From assembly GCF_032854445.1 (NCBI RefSeq), contig NC_088295.1, positions 72,508,028-72,572,027 of the forward strand: DNA of 64,000 nucleotides, written 5' to 3'. Position numbers and translations under genes: made by a program. Below are positions 1 through 64,000 of the stretch, piece by piece (the stretch's first letter is position 1; each line of letters starts with the position of its first letter). The notes below the pieces were generated by a model, which worked only from the letters and a program-made list of their open reading frames with translations, made no database searches and had not been told where the DNA came from. The stretch comes from Liolophura sinensis. Lineage: Eukaryota > Mollusca > Polyplacophora > Chitonida > Chitonidae.

Positions 1-596
1 TCAGACATTGGCTGTGATTTCACCGTTGTCTGAATTATCCACGTGAGGACTAAGCTTGAGTGGCTTAATTACCATTTCTCTGCATATGTACGCCCCCTTT
101 CCATTCTGCATAGCGTGGCGTGCATGCATATGTACATGTCATGTATGTGGGTATTGGTGAAAGTGGCTAAATGCCTGAGGTTGTAACCACGTAACCCATC
201 GGCAGACAAGTGAATGTTCTAATCAGGGCACAAGACAATGTGGCCATAGCATCGATTTGATTATCTGCTGAAATGACGCCTTCATCTCACCACTAACCGA
301 GAGTTCCCGCATCGTAATGTGAACGAGGCTAATCCCATTTGAGTTCACCCGGCACGCCACCTTGGCAGGCTCCATACGTTCTCAGTCAGGCACGTCTGGC
401 TTATCTTGTAGGTCTACTCCTATAATGCCATTATGAACTTATGTGATATTTTCTCCGCTTTTAGGTAAAGAGGAACATTGGACATGAAAGCAAGATGGTT
501 CGTGTTGAGTTTACGTGGATGCCTGTTCACATGGCTGTACATTATGTGACCGACTAAAACCACTCATCCGTGGTCAAAGCTTCACTCAGGGAGAAA
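1..596. other. Upstream flank of the STAND-ankyrin gene
   Basis: No convincing coding exon, RNA gene or repeat family was recognised here. It must contain the promoter and 5' untranslated region of the gene whose start codon is at 597, but no clear TATA box could be picked out. Confidence 0.4.
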
Positions 597-621
597 ATGG
601 GTCATTCTAATTCAAAACCAG
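597..621 (+). CDS. Exon 1 of the STAND-ankyrin gene (8 codons + 1 base)
   Basis: The sequence reads ATG then codons for Met-Gly-His-Ser-Asn-Ser-Lys-Pro and one further G, followed by the consensus donor CAG|GTAGGT at 619-627. The exon ends after the first base of a codon (phase 1), which matches exon 2 (1083-1181), whose first two bases complete a Gly codon. Met-Gly with Ser at the sixth residue and Lys after it resembles an N-myristoylation signal, although His next to Gly is disfavoured in the usual consensus. Very short first exons are hard to prove; support comes from the strong donor, the phase match and the plausible N-terminus. A transcript read would settle it. Confidence 0.6.
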
Positions 622-843
622 GTAGGTTAAAGGAACCAAGATGACCACAGTGTATATTCGTATCACATGGATTGATGACTTTAATAGACCATTTTGATCG
701 AAATGGATTATGCTTTACGATTCACAGACCTCCAGATATGTAAAGTTATTTTCAGCTATAGTCTCTAACTGTATAGCTGTAATGAAAGCTGTTGTTATAT
801 CCGAGGAGACATATTAAAACACACAAGCGTACCAAAGATATGC

Positions 844-845
<2 letters not shown>

Positions 846-902
<57 letters not shown>
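846..902. repeat. (TA)n microsatellite
   Basis: About 57 bp of uninterrupted TA dinucleotides inside intron 1 of the STAND-ankyrin gene. Confidence 0.97.
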
Positions 903-905
<3 letters not shown>

Positions 906-1082
906 TGCGCCAGTCTTAACATTCGTATTTTGCATATGCCAATGTGAACATCACTGGCTATAGTAAATAAACTTGTGTTGTGCGTGTAAAGTTGAAGACC
1001 TTTCCCCGAAACTGAATTCACAGAGGCGCTTGTTTTCTGATTTGGTACACTAGGATGAGATGATTTGTTATTGATGTTGAAG

Positions 1083-1181
1083 GTTCGTTACTCGACACGG
1101 TGTATGGGAGTTACGTCAGCAAGGACATTCTCAAGGCGGTTAACGAAAACGGCGTGGGTGAGGAGCAGGAGTATTTGAAGC
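1083..1181 (+). CDS. Exon 2 of the STAND-ankyrin gene (99 bp)
   Basis: The segment is open, GC-richer than its surroundings and codes SLLDTVYGSYVSKDILKAV and onwards through EEQEYLK. It is bounded by an AG acceptor (gttgaag|GTTCG) and a strong donor (AAGC|GTGAGT). It is phase 1 at both ends, 99 bp and therefore frame-neutral, and joins exon 1 (G + GT = Gly) and exon 3 (C + AT = His) without breaking the frame. It encodes a short linker between the N-terminus and the NTPase domain; no named domain was recognised in these 33 residues. In-frame open sequence upstream ends in a stop a few codons before the acceptor. Confidence 0.72.
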
Positions 1182-1199
1182 GTGAGTATGGGTCTGGGA

Positions 1200-1490
1200 T
1201 TGTTGAGTATAAATGTGTGAAGGACTGAGGGGTATAGATATGTCAAGAACTGTTGAATATAAATGTGTCAAGGACTGTTGAGTATAAATGTGTCAAGGAC
1301 TGAAGAGTATAGATCTGTCAAGGACTGCTTATTATAAATGTGTCAATGACTGTTGAGTATGTTGAGTATAAATGTGTCAATGACTGTTGAGTATGTTGAG
1401 TATAAATGTGTCAGGGACTGTTGAGTATAAATGTGTCAAGGACTGATGAGTATAAATGTGCCATGGACTAATGAGTAAATGTGTCAGGGA
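1200..1490. repeat. Minisatellite, about 25-bp unit (GAGTATAAATGTGTCAAGGA)
   Basis: Head-to-tail copies of a unit around GAGTATAAATGTGTCAAGGACTG fill the start of intron 2. Two copies carry a short duplicated GTTGAGTAT insert near 1350 and 1390. The array is continuous with the one at 2085 apart from the inserted fold-back element. Confidence 0.9.
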
Positions 1491-1494
1491 TTAA

Positions 1495-2080
1495 AGGTGG
1501 AGAAAACATAAATATGACATGAAGTTCAGATGAAAGAGTGTGAAAAGTTATTCCTAAATGTGGTCTTAAGTATTTTTTCCGATTTTTCCCTAAGGAGAAA
1601 AAGACACTTGAAAATAAATTTTGTATGGTGAGTATTAGGGACCTCCTTTTGGTATTTATAGTCTTTGTTTAATAATGTCATAAATGAGGATGTAACACAG
1701 GTTTAATAAATATTTTTGCACTAGAATTTGTTCTTTTCAGCTAACAAATGTATTAAACCTCAAATTGGATCATATTTATATGTTTAATATGTTCATAAAT
1801 ATTATCATGATTTAGGTTAAATGCAAAAGTTTCGATATAAACAACAAATTTACTTTCAAATAAATTTATTAGACAAGCATCACATCCTTATTTAGAGCAT
1901 TATTATGCAACAATGATAAATACCAAAAGTTGGTCCCAAATACCCACCATAAAAAATATTTTCAAATACGCTTTTCTCTTGAAAAAAAAAGTAAAAAAAA
2001 AGTATTAAACATCATATTTGCAAATAAGTTTTGACACTCTTTGATCTGATTTTGCCATCATTTTTATGTTTTCTTCTCCT
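1495..2080. mobile_element. Fold-back (palindromic) MITE, 586 bp, TTAA target duplication
   Basis: The left end (AGGTGGAGAAAACATAAATA) and the reverse complement of the right end (AGGAGAAGAAAACATAAAAA) match, and the similarity continues through most of each arm, for example around TTTTGGTATTTAT and TGATGT/GATGTAA motifs, so the element folds on itself for roughly 280 bp per arm. It is flanked by TTAA at 1491-1494 and 2081-2084. The same satellite junction without the insert, GTCAGGGATTAATGAGTAA, is present at 2142-2160, giving a paralogous empty site. TTAA duplication is typical of piggyBac-type (and Kolobok-type) non-autonomous elements; the superfamily is inference, as the tip does not start with the usual CCY. 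No coding capacity. Confidence 0.88.
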
Positions 2081-2084
2081 TTAA

Positions 2085-2885
2085 TGAGTAAATGTGCCAT
2101 GGACTAATGAGTAAATGTGCCATGGTCTAATGAGTAAATGTGTCAGGGATTAATGAGTAAATGTGCCATGGACTAATGAGTAAATGTGCCATATACTAAT
2201 GAGTAAATGTGTCAGGGATTAATGAGTAAATGTGCCATGGATTAATGAGTAAATGTGCCATGGACTAATGAGTAAATGTGTCAGGGATTAATGAGTAAAT
2301 GTGTCATGGACTAATGAGTAAATGTGCCATGGACTAATAAGTAATTGTGCCATGGACTAATGAGTAAATGTGTCATGGACTAATAAGTAAATGTGCCATG
2401 GAATAATGAGTAAATGTGTCAGGGATTAATGAGTAGAAATGTGTCTGGCGGTTAAATTCCTCAGAAATTGGTGAGTAAATGTGGTAGGGAGTAGTGCTAG
2501 AGATTGGTGAGTAAATGAACCAGAGGCTGTAGCTAGTGTGTCAGAGACTAATGACTAAATATGTCAGAGACTAGTGAGGAAATGTTCCAGAGACTATTGA
2601 GGAAAGGTGCCAGACTAGTGAGGAAACGTGCCAGAGAGTAGTGAGGAAATGCACCAGACTAGTGAAGAAATATGCCAGAGAGTGGTGAGGAAATGTGCCC
2701 GACTAGTAAGGAAATGTGCCAGAGAGTAGTGAGGAAATGTGCCAGAGACTAGTGAGGAAATGTGCCAGAGACTAGTGAGGAAATGTGCTAGAGACTAGTT
2801 AGGAAATTTGCCAGAAACTAATGACGAAATGTGTCAGAGACTAGTGAGGTAATGTGCCAGAGATTAGAGGGCAAATGTGTTGGGG
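2085..2885. repeat. Minisatellite, 22-25-bp unit (GAGTAAATGTGCCATGGACTAAT), drifting to a GACTAGTGAGGAAATGTGCC variant
   Basis: From 2085 to about 2440 the unit is close to TAATGAGTAAATGTGCCATGGAC; from about 2460 to 2885 it drifts into GAGACTAGTGAGGAAATGTGCCA. Together with the 1200-1490 block this forms most of intron 2 of the STAND-ankyrin gene. Variant units carrying TCAGGGATT rather than CATGGACTA recur at regular intervals, suggesting a higher-order structure. Confidence 0.92.
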
Positions 2886-3236
2886 ATTGTTTTTGTTTTC
2901 ATCCGAAAAATGTTTGGGTCGAATCTCAAATATTTCCTTAAAGATTAATTCCAATGTGAGTGTGTCAAGGAATATTCTTTAACGATGCCTGTGGTGTTAA
3001 TAATATTAAACTATGAAGGACGAAACGTTTAGGTCCTAATTATGTATAAAGAGAGAGAGTTTTTGACATTTATTTATAGCGTATCAATACTGCTACACTC
3101 AAATTCTCATGGTGATTTGCTAAGAAAATATATTATGTAGCAGTATGTATGTTGATTAAAAAACTATGGTTCTTATTCTTTACAAATGCTCTCTATATTA
3201 GATTTTCTGTTCATATCCATTATACTTCTCACAAAG

Positions 3237-3465
3237 GCCATGTTGTTACAATGAGAGATGGAGCAATATTGCTTTGTTGAAATACGTAACATTTCTGTTT
3301 TTGTTTCCGTATACGAAGACCAGATAGTGGCCCTGTTGTAACAGTGGGAGAAGGAGCTTTATTATTGAGTTTAAACACTTAACAGATCTCTTTCTGTTGA
3401 CATAGGGAGGAATTAGCTATATTATTGCATTGAAATACGTAACAGTTTTGTTTCTGTTTGATTAG
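3237..3465 (+). pseudogene. Two decayed duplicates of the exon-3 edge of the STAND-ankyrin gene
   Basis: The first coding bases of exon 3, GCCCTGTTGTTACAATGGGA at 3477, recur as GCCATGTTGTTACAATGAGA at 3237 and GCCCTGTTGTAACAGTGGGA at 3330, each followed by similar AT-rich text containing a GAAATACGTAACA-like motif. In copy 2 the frame corresponding to ALLLQWEKE has a TAA stop. They are best read as local tandem duplications of the intron-exon border that are no longer usable. Confidence 0.65.
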
Positions 3466-6113
3466 ATCGGACAGAGGCCCTGTTGTTACAATGGGAGAAA
3501 GAACAGGAAGTGTTTGTGGAGACGCTGCCGTACAGAAAGGCGCTCAAACAGCTGGAAGAGGTGGGAGTAGTGTTCGTGGTGGGAGAACCCGGGGACGGGA
3601 AATCAGTCATAGGCCAGAAGCTTTTGCAGCATTACCAGGGCCAAGGTTATGAGCCATACTGCGTCACTTCGGTGGACGAGTTTTTCCAATGCTGGACTTT
3701 ACAGCCGAGCAAACCACTGGTCATTCTTGTGGACGACGTGTTCGGCAAATTGAACTTCACACCTTCGGATGCGGCGCATTGGTGCCAGATCCGCCAAATC
3801 TGCACCGTCACTGCTGGCAAGAGCAAATTGATATTTACCAGCCGACGACATTTGTACGCCGAGTTCTGCGAGAAGTTCGTGACTCAGCGGGAATCAGTCA
3901 GTGCTCTTGTGCTCAACCTGTCCGACACGAGCAGCCGTCTCACCACGGAAGACAAGTACGAGATGCTCCAGGGATTCTGTGATGCCAATAATGTGAACAT
4001 TATTGTTAGGGAATTGAAGTCCATCGCGTCAAACCCGGCGAACACCACCTCATATCCATTTGCATGCAAGTTTTTCACGTCCGTTGGTGATTTCAGGAAA
4101 CGAGGCGGGGAGTTCTTTACAAAACCCGTAGAAATTTTACAAGAATATATCGAAACCCTTCGCCAAACCAATAAGACTTCCTATTTTTGCTTGGTCGTGT
4201 TGATGTTGTCCGGCGGTCAGCTACAAGTGTCGTCTCTGGACGCCTCTCAGACAGAAGAGCAGCAAGCCCGCATCACGGCCATCGCCGCCGCCTGCGGCTT
4301 ACAACAAGGCAGTTGTCCAGGAGAGCTCAAGAAATGTCTGCTCGGTATGAAAGGCGTGCTTTTGTACCAAGACGACACCACGCATATTGTGGAATTTTCT
4401 CATGAAATCGTGGAAGAAGCCGTGGTTGTGAATTTTGGGAGTCATAACCCACAGGAACTATTGACACTCTGCTCAGCGGCGTTTATTCAGCAGCATGTAA
4501 ACGCTGCAGTGAGTAAAACCGGATTTGTTATTCAGATACAACCAGCCATGTATAAGATTCTTGCCAAACGCTTTCTCTTAGACATTTTAGAAGACAATGC
4601 TGAGTGGGTGTTTAAGAATCCAGTTGTTTGTGATGTCAGCTTTCAGAAAATCTGGTGCAAAGTATTCAGCGAAAACCTTCCGCTGATGCACAAAATACTT
4701 GAGAAAGAGAAACACTGTTGGTCACAAGTCAAAGATGGTAAATTGAAAGTGGACTGGAACGGTCCTCAGGTTTTGATGAAAGACAAAATGACCGGGAAAT
4801 CTGTTACGTCTGTATTTTGTTGGGCTGTTTACTCTGGTGCTCAAGTTATTCTTGATTTCTTAATGGACAGAGTGGAGCAGTTTCTTCCCGTTGAGACTCT
4901 CAAAGGCACTTCTCTTCACGGTTCTATCATACCTGCTACAAAAGGAAGGCAGACTCTCAAAGAGGCCACACCCAAGAAGGTTCTCAAGTCGCTTGTTTTA
5001 CAAGCAGAAATCCAGAACTGTACGCGACCGTCTTTCATTCATATTGCAGCCGGAAGTGGAGATCTGGACATGTTGTCCATTCTACTGCAGCATCAGGTGG
5101 CAATTACGACCAAAGATTCGTTTGGGTTGACCCCGACACTGTGCGCAGCCATGCATGGTCACACGGAGGCGGTGAAGCTGCTCCTGAAGAGTAGTGATGC
5201 GGCTCTAGTGGCTAGAGATTCATTTGGTCGTGGATTATTGTACCTGGCTTCACTTCATGGTATGCTAGAGATTGCAGAGATCATCATATTCAAAGGGGCG
5301 GTAACGTCAAAGGAGTCACGTGATAGCTACGGGATTACACCCCTCCACTTATCGGCGTCCAGGGGGGACAACGAGTTGACAGTGCTTTTGATTAAACAAG
5401 GGTTTGACATTAAAGCCAAAGACTTCCAAGGCTGTACTCCACTGCACCATTCTAGCGGCGGAGGCTTTGAGAAAACCGTCAAAATTATCCTGGAAGCTGA
5501 TGCGGATGTTGATGCCTTGGACAAAAGTGATCGGTCGGCTCTTCACCATGCGTCTCGCGCTGGTGCGGAGAACGTTGTGTCTCTGCTAATAGAAAGGGGC
5601 GGATCTGTATCGACGCGAGATAAGGACGGCAACACAGCCTTACATCTCGCTGCCCAGTTTGGACACTGTGCCTGTGTGACAGTGCTCACGGAAAAAAGAG
5701 CCGATACTGACGGAAAAAACGCCAGTGGGTGGTCGCCATTACATCTGGCGGCACAGGAAGGACGGAACGATTGTATTCGGATGCTTGTGAAGGCGGGAGT
5801 GGGTGTGGGTCAGGTAGGGGGAGAAGGTGAGACTGCCCTGCACTGTGCGGCTTCCTATGGTCACGTTAACACGGTGTTGCTTCTGTTGGAACTCGGTGCT
5901 TCTCTGTCCGCTAGAGATGACAGGGGCTGGACGCCACTTCATTCGGCAACGTGGATAGAACAAGAACAAATCGTCGCCCTCCTTCTGGACAAAGGTGCAA
6001 ACCCCGCGGACAAAACCATCACCGGTCGTACTGCACTCGATTTTGCCGAATTGTGGCACTCGAAAGACATGGTTCAGTTAATGATGGACAAGCTTGCTGA
6101 CGAATGGTGCTGA
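3466..6113 (+). CDS. Exon 3 of a STAND (nSTAND3-like) NTPase with C-terminal ankyrin repeats
   Basis: This 2.65-kb exon carries nearly the whole protein. The acceptor is a strong T-rich tract ending GATTAG|ATCGG, and with exons 1 and 2 the product is 923 residues. In spliced numbering: an entry motif WEKEQEVFVET at about 51-61; Walker A GEPGDGKS at 81-88; Walker B LVILVDD at 126-132; a sensor-like KLIFTSRR at 161-168; a helical middle region with no recognised domain to about 560; then about 11 ankyrin repeats (562-923), many with the TPLHLAA / TALHLAA signature. The P-loop layout matches the novel-STAND NTPase group (nSTAND3-like) found in large lophotrochozoan families; STAND proteins act as nucleotide-operated switches that oligomerise on sensing a ligand, and ankyrin repeats would be the sensor or partner-binding arm. 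An innate-immune role is inference. No DZIP3-type HEPN, death, CARD or TIR domain is seen. The frame is intact to the TGA at 6111-6113. Starting translation at the in-frame TTG (3483) is not needed once the upstream exons are included. Confidence 0.9.
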
Positions 6114-6133
6114 AGCATTTTCAGTTCTTTGCG

Positions 6134-6139
6134 AATAAA
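6134..6139 (+). promoter_or_regulatory. Candidate polyadenylation signal AATAAA
   Basis: AATAAA lies 21 bp after the stop codon of the STAND-ankyrin gene, unusually close; a second AATAAA is at about 7392. Either could define the 3' end. Confidence 0.4.
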
Positions 6140-9100
6140 AGACCCCATTTAGCTGACATGTACTGATTTAAACAAAAAAAAATTCCAAGGTGAATCTGGA
6201 GAAAAATGCTTTCCAAACTTGTCCCAAAATGTGCTTCAATTGGTAGCTCGACTATTGGACGTGAACATCTACATGTGTTATTTGGTGCGCATTGATCCAT
6301 TCCACAGTTTTATCAATTCCGAATGAATAGGTTTAGCGAAATGTACTTCCGTGCTAGTTTGTACACCCAGAAAACCGCCATAACTAAACAGGCTCAATTT
6401 ACCCATATACAGTGGAGAATGTCATTCAAAAACGACAAGACTATAGTTCCTAATGTAGGCAAAAGTCACCATATCTTCATTCAAGAACAGATCTGTAATT
6501 TATTCTTCTAATGTTAAATTATTCAAACCGACTGGAGATGCCAAACCGCAATAATGGCAAGCATGCACAAAACTTTCTTGTTTACATATTGTTTAATGTT
6601 GTAGCTTTCATTCTCTTTGGTGTAGTTTGTACTCAATGGCTATCCTTGTAAAGAAATACGTCTTTTGCTGTCAACAGTCCCGTGTTAATTGCCCTAATTT
6701 TGAATAGGCACAATGCACTAGAAGAAAAGTGATGAAGTGCTAAATCTGGTACTTGGCTTCAAATCCCCCTCACTGAAGACTATAACCATTTGTACGAAAT
6801 ATTGAGAAAAAAAACAAACAAATCATTTCGGACTGAAATGATGACTGCTCTCAGTAATGAGTAATTCGAATTCCTGAGGACCAGTAGTTTCCCGGCGATG
6901 TACGCCTGTAGAGTAAGGTGTAGTACCGTGCCTGTTGTATACAACATGGCACTGGATAGGCTGTGTTGTCGTTAGTATCTAGAGCCCATGAAGTTTTATC
7001 CCGTATATATAGCTAGCTTGGTAGTATTACGCTCTTGTCTGTTTCTTGTACGTCCTCTTGTCTGTCCTGACATCTGCACGCAGACCACCAATCTGCATGA
7101 TATCAATTCCCTCAATACACAATTAGTGGCCTGAACAATCACTATCTGTCTCTAACAGTTTCCTCAAACACAGCTTGCGCCAAAAGCAAAATTGTTTCAG
7201 ACCCCAGTGACTAGTCCATTACCAGATGGTAAAGCCTGAGACCACTTGGAACGCGTTAGGGTGTTTCTCATTGCCTAAACTCTTTTGGAGTGGTTGCAGA
7301 TCATTTTGCTTGACATGAGGCACTCACCCTACCTTCAAACAGAACACATGAGTGGCTGAAAATGTTCTTTACAGAATATTTCTGATAATACTGTAATAAA
7401 ATTAAAAGCATTTTACTTTTTTATTAACGATGTTTTGTATTCCAATAAGTGTGAATAATATAACAGACGCATTACGCTTCAGTCTAAAATACTAGAAAAC
7501 ATGGTATTTTGACTGACCGCAGTTAGTTGACGACCGACCATAAACCACCGAATAATTCCAGCGGACCTTATGAAAGAAGTTAGGAATCACCTATCATGGT
7601 GATCCAGATATTTTCATCACACCCAACTATGTATTCAGACGAAATCGAAAAACTCCTTCTTGCCTTTAACAAAACGGTTCAAATCTCTGTACTGTATTTG
7701 TCTGTACCTTTCATGTTTCCTGTACACTTCCCCGCGTGTCTGTGCCCATAAACCACTTACGTAATACCCATACACTGCAACGTGGCAGCGTGAAACGATT
7801 TGTTTTACTGAGCCTTGAAGCTCATTGTGCAGCCTGTCAGATTCTCTCATTGTTTATCGCTGTCTTTTTGAGTGTGTTCCTGATGACTTACTTAAAAGAA
7901 CAAGCGAAATTGTCTTCTTTTTTCTGTTGATACTGTTTTTAATATTTTACATTGCCTATGTTTGCTTAGATACGCTCACACAACAGTATAACTTAACTGA
8001 AAGCTAGATCACAAATTATTGCGTATCTTTGATGTTTGATTTGATTGTTGTTCCTTGGAAAAAAATACAATTACTTTCCTTGGAAAAAGTAAGATGATAA
8101 ATTAAAACTATGAAAAATACGGTATTTACGTCAAGGCTGCAGCAAAACTTCTCTCTGTCAATTCTACTAAATGGACAATCGCATTTCATTAGGTAATGCT
8201 GTCTGCATATTGCCAATCACGCAGGGAAATTTCCCGTGAACTTTGACTTAGGCTATAACTGCAACCGAATAATGGAACAATATCACACATTATTTTGATT
8301 TTAAGAACCCACAACAACATACATTCTGTGAAAATCGCCACAGATAAGAGCTAGGGACCACGTTACCTTTTGTGATTTCTAAGCCACGGTATTCAACCAT
8401 GGTTGATATGTATACACGCATGGTATTGTCACGCGGTTTAATGTGTTTCGCTGATTTCTGTGTCGTTGATTTGATTACTTTTTTACAGTGATTTTTATAT
8501 TTTACCCATTGTTTTGATATTTTATTTGTTGCCAATGTCAGGCCTAAATTGAATCGATTCTGTGATAATAATGTTGACACTGGTTATGTTGTGTCCTGGT
8601 TTGACAGTTGTTGACGTTGAACATGAAGTATGTATAAGGTTACATGTGATCAAAAAATAAATGTAAATGTTGGAGTAATCTGAAGTAGTGAAGCCTTTCA
8701 TGTTTTACATGGTGACATATTCCGTGTTTTTACAGAGTTGTTAAATACGCAGTTGAGTTGTTTGGCTCCGTGAAGCTGTCAATTTGTCAGCGCCCTCAAC
8801 ATTCGAAGAAACTATACATTTTTTGTTATATATAATTATATGATTTTTATGCTGAATGGAGAATGTGACATTTCAATCTTCGGATGATGAATGTTGATGG
8901 AATGATTTTATGTAGGTTTTAAACAATTTTCCATTCTTACCTGGAAAGAAGTCCCCCATGGCATCAGAAAGCCTTCTAATACAATTAAATTACATCATCC
9001 AAATGTGAGCTCATTTAACTCGTCAAAGAATCCAGATTACACTATTATGGCAATTTTTTAATTTGAATCTCATTTAAACGAAGATCGAATTGTTCGTCTT

Positions 9101-9704
9101 GAGAACGCTCCTTTGAATTTGAAAATTAACGAAGCCATTATCATCATGACAAAGGCAGTCCTTTTTGGACGAGGTGGAGTGTCGTAAATTGACAGAACTA
9201 AGCAAAACTGATTTTATCTTGTTTATTTTAGCACGGGATCTAATATCAATCCACTTCTAGTGGAACGTCATTACTTTACTTGTCAAATATATCATAAAGT
9301 TGGAACGGAGATATCCTTAGCCCTCAGCGAGCCGACTTTCAGTGAGTCCTATACACGTTCGAGACGAAGAAAACCTTGTTTGGCTGTCAAAGCGATCGCT
9401 CGATACAACGGCCATTCTTCTGTGCTGCAATGATGGGTTTTCTGCGAGTAAATTTATTACAGAGCGGCAGGATATGAAAATATACAGGGTCAGTAACCCT
9501 AACATTAAGCCCAATATATGAAGGTTACTGACCCCATATATTGTCGTATCTTGTCACTGAGTAACCATGTATTAAAATAATACTATCATCGCTTGGGAAG
9601 GATACCGTACGGTTCGTTCACGTCGTTGGTGCAGGAAGTAATTTTTCCACAACAGTATTTGTTACGTAATAAAAGAATTATGATATATATGTGTGTATAT
9701 ATGT
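6140..9704. other. Intergenic / 3' flank, nothing recognised
   Basis: AT-rich sequence with only short ORFs lacking domain, codon or splice support. No known repeat family was recognised apart from simple sequence such as TATATATGTGTGTATATATG near 9683. Confidence 0.5.
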
Positions 9705-9985
9705 TTGAGGTTTTACGTCGTATTTAACAATTTTTCAGTCATATGACGACGAAGGTCATTAGGTGTGTGCACATATACTGTGTCGTCTTGTGGCAGGGCG
9801 AGTCGATGCCGCCACTAAAGTATCATGTCGAAGACGTCATGCAGACATGTCACATTATACTGACACCGGGTCAACCAGTCATGTTTCTTCGCTTTAACCT
9901 CTCCTTACTGAGCGTCAAGCGAGTCAGCAACAAGTACCATGTTTTAAGTCTTGGGTATGACCCTAACTGGATTTGATCAAAGGTC
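9705..9985 (-). mobile_element. SINE-like dispersed repeat, family C, copy 1
   Basis: On the minus strand the copy ends with a tail GTCATATGACTGAAAAATTG followed by TTAAATACGACGT, the same tail as the tRNA-headed SINE at 52065-52412. The plus strand reads GTCGTCTTGTGGCAGGGCGA and then ATGCCGCCACTAAAGTATCA, text that recurs in the copy at 14115-14350. The ORF here is a by-product of the repeat. Confidence 0.7.
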
Positions 9986-11744
9986 GCCCGACATCCAGGC
10001 GGACGTTATATCCATTAAGTCAACGAAGCGGTCCTAATAACAGTACGTGCTGATCGTTTCTTTGATTTGAGCTTAACACCGTGGTTAGGAATTTTTGTCT
10101 TGGCAGCTGTCAGGTTTATAGATGGACTAAAACGGGAGTTCTCTTATAAAACCAAACACTTTCACCTGACAAACCTCCTGACTGAAAGCCGCACCCGAAA
10201 CAGCGAGAGCTAGATTCCAACACGCTTTGGTCAATTGCCTGTCAGTTGCAGCTTTAACCATCTAAACTACGATATTTGTTCCTTTTTTATCCATTTTCCA
10301 CACGCATGACGCAGGTGGTGTTATATCTTATCATTTCCTTTGACTCATCGTAACCCGACTGTATAACGTCATTGCGATAAATTAACGCTGGAATTGTGTG
10401 CCTTGGAGACGTCAATTTGGCCTCTGCCATGTCGGTCTGCCATTTGATTCATACAAAGTATATCCAATATAGTTATATATTTATTTTTAATGAAATATAG
10501 AAACATGAAAGATAGGCCTATACTGTTTATTCTGTTTGAATTAACAGAACATGAAAACAGTAAAATGTACACGTAGGTCGGGAAAATGTCCATATTGTAT
10601 GTCGCCACGATTTATTGTCATTATAGCGTTAATCCCGAATCGCCCATTCATTATATACCGCATGACAACCCCTGACAACGTTGGAAGCCTGATAGTTATC
10701 ATAGTATCAGAGTTGTTTCCCCTGCATTATAAGCACACAGATGAGAATTTGTTATGAAAAAGGGATTTGCGGTAATGAAGATTTGTTCAATTCACATCGA
10801 AAATTATCCATGATGTTTGAATCCATCTGAAACTTAGCATTAAGATTCTGTTCTACAATTCGGTTTCTTGAACAAAAACGGACTAGAATGAAAATCTGTT
10901 AATGTTAATATTAATCACAGGGGCTAACCAGCCTTAGTTGGTAGTAGCTGTTAATGTTATTTCTAGTGTAAGTACACTGTTTTGAAATTGGAAACTTCAT
11001 CATACAAACTTCTGCGAGCGATCACAATTTTTTTCTTGGGCCATCTACTTGTATTGGCATCATATGCTGGATTTAAAAAGCGACCTGACTGGCCAGGAAA
11101 TTGTGATCTGAGCTGAAACAATCAAGACCCCTTGTGTCAGCAGGTGTTCCGTAAAAGCGTTTAAAGCACATTATTACTATTCATATCTTCTCGTGCGATT
11201 AAGTCGTAAACGTTTATAGCCGTTTCTGACAGGACACGCAGTGTTTGTACAATAAACGTATTTGTTCAAATGAATGAATGGAAAATAGAAAATATATATT
11301 CGTACAATGTATATGGTGACGCTCTTTCAAATGATCCGATTTTATAGGATGTTTATGTTTGTTCAGTACACATACACAAGCAAACTTTCACAGAGCATGG
11401 TATAGTTCAGCTAGAGCTTAGTACAGATTGACTGACAGACAACACTTTTTTTCATTAATAAACTATTATGCACCAATAGGGAGTTTCAAGTTGGAACTCT
11501 TTTGTTGTCAAAGGTAAAAACAGTCCTACTGTGTCATGTGCCTTGTGAAAAATGTTAGCCAACCTGTACTGACATTAATTTATTAATCACCTGTTTCACC
11601 CAGTTCCAGAAGTATAGATGACACCTCTCTCCTTTATGAACATCTCAAGTTCACAAACGTTCATCTTCTCAATTTTTCTCCATCATTCGTCTAGTCGTTT
11701 TCTTCAGATATGTTTCAAAAGAGTCTTGACATTGCGAACAGTCT
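9986..11744. other. Intergenic; contains a worn SINE body at about 10080-10245
   Basis: On the minus strand 10080-10245 reads GTCAGGAGGTTTGTCAGGTG and CCATCTATAAACCTGACAGC, similar to the body of the tRNA-headed SINE at 23165-23398. Elsewhere in this interval I see no gene and no recognised repeat. Confidence 0.45.
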
Positions 11745-11925
11745 TCATTCTAGACCACTGACGTCTAATGAATTGTAATTAACAGCACTGCATTTTTTTC
11801 CAAATTCAGCTTAAGCCGTGGTGCTAGAGGGTGGGTAACTTTCTGCTGTTTGAACATTTACGTGAACAGTTAGAATAAAAATTCTACTGAGCTACCACAC
11901 TGTCGTCGCTGAATTTTTGCACCCT
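11745..11925 (+). repeat. Dispersed repeat D, copy 1 (partial)
   Basis: Contains the family landmarks GACGTCTAATGAATTG, CACTGCATTTTTTTCC, GCTTAAGCCGTGGTGCTAG, a GTGAACAGTTAGAATAAAA stretch and CACACTGTCGTCGCTG, in the same order as seven other copies in the window. No coding capacity; class unknown. Confidence 0.75.
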
Positions 11926-11934
11926 GTATATGGA

Positions 11935-12580
11935 ACACGAGAATATGTGACGAAGAGTTTAAAGTGCACGTAGCAATGTGTACACATAATAGTAGTATAC
12001 GTCAATATATGGCAAGCAGTCAAAAGTGCACGTAGCATTGCGTAAATTTAATTATAGTATACGTGAATATGTGACAAGCAGTCCAAAGTGCACGTAACTT
12101 TGCGTGAACATAACTATGCTATATGTGAATATGTGACAAGCATCCCAAAGAGCGCATAGGAATGTGTACACATAACTCTAGTACACGCGAATATGTTTCA
12201 AACAAACGTGTGACAAACACATAACTCTACTACACATAAATATGTAAAAAATAGTTCTAAGTGCACATAGCATTGCGAACACATAACTATGCAACACGTG
12301 AATATGTGACAAGCATTCCAAAATGCACGTAGCATTATGTAAACTTAATTATAGTATACGTGAATATGTGACAAGCAGTCCAAAGTGCACGTAACTTTGC
12401 GTGAACATAACTATGCTATATGTGAATATGTGACAAGCATCCCAAAGTGCGCATAGGAATGTGTACACATAACTATAGTACACGCGAATATGTTTCAAAC
12501 AAACATGTGACAAGCAGTCTGAAGTGCACGTAGCATTGCGTACATACAACTATAGTACACCCTAATATCTAAAAACAGTA
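11935..12580. repeat. Minisatellite, about 60-bp unit with a 297-bp higher-order period
   Basis: Roughly ten diverged units of the type GTGAATATGTGACAAGCAGT / CCAAAGTGCACGTAGCATTG / CGTACACATAACTATAGTA. A block of about 190 bp starting near 12004 is repeated nearly exactly 297 bp later near 12301-12500, so several adjacent units were duplicated together. Confidence 0.9.
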
Positions 12581-12881
12581 CGAAGTGCGCGGTACTATTG
12601 CATACACATAACAATTACCTCAATCTAATAACTAAAGTAAGCGCCATTTCGATATAGTTACGTGCTTGTAACGCTATGGATTTCGTGAAACTGAGACAGG
12701 AGAGAAATGAACCTCTCAGATATACTATCTTTAATATTTTTATGTGATTTTTTTAAAGAATTCAATAATGATTTTTGGACATGCTTTTTAACTGACTACT
12801 ATACATGCTATATTCGTTATTTAGTTACCAGCTTTCGTTGTCTGTTATCCGCTGCTAAATATAGAGCCAAACACAATTTCT

Positions 12882-13178
12882 TGACTGTCTCCAGATTTAT
12901 TTATTTATTTATTTATTTGATTGGTGTTTTACGCCGTACTCAAGAATATTTCTCTTATACGACGGCGGCCAGCATTATGGTGGGTGGAAACCAGGCAGAG
13001 CCCGGGGGAAACCCAAGACCATCCGCAGGTTGCTGGCAGACGTCCCACGTACGGCCGGAGAGGAAGCCAGCATGAGCTGGACTTGAATTCACAGCGACCG
13101 CATTGGTGAGAGGCTCCTGGGTCATTACGCTGCGCTAGCGGGCTAACCAACCAAGCCACAGAGGCCCCTGACTGTCTC
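12882..13178 (-). mobile_element. Full-length tRNA-derived SINE (RUDI/V-SINE-like), with 10-bp target duplication
   Basis: The body is 12892-13168 on the minus strand. Its 5' head GGCTTGGTTGGTTAGCCCGC carries a Pol III A box and GTGAATTCAAGTCC a B box; the 3' end is GAAATATTCTTGAGTACGGC-like text, then AACACCAATCAAATAAATAA. It is flanked by perfect direct repeats TGACTGTCTC at 12882-12891 and 13169-13178. The resemblance to the molluscan RUDI/V-SINE group is from memory of its 3' part and needs a library search; the SINE class itself is clear. Confidence 0.9.
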
Positions 13179-14114
13179 AATATAAGACTTCACCTAGCAT
13201 CATTTTGCACACACACATTAAAGGTAAGTCGAAATAAGAAAAATAAAGCAGCTTAGGCCATTAAGCGCAATGATTATATTTCACTGGTGATTGAAGTCTT
13301 ATGTTAAACTGTCTATTCGCCTACAGTCTTGTCATTTTTTTGACTGACATATTTTCTGTTATAGTACTCCGGTAGCTTATATACAGTCTTGTGCACAGCC
13401 GTGTTTATTAGGGAATTAACGGTCAATTCACTTTATTATACTCGGTGTGCCTGAAGTAACATGGGATTAGACAGAAATGTCAGTAGCCTGTCAATGAAGG
13501 GCCTCAAGGCTATCTGTCCATGGACATAAAATGGCCAACTGTTGTAGCCTTGAGCTGAAAGATTTAATTTATCTTCAACTTTTGTTTTTTTTTTCTCACA
13601 AAGTATTTAGCCGTGAAACCATATCTTGTTACACAACAGGGAAGCTTAAATTAAGCTTCTCTCCAAAGACTAATGATTCAAAAACGTTCCTATAGCTGTT
13701 ACATGAAGTCAATTAGATGTCAAGTCTCTTTTTCGGGTTAAATGTAAGGATTTTTCTTAGCATTTCAAACTGATTTGCACACCATTCCCATTGATATTTC
13801 CTGTCCAAAAATCAATTTTACTGCTCTTAATTACGACATAAAATAACACAAATTTTTTGGAGGGAGTAGGCTGTGTAATACAGTCTTTGCGCAAAGGGAT
13901 AGTCCGTTGATATTCCGCTATTTATTTTCACTTTTAAAAGGCTCTTATCCATTAAGGCGTTCAAATTCAGTCGTATCCGTTTTGCATTGAGTTTTAGCTG
14001 AAGGCATATCTTTTGTGACACAAAAATATATCCGGGTTGTCTAACTGAGCAACTGAGATTCAAAAAAGCTATTCATCTGCTATTGTTCACCAATGCAAAT
14101 GAATGATTGAATGC
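13179..14114. other. Intergenic, nothing recognised
   Basis: AT-rich sequence without supported exons or recognised repeats; a small inverted TTAAGCTT-type palindrome lies near 13645. Confidence 0.4.
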
Positions 14115-14350
14115 TTGGGGTTTACACTTGTGTGTGTACACTTATTGTGTCTTCTTGTAGCAGGGCGAGCCCATGCCCCAAAGTGCTGCCGCCACTGAAG
14201 TACCATGCCAAAGACACCATACATGACACCCAGCCCAGTTACATTATACTGACACCGGGCCAACCAGCCATCTATCCTCGGTCTAACCTTCCCGTGCTGA
14301 GCACCAAACGAGGCAGCAACAAATACCATTTTTAAAGCGTTTGGCATGAC
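14115..14350 (-). mobile_element. SINE-like dispersed repeat, family C, copy 2
   Basis: Shares with the copy at 9705 the segments GGCAGGGCGAG/GCAGGGCGAGC, CCGCCACTGAAGTACCATGC, ATTATACTGACACCGGGCCA and AGCAACAAATACCAT, in the same order. Open frames on both strands here are incidental. Confidence 0.75.
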
Positions 14351-15679
14351 CCGTTCTTCACCAATACAAAGCAGAGGTCAATTCCACAAAGCCAGATTTG
14401 TTTCAAATCAAACCTCAGTCAAACTATGAAATTGGATGTAAACCTGACGTACTGAATTCTGACAATGAAAATGGCATTGACGACTACTTTATTTATTACA
14501 GTGCTATAATGCCATATTCAAGAATTGTTCACTCATACGATGACTTGTAGAATTCTTCAGTTTAATGGGCGGATGAAACCTGTGGTGCCTTGGGTAAACA
14601 ACCCACCTTTGGCACTTTACTTTCGAACTTTCCCACGTTCGATGTACAGCTATATACTATATATTTGCCTCTAACGAACGATAGACTACGCAAATGTTAA
14701 CCCGAGTCTCCTCGACGGGTTAATGCCATCAAATCCGCACGAAGAGTAAGGCTCATAAATACTCTGCTCTAAAGATAATATTACATTTTGTTGCTATGCT
14801 CCATTCCAGTTCCTCGCCATTGAACATCTTGCGCATCATAACTCAATTACTTAGTCGCGAAACTTCAAACGGACGTCATCAGATACAGTGGGTATGTTGG
14901 ATAATGTGTTATTGTAGAATACGCTCTTGTGTAAGCAAACCTTACCACTCTTCATCCGGATTGCGTGTTCCGACATGGAACACAGTCCGGTCGATACACC
15001 ACTTATTGTCGGAGAAAACAAATTAGTGAGGGCAAAAGAAGTTAACCTGCAATCACCATTATTCACTCCATTGGATCTCCGTGGGGAAGGGATTATTTTT
15101 ACGAACTGTTTAATTACGTGATATGATCATCGGTTCAGTCGGTCATTTGCTGTTGTTATAGCGGTGTATCTTGTGGTTACAACAGATTTGCTCACTGGAG
15201 TCCCAACTACAACAGTTTTTCACAATTCTTCACGTGTGAGTTTTTCTCGCGTCCCATCAACATCATCCGGTACTCCACACGGGCTTCAGACTTTTTCCCT
15301 TATTTATCTGAGAATAATAGATTCAGCGTCACTTTGCTACAAAAATCTCCACACCCAGGAACTTCCTGATTTGTTGATTAAGCCACTTAACTAAACTGAT
15401 AAGGCATTTAAAAATTACTGAAGCAAAAAAGGAAGGATTGAAATGATTTGTATGTTGTATATCCTTCAATCTTTCTGTTTTTCAAGTATACATGATGACT
15501 TCCTCTCAGGTCGTAAAAGGTGAGGTGTTGGTATTCCCCCGGGATATGTTGTATTTTATGCTTGCCTACTGAACTGTTACACGCTTGCAACGACTTGAGT
15601 CATGCGTTGTAACGAGACTTTAAACTGGCGGGTCAGACTAACAGCTGACACTAACCTATCACCATGTGATTTGTGGTAT
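14351..15679. other. Intergenic, nothing firmly recognised
   Basis: A short half-site GTCAATTCCACAAAGCCAG at about 14378 resembles the terminus of the MITE at 16815-17021 and may be a solo end. The remainder has short ORFs only, with no splice or domain support. Confidence 0.4.
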
Positions 15680-16000
15680 TTCCTGAGGCCTGGTCCCTTT
15701 GCATTGTTTTAATGTGATTTTATGTTAAATGTGATGACAACACAGCATTTTGAGTAATTATAGACGAGTGGCGTCTAATAAATTGCAATTAATATCACTG
15801 CATTTTTTTACGTAATTCTGCTTAAGCTATGGTCCTAGATGGTGTGTAATTTGCTACAATTTATGCATTTACATGAACATAATAAAGCCCTAACTGAAGT
15901 AAATTGATAAGAAGTCGTGTTTCACCGGTTAGTTGTGACCATTTGCCAGCTATCACACTTTCGTCAGTGCTCTGTTTTTTCTCTCTATGCTATACGTCTT
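15680..16000 (+). repeat. Dispersed repeat D, copy 2 (near complete)
   Basis: The best-preserved early copy: GGCCTGGTCCCTTTGCATTG, GATGACAACACAGCATTTTG, GTCTAATAAATTGCAATTAA, ACATGAACATAATAAAGCCC and GCCAGCTATCACACTTTCGT, ending with TCTCTCTATGCTATACGTCT. Confidence 0.85.
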
Positions 16001-16814
16001 GATTACATCATGTAGGACATGTTGTTTTTCCATCATCGCATATCCGGATGCTAGCTGCACATCAGCTTAATGTAATATACTTTCATAGTCTTATTCGTTT
16101 GCCATATTTCGATTTCAGGAAACTTGAATGCCTGCTACTTTTTACTCTCAAAACCAGACGAGTCTGTCATGGTAACAAATGTAGTACACAGGTCAATATG
16201 ATGTGAAAAAACATTACATAAATGCATTCCTCTACCAAACTTTTCCAATTATTTGAAAATGTATACCATGTCTAGTTGACAAGTTACGTGTTTTTACTCA
16301 AGTCCTGATGTTCTATATTCACCATATCATTTTCTCCGAATTATTATCACCCTGTAAGTTTCTCTAATGTGTATGCACATTTTTTTGCGTTAATACGTGA
16401 AATATTAGCAAGGTAAGTTATATCACCTCAGATAGGTACCACTGTAGATAGGGAGCATATCAAAATGCGTTAGTGTCGATCCAACAAGGGAAAAGTATCT
16501 GCAGCCATTTTGGTGAATATTTACGGACTCGATAAGTTAAGTCGAGTAGCAGACAAATTTACACAAAAGCCATTTGAATGGGGTCTTTGATTGTGATTAG
16601 TAGTTAAGAAGTACATCGAGAAGGAGGCGATGGAAGAACAAAAGTTTAAAGACCCTGAAAGTACCTATGACCAATTCCACAAATTCAGATTTAAATAAAA
16701 ACTGAGAGCTCGTCATGCATGATGCTTAATTTTGGGTGATGAAAGTTGAAACTTTCACACTTGACACATTTCACCACTACAGCGTCGCATCGCAAATTTT
16801 TACTTAAGTCTCCA
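16001..16814. other. Intergenic, nothing recognised
   Basis: No supported gene or repeat family identified. Confidence 0.4.
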
Positions 16815-17021
16815 GGGGCCGATTCCACAAAGACGTTTGTGGCTTAAGTCAAAATTTAAAACCTCTTCTCGCTTTTTAGTGCTGGAAATTTAGACATATT
16901 TGCCTTAAGGTAACATAAGTAAAGTGGACAAAATTTTAATTTCGAAAGCCGAGAAAAAAGCTTTAGAATCACATTTTAAATTTTGATTTTGAAGTCGGAA
17001 ATAGCTTTGTGGAATGGGCCC
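16815..17021. mobile_element. Palindromic MITE, about 207 bp
   Basis: The left end GGGGCCGATTCCACAAAGAC and the reverse complement of the right end (TGGGCCCATTCCACAAAGCT) form terminal inverted repeats, and the arms continue to pair (AAAATTTAAAACCTC against AAAATTTAAAATGTG). No coding capacity. Target duplication not identified. Confidence 0.75.
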
Positions 17022-18375
17022 AAGACTGTTAAGCAAGTCAGCAAAGAGTTTACCTCAAATCGCTTCTGCAATGTACTAAATTGACAACTATCATTTAGTT
17101 GGTAAATCTATTTACCCAAAGTAACGCAATAACTCCGTTTGCCGTTCACAATTTAAGTAAAAGCCTTCTGAGTGAAAGAACTATTGAACAGTTCAAAGAG
17201 TAGAAAAGCTGGTGCACTTAATTACATGCTTAACAGAAAAGTATCAATCTAGAGGAGTAGTAGATGATGAGTTTACTTAAAACTTACCAGAACCCAGGGC
17301 AATAAACACAGGAAATACGTGTTAGAACGCCTATGGCATCCATTATCCATTATGCCTACAGCGTAAACGATTAGTAGATTGGAACAGGTCAATCCGAAAT
17401 CTCTAAGGACATTTGCACTTTATAGAGAGCCGTCCTCGACTATTTGAAACAAGGGACAACGTGGATAGGGCAACGTATATGTATACAGTTGCCATGGCTT
17501 GTTTGAGCCAATCATTAATACCCTCTTTTGTCAAGTGTGAAGGCTATTTATGGAGGTGTAAATAAGGCGCGAACATAACCCAGGTGGGGTAGACACTGAA
17601 TAAGATTTTACCATCGCAAGAGATGAAAAATAAAGTTTTTCGCAAGCCTTCAAATAAGAAATTTTTCATGTTTTTTATCACCTCCTGTTCCTTGCAAAGA
17701 ACCAGGCAACCAGTGAATAACCATGTGCGAACGTCCCTTCTCAGTCCATTGCTTTAGCGGAATTTTGCTTCCACATAAACGTTGTGGGCTGTCTTACTCC
17801 AGCTTCAGATCCCTTTCTTCAGCTTTTTTAAAAATCTCACTGATATATTAAGAATTGGTTATGACATGTATATATTGATTTTACATTTCTAATTTGAAAT
17901 TGCATTTTTGCATTTCGCACTGAAATATCGACTTTGTCTGAAAGCTGATGACTACTTTTTTATTCTAAATATTTCTTCCGAATAAGTTGGTGCCCTTAGT
18001 TGTTTAGAACTGGATCCTTGAATTAGAGGCGTGGGACGCCTTTTTCGGTTTGACTTACATACATGTAGCATGTGGAATATCATATTTGTCGCTTTTAAAT
18101 TGCAAATGAGTAAATTGCATTGAGTGTCTTTTCCTGCTCAATGGCCGGTAAGACCTGTGTTGTCTTGCATTACATGAGACCATGTATCCCACATAGCTTC
18201 ATGGAAAAGACGGATATAAATATGACTCCACAGCTTGGACCTGGATAACTGGAGTCGGCAAATCTTGCCCTGAAGGACGAGAAGTTCGAAAAACAAAATA
18301 TGTTCTCATTGGCTATAATTTGGTCGCATTATTCAAGCGTTTCCTTAAGAAATATTATGCTGTTTTTATCATAAA
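17022..18375. other. Intergenic, nothing recognised
   Basis: AT-rich, without supported exons. Confidence 0.4.
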
Positions 18376-18377
18376 TA

Positions 18378-19885
18378 TACTAATGGAAAAAAGTAATTGT
18401 GCATCACAGGAAATGGGACAAAACAAAAGATGTTTGAAAAGTTATAAACCTAACCGTCAATAAATATTTAGCCAAGCATTTTTCATGAAATGTCATGTCA
18501 CGTATCGCGCGTGGCACGTGCACTTCGTGTATAATGACATGACTCACATTCTGCATGATGTTTGACACATGAAGTTCACACACCTGATTTCGAAAATTGA
18601 AGAACTGTTGATTATTCTTTAGCCTCTAAATGTTGTGGAAAACACGTTAACTTCAACATCAACTGTACGTACAACATGCCACGGCTTACAGAAAATCAGC
18701 GTCTCCGCGCCGTGGGTATGCTGGAGACTGGAATGGCCCAGAATGAAGTTGCCAGACATTTTGGTGTCCATCGAAACACGATATCCTCTCTATGGCGACG
18801 TTTTCAACAGAATGGGAACACGAGAGATTTGCCCCGGTCCGGCCGTCCACGTGTGACGTCACGTCAGCAAGACAACCATATTCGGCTGACCCATCTAAGG
18901 AATCGATTCCAGAGTTCCAGTTTGACTGCTCGGACCATTCCTGGCTTACGCCCAATCAGCTCTAGGACTGTACGGAACCGACTGCGGGAGCGCAACATCC
19001 GACCCAGACGTCCTGCCATACGTTCGATTTTGCTCCAACATCACTGACAGGCACGTCTTGTCGAGCAGACAACATCTACGGTACAGGAGACAAAATTGGG
19101 ATGGTGTTCTGTTCACTGACGAGTCGAGATTTCATCTGGACGGCTCAGATGGCAGGGCAAGGGTGAGCAGACGTCCTAGTGAACAGTATGCTGACGCGTG
19201 CGTTGTTCAACGTCGAGCGTTTGGTGGCGGCAGCGTTATGGTATGGGGAGGCATCACATCTCATGGGCGGACCCAACTTGTCATTGTGAATGGCAATCTG
19301 ACAGGCCTGCGATACAGGGGCGAGATCATTCTGCCTCATGTGCAAGCGTTCATTCAAGGACATGGACGTAACATCACACTTCAGCAAGATAATGCCCGTC
19401 CACATGTCGCTCGTGTTGTGACGGATTTCTTGAGACAGCACAACATCCCGGTACTCCCTTGGCCAGCAGTTTCTCCTGACCTGTCCCCTATCGAGCACGG
19501 ATGGGATGAAATAAAACGGCGATTACGTCAGGGCCCGAATCAGCCATTGACGTTAGCTGATTTGGGACAAATGTTGCTTCAGACATGGAACAACATTCCC
19601 CAAGCTTTCTTCACTCTCTTAGTGTCGTCTATGCGTCGTCGTTGTCAAGCCCGCATCAACGCCAATGGTGGATACACACGATATTGAGTTTGTGAACTGA
19701 CTTTTGACACCACATCTCTTCGAATGCGTGCCATGATGCCTAGTGTCAAATCATAAAGATTTCGAGATTATCCTGTCAACAGTTAAACAGTGATTAAACA
19801 GAATACCAAATATCATATTCTTATCTTAATTCATTAGAACATGGCATAACTGCAGATGATGCACAGTTACTTTTTTCCAGTACTA
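18378..19885 (+). mobile_element. Tc1/mariner transposon, 1508 bp, TA target duplication
   Basis: Terminal inverted repeats of about 28 bp share the core TGGAAAAAAGTAA(T/C)TGTGCATCA; the left one starts at 18378 and the right one ends at 19885, with TA flanks at 18376-18377 and 19886-19887. The interior holds a Tc1-type transposase broken by one frameshift. The length and TIR design fit a once-autonomous Tc1 copy. Confidence 0.9.
18676..19687 (+). pseudogene. Tc1/mariner transposase, DD34E, frameshifted
   Basis: The first frame (18676-19047, 123 residues) begins MPRLTENQRLRAVGM and has the paired-type helix-turn-helix DNA-binding region (NEVARHFGVHRNTISSLWRRF, then the GRP linker RSGRPRV). 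The second frame (19058-19687) holds the catalytic core: first Asp in LFTDESRF, second Asp in QQDNARPH and Glu in SPIEHGWDEI, with exactly 34 residues between the second Asp and the Glu, i.e. DD34E. The two parts are in different frames, with a TGA at 19045-19047, so a 1-base indel just before it has broken the gene while leaving all three catalytic residues. The normal product cuts and pastes the element at TA sites; this copy is probably inactive but recent enough that both halves are otherwise open. Confidence 0.92.
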
Positions 19886-19887
19886 TA

Positions 19888-21464
19888 CATTCACGTACGG
19901 GTTTACGTGGGTTGATTTATGCATCGTGCGAGGTCTGTCAGCGATCGCTACTGTAAGACTTCAGCCTTTCCTCTGTATAATCTTCTGCTTTGTAGGAGCT
20001 GCTTTTCTGAACTGGGAGCTTGTCAGTATGTAATGATAACATTCGCCCACAATAGGGAAAAGTATTTTTTATAATAAAAAGGTCATTCATATTACATGTA
20101 TTTATGCCTGGTTTTTCGTCTGCTTGTGAGTTATACTGACATTTAATCATTCTTGGAATCCCCTCAATGTCACGGAGGACAGCGGAGTACCGTTATGAAG
20201 GGTATACACCTTTGTTTTGATCATAAGGAATGAAGAAACGCTTTGATCAGTTGTATCGATCCAGACGCTCAACTTCGATCATAAGCAAATACACGGAAGA
20301 AAGAAACATGATCTAGTACCAACAAAAAGATTATTTTATTGCTCTCACTTTTATTGTTTTCCAGGTTTCTGAAGAGCAGGAAAACAGTTATAGCAGACGG
20401 AAAAACTTGCTCACCTGAAGCTGTCTACCATTAGTGTAAGTGTACTGTATATCAATCCAAGACAACGTCCTGGATAATTTTACTCCATTGATCCCAAGAT
20501 TTCAGACCAAGTGATATTCCTGCGTCACATATTCCCAGACGCCATGAAATAGCAGTAATATTTCTGTACTTGGCATGGTGATTAATCAATGACTGAAAAT
20601 GGACAGCCATTGATTTCAACCGATAACTCTTTCCGCGTGCACTTTTCTGCATATGCTTTTATACCTCTCCCGGTCATGTTCCACTCGCTTCATTTTTCTG
20701 AGTCTGACTAAATACGTCTTCTCCTATCCAGTCGTGTGACAAATAACATGTCAGATCTGATCCTCCACCGCACGATCCACAAACCTCACCCCCTCGATTC
20801 CACAGGAGACGTTTGATCAATCATCTTTTATCCGTATTCGTCCTACTTAAGCGAAGCCTCAATATAAGGTTAATTGGCAGAAAAGGTTTTTCGTCTTCGA
20901 AAAAATACGAGATGTAAGAGAATATATAATATGATAGAGCCTGTTGGCTTTTGCACTCCAAGACTGTTGTTCAGAAAAATGGCCAGTGTCTTGTTCTTTA
21001 TTGGGATGTCCACCTTCGCCATCCGTTAATCGGATTTCAACTGGCGCTTTATTGCCAATGTATTCAGTATTTTTTGGTTGATCTTTAAAACCAAGAATAT
21101 TTCAGTGAAGGTCAGTTTTACGACCGGAGGAAACCGGAGTGCCCGGCGCCATTGAAGGACGTTTCTACATGTGATCCACATATTTCGACCAGCAGAGCAA
21201 TCTCCGTTTGTACGTCATGCTGATTCAAGGCAAATAATTTCTAATGAATTTAATGTAAGACCATCGTATAGCCATACAAGACGGCTAGGCCCCATGGTTA
21301 ATTATGTCCACGGGTTATTACTACCAAGATCCAGGGAACGGGCGGAGAAATGTTACTACTGAAGGTCAACTAGATGTTTAATAAGCAACAATAGCAATCG
21401 CAGTTATTCTTAAAACAGTTCCCAATACACATATGCCAGGAACAAACTCTTCGTAAAATGGGAA
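19888..21464. other. Intergenic, nothing recognised
   Basis: No supported exons or repeat families; short ORFs on both strands lack any signature. Confidence 0.4.
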
Positions 21465-21550
21465 ATTTATTTATTTACTTGATTGGTATTTTACGCCGTA
21501 CTGAAGAATGTTTCACTTAAACGACGGCGGCCTACATTATGGTGGGAGGT
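21465..21550 (-). mobile_element. RUDI/V-SINE-like SINE, 3' fragment
   Basis: Plus-strand text TTGATTGGTATTTTACGCCG then ACGACGGCGGCCTACATTAT and GGTGGGAGG is the reverse complement of the 3' part of the SINE at 12892-13168. The tRNA head is missing. Confidence 0.85.
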
Positions 21551-21592
21551 GTAAAATAGGACCTTAAAAACCCTTTACGTTTAAGTTGTTCG

Positions 21593-21850
21593 TTTGTTGT
21601 TGTTCATTATTGCTTTTGCAATGACTTTTTCTGCGCAAACCGATGACGTAGTACTCACGGATTACTACAGAACACAGATAAACTAAGTTTGAATCCTCAG
21701 GAATTCATTCGAGCCTAAGCTGTATACTTTGTTGTTCATTCCTGCATTTGCGAAGAGGTTTTCTGCGCAGACTGGTGACGTATTACTCATGGATCAAGAG
21801 AGCAGTTGTGAATTCAGTTTGAACCTTAGTCACCAGTGCGAGGGGCAAGG
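21593..21850. repeat. Diverged tandem duplication, about 130 bp x 2
   Basis: TTGTTGTTCATTATTGCTTT...TTTTCTGCGCAAACCGATGA and TTGTTGTTCATTCCTGCATT...TTTTCTGCGCAGACTGGTGA are two copies in the same orientation, each followed by GACGTA(G/T)TACTCA and CAGTTTGAA/AAGTTTGAA. Confidence 0.7.
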
Positions 21851-23160
21851 TGTCTCATAAATTCAGTCACCGTCTAAACTTCATCTGCATTTAGTTCTCT
21901 GTTATCTTCGAAAAAGGGATTTTATTGTTTCTTCTTTTTAAGACTCACATCACAACTTTTCTCTCTTTCCATTCTCTAGAAATGCCCGGGCGTCACACAG
22001 TAATTATAGGGCTGCATTACACCCACACACCAACGTTGTCCGAGCAGAAACTTGTCAAGAGTTGAGTGATTGATTGCTCCGTATTGTGGTTTACGAAGTG
22101 CTCAGTCCCATATACAAAAGCGACCAGATCTGTGGATGGAAAACCAGGGAAATCACTTAACCCTTCAACCATCTGACGACTTTAACAGGACAAAGTGTCA
22201 AGCGCTCCGTGCAGTTGGATTTTAGCACGAATACTTCACCTGGCCAAAATTTCCTTCTCTTTGAGGGGATGGCATTTAACATATTGTCAGCAAGCGCCAA
22301 AGTTAGACAAATCTCGGTTACGTAGATATCATATTCTTCCAGAAATAGACCTATTGTCAACAATTTATAACTGAGAGCTTAATTTATTTGAAATATCAAA
22401 GAGCTTGTCTTTCTGCTGGTACTTACGAATTCAACAACATAAATTTAGAAACCAACATTTTATTTCTTATCGAGCATGGCCCCGTTGCAGTTTTTCCCTC
22501 AGTGTGATAAATCTGTTACTTGTCGTAGGACAATATCGTAGGTAGAAGATAGACTGTCCAGTGAAAGCAAATGGCGCACGTCACTAGGGACAGATCCCGT
22601 TTGTCACGGATTCGGATAAGAGGTCAGTTCACAGCTTCTCTGGAATGTGCGAAGTGGCGGCCAAGAATAAATACATGCTGACTGGTTTATCCCCAGCTCA
22701 AAAAATTATTTTCTACAACATCTATAATACTTCGAAAATAAACAAGGAATGAAGAAAATCACACTTGGAATAAGAAAGTAGTGTACAGAGAAGAGAGATA
22801 TCCGCGGAGAATACACAATTTGAATAAAGAGTTTGACAGAGTCCAAAGTCAAATACTGCAGATAATATGGTGAAATTAAGGGAACTGTTCATTACGGCTG
22901 TAAACAAACAAAACTGTACTTGGTTTCTCGTCACGCGTATTCATTCACCACAACAGATTACAGAAAACTGTTCATGTAGATTGTTGTTTTTGTTGGTTAG
23001 TATCAGCCCAGGGAATCGCAGTTCTCAACCCCGCAGGCCATAAAACCCTGGAGGTGGCTGTCTCTTCAGCGACTGACCTTCTTGGGATGATTCTGAGATG
23101 GTTAAAACAAACAAAAAAATATTAATGAATACATTTATATTATCCTCGATAATTGTAGGC
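21851..23160. other. Intergenic, nothing recognised
   Basis: No supported exons or repeat families. Confidence 0.4.
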
Positions 23161-23164
23161 TCTA

Positions 23165-23398
23165 TCTCATTGAGGTTTAATCAACATTTCCCGTATACGA
23201 CACGGGGACAGGTTTATGGGTGGAGGAAAGCGGGCTGAGCTCGGGCAAACTGTCGATCTTTTCCAGTTAACTGCCAAACCACCTGACTTAAGAGTTGCAG
23301 TCGAACCACCACTGCTGGATTCGAACACACGACCTGCCAGTAGAGAGAGCGACAATGTGTGTACCGCTGAGCCAGCAAAGACGCATCTCCAGATTTAT
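23165..23398 (-). mobile_element. tRNA-derived SINE, second family, near full length
   Basis: On the minus strand the head reads TGGCTCAGCGGTACACACAT (A box) and GTCGTGTGTTCGAATCCAGC (B box, matching GTTCGAATCC perfectly), then a body TCAGGTGGTTTGGCAGTTAA and a tail CCCATAAACCTGTCCCCGTG. The head is tRNA-like but the segment is a retroelement rather than a tRNA gene, because the body continues and related bodies occur near 10.1 and 36.7 kb. A worn RUDI-like tail follows at about 23393-23455. Confidence 0.8.
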
Positions 23399-23632
23399 TT
23401 ATTCCTTGCTTAATTTGATTGTTGTTGAACATAATACTTAAGAATGTTCACTCTGCTGTGGGATAAGTTTGAAATCTGAATAACATGTAGCTCCATTATG
23501 GCCACATGCCCATCATGCTGTAAAAACTCTGTGGTTTAGAAGACAGAATAGTTGAAATATGTGGCTACAAAAGACGCCAAAAACACTCTGATGAGAACAC
23601 TAACCAGCCGGAAATAACTACAATTAAACATA

Positions 23633-23780
23633 TGAGCCCAGTTGTCCAAAATGTATTAAAAGTTAGGCAGACTTAAAACTTAATACTAGTCTTGGTCTAA
23701 TATAAAACTAATAGGACTTTAGTCCAGACTAAAGTTAATTCTGGCCTTAACTCCTAATACACTTATGAACAACTGGGCCA
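23633..23780. mobile_element. Palindromic MITE, about 148 bp
   Basis: TGAGCCCAGTTGTCCAAAAT at the left pairs with the reverse complement of the right end, TGGCCCAGTTGTTCATAAGT. The arms contain further pairing around TATTA and AGACTAAAGT. Non-coding. Confidence 0.75.
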
Positions 23781-24069
23781 AGCAGCGAAGGTAGATAATT
23801 TGCTGAATTCAGCTGATTCTATGTACCGGTTCTACATGTAAAGTATTGGTCTACCGTAGGCGATCGATCAAGCGCCATGCTTGGCAAATTGTAGTTAATG
23901 TTGGTGGTTAACAGAAGTGCTGCTAATTACTAATGAAGAAATTACATGTTCGGCAAATTCATTGCCATCTATCTTCTGGGTCGCTGATAATAACTATACA
24001 CGCTTTATAACTGTTCCATCTCTGGCATTAAGTGGAAAGATCTACCAGTAAAATGCGGATGATCCTGGG

Positions 24070-24178
24070 CATCCACCGGGATCTTTCCGGTTTCTTTTCA
24101 CCCATAATGCTAGCCAGGAGACGTTTAAGTGAAATATTCTTGAGTACGGGCGTAAAATTCAAATCAAATAAATAAACT
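24070..24178 (+). mobile_element. RUDI/V-SINE-like SINE, worn 3' fragment
   Basis: TCCGGTTTCTTTTCACCCATAATGCTAGCC, followed by AAGTGAAATATTCTTGAGTA and an AAATCAAATAAATAAA end, is the 3' half of the SINE seen at 52978-53248, with several substitutions. Confidence 0.8.
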
Positions 24179-24339
24179 TTTCCACAGGAAAGGTTCCTCA
24201 CTGACTGAATGATTAACTTAATAATGATTTTATATCATGTCAAGAGTGCGTGGGATATAACGTTTTGTTGTGGTATAGAATTACGTTCAAGCAGACTGCC
24301 GTGTTCATCGTTCTGGTCTTATCTGTAACTCTCGGCTAT

Positions 24340-24600
24340 GACATTAACCATTCCACGTGCATCTATCGACCTCAGCCAAAGGCCTGACTGACAAAGCCGC
24401 CTTATCTAGGATTACGGTCAGTAGGGAGGCATTCTCGGTGGGACGGGCACATCCTTTAACTAACGGTGTGATCGAGATCGGAGTGGGAAAAACACTGATG
24501 TCTGTCCCTACGGGATCATATTTCTCCGGCATCATTCGAAAGCTATCAGAATCGTTTTGAGTGCCACTAAACATTTCTGCGTCTCTCACTAGCAGCAAAG
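24340..24600. other. Unexplained GC-richer segment open on both strands
   Basis: About 200 bp is open in a frame on each strand (plus: SAKGLTDKAALSRITVSREA; minus: EKYDPVGTDISVFPTPISIT). No flanking splice pair, domain or repeat match was recognised. It could be an exon, a gene relic or an unrecognised repeat; no function is proposed. Confidence 0.2.
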
Positions 24601-25194
24601 AAAAAAAATTGTCTTTTTACGTGGACATATCTAGTTCATGCATGGCAAGGTGAAATGATCTTCATGTAGGAACGTTGTTTAATGATGTCCGGTGCTAGTC
24701 GACAATTATCAGTCAGTTGGTCGGTACAAAGACACACCAGCCTACAGGAAGCCATGAATTGAACTCAAATGCACATGATGTCTTTCATATCTCCTGTACT
24801 GCATCATATCGAATTATCGCCTGGTATTATTGGGCTATCCCGCTAAAAAAAAGAGCTAAAATAAGTTAGTATCGGGTTTGTCAATTGGTGAACTGTGGGT
24901 GGGAAAGAGAGACCTAATCATGGCACGGCATGATGATCTGAGCAATTTCCCACCACTATGGCACAGAGCAAACATGAAATCCTGTTCAGAATGTCGGAAA
25001 CTTATACATATTTCATCATATTTCACTCTCAACAACAAGCCGGTCATTATGTTATGTATCAGCATACTAGCAGCAACGTCATATCACTTGACAATTATAT
25101 TTCAGGAAATGAACACTCTCGAGGAGAGTCATGTTATTAATATATTAACAAGTGAAAATGACCAGTTAATTAGGTTGGAAAAGGACGCCAATTT

Positions 25195-25375
25195 GTCGTC
25201 TAATGTGACGTCTAATATATTGCACTTAACATCAGTACATTTTTTTAATTCTTCTTAAACCATGGTTCTGGTTGGCGCGTAATTTGCAACAATTTAAGCA
25301 TTTACATGAACAGTTAGAATAAAACCCTAACTGAGATAAAATGACAAGAGGTTGGCTTCACCATTTCCATTATCA
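25195..25375 (+). repeat. Dispersed repeat D, copy 3 (partial)
   Basis: GACGTCTAATATATTGCACT, TTAAACCATGGTTCTGGTTG and CATGAACAGTTAGAATAAAA, then CCCTAACTGAGATAAAATGA, in family order. Confidence 0.75.
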
Positions 25376-26254
25376 TAGAAGATTAATAGTAAATTTGTAT
25401 GTGCATTTATGACAATCAAATTATCAACGATAAGACATGTTTGATTATCTTGAATGACTCATTATGTAGTTCAGCCGATTGTCATGCTTTTAACTGCACA
25501 ACTCATGACGACCAAAGCAAGACCTATACAATTAAGCAAATAAAAGTCTTATCAACCTTACATTTTTTTAGGTTGCGATATTTCCAAAGTATGACTCACA
25601 AAACAAGTGAAGAACAAGGATCTACCATAATCAAAACCTGATTTTGGTTATAGATGTCAATTTTTGTATAATACAGTGAGGGATTTCATATCAAAATGCA
25701 AATATATGCCTAAATCGATTGTTTTAGAGTGACATAAAAAGTTTTGTGCGAGGCAAAACGGTTCATTTTTTTATAATATGAAAATTATGTTCTTAATAAT
25801 CTTTCGTATGAAATGGCAATGTCATTTAAAATGGGGAAAATTTAACACCAGGTCGTAATTTGAAAGTTCAAATTCTTGTCTTATCGTGACTGTTTATTTG
25901 CATATCAGTCGTCAGTGGTTTAAAAAAAACGGGTATTGCTCTAACACTTACACCACTGCTTCGCCGAAATACGCGATCGAGCTATGTATAAAATGAAAAC
26001 ATCTTGCCACTGCGAGCTTACAATACACGATGTATTAAGCAGGAAGTATGTATGTTTCGTTATTTTTACTGTGTTCTCAACTCTTTTTCCAACAGTGCTC
26101 TTGCTTACTGTGCTTTGTAACGGATTACTCCGGAAGAAGACTAAGCTTGAGTGTTCGAGGCCAATGGTTACAGCAATTAAAGAAATGCACTTGAGTACAC
26201 ATATGCGTTTAAATTTGAGAAATTTGCTGCCTATGGGTGGCTACAAAGTTAAGA

Positions 26255-26420
26255 CCAATATGGCACAGGTATGTCTAAATATGGACAATTATATACAGGT
26301 TAGCTAAAATGTGAACAACCTGCAACAGGTGTGCCTAAATGTGAAACAATTCTATACAAGTGTGCCTAAATGGGAAACACTTTGGAACCGGTGTGTCTAA
26401 ATCTGAACATCTGTGTGCAG
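26255..26420. repeat. 30-bp satellite, inverted-orientation block
   Basis: Units of the type CAGGTGTGCCTAAATGTGAA and CAATTCTATACA are the reverse complement of the 30-bp units of the large array at 27480-28290. About five diverged units. Confidence 0.8.
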
Positions 26421-27182
26421 GTGCCTTAGGACCATACTCTTGGTGCAGATGTAAAAAAAATATAATAACCTTCACGTTTTGAGGTGTTCATATCTATCAG
26501 AACTGATCTGACAAACAAGGCTATTTACCGGAGTGCGACAGTTACAGAACAGATGTTACTAGGTTGTGCCCATATTACGGAAAAGAATGCATCAATATCT
26601 AACTATTTACATATTGATGCACTTGACAAAACTTCTCTAACAATTCAAAGCTCAAGGTTTTTATACGACTTTAACTGAGGTATTGGGTCTATTTATTATT
26701 GTGATTAGTTAAGAATTTGTGACAAGTAGCTCAGAACTATATTTAGGGATATTATTATTTAACTTCATCCTTTTGAGACTCCCAGGACACTTTCAGAAAA
26801 TACCAAACCCCCAAAACCATTTTCGTTTGACTAAAGCGACGGAAATGGAAGTCCAAAATGATGTCCATTTCCCTCTAGAACGCATGCGCTTGTAAATTTC
26901 ACTGATTATCTTAATTTACATCAAGCTTTTTGAAATCTAACATTAAAATGAACGTTTAAATAAAGGTCTGACCACAGGAAAGTGAAATGTTTTTATTGAA
27001 CTGTTTTATTGAACACACACACTGATACCACTGACTTTATTATACTCTGGCGTTAAGACATAATTATTCGTTCTTATTCTTAAGCTGGTTTCTGCTCACA
27101 TGTAAGAATGCAGTAATACTTCTTTGAATCTCCCTTTTTTCTGCTTTAATTGGTTTTGAGGACATCATCAATAATATATCTT

Positions 27183-27338
27183 GCGTGGGCAGGTCTGCAG
27201 CAGCCTGCGGATGGTCGTGGGTTTCCCACGAGCTCTGTCCGGTTTCCTCCCACCATAATGCTGGCCGCCGTCGTATAAGTGAAATATTCTTGAGCACGGC
27301 GTAAAACACCAATCAAATAAATAAATCAATCAATCAAT
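27183..27338 (+). mobile_element. RUDI/V-SINE-like SINE, 5'-truncated
   Basis: CTGCGGATGGTCGTGGGTTT, CACCATAATGCTGGCCGCCG, TATAAGTGAAATATTCTTGA and GCGTAAAACACCAATCAAAT followed by (AAAT)/(CAAT) repeats form the 3' two-thirds of the SINE. It lies between the two oppositely oriented satellite blocks. Confidence 0.9.
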
Positions 27339-27479
27339 GATATATCAGTTATATCTCGCTAGGTTAAAGGGTGGAGAACTCCGGATAGCCTGGAGTAATG
27401 GCAATACTAGATGTCCCGACTTACACACATCTATGCCCAATTGTTCAAGGTTGATAAATATGTGCAAAATTCTTCAGAT

Positions 27480-28290
27480 TTAAACACACGTACACAAAGT
27501 GATTGGGCATGAGACACCTACGTATACACCCATTTTTTTCTTGATTTAGGGACACCTGCAAAAAACTGTTCATAATACCACATGTCTGCATCAAGTAGAT
27601 GATCCTAAGGCACCTGTATTAAATGGTTCAGATTTAGACACGCCTGTACCAATTTGTTTAAATTTAGACATGCCTGCGCCAAACTGTTCACATTTAAACA
27701 AACCTCTACCAAAAATATCCAGACTTAGGCACACCTGATCCAAATTGTCCACATTTAGACACACCTGTATCAAATTGTTCATATTTCGACACACCTGTAT
27801 CAAATTGTTGATTTTTAGATTAACCTACACTAAATTATTCACATTTAGCCACACCAGTGCCAAATTGTTCAGATTAAAAGACACCTGTGCTAAACTGTTC
27901 AGATTTAGATAAACTTACACCAAATTGTTCACATTTATCCACATCTGTACCAAATTGTTCAGATTTACACAGACCTGTACCAAATTGTTCAGATTTAAAC
28001 AGACCTGTACCAAATTCTTCAGATTTAAACAGACCTGTACCAAATACTTCAGATTTAAACAAACCTGTACCAAATTCTTCAGATTTAGCCACATTTGTAC
28101 CAAATTGTTCAGATTTAGATAAGATGATAAAACGCAGGATATATTACAGTCATCATTGTCATATCACTGACATCAAATGGTTCAGATTTAGATAAGAAAT
28201 ATAAAACGCAGGATATATTACAGTCATCATTGTCATATCACTGACATCAAATGGTTCAGATTTAGATAAACCTACACCAACTGGCTCAGA
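27480..28290. repeat. 30-bp satellite array (CAAATTGTTCAGATTTAGAC), about 25 units
   Basis: Head-to-tail 30-bp units, roughly ACCTGTACCAAATTGTTCAGATTTAGACAC, most regular between 27860 and 28120. Because 30 is a multiple of three, frames stay open on both strands and yield artificial 10-residue repeats (e.g. KSEEFGTGLF). Two exact 67-bp copies (28129-28195 and 28203-28269) containing AACGCAGGATATATTACAGT interrupt the array, 74 bp apart. Confidence 0.92.
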
Positions 28291-28299
28291 TACAGACAC

Positions 28300-29327
28300 A
28301 CCTACTGCACCATGTGGATGATCAAGCAATCTCTACTAAATTGCTCAGATTTAGACGTCTTAACAGTCAATCAAACCCATATCAAAATGTTCAAGTTCAG
28401 ACACCCATAAAAAAGTGTTTTTCACACTTAGATCAAATTGTTCAAACATTTACATATCTATACCAAACTGCCCACATTTCAAATTTGAACTCAAATTCGT
28501 ACTTTTTACCAACCTACACCCATGCATTTATATATATATATATATATATATACCAGATTGTTCGGAACTAGTTACAATGTAACCACATTGTCATCTACAC
28601 AAATTCAATATCTGGGACTACACTATAGAAGAATAGTGTTAAGAAATCAAAAGATACACCCGCAGTAGGTTTATCACACCTGTCGCTTTAGCTGGCGCTA
28701 CACTTGAGATGGAGTACCCTGTGCTGATACAGTGCTGTTCGCGATCATTGGAGCCTAACCTCCCAAAACGAAGCAGCCGTAACCAGCCTACTAGCTGTAG
28801 CCCACACTGGTCAAGTTTGTACAGCGTTAACCCATGTCCACGCTCGGCCAACAGTAAAGGTTTTATTGGAACCGAAGCATTTAATTAACCTGAGCAAATT
28901 CCCAATGTGTCGAGGCTAGATTGTCGACCCCGTCCCTCCGCTTTATCACTGCTGCTCGATGTAACATGAACAAAGATTTTATTTCCACATCTCTTAATGA
29001 CTTGATTAATCGACATCAGTGGCCGTTTTTCGGCGCCTTCAAAGACCAGGAAGGTAATAAGCAGACGGCGTATTTACCGGATTAAGCTTTTTATAGTGGG
29101 TTGAGCGGAGCGGTGATTATGCGATTACTAGACCGTCGGCGAATAACTGTCGTTTGTCCAGTCTCTCGGTGCATTTAACGCCGGCTTTAAATGGGATTGA
29201 TTTTCAAACTTTTTTTAACAAGGTTGAGGTGATTCAAGTAGGGATCACAAATCTGGTCAACTTGTCATCCACTTTTCATTCTTTTCATTCTGGTTTTAAT
29301 AGATGACCATGACTACAAAATGCATGC

Positions 29328-29328
<1 letters not shown>
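28300..29328. other. Intergenic; short (TA)n at 28532-28551, otherwise nothing recognised
   Basis: The left part holds worn satellite units; 28655-28860 is GC-richer with a minus-strand open frame lacking any recognised signature. No gene supported. Confidence 0.4.

Positions 29329-29403
<75 letters not shown>
29329..29403. repeat. (TA)n microsatellite
   Basis: About 75 bp of TA repeats; produces artificial Ile-Tyr ORFs on both strands. Confidence 0.97.
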
Positions 29404-29407
<4 letters not shown>

Positions 29408-29663
29408 AAGAAGGTATCGCTCTTTCTTTCATGCGCAATGACGGCATGGGTCCAAGCTGTACCGACCATTGTTTTCTTATGGTACGTGCGTACTACAGTT
29501 TTCCCACAAAACCTCATCGTGCTTGCGACAATCACCACACTACTCAGCTTGGACCCGAAGGATTTTACGCGAAGGTTTGCGATTTCTACCTTTAGTTATG
29601 TCTACCCAATGTATCCAAAGTTAAAGTTTGTTTTAACAGTCTGTATATGCACAGGGAGCGAGC

Positions 29664-30003
29664 AGTGTCGGGGTCTAGTGGTTAAGCGCTGACACACAAG
29701 AGGTCCGTATGCCAGCCTTGAACAGGGAATTCGTAGATTCCTCTGCTATACATGTATTTGCTTATAGGCCCTTGGTGACAATAGGCGGTCGACGACCAGT
29801 GAGCGTTTACGTTTGTTGAAGATACTTGTTTTCCACGAATACGGTCTGTATATATTTACGTCACACCTAGGAAAGTTCATCAGTAACTTGACAAAGGTAG
29901 GTGGTTTACCCCGCGGAATTCTTTATCGCACCCCAGAATCTGACCTCCGTTGTATAAGTGAAAACTTCTTGAATGTGGTGTTAAACGACAATTAAATAAA
30001 TCT
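29664..30003 (+). mobile_element. tRNA-derived SINE, third family, near full length
   Basis: The head GGGGTCTAGTGGTTAAGCGC (A box) and GAGGTCCGTATGCCAGCC (B-box-like) is tRNA-like. The 3' end GTTGTATAAGTGAAAACTTC then TGAATGTGGTGTTAAACGAC and AATTAAATAAATC parallels the RUDI-like tail but is distinct. No target duplication found. Confidence 0.7.
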
Positions 30004-30157
30004 TTACTACACGATGGTTTGTTTTTCTCCTTCTAGAGTTGAAAACTTGCTTGAAAATTGTTTTACATCTCAGATCTACACCACAGCTGATCTAAGAGGA
30101 AACCATAGTATTAATATCAGTATAAAAACTCATTTCCTTAGTCTGTCTTCAATGTAA

Positions 30158-30751
30158 TTATACGTCTTTGAAACAACCGAATGGTGTGTGCAACGTGGAG
30201 ACTGTGTTTTGGCTCATTATCAGGGTTAATACTTTGCATGGAAAACTAAAGCCATAAAGGTGCTCAGGCGATAATGACTTGTGATGTTGTAATTGGCTTT
30301 CGAAGTGAGCCGCAGACAATCCTGCCTTCTTTGGTATACACCTACCGCTGATCTTGGATTCTGACAGGTATGATTTTAGCCTATCACCGCTGTCCGACTT
30401 GCCCATCCAAAACCTGTTCTCCCATCCGTTTGGGCGTTTTCCGCGTACACCGTAGAAGCTGAAGGAATCCAACCGTTTATGCCCCCCTCGGTACACGGGC
30501 GGAAGCCGGGTGATTTCGGGGTAAAGCCGCTGTAAAATCGGGTAATCATTGTCATAATAAAACAGTCTGGAAAGATCGGCGAGAGAGCGTCGCCCACGGG
30601 CACTGTGAAATCCTACTGGCCCACTATCCCCAGGGAGCTGCTTCTTTCCGCGAACAGGAAAGAACGTCTGCCCATCGAACCGTTTAGAGGCCATGTTTAA
30701 CACATTCTGTAGTAAGTCGTCGTCTTCGTATGTATAGACCGGCCTTTCAAT
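30158..30751 (-). CDS. Tachykinin-like neuropeptide precursor, peptide-bearing exon
   Basis: On the minus strand a T-rich acceptor TTTTGTTACAG|ATTGAA opens an exon in phase 0. With the signal-peptide exon at 48441-48578 the precursor numbers as follows: KR-FDGQTFFPVR-GKK at 69-83, QLPGDSGPVGFHSAR-GRR at 84-101 and KR-LDSFSFYGVR-GKR at 138-152. Each peptide is cut out at dibasic sites and has a Gly for C-terminal amidation. FFPVR-amide and FYGVR-amide fit the invertebrate tachykinin pattern F-x-x-V/A-R-amide; the middle one, with N-terminal Gln that could cyclise, ends FHSAR-amide. A spacer (102-137) has monobasic sites only. A further GK site follows WENRFWM at 156-164. The frame runs to a TAA at 30158, giving 243 residues, but a donor-like GCG|GTAGGT at about 30346 could end the exon earlier and lead to more 3' exons. 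Secreted; presumed ligand of a G-protein-coupled tachykinin receptor (family knowledge). Confidence 0.85.
   Translation of the reverse strand: MERPVYTYEDDDLLQNVLNMASKRFDGQTFFPVRGKKQLPGDSGPVGFHSARGRRSLADLSRLFYYDNDYPILQRLYPEITRLPPVYRGGHKRLDSFSFYGVRGKRPNGWENRFWMGKSDSGDRLKSYLSESKISGRCIPKKAGLSAAHFESQLQHHKSLSPEHLYGFSFPCKVLTLIMSQNTVSTLHTPFGCFKDV
30346..30346 (-). other. Possible splice donor inside the neuropeptide exon
   Basis: Minus-strand ATCAGCG|GTAGGTGT places a donor with GT at 30345-30344; a second possibility, GTAG|GTGTAT, lies 4 bp on. The coding text after this point loses precursor character (no more dibasic or amidation sites), so splicing here is plausible but unproven. Confidence 0.35.
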
Positions 30752-31404
30752 CTGTAACAAAATTACCTAAAATTACTTCAGAAGAAAAAGGGCTTTTTTG
30801 TCCACTATGGACCACAAACAGACAAACTTTGTTTCGTAATTCTTTCTTTTTTTAAATAAAACTCGATGATATCAAATTCCCAAAGCTACAGGCTTTCTAT
30901 ATGGAAAGTCAAGACGTGATGTACAAGAGAAAAGCCACTGCAAAGTTATCGTATGTCAATCATCGAATTGTCCGCTGTAACTGGTAATCAGTTGTATTCG
31001 CCTTTTCGCCCTTCCCTCACGCCCACTCACGTTATGCTTTTTTTCTCCCGGGAAAAGAGTCTTTGATATCCCACCCATGGCAAGTGTTACTGTCGCTACT
31101 TCGATCCGTCGTACAGTAAACATGTTAAGTAAGTAGATGGACAAATAACGTATGTGGAGTGACCACTTACAGAATACACTTTACTAAGTGCGCGATTCAC
31201 GTCCATAGAACAGGACAGATCCTGGTTAAGGGCCTTACACACACCAAGTGCACCAGTGCCTTACCAAACCGTGTTCTGTTAGCGAATTAACACAAAGCTG
31301 GTTGTCGTGGATCATTCAGGAGGAATCTTTACTCTGGTAATTCCCAGTGTGATGATGTTTAAAGTACCTCCCATTAAAGAACCCAGGATCAGTGTGTACA
31401 GAAA

Positions 31405-31490
31405 CATTTATTTATTTGATTTATTCATTTGATTAGTGTTTTACATTTATACGACGGCGGTCAGGATCATGGTGCGAGGAAACGAGAAAC
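31405..31490 (-). mobile_element. RUDI/V-SINE-like SINE, worn 3' fragment
   Basis: TTCATTTGATTAGTGTTTTA, then TTTATACGACGGCGGTCAGG and ATGGTGCGAGGAAAC: the reverse complement of the SINE 3' end, with an internal deletion of the GCCGTACTCAAG segment. Confidence 0.8.
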
Positions 31491-31604
31491 ATTTTGTGTA
31501 GTATAAATAAAAAATAAAGATACTTTGTGCAGGGTCACCAAAAAAAACGGTATTAAACTCTTCACAAGATGGACCAAAGTTTGTAGATACAAAATGAATT
31601 CTGC

Positions 31605-31905
31605 TGGTGGAGTATGAGGCCTGGTCTCTTTGCATAGTTTTAATGTTATTTAATGTATATTAAATGTGATGACAACACAGCATTTTTAGTAATTTTAATA
31701 ACATCACTGCATTTTTTTCACGTAATACTATTTAAGCCATGGTGTTAGTGGGCGTGTAATTTGCTACTAAGCATTTGTATGAACAAAACCCTGACGGGTA
31801 AATTGACACGTAATGCATCGGTTACGTGTGGCGATTTGCCAGCTTTCACACTGTCGTCGCGGCTCTGGTTTTGCTCTCTATGCCGTCCGTCTAATTATAT
31901 TGTAA
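31605..31905 (+). repeat. Dispersed repeat D, copy 4 (near complete)
   Basis: TCTGCTGGTGGAGTATGAGG, CTTTGCATAGTTTTAATG, GATGACAACACAGCATTTTT, AAGCCATGGTGTTAGTGGGC, GCCAGCTTTCACACTGTCGT and TTTGCTCTCTATGCCGTCCG, in family order. Inside the presumed neuropeptide-gene intron. Confidence 0.85.
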
Positions 31906-33340
31906 GATTATAATTCTAAGGGCCAGATACACACATGTATGTCCATCTCCAAAATAATATCAGTCCCATTACAGACGGAGTTCAACAAAAATAATGCCAA
32001 CTTCATATGAAAATCTAGTTCGCTACAAAAGAAAGAATATTCAGCTCGTTTCTTAACTTTCGTGTGAAATGAACACTAATATAGGATTCTGCGTATCATA
32101 TTACTGATACAACTAAATGAAGAAAAAAAGTAGACACTATAAATTCAAGCTCGGTGACAATAAACGTAAACAAAAGAGTCTGGATCAGACGGAGCACTGC
32201 GGGCAATAGCAACATGACTCCGCATGGAGCACATAGTTCTATGACAACACCATCAGCTTTAATAATGTATTGTGTAAAACAGAGCGCTTTTTGGGGATAT
32301 AAAACACAATAATTTAACTAAAAAGATAAAAAAAAAATTGAGTCAACAAATCAACGAGAGGCACGAAGCAAGTCGAGTGCACCAAGTGAGCGAGTTCACG
32401 CCTATCGTTTGTGATCACGGTGTTCATCACACACAGATATGGATGCACCAGTATCGAAACAAATAGGCCCTGAATTAACCCCCTTGTTACACGACAGCGA
32501 CCACGTAACGCAACATTAGTTTTTGAGGCGTCAAAACACGAGCCTCGTCTATTACAGCAGGCATGCAGTGTAGTGGTGACAAATATTTTATAGGCATCAG
32601 AATGTAATAAAACATATCACCCTTTGAGAGTCTCAGAAACGTTGAGCGATCGTAAATGAAGTCGATGTTTTCAGCTTAAGAGTTCGAAGAGGTTGTATTT
32701 AATTAGGGCTAGGATTTAAAATTACCCCCGAATGGATAAAAAGATACATAACGTTCATTCTGGACTTTTTAAATAAGTTTACAAAATTAAATTATTTCTC
32801 AAGGCTCGGTCATCAACTAGTTTATTAAGTTGAAAACTTGCCACTGGCCATTTTCTGAGGTTCCACCTAACCAGACCTTACTCCTAAATAGGAGAGCGAC
32901 CTCAAGGGAGGTAATTCGGCTCGACCCTATTGCAAGGGCTCCTAGGCGTTCTGGGTTTTCAGAAGAGAAAACTTCTAACATAACTGGAGTAATTAAATCG
33001 TTCATTAAATGCAACAAAAATCATCAAGAAGACATGGCATGCATTCACTTGTTGGTATATCGCTAAGGTCATTTACAAATTTACACATTTACAAAGTCTT
33101 TTTTGGATTAGAATCAAGTGAGGTGGAAATTTGTTCTCTGATCTCAACGGACGCAACCAATCATGGTACATTTAGTTAAGAGGTTATAGCCTCCACTCCT
33201 ATTTCTATTCTTAGCTCGGTGATGATTTGAAGTCTTGTGCACATTTTCACACGAATTTCAACATAGGTAAAGCTCAGCCTAATGTCAACATTCTGTGAGT
33301 AATTGGAGCGCCATGTCTGCTCATTGTCTCTGACATGGTA
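31906..33340. other. Intron of the neuropeptide gene, nothing recognised
   Basis: Includes a GC-richer stretch at 32830-33015 that is open on both strands (plus: RRATSREVIRLDPIARAPRR) without splice or domain support, and A/T-rich remainder. Confidence 0.35.
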
Positions 33341-33341
33341 T

Positions 33342-33386
33342 TCCATTTATTTATTTATTTGATTGGTGTTTTGCGCCGTACTCCAT
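33342..33386 (-). mobile_element. RUDI/V-SINE-like SINE, short 3' fragment
   Basis: CATTTATTTATTTATTTGAT then TGGTGTTTTGCGCCGTACTC: only the terminal ~45 bp of the SINE remains. Confidence 0.8.
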
Positions 33387-33479
33387 TCCACTGAAGCAGC
33401 ATATGAAACATGTCGCCACCAAACGCGGTCTGTTAAGTTGGAGCACCACCGTGATCGAAATAATGTTAAAGTCCACCCT

Positions 33480-33900
33480 TGGCAAGGGAATTGTCGTCGT
33501 CGTTGCTCTGGTTTACTCTCTGTGTTTCAGTCTTTCTGTGGTGCTCTTGCATAAATCAGTATTCTGCTGGCGAACTAGTCCCACATACGTGGTCCATTTG
33601 CATCGTTTTCACGTCACTGTTTAATACCTTGTATATGTGATGACAACACAACATTCAGAGTAATTCCAGATAGGTGATGATTTTTTACACCAAATTCTGT
33701 TCAAGCAATTGTGCCTGGGGGTGGGGGGAGTGGGGGGGGGGCGTTTGATTTTCTGCAATCTAAGTATTTACTTCAACAGTTAGAATTAAACCCTGACTGA
33801 GATAAATTGACAAGATTGACAAATTTCGCCGTTTACGTGTGACCATTTATCGACTATCACATTATCTCATATACTCTCTATGCTGTAGACTCTTATGTCG
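33480..33900 (+). repeat. Dispersed repeat D, copy 5, with an extra 3'-end segment in front
   Basis: GTCGTCGTCGTTGCTCTGGT and TTACTCTCTGTGTTTCAGTC at 33490-33530 is the end of one unit; a nearly full unit follows from CAGTATTCTGCTGGCGAACT to ATACTCTCTATGCTGTAGAC at about 33890. Includes a G-rich run at 33717-33742. Confidence 0.8.
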
Positions 33901-36440
33901 TATGACGGAAGCAGAGTTACAAATAGGCTAAAAAACAGAAATGTCTGTGAAAAGAAATAAGATCACAGTTTCTTACTGGGTATCTTTTTGCCCCATTAAA
34001 TTGATCGTTTCTGGCCTTTTTTTCTCGCTTATTCAGTTTTGGGCTCCTATCCAATTAATGATATAATGCATAAAAGAAAGGAAATATTGAATCTGCTGAG
34101 CGGCTAAAGCTTCCGATGGCGATTTTTTATTGTTGACGAAAGCTGCTATTTTCTCCAGGCATCTTTTACATAAATACTATATAAACAATCAGGAACAAAT
34201 TCATATTCAATCTAATTAATACCTCTGCCTCTGGCCTTGGGAAGATAATAAAAGACGCAGAGAAGGTTAAATTAAGACGTAGCAGACAGAAGAATTGATA
34301 AGGTTTAAGAAGGGCTGCAGGACAGCGATTGCCTCTTAGGATGGCCGAGTGTGAATCCCCAGTTCTCTAGTGTCACTTGTTTTTGCAACGAACTTCAACG
34401 AAAGCGCTAATTTCCTTTATAGTCTCAAACCAACCATTCCCTGAAGGTAGAGGAAAGCGCTTGGCGGAAATCTCCGTCAAATCCCTAGAACAGGTTAGAC
34501 AGTTCGAATTTCTTCGACTTTATAAGACTTTGAAGCTATATCGTTATAGTGAAACCATATCCCAGTTCATTTCAAAACTCAGTCGTACAATACAAGTATA
34601 TTCTCATTATTTAAAGGAATTTCATTTCTCTGGAGAAGAAACACTAGAAGAATACAAATACATATATTATCAAAGCAATTCGCACCAACACAAATCCCAC
34701 GGGCCATAAACAGGCTGACGGATTATAAGCTGTGTTGGAAACAATTCATCCGATGACTATTGTTTCATTTCAATACATGTACGTTGAGAGATAAGGGCGA
34801 ATCGGGGGCAGTATATAACGTGGACAATGGTGCGGTGTCCATTTTGATGCTTCATCATTGCTTTATCAGGAGGCAAATAAGTCTTTGATTAAAAATATAC
34901 CGTCCTTGACGGCGAAAGCCCCGTGTCTGCTTTTACAGTCTAGCTATTATTCCTATAGAACACGGGTCCATTCATAGCGAGCCACCCGGAATAATAATGG
35001 CTAATGTAAGACAATGGCTTAGCTGGCAGCTAGTCGCTCTGGCCGACGGTATGTTTCCACTAATTGATTGTAAGAGGAAGATCTGGTATGTCTACACCTG
35101 TCAATGTCAGTTTGTCTGCTATTAAACCTGTTCAGTCCCGTTGAACCGACAGGTGTCTTTTCTCATATAACATCAATACAACTGTTTCGCGTCCGCGAAA
35201 TCAGAGCTCTTGTATACAAGAGAACTTTTCAAATAAGACGTGATCAAATCATGCCTTCGAGCACAGAAACTTTTGCTTCGTTAGAAATTATCCATATAGA
35301 CTCAGCTTATTCCTATACATATCTGTTGGTATTATAAATTGACAGTACAAAGACACCAGAAACATTAAACATTCCCCAATACCTAAACGACAGTTCATAA
35401 GACCTATACCATGACGTGGCTAATCATTAGGAAGTAAACATGTTGGAACATGAGTGTATCTAGGAATGTCCGGCTTACCTGTGTCTTATTAGTTACAGGT
35501 GTGGCATCAAACGTAAGGTATAAAAATAATCGCCCATGAATTAACTTAATTAAATTTTACCAAAGACGTATTTTTCTATCAGTTCGTCTTAAACACGATA
35601 ATGATCACTGGAATGAAGTATAGTAGCTACTGCATCAAAATCAGAACTAATGGGTGCATACTGGACTCATGATTATATTGTCTATCCTAATCTCAAAGTC
35701 AACCTGATATTTGCGCATCTTTTGTAAACCGTGACAGGACAATAACTGCAAGGCCTGATTCCAAAACAGAATGATCCTGGCTATCTAATGAAAAAACACG
35801 TCTGTCCAAAAGTACAAGGGTCTCTACTGCATGTCTTTGAATATGTAACCGAAAATACATTTTGCAATGGCTTGATTTGAAGGCGTGGTATGATTTCTGT
35901 AAACTGGGCATCATAACAGGTTACTTTCCGTTATGATCAGCCTGGAAATGAGGCGATAACTAAGATATAGTTCTAGAATTTAAAATTTTAGATTATGTAC
36001 ATTTGAACCCTTTAACTTGAAGATCATCTGTACAGGGTATACCTTATATTGTACTTCCTATTGCATTATTCCGCTGTGAAATGCGGTAAAGAAGTAAGAC
36101 ATGTGAAAAGCATGGAGAATATGGATTTCTTTTCCGGTGTATCGACTGTCAGCATAGCTTCAGCCCTGGTCGCTGACTTCTCTCTTATATTAGGCAGAGT
36201 TTGCTTCATTCCATTGTGGGTTACAAGGCTATTATCGGGTTGCTTTAAGAAGTTCTGTGGTTATCGACTAGGATGTTTCCTTCGTCTTAAGACCGAAGGA
36301 TTACAACATTTGAATTCGAATTGAACAGAATTGCCTGTAAAAAGCTACGGTGTTATTCGAGAGAACCTTTTTGTTGGGTAATTTAAATTGCAAATGTATT
36401 AAAATGCACATGGAGGAAGACGAACCCGCAATTAATTTCT
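33901..36440. other. Intron of the neuropeptide gene, nothing recognised
   Basis: Short ORFs (the longest, about 110 codons, at 34377-34709 needs a non-ATG start) show no domain, splice or codon support. No repeat family identified. Confidence 0.4.
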
Positions 36441-36600
36441 CCAGGGGCCCTGGCTGGCTATTTGGAGTCGAGTGCTTGTCTCGCGGAAAGCGACTTGCAC
36501 CTGATCTAGTAGGTCGCGAGTTCGAACCAGCGATCATTTTGTCAGCTGCAACTGTAGAACTATTTATTTGATTGGAGTTTTACGCCGTACTCAAATATAT
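36440..36600 (+). mobile_element. tRNA-like SINE head followed by a reversed RUDI-like tail
   Basis: GAGTCGAGTGCTTGTCTCGC (A-box region) and GGTCGCGAGTTCGAACCAGC (B box GTTCGAACC) look like a SINE head on the plus strand. At 36561 TATTTATTTGATTGGAGTTT and TACGCCGTACTCAAAT is a minus-strand RUDI-like terminus, so two SINE pieces are abutted. No cloverleaf was verified, so this is not called a tRNA gene. Confidence 0.55.
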
Positions 36601-38779
36601 CGGGAAAAAAGCAGGGCTGTAATAGTAAGCGATGAACCAATGCCCACAGTCAGAAGGTTTTTAGAGAGTTGTGATGGGAAGTCAGAAGGTTTGTAGAGAG
36701 TTGTGGCGGGTTACTCCGAGGCTCGGGCACCCATAAACCTGATCCGAATCGAATGAGCGAAATAATTTTAGATACAGGCCGTTCGGCCCCAATCATATAA
36801 ATACATAAATTTCTTTCCCACACGGTCGATCTTTAACCTCGAATATGCCGAACACCAATGGTCAGAGTGAAAATTTACTTTCATTTTACCTAAACCACTT
36901 ATTTACCGTCAGTAAGTTAGTTCATTTTTCATGAAGAAAATGTTGTTTCGTCTGATCGAAATTTTTTTCAGAGAGCTCAGAATACATGTGGCCCCTGCAT
37001 TGCTGTAACCAGGAACGAAATGATTACATCGATACCAATTTGCAAAGAGAGAATGCGGCAAACAGAAATGAGGAGATGGACAGGGAAATGGCTGAGCGAC
37101 GTTTTCCTGAAGGAAATGGATGGGGGTTGAGATGTAAAGTTGCTGGTTATCTGCGACAATGATCAGCGGTGCTCACACTTATATCACGCGATGCCACCGA
37201 TGTGAACGCGTGGGCTAGAACGCCATAATTACGCCGAGTACGAGGTTAATAAACGCTGACGGAGAAAGACTTCCGTTTTGACTGATTTCTAAATGGTTAG
37301 AATTAATAAAAGCTTTTCCCGTCTTTGACTCCGGATGCCAACAGCAATAAACAAAAGAGAGGTTAAGAGATGTCGCTTAGAGATGACCTGCCTGAGATGC
37401 TTGCGTCACATCGGCGTCGACTGAGTACATTATTTACGCCTTCATTTCACAAATATTGCACTTTACATTTCTGACCCGGTTCGGATTCAGCGCTGCGCAG
37501 TAGTTTGCAATTCTTGTTTCTCCATACGTGACAGGAAAGTGATTAGCTGGTTTGTCGTTAATATTTGCCTTATCATTTAAAACTTTCCAAACATCCAAAC
37601 AGAGTTATTATGGCTTAACAAAACTAATACAGAATATCAAGTACTATGACAACGGACATGCCCTCTCCAATTAAGTCAATGTCATATGTGTTAAGTCAAT
37701 TAGACTGTAAAGATATTAACCCGTTTTGGCTTTTATGCTGTCAGCGCTCTTCTATGGCAATACGAATAAACGTGTTTACGATCAGTTTGTATAGATCCAG
37801 TGTAATTAACTGATTCATACTCCGCTATTATATTATAAGACAACAATATTATTCAAGAGCACATAAATGATGATTGCAAAAACAGAAAGAAATTCTTCTA
37901 CAAAACTTGTTAAAGAGTGAAACTGCATAGATACCATTCTTTGGCTCTTGGTCTTAAATGTTCTCGGCATTTATTGATTGTCTTTTTTCATGTAATACAT
38001 GATGGCATCAAGGTCTTAATGACTGAAAAGCATAGCTTGACGAAAATTACTTTTTACTCAGTCCAGATATTGCCATGTGGACAATGTCATGATGAATTCA
38101 ACATTGGCAAGCGAATCCTTCTCTGCAAATCATTTCCTGGTTTCTTTGTTACTATAAGCATCAAAGCAAATTCACGTTGAGCTACAGTCGAATATTAGGA
38201 TAAACCTCTTGGGACACCGCGTGGGAAAGAGATTTAGTATTCTGGACTACTTACGGAGACCTGGTTTCACAGATCTTTGCCCTCTCTATAGATTATCGCT
38301 ATCATTATCACTGCCCAACATATGGTCAGATACGACATTAAGTCGATTACATTCAAATATATGGTGATCTAATCCGTTAGAATAAGTCTGTTAGAATAAT
38401 TTACTCACCTGTTATAACTCAGTAACGATCAATCAAACACGTAAGTACACTAATAGGATTTTTTACTTTTAAATTCAATAATAGTTACCTGAGCAGAGTA
38501 TTTCGAAGCTGACAGGCTTTAAAATAAGTGTTTCCATATCTACTCAATTCTCCTACTCTTTCGCGTCAGAATACTGGAGAAAAATCGTTTTCCCCTCTTT
38601 TCAATCCCAGGAAGATGAACTTATTTCCAGCATATGGCACATAGGCCTAGATTTTAAGCCACAGAATGCCAGTCCATAGTGAATGGTCGTCGTTCTGTAA
38701 GCCGGCAGTTGTTATCCTTCATACATTTAAGCTCCCTCTGTTTTCGCCTAGTAAGAGTTCTAAACTTCAAGTTTTAACG
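36601..38779. other. Intron of the neuropeptide gene; SINE-body relic at about 36700-36790
   Basis: CTCGGGCACCCATAAACCTG at 36722 matches the body of the second SINE family. Elsewhere nothing recognised. Confidence 0.4.
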
Positions 38780-38900
38780 TCACTTTCCACGTTGCCCCAG
38801 TTATATATGTGAACGAAGTGCCCCTGTAGGACGATTGTTCCAATGCCGTAAAGTGTTATTTCATCGAATCACAATTCTGAAGACTCCAGACATGACAGCT
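38780..38900 (+). repeat. Family C-related fragment (worn)
   Basis: TTTTAACGTCACTTTCCACG and CAATGCCGTAAAGTGTTATT resemble the copy at 45030-45215, itself similar to family C. Low similarity. Confidence 0.4.
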
Positions 38901-40940
38901 GGTTCTAAATATGAGGAGATATTAGTGAGTGTTAAAACCCCAAGAGGTGTGGGGCTCTGAAACAATTACGTTATAGACCAAATGATAAGACGAGACAACA
39001 GACTGATCAATAAACTTTGCAATATATTGATTACCTATTAGTTGAATTAGTACATTAAAGTGTTGTTTTCGTGGGTAATGAAATCAGATGTTCGAATCCA
39101 TCTCTTGCTCTTTTGACTACGGCTTTAAGTCAGGGGTTTTAAGTTAAGTCGATCCGAGCTTCACTCCAGGCCCTAATCATACCTTAGACAATCTAGGTAC
39201 AGCCTCACAGCTAATACTACCTACGACCTCTTCGCCCTACTGCGATCTTTTGATCGTTGTCAATCGCGGCCGATTTAAGGCGATTGTAACCCTGGACAAT
39301 GTTTTCCATCACACCTAAACTGACCCAAAGTGACTCTCGCAGGACTATTTATTCGCGCTAAGTCACATGCTTGCATGGAATCAAAGACGGTGTGTGACAC
39401 AAACGTGTGAACATCGTTTGTGACGCTTGTAGACAGCTCGTACGACAAATCCCGACCAATTAAGAGCGGTTATAGTTCTGATTGCGACTGGTTTTGTACA
39501 TGCGACCATTCTGAAAGCCACACGATCGCTAGCAATTTCTTCAGATTCATTAAGATTCGCGAAGATCACTCATGACTTATCGTGCGATTAATCCAAGATT
39601 TATGACAAATACTTGCGATTTCTCTGTCGCAGTTTGCCTTAAATAGTCGAACGTATGGGTGTGACTGGAGGTTAAGAGGGGGAGGGGGAGGGAGAAGCGA
39701 ATATAGTCAAGTATTAATCAGCACAGTGTCAGTATAATGTGAATATGTGCATGAGGTGTCGCGTTTGGTGAGGCAGCGCTATAATAATGTCGACATTAGG
39801 AAAGAACGTCTACATAAAGACATCATCATGAACTGATCTAAATATAGCTGAAAACTACATTAACTACAAATGAACAGGAACAAAATCTTGGTATATATTA
39901 TCAAATTTAGGTAAATATTGGAGTCGTTATTTGTAAATTTCAGTTTGCCTATATCGATGATACCTTCCCAGTTGCAACGGTAACAGTGACATCCATGAGT
40001 AAATCCAAGCTGAATAGGTGAAAATTCAAACACAGTATTCAGACAATCTATATTTAATAGCCCAAATATGTTCACCTGGGAAATCAAAGATAGACGGTGA
40101 AATTTGTTTGGATATTGCTGGGGGGTTATTTGTTTCCTCGGAACTGGCGCCAGTTTTTTGGTATCACGAACTTCAGTCCACATACGTTAAATGATGGATG
40201 AACGAGAATCCCGTTGCCCAGTGGCCATATACATGAATAACGCCTTTTCAGTTTTGCCCTTAGTCCACCATCTGCATTGGCCAAACTTATCTGTTCTGGA
40301 TATGATTCAGGACTGTGGGAAATTTGTGCTTAATCTGTCTTGCTTCCATAGGGAACATCCCTACTCTGTGTGTTTGCTTTGGCTTCAAATCTCACTGCTT
40401 ATTTTCTTGTCTGCAGTAAGTGAAACGGCTGTAAATATTGCATGAGTTTAACGTGAGCAAAAAGGGATGACAACGTACAGTAAACTGTGACAAACGCCGC
40501 CATTGAAACTAATTTCTTGCATATAAATCAAACACTAAGAATAGCTACGTAATGGGCTTTTGAATATTGATGCTTTTCGCTTTAAAATCTAATAGTTGGT
40601 CGGCTACCTCAGCCTTTGGCAAACAGCCGAAATCCCAGAGCTTTCAACAAACAAGATATTCCCGATAACAACATTGTAAATTGGCATTGGAGCATTTGTA
40701 CCCTTTTTGGTAAAATAACACATGCTCAGTGTCGCTGTTCAACCGTGAAGATGGCCATCCGTCCAAAAAAATCACAATTTTGAAATTCGTTTTGAGATGT
40801 AATTTACTCACAGCATGACAAATGACAATTTGACAGAATCTGCACTAAAACGTCTCCTCGGTACATTGCAGTCGTAGATAAGCGACATCTTCGTCATGTG
40901 ACAACTTAACAAAGATCAATGTTATAACAAACAGGAATTT
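38901..40940. other. Intron of the neuropeptide gene, nothing firmly recognised
   Basis: 39200-39640 is GC-richer with repeated GCGATT/CGATCG words and TTTAAGGCG against CGCAGTTTGCCTTAAA at its two ends, possibly an old palindromic element, not proven. Confidence 0.35.
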
Positions 40941-40944
40941 ACGC

Positions 40945-41030
40945 TCGGGGCTCTGTCAGATTTCCTCCCACCGTCACATCAGTGAAATATTCTTGAGTAG
41001 AAGGTAAAACATCAATCAGATAATTAAAGA
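40945..41030 (+). mobile_element. RUDI/V-SINE-like SINE, worn 3' fragment
   Basis: GGGGCTCTGTCAGATTTCCT, CCCACCGTCACATCAGTGAA, ATATTCTTGAGTAGAAGGTA and AAACATCAATCAGATAATTA correspond to the SINE 3' part with a deletion of the GCTGGCCGCC segment. Confidence 0.8.
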
Positions 41031-41524
41031 AGTTACTCAAATAGGAGTTATCATCACCGAGATCTACCACATGCAGACATGGGTTCGACGTGTGGTATAG
41101 CGAATTTTTATAGTCACTGACAGGAATTATCATCCGTGGACAGACATTGTGGACAACCTAAATTATCGCACACATGGGTAAATTATCACAATGGTGTAGT
41201 TTCGAGAACTTCGAGTATTGTCACAAACCAGTATTATAACGAAAAGATAGAAACTATTATCGGTAGACAGAAACTTTCACAGAATTACAAGCCTGGGTTT
41301 TCTCTTACTTGTAGTCTGGTCGCTTTAAATTGTGTTTTGACGGGCCAGAATTATTACAGACAAAAATTATCATGGACTTAGACTTGGGTTATTACACGGT
41401 ACCACGAGCTCGTTATAACACAGACATGAAGGGTAATCGGAAGGCAGGAATTATTACTGACTTCTGTTATTACACGCCTGAGTTATCCCAGACTTGAGGC
41501 CTAACTTGTATTTGCACTGACCAT

Positions 41525-41815
41525 GCAGCATTATTACATGCAAGAATAATTTTTTTACCTAATTCTGTTTAAGCCATGGTGCTAGGGGATTGTTATCGCT
41601 ACCATTTATGCATTTACATGAACAGTAACAATAATTTATTTGACTGATGTTTTATGCCGTACTGAAGAATACCTTGCTTATACGACTGCGGCCAGATGGG
41701 GGGCATAAACCGGAGTTTGACGGTTTGCAAGCGATCACACAATCGTCGCCGCTCTGGTTTTACTTTCTTTGCTATACGTATTTAGTTATATCACGTTGTA
41801 TCAAAAAGTTGTATT
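41525..41815 (+). repeat. Dispersed repeat D, copy 6, interrupted by a SINE
   Basis: TTCTGTTTAAGCCATGGTGC and CATTTACATGAACAGTAACA lie to the left and GCGATCACACAATCGTCGCC and GGTTTTACTTTCTTTGCTAT to the right of a SINE fragment at 41635-41717, so the SINE landed inside the repeat. Confidence 0.8.
41635..41717 (-). mobile_element. RUDI/V-SINE-like SINE fragment nested in repeat D
   Basis: TTATTTGACTGATGTTTTAT, GCCGTACTGAAGAATACCTT and GCTTATACGACTGCGGCCAG: reversed SINE 3' end, diverged. Confidence 0.82.
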
Positions 41816-42201
41816 GTCATTTACCAGGTTAATCCCAGAAGAACAGACATTATCACCAACCAGAGTGGTATTAGAAACTGGTTGACACATACCGGTATGA
41901 GGGGCCAAATTAACATTTAATCGAGAATTATCGATATCGATAAATAAATTATAGATATCGCTAATTTATTTATCGATATAGATAAATAGCCATATTTATC
42001 AATATCAATAAATGAATTAGCGATATCGATAAATGAATTATCGATATCGTTTAATTATTGATCGATATCGATATTTCATTTATCGATATTGATAAATATG
42101 GCTATGTATCGATATCGATAAATCAGGGACATTAGTTGCATGATAATAGTAGCTCCCTTCTAACATGTCGGGGGATTTTGCCGTTGTTTGAATTAGTTCA
42201 A

Positions 42202-42530
42202 ATGGCGGGTGTTTCGGATGTGGACGATGTTTTGCGTGTCCTAAACAACCCAATAACTGGAGTTGAAAGAACACTACAGCAAAATATTGGTAATTTGTAT
42301 TCTTTAAACAATAGATTGTTCCAGGATTCGGAAAACTTGACACGAATAAACTCAGCGTTGTCAACAGACCCTGTTAATTCACTGAACAAGGCACTCTGCG
42401 ATCTTAAGAGGCGAGGTACAGGCCCGTGTACATTTGCGATCTGCACCATTATCATCAAATGTAGGCATCACAGAAACGGTCGGCGTGGAGACGGACTTAC
42501 CTACACCGCGTAGAAGTAATACTAGCAAAG
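42202..42530 (+). pseudogene. Exon-like coding segment inside the TATCGATA transposon (one frameshift)
   Basis: From ATG at 42202 the frame reads MAGVSDVDDVLRVLNNPITG and continues through NKALCDLKRR to about 42412. A 1-base shift near 42408-42416 then opens another frame (EVQARVHLRSAPLSSNVGIT, ending RRSNTSK) up to a good donor AAAG|GTAAGCC at 42530/42531. The composition is protein-like across both parts and the join looks like a single frameshift in a once-continuous first exon of about 110 codons. No family was recognised. It may be the first exon of the element's own lost transposase or a captured host exon. Confidence 0.5.
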
Positions 42531-42592
42531 GTAAGCCAGTCAGCACCATTGCGCCATTATACACATTTCTCAACAAAACTTAACTTTACACT

Positions 42593-42770
42593 CATGCTGG
42601 CTTCCTCTCAGGCCGTATGTGGGAAGGTATACCAGCAACCTGCGGATGGTCGTGGGTTTCCATCGGGCTCGGCCCGGTTTCCTCCCACCATAATGCTGGC
42701 CGCCGTCGTATAAGTGAAATATTCTTGAGTACGGTGTAAAACACCAATCAAATAAATAAATAAATTAAAT
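42593..42770 (+). mobile_element. RUDI/V-SINE-like SINE, 5'-truncated, inside the TATCGATA transposon
   Basis: CATGCTGGCTTCCTCTCAGG, CCTGCGGATGGTCGTGGGTT, ATAATGCTGGCCGCCGTCGT and AACACCAATCAAATAAATAA. Lacks the tRNA head. A further 35-bp tail scrap (GTGAAATAGTCTTGAGCAAA) lies at 42928-42962. Confidence 0.92.
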
Positions 42771-44354
42771 TTACAGGTAAAGTACGTGTAGTCCTTCCGC
42801 TAATATAGTGTAAATTTAACAGTGTCTGGTTTACCAAGCGAAAGAGAAATAAACTAGAAGTGCTTTAGCAGTAGAAAAGAAATTTCTGTTCGTGTAAATG
42901 TGTAATAATCCGTTGGTCGCAAATGTACATGTGAAATAGTCTTGAGCAAATAAATAAATAAATTAACTGGAGTTTGCTGATGAAGCCTTATGGCGAAAAC
43001 GGTTGATCACACAAAGGTAATTTAAATGTAATATATCAATATCAGTTGAATCATAAAAATAAGCCTCTGTTTTATCTGGCGTAACAACGTAGGGTGTAGC
43101 TGTCATTTCCATTGAAACTAAACCGGAAACAATATCGCTAATTCATTTATCGACATCGCTAATTCATTTATCGACATCGCTAATTCATTTATCGATATCG
43201 ATAAATGGCACACAATTATGGATATCGATAAATGATTTATTGTTACCTATAAATGAATAATCGATATCGATAATTGATATCGGTAGTTCATTTATCGATA
43301 TCGATAGATATCTATCGATATCAGTAATTCTTTTATCGATATCAATAAATGAATTAGTGATATGGATAATTCTCGATTAAATGTTAATTTGGTCCCCCAT
43401 ATGCCAGGGTTATTACACATAGAAATTGTCATCAACCTGTGTTATCACGGCCTGGGTTACTCTGCAGTAGTATGCACTTCTATTATGACATACTAGGATT
43501 ATAAGAGACTGATATTCTCATCAACTTGGGTTATCTCAGACCTGAGTTATTAGAGAGTATCAGAAACCTGGTATTGTTAGTGTATTGACCTGATTAAAAA
43601 TCGACCTCAGTTTGTTATCTATATAATAGTGAAATGTCCCCCTATTTATCAGTATTTTGAAAGAAGGGTCATGGTATTCCACCGCCGCGTGGAATAGGCA
43701 TTTCTGTCCAGAATGCTGTTTTGTTCTGATTTTGTTTATTTGAAGCCGTTAAATATTTATTAAGTGCCGATGATAGGTATTAGGTCAAATACGTATTAGG
43801 GTTTTTCAAGACGGAACCACATCGTATGGGGTAAGCAAGCCTTGTAAACATAAAGGAAACAAGCGGAGGAAATATGACTTAGGACGTTATGAGTGTTACT
43901 GATGTAAGTTTGTAACTTACTCAGCAATTATTGCATTTTATGTCCACGTTGTTGAGCAGAGTAGAAACGGCAATCGGAGAAAGGTGTTAGGCAAGGTTAA
44001 GGTTATCAACAACTTAGTATCAAAAAATTAATAATGAACTTTATATAACTAATTAATGTAGTTAACACCCGGTGTATTGTGTCTCGCTATGTTCCTTTTT
44101 TTTCACTCGAAACACGTGGTATTTAATCTTTACTGTAGAGTAGTGTCTATGGGTTAAATATGAACTGAATTTCATAACTCTGTTTGTATATATATTACAG
44201 TAGAACTGATTTACCGCACAACTGTTTCATACCATATCAGTGTTATCTGGATAACAGCTCAGTTGCAACAGACTGTTCGCTGCAATGGGCTTCTGACAGA
44301 AAATCAGGGGCATATAAATCGTGATTTTCAGCCAATTCAAAATTGAATCCGTCT

Positions 44355-44655
44355 CATGTGTTTTATATTAATTGTGATGACAATACAGCATTTTGATTAA
44401 TTCCAGGGAGATCTAATATATTGCAATTAACATCACTATATTTTTCTTTCGTCTAATTCTGCTTATAAGCCATGGGGCTAGGGGCGGTAATTTGCTTCTG
44501 TTTAAGCATTCATATGAACAGTTAGAATAAAATCCTAACCGAGGTCAACTGACAGCGGGCCGTACATCAGAGAGAATGTGCGACATTTTGTCAGCTATCA
44601 CACAGTCGACGCTGCTCTGGTTTAGCTCTGTATGCTGTAAGTCTTTTATACGCGC
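44355..44655 (+). repeat. Dispersed repeat D, copy 7 (near complete)
   Basis: GTGATGACAATACAGCATTT, TAAGCCATGGGGCTAGGGGC, CATATGAACAGTTAGAATAA, CAGCTATCACACAGTCGACG and AGCTCTGTATGCTGTAAGTC, in family order. Confidence 0.85.
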
Positions 44656-45029
44656 GTTGGAATCCATATTGAATTTACCATATATGTATTTCTACGTAAA
44701 CTGACGGTTTGATTTAGATTAACTTGTTTAGGGTAATTTCAGGTGATATAGTCAACAGAGTTAGATTCTTGCTCATTCTTTTCAGTTGCGTTGGTTGAGA
44801 TAAAGTGGAACGGAACATTATAGGCTGAAAACGTTCCAGATCAGTGGCTAATAATGCTGACACTACAACAATCGTGGATTGTTAGTCTGGTACTGACGAT
44901 ATTCGCCTAAAGTATCTTCATCGTGACCCACCAGACCAGTTCCAAAACTTTCAGATCTAAAAACTTGGCGCCAAATACTATTCCTTAGTGTCCATCGACA
45001 ATCACAATATAAATTAAACTTTTGTGTTC

Positions 45030-45215
45030 ATTAGGTTTTGGTTTGGGGTTTAACGTCACTTTCAATATTGCTTTTTCCATACGATTTCAGCGTGCTCTTC
45101 TACAGCAGACCGGTCCTAATGTAGGCATACTGATAGTTCTGCATCACTGAAACGCTATGCCGACATATCCGACTTAACCCCATTCCCTCGACCCTTGTAC
45201 ACACAGTGTACTGAC
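45030..45215 (+). repeat. Family C-related dispersed repeat (worn)
   Basis: GGTTTGGGGTTTAACGTCAC, TGCTCTTCTACAGCAGACCG and TGCATCACTGAAACGCTATG with CCGACATATCCGAC follow the order of family C (promoter-like ACGTC head, CACTGAAG.., ATGCCGA.GAC) and of the copy at 46330. Confidence 0.5.
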
Positions 45216-45479
45216 TCCTATCTAAACAGTGGCTGGTCTTTTTTAATGAAGTGCGTCACAGTGAGTTGAAAAGAGCAGCAGTTTTGAAATCTTAGCTATG
45301 TTTTAATTCTCATAAAAAATAGCTCCAAAAGTACAGTTTTAGAGGTAAATATTGGTCATAAAATGTCACTTGTTGAGGGGAAACTTATATTTTCCACTAG
45401 GATATCATCGTACACTCCAAGCAAACCTCGAAACACTACCAAAATTAATGGAATTTTCAGAATGAGACAAGAGTAGTTT

Positions 45480-45905
45480 TAGGTCAAATACGGTAACTAG
45501 AATCTCCCACAGAGGAAGACGCTGTAACCTATCGGCCAATCCACTTAAATACTCTAACTGGGATCTTCCACTGACGAAGATGCTGTAACCTATCGGCCAA
45601 TCCACTTAAATACTCTAACTGGGATCTTCCACTGAGGAAGACGCTGTAACCTATCGGCCAATCCACTTAAATACTCTAACTGGGATCTTCCACTGAGGAA
45701 GACGCTGTAACCTATCGGCCAATCCACTCAAAATACTCTAACTGGATCTTCCACTGAGGGAAGACGTTGTAACCTATCGGCCAATGCACTCAAATACTCT
45801 AACTGGGATCTTCCACTGAGGAAGGCGCTGTAACCTATAGGCCAATCCACTCAAATACTCTAACTAGGATCTCCCACTGATGAAGACGCTGTAACCTATC
45901 GGTCA
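45480..45905. repeat. 61-bp tandem repeat, about 7 copies
   Basis: Units TACTCTAACTGGGATCTTCC then ACTGAGGAAGACGCTGTAAC and CTATCGGCCAATCCACTTAA repeat at a 61-bp period with few differences between copies, indicating recent amplification. Located in the presumed neuropeptide-gene intron. Confidence 0.95.
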
Positions 45906-46329
45906 ACGTTTGCTCTCACTGCCCTGGTAAAGTGAATAGACCACTGAAACAATAGATTATTTAACAAAATTGACAGTGCGGTCCAGATTGCATGTTTAAA
46001 AGTTTAACGACTGTCAGACTAACAGTGTCTTATAGATCTGCTCGAGGCACCAAAAATAGACAGGTTGAAGACAGGTTCGTCCGTCTCAGCAATATTAACA
46101 ATGATACATTCAGTGACACAACATTCTCTAATGAAATTCGATTGGGTCTGTTACTCGTTGTAAAGCGATCACTAGCTGACAAAATCGTGTCCAGGAGTGT
46201 CGTGAAGATTATCAGTGGTAACGTTTCATCTGTTCTTATTACAAAATCGACGATTTGTTGACAAAGCGGAACAGGTTTTCCAAACGTTTCTCTCTTAGAA
46301 GCATCACGGCAAAGAGTTGAACAGTGTGT

Positions 46330-46560
46330 GAGGTGTTTTATGTTTTCAGTGTCACTATTCCCGTATGTTTTCAGTGTCCTGTTCTAGCAAGTAGGTCCCA
46401 ACACAGACATATTAAGAGTGCTGCCTCACTGAAGCACTGTGCCGAAGACAGCAGACGCAACGCTCCATCCAAGCCAACACAGAATATCGACACCGAAGCA
46501 ATCGGTGCTTACGTGATCTTATTAGTGCGTCAGTTCAGTGAGTGTAAAAGACCACCAGTT
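46330..46560 (+). repeat. Family C-related dispersed repeat
   Basis: CTAGCAAGTAGGTCCCAACA, CTGCCTCACTGAAGCACTGT and GCCGAAGACAGCAGACGCAA are in family C order. The open frame across it is incidental. Confidence 0.5.
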
Positions 46561-46599
46561 TGGTCATGAAACGATGACAAGCACCAAAACGAAACAGAA

Positions 46600-46970
46600 A
46601 AACACACATGCGTAACGGTCCTAACGAAACTCAAGGAATTCAAAACGCGACATCGTCTCTCAAAAGTCGGCTGTGAAGACTTTTGCGCACATGAAGTCGA
46701 TGTCACAAAACGCGACGAAAACTATGAAAACGCGACAATGAGTTTTAAATGTTTTGAAACATGGTATCACGTCTTCGTACGTCGATTTTTGGGGGTTGAG
46801 ACAAGTCGCCCAAACACCACATAATTGGGACCTCAGTGGCTTCATTGACGGTTGTCGCTTTAAGTTAAGATTACTCTGTGCATCTCTGGTTCCCTTATGC
46901 ACTCGTGAACCTGTGCGCGGTCATACAAGTGAAAAATTCATGAGCATAGCTTTAAACACCCACCAAAAAA
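46600..46970 (+). mobile_element. Possible SINE-like repeat with a GTGAAAAATTC-type end
   Basis: The end GTCATACAAGTGAAAAATTC and ATGAGCATAGCTTTAAACAC parallels the 3' ends of SINEs at 29664-30003 and of the RUDI-like family (GTATAAGTGAAATATTCTTG...). The rest of the segment, with several AACGCGAC words, is unfamiliar. Confidence 0.35.
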
Positions 46971-48440
46971 AGCAAACACAAGACTACTCCTTCAAGTCTG
47001 CAAAACATAATATCGACTTCAGAAAAAAAACGTATCTGTATTATATCGCAACCTAAGAAGGAGCTCTGACAAGGTGCCAGATCGCATGTGTAGATTCCGC
47101 TACGTCGTTATAGCATATAGTGGGAAATGGGCCCAGTGATTGCGCATTTTATGGGTTTTGGCTTGAAATGGCTTAAGTGTGGTTGCTAAGTGGAATGCCG
47201 TTGGCTAAAATAATGCTATCAATGGCAAAATAGCCTGTTACGCACTATGATACTCTATCTTTCTGACACAATAAGTCAAATTTGCTGAAATTTAAGTCCC
47301 CGCAGCACTATATCATGTGTCAGTTCTCTTCATAAAGTCACGTGTCACGGGTATTCCGGTGAAACTCATTTGCTCTAACGCTTTGGAAATCTTATAATAA
47401 CTATCATCTAAAGTAAAATATTAGAATAACGTCTCAGGGTCTATTGCTCAAATCTATCGGGTTCCATTTAAGCTCAGGATTTCACCCTTCTTACTTAAAT
47501 AAGGTCTTATTACGTCAACTTGCCGCATTTACGAACAATGGTCATTAAAGCAATACGAAAAACATCATTATAGTTTTCTAGATGAGTTCAAAATCAATCG
47601 TGGGGCGTTAATTAGAATATGGATTTATTACCCAGAGAATCCTCAACGTCCTTTATCGCTGAAAATTAGTGACGGCTTCCCTCTTGTATCACTCTAACAA
47701 CATTATTGAGACCTTCTGTTTGGCCAAACGATTATTTGAGCATTTATTTCAAGTCCTGTTTAAATCTAGGTTTTGCGATAAACGAATAGGGATGGGTTTT
47801 TATCATCACAATGTACCAGTGATATGCGAGTGCTGGATTAAAAAATAAAGATGACAACTTTATTCAAGGTTACAGAACTTCTTCTAGATAGTCCATCATA
47901 TCGCCGTAGCCAAATCCCGTGAAAAATGTTTGGAACCAATGACATCTATACGAAGTGAGAAACGGTCTTGGGTCCATTAGGAGGATAAGTCGTTAATGCG
48001 TGAGTGTAAGGCAGTAACTTCCTGTTCAAGGGTAAATTGGTTTCATGCAGCAGTAAGCATTGTTCTCTTGTATTGCACATGCCCTGTCTACGACTTTCTC
48101 CAACAGAACCATTTCGAAGAGAAATTCACTTGCATATTTTCCAAGATGAAAACATTTAAAACTAACAAGAAACAAAAAATATAAATAAAATAAATTGATT
48201 TACCAATAGATTTAGCCTTGTTGCTTATAGCAGTCGACTATTAATAATTTAAACTTGAACCACATGCTTGTCGGATATTCCAAGCTGTAACCAAAGCGTT
48301 TCCATTAAGTATCTATAAATCCAATTTAACTGGAAAGCATAACGGCGTTTCATTTTCACCCCTTTAAACATTGCTCGTGAAATATTGGAGAGATAATGGT
48401 ACGATGGTCATTGAGCAGTACTTCATAAGAATAAGCTTAC
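46971..48440. other. Intron 1 of the neuropeptide gene, 5' portion; nothing recognised
   Basis: AT-rich text without supported exons. The intron donor is at 48440/48439. Confidence 0.4.
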
Positions 48441-48578
48441 CTCGGATTGCTGGTTATCTTGGGTAGGCGTCCTGAAATTCTGATCATCAAAACTATTGGC
48501 AGAGTCTGTGACACAATGAACGGATTTGAAGATCATCAAAAGTGATATTAAGAGGCACGAATTCCATAGGACTGTCAT
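48441..48578 (-). CDS. Tachykinin-like precursor, exon 1 with signal peptide
   Basis: On the minus strand an ATG (48578-48576) opens 46 codons: a positively spaced, hydrophobic start MTVLWNSCLLISLLMIFKSV with cleavage likely after HC at residues 21-22, then an acidic/polar pro-segment ending DNQQSE. The exon stops at a consensus donor GAG|GTAAGC in phase 0, matching the phase-0 acceptor of the peptide exon at 30751, the next plausible exon on this strand, about 17.7 kb away. The upstream minus-strand TATA box fits a promoter. The link between the two exons is inference from strand, order, phase and protein logic (each supplies what the other lacks); an extra small exon in between is possible. 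The signal peptide directs the precursor to the secretory pathway. Confidence 0.72.
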
Positions 48579-48880
48579 TCTGACGAAGGAAATCAAATAA
48601 AACCAGCACAGCAACTGCTCCCTTTACTCCGAGGCTACTTTTGAAAAAGGAAACACACTCTGGAAGCAAGAACCGCAGATACCCAACGTTTGAACCCGTG
48701 GAAAAAGAGCTTGAAGAAATCACGCTGTGGAGCTGTAGAGCTGTAGATAACACCTTTAAGACAGAGTACCCGTTAGAGTGCAGAGTGTGTATCCAGTTTG
48801 AAACTCTTTAGAGCGGTAGAATACCACTACAGACTGAAAGACGCGGCCGTGGGGATGTCTTGAATAGCAGAGCGCAGGCT
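48579..48880 (-). promoter_or_regulatory. Probable 5' untranslated region of the neuropeptide gene
   Basis: Lies between the predicted start about 30 bp after the TATA box and the ATG. It contains an overlapping open frame (VLSTALQLHS...) with its own upstream ATG-less run, which I regard as incidental. Confidence 0.45.
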
Positions 48881-48907
48881 ACCCCTTCAACGATTACCAA
48901 TCAGCCC

Positions 48908-48915
48908 TATTTATA
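48908..48915 (-). promoter_or_regulatory. TATA box TATAAATA of the neuropeptide gene
   Basis: The minus strand reads CCGTATAAATAGGGCTG, a near-perfect TATA box about 330 bp upstream of the signal-peptide ATG, predicting transcription start near 48880. Confidence 0.6.
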
Positions 48916-49599
48916 CGGTTGAAATTCTCATCTGCCTACATGCTTTTGTGGGATTGATCATTTGGGTTTGGGCCGGGGCGTCCAGTAGTGTGATTCGACT
49001 TGACTGGTGTCTGTACTGAAGGTTCCCGCCCAGTACAGAGAGAGTCTCAGATGCCGGTCAGCACACAGTCCGTACACACTACCCAGCCAACACAGTACGG
49101 GTACCTCTTCTGTCATTGGACTGACGCGTCTTCGGACTAATCATCACAAGGCCGTGCCGTGGCTGGTGCCTTAAGAAAGGTGCTAAGAGAGCAGAAACCA
49201 TGTGATTACAAACTCTGATGTGAATAATTGACGTCAAAGTCACCTCCGAAGACATCGTTGCCTGTACACTCGACACCTCTTGTTTCCACTTAGTAAATCA
49301 TCACTTCAACGATATCGCCCTTACTTATATCAAGTTCATTAAAACATTAGAAAAAAGTAACCCGTCCCGTACCACATCCACAGACACACATCGTTTTTCA
49401 TTGTCAAATGATCACCATTGTGGGTCACGCCGTGGTGTTAAAAATGTGTTAAAGAGTCGAGATAAAAAAAGGTTTGCTTGTAGTCTCAGTCCTCACAGTT
49501 AGAAAAAAATTCCAAGATAGACAAATGTAAATGACGTAAATCTACATGACGGCTGCAATATTTTTTTTCTGTTGTCATCAATGCGGAATAAGTGTGCCA

Positions 49600-49925
49600 A
49601 CTATCCCACTGACGTTGTCGCTCTGGTTTTACTCTCTAGGCTGTAAGTATTTCATACTGCAGGAGAATTCTGCTGGTGGACTAAGCATCCTCATCGCTTG
49701 GTATCCCTTTGCTTTGTTTTCATGTTATTGTTTATAAAATGTGATGGCAGCACAGCATTTTGGGTAATTCTGGCCCAGTGTCGTCTAATAAATTGCAAGA
49801 AATAGCAAAACCCTAACTGAGGTAAACTGACAAGAGGTCATATTTTTACGTGTGACCATTTCCCAGCTATCACACTGTCGTCGCTACTAGCTTTTACTCT
49901 CTATGTTGTAGGTCTTTTTTTTCAA
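49600..49925 (+). repeat. Dispersed repeat D, copy 8, preceded by a second 3'-end segment
   Basis: GACGTTGTCGCTCTGGTTTT and ACTCTCTAGGCTGTAAGTAT at 49610-49650 is a unit end; then TTCTGCTGGTGGACTAAGCA, GTGATGGCAGCACAGCATTT and CAGCTATCACACTGTCGTCG, ending TTTACTCTCTATGTTGTAGG. Same arrangement as at 33480-33900. Confidence 0.82.
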
Positions 49926-50252
49926 ATATAAACCAGTAGCGCGTTTGTTCAGTCCGCTATGTGTCCTTGAGGTCAAAATGTTAACACCTTTCAAGCTAAC
50001 TGAGACTATCTTATCTAAAAGTCCAAGTCATCATTTGGTTGGCTGATTACGTCAGGACCCAACTCAACATGGCTTAATGAAATGACATAAAGCAAGCTGT
50101 TTTCTACAGTTTTCAAATCTTCTAATTTATTGCCGGAGAATGCAGGAGAGGACCTACCAGAGATTTTGAGTAAAACCAGCACAAATTAAATCAAATTTTA
50201 GCTATTTTTTGTAGAATCAACCTCGAACATTAAAATCATTTAATGCTATGTT

Positions 50253-50432
50253 TCTTTGTTTATTTGATTGGTGTTTTGCGTTTTGCGCCGTACTCAAGAA
50301 AATATTCCACGGCGGCCAACATTATGGTGGGAGAAGAACAGGCAGAGCAGGTTGCTGGCATAACTTCACACGTACGACCAGAGAGGAAGGCAACTTCAGC
50401 TCGTCTTGAACTCACAAGGACCATATTGGTGA
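50253..50432 (-). mobile_element. RUDI/V-SINE-like SINE, internally deleted
   Basis: TTTATTTGATTGGTGTTTTG, CGCCGTACTCAAGAAAATAT, CGGCGGCCAACATTATGGTG, GGTTGCTGGCATAACTTCAC and CAGAGAGGAAGGCAACTTCA; the pieces are in SINE order with gaps. A TTTTGCG word is duplicated near 50275. Confidence 0.88.
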
Positions 50433-51309
50433 GAGTTCCCAGTGCTGCAGGAAGGAATTTTTTTGTGTCAGCCCTGTACTTATTCTGAACCACAAGACAA
50501 ACTGAGTAATTTCGGACTCAGTGTAGCCCAAATTATACACCTACTCTACTGCACTGACAATGCCTCTGTGATGTCAACGGAGTTGTTCCGTCTTGCCTGA
50601 TACTTTTTGTGATAATATTTGAGTTTCCATCTAGCTGTTTCAGGAATCAATATTTTGCTGCCTTGAATTTTCTTGCGACTGTGCACCAGGACTTACGTAA
50701 CTCTCATCATATGTAGTGATACAACAGTCTTCGGGCCCTAAATACACTTTGATCAACAAAGAAAGCAAAACACAAAATACGTTCAAAAGAAACCCACCTT
50801 TAGAGATGAAGCCGTCTAATCCACCATAGTTCAGATTTCTAGCCACCGAGTACACAATGCAAGCCGCAAGCTTTTCTAATCTTCTGTGTCACCCGATATC
50901 AGATATCAACACTTGTTAAATTTGCTAATTTATTATGTTGACTTGTTCATTTAATTGTCGACTTTTTATATTAAAATACCACAGGCAAAGATGACAAGGA
51001 CCCTGTCCTTCTGTTTGAAGCCCTCTTGCTACTATTTACTATGACAGCGTTAAGGCCTATGCTTCATACACAGCCTGAAAAGAGCATCGGGATGCTCCAC
51101 TTAAAATATGTGATTCAGCTTTCAAATGCGTTATTTGATTGTGTTTATGTTGGCAAGCTTGAGAGGCACATGCCAACAAGCAGCGATTGCAAAGTACCTT
51201 CGCTGTGATGCTCATACTTGATTTCCAGGCACTATTCAAAATATGTCTTGACTATTTAAAATATATACGCGTAATAAAAGCTGGACTACTGATAATAAAA
51301 TTGTTTACA
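50433..51309. other. Intergenic, nothing recognised
   Basis: No supported exons or repeat families. Confidence 0.4.
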
Positions 51310-51438
51310 CTTGGTAATCTTAGCACCTGCTATAGTTGTGCAGTTAGTGATCTTCGCACCTGCTATAGTTGTGCAGTTAGTAATCTTCGCACCTGCTATA
51401 GTTGTGCAGTTAGTAAGCTTGACACGTGCTACATTTGA
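51310..51438. repeat. 36-bp tandem repeat, about 3.5 copies
   Basis: GCACCTGCTATAGTTGTGCA and GTTAGTAATCTTC repeat with a 36-bp period and almost no divergence. Because 36 is a multiple of three it gives an artificial peptide repeat (DLRTCYSCAVSN). Confidence 0.95.
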
Positions 51439-52064
51439 GCTCAGAATCATTTTAAATTATATTAAAAGGTTTAATGCAATGTAATGTAATAAATGCTATC
51501 TATACGTAAGGCTAATCCTTACTATCCTTACTAAGGCTAATAAGCTGTATATCAATTCAAAGATATACATCTATCTCCAGAATAGAGCAGCTTTATTACA
51601 ACACCAGCAAACACTTTAACATGTACCTGATAAGTGGTATATGTTAGAGTCAGTTAGGTTTTAGAACGAATTGGTTTCCAGTGTCAACCCTTTAAGAATC
51701 CTAATAAGAAGAAGTTCTTAATAGAAAGAATAGTTACTTTTTCAGATTTTTTTTAGAAATTCAAATGTCAAATGTTTGAATTCTATGTTCTTTTATATTT
51801 ACATGTTAAATCTAGTAAATGGTAAAAGTTTAGACTTTAATTGCAGAAAAATATTTATCAGGACATTGGGAGATAAGATAAGCGCCATGCATATCGGGTG
51901 AAATTTTCATCGTCACGAGTCTGTTCCTTTTTTGTTTTAATGAAAAAAACCTCACAGACATAAATCCTGACAAAGTTTTCTTGCAATTACTTCATGTTTT
52001 TTGTTCTTGTTCTTTTTTTTCTTCTTTTGTTTATGAAGTCTTATTCTACGCTGATTTATAATCA
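51439..52064. other. Intergenic, nothing recognised
   Basis: AT-rich text with no supported feature. Confidence 0.4.
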
Positions 52065-52412
52065 ACGTCTGCCGGCTCAGTTGGTAGAGCGTCCGCTTCG
52101 TTGGGCGGTAGATCCAGGGTCAATCCCTGGTCAGGTCACAGGTAAGACCTTAAAAGAGGAAGTTGTAGCTTCTTCGCTTGGCGTTCAGCATTAAGGGCAT
52201 AGTGCAACGACTGGTTAACCCGTATCAGTATAATGAATCATGTGGGGCGGCTAACTTATGTTGTCTCAATGAAGCAGTAGTAGATAAAAGAAAGGTGCAA
52301 ATCCGTCCATTAGCAAGGAGGCACATAACATGCACTCCACGGACTCAATCGTCGTCATATGACTGAAAAATTGTTAAGTACGACGTTAATCCGTTAACAC
52401 TCACTCACTCAC
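52065..52412 (+). mobile_element. tRNA-derived SINE with (CACT)n tail, near full length
   Basis: The head GCCGGCTCAGTTGGTAGAGC (A box) and AGGGTCAATCCCTGGTCAGG (B-box region) resembles a tRNA. The body ends TCGTCGTCATATGACTGAAA and AATTGTTAAGTACGACGTTA, then CACTCACTCACTCACTA. The same tail appears reversed at 9705. It abuts the left edge of the tandemly duplicated region. Confidence 0.85.
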
Positions 52413-52977
52413 TACATGCAGCCCATTTCCCGAAGAACTTACATGGATCCAAAAATAAAATACATAATGCCAAGCAAAAAATACAGGATGAATCTTTCCA
52501 GAGAGGATTTTACCGATGAAAACATAACCCTAGCTGATAATTTGAAATCTATATTCAGACTTCAAAGTCGAAGAGAACATATGCAAGAGTCGTGGCCAGT
52601 CTTTAGTTTCATGTTGAGGTCCGGTACTTCCATGGGAATATTCTTGGCATCGTAGACGTCTTACACGACTAAGTGTGATATTCTTTTGCTCATGCAAATG
52701 CGCTGGGAGCATCAAATACACCCGAGAATCACCGATTCAATACTGAGTGGGAATCTTGCTGAGGACTCTCGCTCTCTACACAAAACAATGAGTTTCACAG
52801 TTAACGGATCAATAAGCAGCCTAAGCTCCACATAGGAAACGTCTTACAGGACTGAATCTGCTCAGGTCACAATAACATTGTATATCTAAATAAATGTGCA
52901 ATGACCACTATTTATGACTATTAAAATGATAATATATGTAACATTTAAGGAGAATAAATAAATAGTGCGTTTTAGCA

Positions 52978-53248
52978 GATCGGAGACCTCCTTGGCTCAG
53001 TTGGTTAGCGCGCTAGCGCAGCGTAATGACCCAGGAGCCTCTCAGCAATGCGGTCGCTGTGAGTTCAAGCCCAGCCCATGCTGGCTTCCTCTCTGGCCGT
53101 AAGTGGGAAGGCCTGTCAGCAACTGCCGGATGGCCGTGGGTTTCCGCCGGGCTCTGCCCGGTTCCCTCCCATCTTACTGCTGGCCGCCGTGGTATAACTG
53201 AAATATTCTTGAGTACGGCGTAAAACACCAAACAAATAAATAAATAAA
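52978..53248 (+). mobile_element. Full-length RUDI/V-SINE-like SINE with 8-bp target duplication
   Basis: The head CTTGGCTCAGTTGGTTAGCG (A box) and GTGAGTTCAAGCCC (B box), then the body and the tail ACACCAAACAAATAAATAAA. Direct repeats TTTTAGCA flank it at 52970-52977 and 53249-53256. It is the best sense-strand reference copy in the window (271 bp). Confidence 0.93.
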
Positions 53249-55817
53249 TTTTAGCAAATTGGCCTAAAGCTCCTGGAGTATCTCAATTCGGATTTGGTAA
53301 ACTTTAGAGAATCCGGAAAGTGGGATGCATTGGTATAGATCTTCAGATACCCACCCAAGTTAAAACTACCAAAGTCATGAAAACACATGTTAATAAGGTT
53401 TGGCTCGTCAGATTTTTTAACTTCTGTCTTTAACATTCGGACACCCCCAAGGAGTTATATGGTCCCACAGTGGTATTGGGATGATTATGCCGCTCTCTAA
53501 AAGAGACATATCAGCCCCAACCTCATCCAAAATTTGCCCGCGAGCAAAGACTGAAAGGAAAAAATTTGCGCTTTTCGTACAGATCGTCATAGTATGACGG
53601 CTTAAGCAGGTCAGAGGTTGGGTTCGAAAATCGACAAATTGTCTTCTGGGAACGGTTTTATTGTACTCGTTCCTGATTTAAATTCCTCCCCGTGTGTGTG
53701 ACATGCTACATTCCACTGTCTGGAACCTTTCAACACAACGTATGCAGACCACTTCTTTCAGATCAAAACACAGTGGTTGTTGCAGAATAAATCTGTACTG
53801 GATACTCCTCAATATCTGACCACGTGCTCTAGTAAATCAAGCGGCTGTCAAATGTGAAACGATTTTGCATCATGTTGTTATGTAAATGAGGTAGTTATGG
53901 ATTTATTAAGATGTATAGCTCTGTTAGCTACGATGAGTTTTAAGTTCTGGATGTTTAAGACTCAAGCTCATGTTTTCATGTCTCATTTTGTAATATAAAT
54001 GTATTAAACATACTGGGGTTTCATACGCGCCCTTGTCCCGCATTGATAAGATGTTACACAACAAGCATACGAACTAACGGACGGATCACAAACGCACAGG
54101 CACGCCAGCATTTTTGTTTTTTTGGTTTTTTTTTGGACGGACGCTGACAAGCTTGCATGATCAGCACAATTTTAAAAGGTGTTCAGAATCAAAGGTGGCA
54201 AGTGTTCGCTCCAGGGAAAATATTTACATATGGACTTACATCTACAAACTTTCCCCACGCGCAGCGTTATTCCGCCATGCCGTATACGCCATTCCGTATG
54301 CCCAGGATCCGCTCCATAAATAAACACTGGGATTCGGGCAGTTGTGTTTATGTGCAGGAGTATTTCAGTTTACCTTGACACACAAGGAACTGCTACCGCT
54401 CCATTCCCATTATAAAACCGAATGATCCAAGCTATGAACACAGCTAAACAGTAAACGACGGCTAGAAGAGATAAGAGCAAAAAATACATCCAAAATGTGA
54501 CAAAATTTTAAACGACAAAATATTCAAAGTTTACTAAAATGTCTACGTTTCGTGAATATTTTTCAGGCCAAACATACGAATAGCATCTCGTTCATTTTTA
54601 CAAAATATACCTGAGGTAAAATTCATATTCTCATCGAGAATCTGACTGTCTCACTATAAGATGAAGCAATCGGAAATCAGAAGCGTAGACGGAATGTGAA
54701 CAGCCAGGAATCTTAGTGGTTCAGTAGGCTGGTTAGAGACCGGTCTAGGCATCTGAGTACTTTTCAAGATTTCCGTTCCAAGGCGAAAATTCGGGCATAC
54801 CCTTGTTAGCGTCACGTTGGTCCACGTAGACGGACATGACAACAAACATGCAAGCAGTCCTATTTCCTGCGGCCATACACTCACCGTCATGATAAGGACT
54901 AGTCTACTAATCTTGAAATCCTATCTGACGATGAACGGGAACCTACACAGATATCAAACCAGGCCGGACTTGCTGGTAATTTAAGTTTGTGTCACCCTGT
55001 GTATTCCACGTACTTTCCGTACAATGCAGTGTGCTGTATTCAGAATGCAATTTTCATTGTGAAATAGATTCATATTGTATCCCGTATTTCACTGCTCAAT
55101 AATGTATCACATTCAGGTTTTTTTTCATTCTCAAGTTTTCATTGCACCAAATGGACAGTTCGTTGAAGAGGAATTCTTCTTATTCATACCTATTTAGACT
55201 TAATATGTTCAGGGAATACACCTTAAAGGTTCAGTATAAGACTATTATACATTCTGGGGAACCTTGGTGTTAAGTCGTCTCAAGCAAAACCATCGTGGAA
55301 CCACAAATAACATTTACCGTCTAACACATTAGACCTCTGGATAAGACAGGCGTCTCTGGAGCCTCGACTTGATCTCATTTTCAATCATATTCTACTATAA
55401 TAGTCTAACCGTAATTCAGTTTCTGTCCGGATTGTCCAGTGCTGTACGGATTCTGTCAACTGGCACATAGTTTAAACTTCTATTTTTTCCTCAAGAATTC
55501 CTCCCAGTTAGTATACACAAGTGATGTGGAGGCTTTGATTTTATGACGTATCAAGACGGTGTCAGTAGCGTGTTGCAAGTAAAAGCTCGTATAACATCTG
55601 GGCTTGTGAACATACTGACTCCACAGCTTTTTGATGTATATCGATACATTTGTCCTCACAACACTGTGAAGCAGGTTCATCACCAGGACTGACCGGAAGG
55701 CCTAGCGCAGGCTTGTTTACAGTACAGAAAGGACTGTTAATGGTTTTCGATTTGCTGATGGATTGGAACTAGGCTCATTTTAAAGACCAGACGTAAATTG
55801 ACAGTCGGCTATCACGC

Positions 55818-55935
<118 letters not shown>

Positions 55936-56430
55936 GTTTGACGTTATTTGTAAAGCAACTGGTGTAAACAATGACCTGGTGTAAACAATGACATGTGGTT
56001 AACAGTACTGATGGCCAATTCACATCAAATGATTTACTATACCATATTCACTTGGGATACAGAACTGATGCTGATTGGCTGGTGGCTGAGATAGGCAAGT
56101 CGAGGATATACCTTGCCTAAGCTGAATTTTGGGTATGGCATATTCGTTCAAGCGTGAACAAGGGTGTAAGATTTAACCCCGGAAAGCTTATCCTCCATTG
56201 TCAACCAATCAGCGTCGATTCTGTATCCCTTCATATCCTTGATAATATTGATTCCCAACAGTCAAATATCGAGACTGAGTTAAATTTTATGATTTTGCAG
56301 TACACATAGCTCATCAAAAAATTCCAGCATTTAACTTTATTGAGTCTCTCTAAAAAAAAATGAAAAAAGTAACTTGAAGATACTTTTGGTTGCGATTCCC
56401 GGTGGTCTTTCTACTACCAAATGCATGTCT

Positions 56431-56432
<2 letters not shown>

Positions 56433-56458
<26 letters not shown>
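56433..56458. repeat. (GT)n microsatellite
   Basis: About 26 bp of GT dinucleotides in unit U1. Confidence 0.95.
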
Positions 56459-56461
<3 letters not shown>

Positions 56462-56941
56462 CACTTTAACTTCTGGGTGACGTAAGATAATATACGGATT
56501 ATACAATCACATGTTGTCAAGACTCTGACAGTTAAGATAACAATCATGCATACAAATCACGGCATCACTCGTGATTTTGCCTGCTCACGACTGGTCATTT
56601 GTTGTTTTACTTCAAAACCGACATCGAATAAATTTGTCCCGAAATGTTCTTACAACTACTTTACGTTGTTCTGTTATGACGTCGATGATGCACGTTTTCA
56701 GTGTATTGTCAGGAAGCGCAGCCTATAATTGGTCTACTTGTATCTACAAGCTTCATGGTATAATGGCTTATTTCCACGTGCTTGAAAGAAGCGATTCCTA
56801 TCCTGAGCTACACCTGAAAAAGATCATTGCTGAGACCTTATCGCATGGACGTTTCTTTACGGAAGATTAATCCCCTGATTCAAATCAAACATCAAGAAAG
56901 CAGCGACATTTTTATGCAGAGAATCAGTATGATCTTCAGAG

Positions 56942-57067
56942 GGCTGTTTCTCAAAGAGGTCATAACATTACGCCGGCCTAATCCCCATGACGTCGCATAC
57001 TAACGGCATACGCCGCTTTTGTATTTGCGACCGGCGTAACGTTACGACCCTTTTGAGAAACAGTCCC
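56942..57067. mobile_element. MITE, 126 bp, with CAGAG target duplication and a paralogous empty site
   Basis: The left end GGCTGTTTCTCAAAGAGGTC and the reverse complement of the right end GGGACTGTTTCTCAAAAGGG pair, continuing to TTACGCCGG. CAGAG flanks at 56937-56941 and 57068-57072. The equivalent places in U3 (about 59533) and U4 (about 63923) have a single CTAGAG/TTAGAG and no insert. Confidence 0.88.
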
Positions 57068-59032
57068 CAGAGAATCAAATTTGAGTCTTATGAATTTAAC
57101 TCATAAAATTTAAAATTCAAACTTCTAAGAAATTGAGCGAATCCAGAGATAATACATGTAAATTGCAAAGAAAATGTTGATTTCCATAGAGGCTTTTACC
57201 GAAGATAACATAATCCTAAATGACAATTTGCAGTCTGAATTCAGACATACGTAGAATCTTGGTAAGACCTGAGCTGGGAGTACTGGGTCTGACTTTGATT
57301 TACCTTGGTAGCGTAAGCATCTTACACGAAATTGGTATAGTACGTGTGATATTTTTTTGTTTTTGCAAATGCCCTGGGAGCATCAAATGAACCTGAGAAT
57401 TAGCAGTATAATATTGACTTTTTGGTAGACTGGGGATCTTGCTGAGGAATCTCGCTGTCCACACAAAACAACGTCCACGTCAGGTTAACATTGTATACTT
57501 AAATACATTTGTGATTATTTCCATACCTATGTTTTACTGCTAGAGGTTTAGAGACATAAAAAGCAGACGATTATATTTATGACTTTTAATATTAATATGC
57601 ACATGATATTTAAACAGAATACATAAATGGTCGCCACCTTTCAGCCAATCGCAGGTAGTCAGTTCCCTAATGTAAGCTATATATAGTGACACAAAACAGG
57701 TATTCCTCTGACGCACCTTCTCATCATTTAAGACTTTCGTGTGATTTTAAGGTACAGTGTATATCTGTTATATATAGGCAGCTGTAGAAACAGATAAATT
57801 CTATCTCATGTTCGTGAAAACAATTGCTAAATGTCTAAAACATTATAAAACAAGCTGTGAATAATGAGACCATCAAAATCCACAAATAGTCATCTGGGAA
57901 CCGTTTTATTCTACTCATTCCAGATTTAAATTCCTGTCAATGTTTGCGGCATATCACATACCACTCTAGGGAGCCATTCCACACAACGAATAAAGAACAC
58001 TTCTTTCAGATCAAAATACCGTGGTTGTTGCAGAATAATGTGCGCATGATACTCCCCAATATCTGACCAGATGACGCACTAATTCACGCAATTGTCAAAT
58101 GTGAACCAATTTTGCACTCTTTTGTTATGCAAATGAGACCGTTGTGAATTCGCTGTTAGCTTTGCGGTATTTTAAGTTTTGGAAGTTTAAGAAGAAAGTG
58201 CATATTTCTCTGTCTCTTTTTGTAACCTGTGCATAGAGGTATTAAACATATTCGTGGTTTAGTACGCATTCGTGTCCTGGAATTAGCAGACTCTTCTGAC
58301 AGTCACCCCAGAGAATGTCTGTCCCTTCTCTCGTTAACCGTGGCATTTTGCGGGTGTCCACAGCGTCCACTCGGAGGTGTACTTGTATTTTTTAGTCCGC
58401 ATACTTTTCGGACAACCCAGTGTTCTGAACTGAACACGAAAGTTTGAATGTGAAAAGATGACGGGATCATATTTCACTGACATTTTTCCGATGTATTATT
58501 TCACGAAATGGACACTTGTTCGAGCGAAATTTTTTATCTATTCTTAGGCTTTCATGGTGGAATTATTGAACCGGGTAGGTATACATTAGTACATTTGTCC
58601 TCACACCAGTATGAGACAAGTATGTCATCCGGACTGCCCGGAAATCCTCGTGCAGGCTTGTTTGCAGTACGGAAAGGACTGTAAATGGTTTTCGATTAGC
58701 TGATAGATTCGCATTAAAAGATGCACCAGGCCAGACGTAAGTTGATGTCAGCTACTCTTTTGTACGGGTGCATATCAAGTAACTGACTGTAGTGAAGAAT
58801 ATTCTGCACACTAGCAAGCGTAAGCTAATGCCATGTTGTTTCCGATTTTATAAATACCCATACACTTGTACAGCATCAAAAATTAACTGACGTCAAATCA
58901 CTTCATCTTGTACAGAAACTGACGTAAACTGACGCCAATATTGGTTCCCAGTTTGTACATTTTTATCTACAGCCTTTAACTTAACTTCGTTCAGCCCCTC
59001 AAATATCTGTAAAATACTGCCAGAGACTTGTT

Positions 59033-59145
59033 TTGTTTTGGGGTTTTTTTTGTTTGTTTGTTTGTTTTTTTGTTTTTTTTGTTTTTTTTTTGTTGCTGTT
59101 GTTGTTGTTGTTTTTCTTTCTTTTTTTTTTTTGTTTTCTTTTACT
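59033..59145. repeat. T-rich low-complexity tract (TTTG/TTGTTG)
   Basis: About 110 bp of TTTG, TTG and poly-T in unit U2. Confidence 0.9.
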
Positions 59146-60078
59146 TTAATTTCTGGGTGACGTAATGAATCACGGATTGTGCAATCAAGTGCTGTCTATT
59201 CTCTGACAGTTAAGATGACAGTCATGCATATAAATCACCGCTTTTTTGGTGAACTTCTGGTGCGCCGTGACATCTGGTTCTTTGTTTATTTTACTGTAAA
59301 ATCCACACCCATAAGATTTGTATTCTTACATTAAGATACTGATGGTTATACTACATTTGGCTTAATTCTGGAAGTTTCATTGACAAATACAATTATTACC
59401 CTGAGCTACACCTGAAACCCTTATTGCCCAGAGCTTATCGAGCCTACGTTTCTTTACGAAAGATGAATTCCTTGATTTAAATCAAACGCCGAGAACGTAG
59501 CGACCTTCATATGCTGAGAGACGGTATAATCTCTAGAGAAGCAAATATCTGTTTTGATGAATTTAGCTCATTAGACCTAAATTCAAGCTTCAAAGAACTC
59601 GCGTGAACCCCCTAAAAGGATGTAAACGTCAAACAAAACGTTGATGTCCATAGAGGCTCTTGCCGACGAAAACATAATTCTAACTGACAATACGAAATCT
59701 AAAGTCAAAGAGGACATACGTAGAGTCTTGTCAAGCCCTGAGTTTGGAGTACGTGGATTTGGTTTTGAATATCCCTAGTATCGTAGGCTTCTTACACCAC
59801 TAAGTGTGATATTCTTTTGTTCCTGCAAATACCCTAAGAGCATCAAGTGCACCTGAGAATCACCGATGTAATATTGACTTTTTGATAGACTGGAAATCTT
59901 GCTGAGGAACCTCGCTCACTTCACAAAACAACGTCCTAGGTATCTTTCACAGAGGAAACGCTGTTCACGGGAGGACTTCTCCACGTTAGGATAACACTGT
60001 ATATATAAATGTGCTTTCCATGTTTTCCATGGGTATCTTTTATACCAAGAGACGTCATAACATCAAAAGCAGATACTT

Positions 60079-60085
<7 letters not shown>

Positions 60086-60163
<78 letters not shown>

Positions 60164-60181
60164 AGGACATATATATAGACA

Positions 60182-60252
<71 letters not shown>
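60086..60252. repeat. Double (TA)n microsatellite split by a 28-bp spacer
   Basis: TA arrays at 60086-60161 and 60184-60251 are separated by TCCAGGACATATATATAGAC; both give artificial Ile-Tyr ORFs on both strands. Confidence 0.95.
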
Positions 60253-60259
<7 letters not shown>

Positions 60260-62189
60260 TATATCTTTACCAGAATACATAAATAGTCTTAAGCGCAAAT
60301 CGCATCTTGTTAACTTCCCTGTGTCAGCTCTTCTTTGTCACACAAAAGCTGTATTCTTTTTCGCGCACCATCTTAACATTTAACACCTACATATATTTTA
60401 AGGTAGAAGATATATCTCTTTCAGCAGGCAACTGTAAAAATGGATAAATGCTGTCTAGTTTCTGAAAACAAGTGCTAAAGGTTTATAACATTATAAACTA
60501 AACTGAACAATGAGATCATCCATGGTGTGTCATATGGGAACAGTTTTATCCCTTGTTTAAATTCATTGTGAAAATGCAGCACGTTACCTACCTTTGTCTT
60601 GAACCATTCACCACGATGAATGTGAAAGACTTTTATCAGGTGAAAAATGACGTGGTTGTTACAAAATAATCTTTACTTGATACTCCCCAATATCTGACCA
60701 TGTGGCCTATTAAATCACGCAGCTGTCAAATGTGAACTGATTTTACATCCTCCTTATTATGTAAATGAGACCGTTATGAATTTATTAAGATGCATAGCTC
60801 TGTTAACTATGCTGCATATCAAAGGTCTACATGTTAAAGACGCGAACACATATTTTATGCCTAAAGGAAACATTTTCTCACCTGTATCTATACAGAGAAT
60901 TTTGAGAATGCAATCGACTATTTGTATATCAATTAAACCTAATAGGGTTATATCAATTCACCTATATACATGTTATGTGTGTACGGTTTATTTGAGAAAG
61001 CAATGCTTGTTTTCTATACTGACTTCACCTAAACGAATATAATGTCGCCTATAAACACAGAAGCGGTATTAAACATCTTGGTGTTCTTGTACGCGTTCTT
61101 GTCCAGTACTGACCAGACTGCTCTGAGAGTCACCCCAGGGGGTGTGCCGTCTCACGTTACCGTGATGATTTGTGGGTGTCCACCGCGTCCAGTCGGAGGT
61201 GTTACAGTACACGGATGTATACGAGCTGACGGATGGATCACACAAGCACAAGCACGCCAGTAGTTTTTTGGATGGACGCTGACAGGCTTGCATGATCAGC
61301 ACAATTTTATAAGGTCGTTCAAGAAACAAAGGTGGCAAGTATTCGCTCTGGGGAGAATATTTACATATAGACTTACATCGACACACATCTCAAAATTACT
61401 CTATTTTAGCCATACGGAGCGTTGCTCTTCTCCACACCGTATGCACAGGATCTGTTCCAGAAATACACACGAGTATTCCGCCAGTTGTGTTTACGTACAG
61501 GAGTATCTTAGTGTAAGTGGCCACTCACCTACACTTACTGAACTGTTCCCAGCAACAATGTGAAAAAGTTTTAAACGAAAACACTTTCTGAAGATCATTG
61601 AAATGTCTAGGTTTCGTGAATATTTAGCTGGCCAAACATACATATTTTGTCTGAATCATTTTAAGGAAAAGACCTCTAAAAATCGAAGTAGACATCACTA
61701 AATAGACCATTTAAAACTATGTACAAATATAATTTAGTTTATTTAAAGGCATTCAAACACTTCAATTCTTAGGTGGGCTTTGTGAACCATATATACGAAC
61801 TCTGACGTCACAGGAAGTTTTCCTACTGTAATTACGAAATTCAGTGTTTTAATAACTCTTTTTACGCATGAGTAAAACATCACTGAAATAATGTTCTCAA
61901 AAATTTCTTTTTTCTGGTGAACATCAGGAGAAAAGGTGATGTGACGTAAGAGTTCCCAGACACCGTCAGTTTGGCTAATAAAGCCCACCATAGTATTCAA
62001 ATATCTGAATGCCTTTCAACACTCTTAAAAAATTCTGAAAAAATAAATGAAAATGTTTTACGCATAGTTTTCAGTTGTCCGTGTGATGAATCTTACTTCC
62101 TATTTTAGCATTTTCTTTAACAAAATATACCTGTTGTAAAATTTATACTCTCATCTAAAACTTACCTATCTTACGGCATCTAAGTACAG

Positions 62190-62338
62190 TTCAAGCTTTT
62201 CGTTCCATGTCGACGCTCAGGGATGCCTTTGTTAGAGTCGCGGTGGTCCACCCAGACAGCGTCTGATCACTGTTCAAGCTTTTCGTTCCATGGCGACGCT
62301 CAGGGATGCCTTTGTTAGAGTCGCGGTGGTCCACCCAG
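62190..62338. repeat. 83-bp local tandem duplication
   Basis: TTCAAGCTTTTCGTTCCATG followed by CGACGCTCAGGGATGCCTTT and GAGTCGCGGTGGTCCACCCA occurs at 62190 and again at 62273 with a single substitution near the start. Only one copy exists at the matching place in U1 (about 54775). Confidence 0.92.
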
Positions 62339-63845
62339 GCAACAAACATGACAGCAGTCCTATTTCCCGCGCCCATACAGACACCGACACAAGCCTCCTA
62401 GTGTTGAAAGCCACGTCTGTCAAACCAGATCTGACTCGCTGGTAATTTCAGAATTTGACATTCTATATATTCCAGTCGAGTTAGTTTATAGGACAACGCA
62501 CTGTGGTATTTTCAATAAGCAACCTTCAGTGTGCAATATTTTCCCGCTGTATCCTCTATTTCACAGGATAATTGTTGATTATATTCGGGTACATTATTTA
62601 ACGAATTGTATTGATTACATTTTCAGGCGTGTTCTACAATAATAGTCCAAACCGTAACACAGTTTCTGCAAGCAAAGGGAACTATACGGGTTGTCCGGAA
62701 TCTTTTCAGCTGTCACACATTTCGAAGATCTCTTTTTTTCCTATTTAACCATTTTTTTTATTAACACTGTGTGTCAAGGTTTGTTTTCAGGACTTATCAA
62801 GATTTTGTCATTAGCGTGTGTTGAGTGAAAGTTCGACTTGTGTATATTACCCAGTGACTGGTATACACTGGCACACCAGTACGCAAAAGGTACATCACCC
62901 GAACTGATCGCAAAGCCTACCCCTTTTTTGTTTGCAGGACACAAAGAAACTGTTCATATTTTTCAACTTGCTGATCCACTATAGGCCCGTTTAAAAAAAA
63001 AACAGACGTAAACTGACGTCAGTCGGTAATCTGGTTTTACTGATTTTGTGCTTGTGGTATGAACTAACGTCACGTGATTTTCTGTAGTGAAGCACAATCT
63101 GTACATTAGCAATCGTAATCTATGATTCACTTATTATATCCAGTTTAGTATCGTACGCAAACAGGCGTGAACTGACGCCAGTATCGATTCCCAATTAGTT
63201 CAGCGACAAATTTTGAAATTCGGTGATCTTTTATTGTAACAAGTTCAATTTTGGGATTTTTAGTACATAGCTCATCATAGAATTTCAGCATTTAATTGAA
63301 CTTTACTCAGCCCCTCAAATATCTCAAAAAAGCTATGGTTTGTTTTGATTGTATATTCCGCTGGAATATTTCTACTGCAGGATGCTTGTGCTTTGTGTTT
63401 TCTTTCACTTTAACTTCTGGATGTAACATGAGGATTGTGCAATCATCTGTTGTCAAGACTCTCAATGCTAAGCACTGCTTCTCGGGTAAAGTTGGCGCTG
63501 TGACGTCTACAGCTTTCCTATTTGACATCAAAACCAGCACCCATCAGACTCATAACTAAGTATTCTTAGTAAGTTAATGTATTCTCTTCTTTTTTGTTTT
63601 TGTTCTGTTTTTTTTTTATTATTGTTATTATTATCGGCGGATGGAGGGTGGCTGTCTTCTTGGTTGCTGACGTGTTTATATTATACACGTTTATATGGTT
63701 TTGCGTGCCCACAAATGTTCTAGCTGTAAGAGACATCATTGTAAAACTGAGAGGATGACAACATGTGGTTATTTCCGTATGCTTGAAAGATGCAGTTGCT
63801 ATACTGGGCTACACCTAAATAGGCTTTTTGCTAGAATCTTGCTAA

Positions 63846-64000
63846 GGAAGGTTAATCTCCTAGTTTAAATCAAACGTGGGAGAACATAGCAACATTCTTA
63901 TGAAGAGAGACGGTATAATCTTTAGAGAAGCAAATATCATTTTCCATGAATTTAGTTTATAAATCCTAAAATTCAAACTTCAAGGAAGTTGCGTGATTCA
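63846..64000. repeat. Start of tandem unit U4 (cut by the window end)
   Basis: GGAAGGTTAATCTCCTAGTT, then AGACGGTATAATCTTTAGAG and AAACTTCAAGGAAGTTGCGT match 59457-59615 of U3 closely. Confidence 0.85.

Follow-up and report, generated by a model that had tools for sequence, protein, structure and literature searches.

The window, 64,000 nucleotides of DNA from the chiton Liolophura sinensis, very probably carries a tachykinin-type (TKRP) neuropeptide precursor gene, which on its sequence would comprise an unseen non-coding 5′ exon, two coding exons and a phase-0 intron of 17.7 kb, and would encode a predicted precursor of 243 residues (Table 1). Most likely, it is one of at least two tachykinin-type genes in the chiton, and apart from the question of the third position of its peptide endings it is an ordinary one. 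Both exons lie at the coordinates given by a first-pass annotation of the window.

Table 1. Features of the putative tachykinin-type gene, in window coordinates (a slash marks the splice junction)
Feature	Position	Strand	Remarks
Peptide exon	30158..30751	minus	197 codons, then stop TAA (30160-30158)
C-terminal tail, 91 codons	30161..30433	minus	coding status less certain from 30345 on
Alternative donor GT (GCG/GTAGGT)	30344..30345	minus	rank 40 of 3885; if used, rest of tail from an unseen exon
Peptide 3 and amidation Gly, LDSFSFYGVR-G	30440..30472	minus	canonical F-x-G-x-R; KR before, KR after
Linker, peptide 2 to peptide 3	30479..30586	minus	translation SLADLSRLFYYDNDYPILQRLYPEITRLPPVYRGGH
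Peptide 2 and amidation Gly, QLPGDSGPVGFHSAR-G	30593..30640	minus	KK before, RR after
Peptide 1 and amidation Gly, FDGQTFFPVR-G	30647..30679	minus	KR before, KK after
Acceptor AG (ttttgttacag/ATT)	30752..30753	minus	phase 0, middling score
Predicted intron, 17,689 nt	30752..48440	minus	contains repeats
Donor GT (GAG/GTAAGC)	48439..48440	minus	phase 0; rank 6 of 3885 minus-strand GTs
Signal-peptide coding exon, 46 codons	48441..48578	minus	MTVLWNSCLLISLLMIFKSVHC, then VTDSANSFDDQNFRTPTQDNQQSE after the cleavage mark; preceded by an in-frame stop (48626-48624)
Likely signal peptide, 22 residues	48513..48578	minus	cleavage by simple −3/−1 rule, not SignalP
Strong acceptor AG, 1 nt before ATG	48580..48581	minus	exon would begin at 48579

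The three amidatable, dibasic-bounded peptides that had been read on the minus strand are indeed present, as three F-x-x-x-R-G-[KR][KR] motifs in one exon, and these multiple paracopies, each followed by Gly and two basic residues, are a trait of TKRP precursors. Such a cluster clearly exceeds chance: 150 Markov-1 sequences of 64 kb gave single [FYW]...RG[KR][KR] motifs at about 0.37 per sequence, with no pairs or triples within 100 codons. When the search was extended beyond the window by 20 kb at either end, to 104 kb read in six frames, [FYW]xxxRG[KR] with a dibasic pair in the preceding 22 residues was found only in the three peptides, an additional F...RG[KR][KR] at 34437 on the plus strand having no dibasic pair nearby. 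The open frame (30766-30161) spans 202 codons, and 606 open bases were reached in 1 of 10,000 Markov sequences. A weak codon statistic, trained on a single ORF, gave +0.08 per codon over codons 1 to 135 of the exon and −0.10 over the signal exon, as compared with −0.10 ± 0.12 in 264 control ORFs. Neither exon matched any Pfam or NCBIfam family, and a PDB sequence search with the peptide exon gave a single chance-level match in the tail (9jju_A, E 0.63).

The tail itself raises the unlikely, though not negligible, alternative of three or more coding exons, in which the phase-1 donor at 30345 would be used, the last 62 residues would be intronic and the tail would come from a downstream exon. 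This donor is fair, and those residues hold three cysteines and lack a codon signal (−0.02 per codon). However, no stop interrupts the frame over those 62 codons, an event seen in about 2-3% of controls (195 and 297 of 10,000; 395 of 17,314 real intron starts), and donors as good by rank come roughly once per 1.6 kb on the minus strand. Moreover, the peptide exon of the paralogue described below reaches its stop, and the 104 kb offer no further dibasic-preceded motif for another exon to supply. In the preferred two-exon reading, further exons may lie inside the 17.7-kb intron. The mapping of the Aplysia precursor to three exons (PMC11365428) counts in favour of the proposed gene.

As had been noted in the first pass, a 46-codon exon with a phase-0 donor lies 17.7 kb upstream of the peptide exon, and its N-terminus is strongly signal-like by hydropathy and the −3/−1 rule. 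The acceptor one nucleotide before its ATG suggests a non-coding 5′ exon farther upstream. With the first thresholds, a scan for signal exons upstream of the peptide exon returned two phase-0 candidates on the minus strand and none on the plus strand, the second being weak (donor 2.5 versus 6.7 for the exon starting at 48578). A looser scan (any phase, 20 kb more) gave five minus-strand candidates, three of them in phase 0, among which 48578 again had the best donor, and six rows from five ATGs on the plus-strand control. One control start, at 51994 (phase 1), exceeds 48578 in both donor (7.12) and hydropathy (3.67), and a phase-2 candidate on the minus strand, 54489, equals it in hydropathy (3.16 vs 3.12), so that chance can produce exon-like signal starts, although seldom ones that combine phase 0 with a good donor; the exon at 48578 is the best phase-0 partner candidate upstream of the peptide exon.

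The acceptor of the peptide exon is in phase 0, as had been claimed, but the accompanying description of it as good does not hold, since its score is equalled by 15.7% of the AGs of the window with a 13-nt tract and by 2.8% with an 8-nt tract. This middling acceptor, the 17.7 kb between the exons, the other phase-0 signal-like candidates at 54890 (donor 2.5) and 32006 (donor 1.98) and the strong signal-like starts on the control strand would all fit a tachykinin peptide exon whose true signal exon lies elsewhere, the one at 48578 belonging to another gene. We regard such a separation as quite unlikely, given that the donors of the other phase-0 candidates are much weaker, that the minus strand between the exons (30752..48440) has no frame in which dibasic sites bound an amidation site and that the paralogue has the same exon plan. 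Of the 13 minus-strand ORFs of at least 70 codons in the intron, the 9 searched against Pfam all stayed below the cut-offs. The candidate ranking and the shared plan thus support the proposal that the two exons form one gene as the best available model, with a predicted join.

The paralogue, detected by a genome search 10 Mb away on the same chromosome (G000:C1:82617205-82618227), would have a signal exon whose last codon is Glu (GAG/GT), a phase-0 intron of 663 nt and a phase-0 peptide exon running to its stop. Its predicted product is MNHSTLFTAIILLNLIAMVRSSPIYAE followed, across the phase-0 junction, by REEEV...GGAKRNFPGNIFHGVRGKRP..., with a single peptide, NFPGNIFHGVR-amide, of canonical F-x-G-x-R ending. 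Two phase-0 candidates emerged from its own signal-exon scan (82611420 and 82617205), and the latter was chosen as being nearer and higher in hydropathy and donor. Both chiton genes share the exon plan, the intron phase, GAG/GT in phase 0 at the end of the signal exon and a GGxKR...FxGVRGKRP block; local alignment of GGHKR-LDSFSFYGVRGKRP from the window with GGAKRNFPGNIFHGVRGKRP from the paralogue was equalled in score by 2 of 500 shuffles. In contrast to the window gene, the paralogue has one peptide, 119 aa, a short intron and a canonical ending, its join being likewise a prediction. This canonical ending, together with the same exon plan, supports the join of the window exons.

Neuropeptide precursors are processed through convertase cleavage at dibasic sites, carboxypeptidase trimming and conversion of the exposed Gly into an amide. 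The transcript of the window gene would start in the unseen non-coding exon and continue into the signal exon (48578-48441), and removal of the phase-0 intron would bring in the peptide exon (30751-30158) as the last one. In neurons, the signal peptide would be removed from the 243-residue precursor, prohormone convertases would cut at KR, KK, RR and KR, and carboxypeptidases would trim the basic residues, leaving each Gly to be turned into an amide. The released peptides, FDGQTFFPVRa, (p)QLPGDSGPVGFHSARa and LDSFSFYGVRa, would then act on a tachykinin-type receptor.

The tachykinin identity proposed for the window gene is supported by its peptide endings and by the paralogue. When nine published molluscan tachykinins were compared with the peptides and with the window's 218 other heptamers ending in R-G, similarity beyond chance held for peptides 2 and 3, which beat all 218, but failed for peptide 1, whose score was matched by 12 of the 218. 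The best matches of peptides 2 and 3 were Aplysia QPHLGFHGSRa and abalone pQPHFGFHGVRa (peptides from PMC11365428 and from the accessible part of PMC9521575). Only FYGVR, one of the three endings, is F-x-G-x-R; the other two keep F and R, with Pro (FFPVR) or Ser (FHSAR) replacing Gly. This departure had been pointed out in the first pass, although the available text of PMC4200219 offers a precedent in oyster tachykinins without Gly at position 3 (FGFAPMRa and FRFTALRa). Capitella is also named as an exception to this ending (PMC11365428), and in an oyster alanine scan, as told in the part of PMC9521575 at hand, F and R alone were reported to be critical.

All three endings fit the looser natalisin-type F-x-x-x-R-amide pattern, which includes F-x-G-x-R. 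By the definitions in the accessible portion of PMC9521575, FFPVR and FHSAR fit the looser pattern rather than the canonical one, as would be expected of a natalisin-like gene with its own receptor instead of a tachykinin proper. This is very improbable, for natalisins are described from Panarthropoda (PMC9521575 and PMC6880623, both as far as available), peptide 3 has the canonical ending, peptide 2 is similar to tachykinins of gastropods and the relaxed third position recurs in the oyster tachykinins; the likeness to the panarthropod family is limited to the ending pattern shared by peptides 1 and 2. The presence of a canonical paralogue, with two of three endings off consensus, could also point to a decayed or unexpressed duplicate, which is hardly credible for a gene with an open frame, intact cleavage and amidation sites and a strong signal exon and donor. 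Taking the window gene as a tachykinin-type gene, we may speculate, at rather long odds, that the long-intron copy was freed at position 3 and came to make a set of F-x-x-x-R-amides that favours a receptor of its own, while the compact copy was held canonical, a natalisin-like split arising independently in molluscs. In any case, the two chiton genes together provide a simple test of how much drift at position 3 of F-x-G-x-R is tolerated before receptor activity is lost.

Judged from its published description rather than its full sequence, a close precursor is the TKRP of Aplysia californica (165 aa, three exons; FKPSGFMGSRa and QPHLGFHGSRa; PMC11365428), which shares with the putative window gene a signal peptide, dibasic sites, amidated F-x-x-x-R peptides, linker peptides, more than one exon and a Q-starting peptide ending GFHxxR, but keeps Gly at position 3 and is shorter. 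Haliotis discus hannai resembles the chiton in having two precursors, TK1 and TK2 (FGYVGSRa, TELGFGYVGSRa and pQPHFGFHGVRa; GRHFGFVGSRa and KPHFGFHGSRa, as listed in the available part of PMC9521575), and its FHGVRa equals the ending of the chiton paralogue; unlike those of the window gene, the abalone peptides have Gly throughout at position 3, with variation at position 1 (Y). The oyster peptides, reported in a survey that covered Pinctada fucata and Crassostrea gigas, resemble the window ones in the replacement of Gly, there by Pro or Ala, and otherwise differ in sequence (PMC4200219, as far as accessible).

In 2019, Polyplacophora were said to want systematic neuropeptide studies, and tachykinin was named among the families present in molluscs (main text of PMC6425005); the two genes add a pair of tachykinin precursors for this class. 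Among the papers listed by a literature search, no chiton tachykinin sequence appeared, although the class detail of PMC6425005 sits in a figure and supplements that may already list one.

With the entire peptide exon as query, a genome search gave the exon itself alone at E up to 10, one candidate having come up at the first look, and no close copy. A query assembled from published peptides of abalone and Aplysia had six weak matches (best E 0.056), none in a frame of at least 60 codons holding two G-[KR][KR] sites. Nucleotide patterns for F-x-G-x-R-G, which also admit Ser in place of Arg and whose matches need reading, occurred at 39 places in the -KR form (36 in the reversed control), 21 in the -KK form (20) and 93 in the -RR form (120). 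In the first form, 30 places were cut out and six of the remaining nine fetched, the last three showing a stop or Ser by eye; in the second, the 12 with Arg and no stop were read, and in the third, 9 of 93. These counts are about chance, are not a census and are limited to canonical F-type peptides.

Re-reading of these places, less four -KK places added last, left 37 whose motif contains Arg and is free of stops, of which four have a dibasic pair following the motif as well as one among the 22 preceding residues: window peptide 3 (202-codon frame), the paralogue (109), C5:7909553 (34 codons) and C5:10139113 (49 codons). The two short frames are probably chance; C5:7909553 sits between AG and GT in matching phase and may be a micro-exon of a third gene, with no second such peptide found within 3 kb. 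Three of the four added places lack an in-frame dibasic pair before the motif, and the fourth, C2:2773648, has one and lies in a repeat. A genome pattern search for a tachykinin receptor with a TM6 motif gave no places, and a looser motif gave 43, as compared with 15 in the control; 8 of the 43, encoding CWxPYH, were read, and two of them look GPCR-like by eye.

The window contains what reads as a genuine and fairly ordinary gene for a tachykinin-type precursor, with predicted splicing, one of at least two such predicted genes in this chiton. Its two exons, which the first-pass annotation had combined into a single tachykinin-like precursor, are listed below together with those of a paralogue (C1 being the contig that carries the window, at 72508028-72572027). 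Both the three amidatable, dibasic-bounded peptides claimed for one exon and the signal exon with its phase-0 donor can be read in the sequence, and this donor ranks 6th among 3885 minus-strand GTs. Across 104 kb, no [FYW]xxxRG[KR] place other than these three has a dibasic pair a short way upstream, and pairs of [FYW]xxxRG[KR][KR] less than 100 codons apart occurred in none of 150 Markov-1 sequences of 64 kb each.

Predicted exons of the two tachykinin-type genes (plain positions, window; C1, genome contig)
Exon	Position	Strand	Encoded sequence and boundary
Window gene, peptide exon	30751-30158	-	IERPVYTYEDDDLLQNVLNMASKR FDGQTFFPVR-G KK QLPGDSGPVGFHSAR-G RR ... GGHKR LDSFSFYGVR-G KR
Window gene, signal exon	48578-48441	-	MTVLWNSCLLISLLMIFKSVHC VTDSANSFDDQNFRTPTQDNQQSE; 3' end GAG|GTAAGC, phase 0
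Paralogue, peptide exon	C1:82617949-82618227	+	REEEVLPEFVPHGFEDLMLRRPGGAKR NFPGNIFHGVR-G KR PYKTTF... up to stop
Paralogue, signal exon	C1:82617205-82617285	+	MNHSTLFTAIILLNLIAMVRSSPIYAE; 3' end GAG|GTATGT, phase 0

The two-exon model holds up well, its weak spots being the acceptor and the tail. The acceptor at 30751, described previously as good, is only middling, being equalled by 15.7% of window AGs with a 13-nt tract and 2.8% with an 8-nt tract, which counts against the join. Putative signal exons, sought by an ATG, a hydrophobic stretch, the cleavage rule and a phase-0 donor, numbered two on the upstream minus strand, that at 48578 being by far the better; the plus strand gave no candidate. 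When the thresholds were relaxed, all phases admitted and the range extended by 20 kb, a second scan gave five minus-strand candidates (three in phase 0), among which 48578 kept the best donor, and six plus-strand entries from five ATGs. One of these, at 51994 (phase 1), beats 48578 in donor and hydropathy, so signal-like starts also arise by chance. Between the two exons, no minus-strand frame holds a dibasic-bounded amidation site, and none of nine tested ORFs (from 13 minus-strand ORFs of at least 70 codons) reached the Pfam cut-off.

The joined model is supported by the same exon plan in the paralogue, to which a genome pattern search for F-x-G-x-R-G-K-R led (632 contigs, 609,464,459 bases). 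The published assembly, first named Liolophura japonica and since renamed L. sinensis, comprises 632 scaffolds and 609,495,693 bases, the longest scaffold being 96,433,062 (PMC11068029, PMC12441733). The paralogue, a compact gene with a single predicted peptide, NFPGNIFHGVR-amide, shares its chromosome with the window gene at a distance of 10 Mb. A scan of 19 kb gave two phase-0 candidates for its signal exon; the one adopted, 663 nt upstream of the peptide exon, is both closer and stronger than the other. Both predicted genes close the signal exon with a Glu codon at a phase-0 boundary, and the exon that follows opens in that phase and carries the peptides as far as the stop. Locally, the window peptide exon aligns with the paralogue from residue 23 (GGHKR-LDSFSFYGVRGKRP / GGAKRNFPGNIFHGVRGKRP), a score matched by 2 of 500 shuffles. 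Strong acceptors stand just before the ATG, at 1 nt in the window gene and 20 nt in the paralogue, which suggests a non-coding first exon in both. The Aplysia tachykinin precursor is said to derive from three exons (PMC11365428).

As for the tail, 91 further codons follow the KR of peptide 3 before a TAA. Use of a donor at 30345, which ranks 40 of 3885, would shorten the exon, but the remaining 62 codons are open, a result seen in some 2-3% of controls (195 and 297 of 10,000; 395 of 17,314 real intron starts), and the paralogue peptide exon reaches its stop. A terminal peptide exon is favoured in the predicted gene; codon statistics give too weak a signal to be of use.

Kinship with tachykinins, as first proposed, is supported by a comparison of the window's R-G-ending heptamers with nine molluscan tachykinins from the literature: peptides 2 (...GFHSAR) and 3 (...FSFYGVR) score above all 218 other heptamers, and peptide 1 (...TFFPVR), nearest to oyster FGFAPMR, is not above this chance set (12 of 218 as high). 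The FFPVR and FHSAR endings do depart from F-x-G-x-R, as had been remarked, and the oyster FGFAPMRa and FRFTALRa reported in PMC4200219 offer a molluscan precedent for the loss of Gly at position 3; the exception named in the comparison of PMC11365428 is Capitella only. The looser F-x-x-x-R-amide pattern of arthropod natalisins likewise accommodates all three peptides, but this ending is the sole pointer in that direction. All three could well be active, since an alanine scan of oyster tachykinin, as described in PMC9521575, found only the core F and R critical. A crude receptor search of the chiton genome gave no usable tachykinin-receptor candidate.

Elsewhere in the genome, a short frame at C5:7909553 (about 1470-1525 of the extracted locus), RK-SGYVAAAFYGSR-G-KR, lies between AG and GT of matching phase; this dibasic-bounded FYGSR-G frame may have arisen by chance, or it may be a micro-exon belonging to a third tachykinin-like gene. 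Scaffolds C165 and C472 hold four repeat-like copies of a short FHGVRGRR frame, in ORFs of 20 to 31 codons with no upstream dibasic pair. The minus-strand tandem frame at C2:2773460-2773860, built of units like KKSIYNVIYNSNNDRSNMFGGRGG that each end in KK, may be a repeat or a peptide-precursor-like ORF.

The inferred intron of the window gene contains a tandem array of about 61-nt units (45425-45967) and ATCGATAT-rich direct and inverted repeat clusters (41888-43401). A dispersed repeat that looks SINE-like, with a core like GTGTTTTACGCCGTACTCAAGAATATTTCACT, sits in introns of both genes, with copies at 33340, 40968 and 42700 and, directly after the donor of the second gene, at about 9245 of its extracted locus. 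Long TA-rich microsatellites, translating as IYIYIY, lie at about 29.3 kb, 55.8-56.0 kb and 60.0-60.3 kb. On the plus strand, transposase-like sequence in two overlapping frames (18601-19684; helix-turn-helix, then DDE_3) looks like a frame-broken element, and a long open frame (3462-6110) has Pfam matches to an nSTAND3 NTPase domain and, after it, to many ankyrin repeats, a plan that occurs in putative immune receptors.
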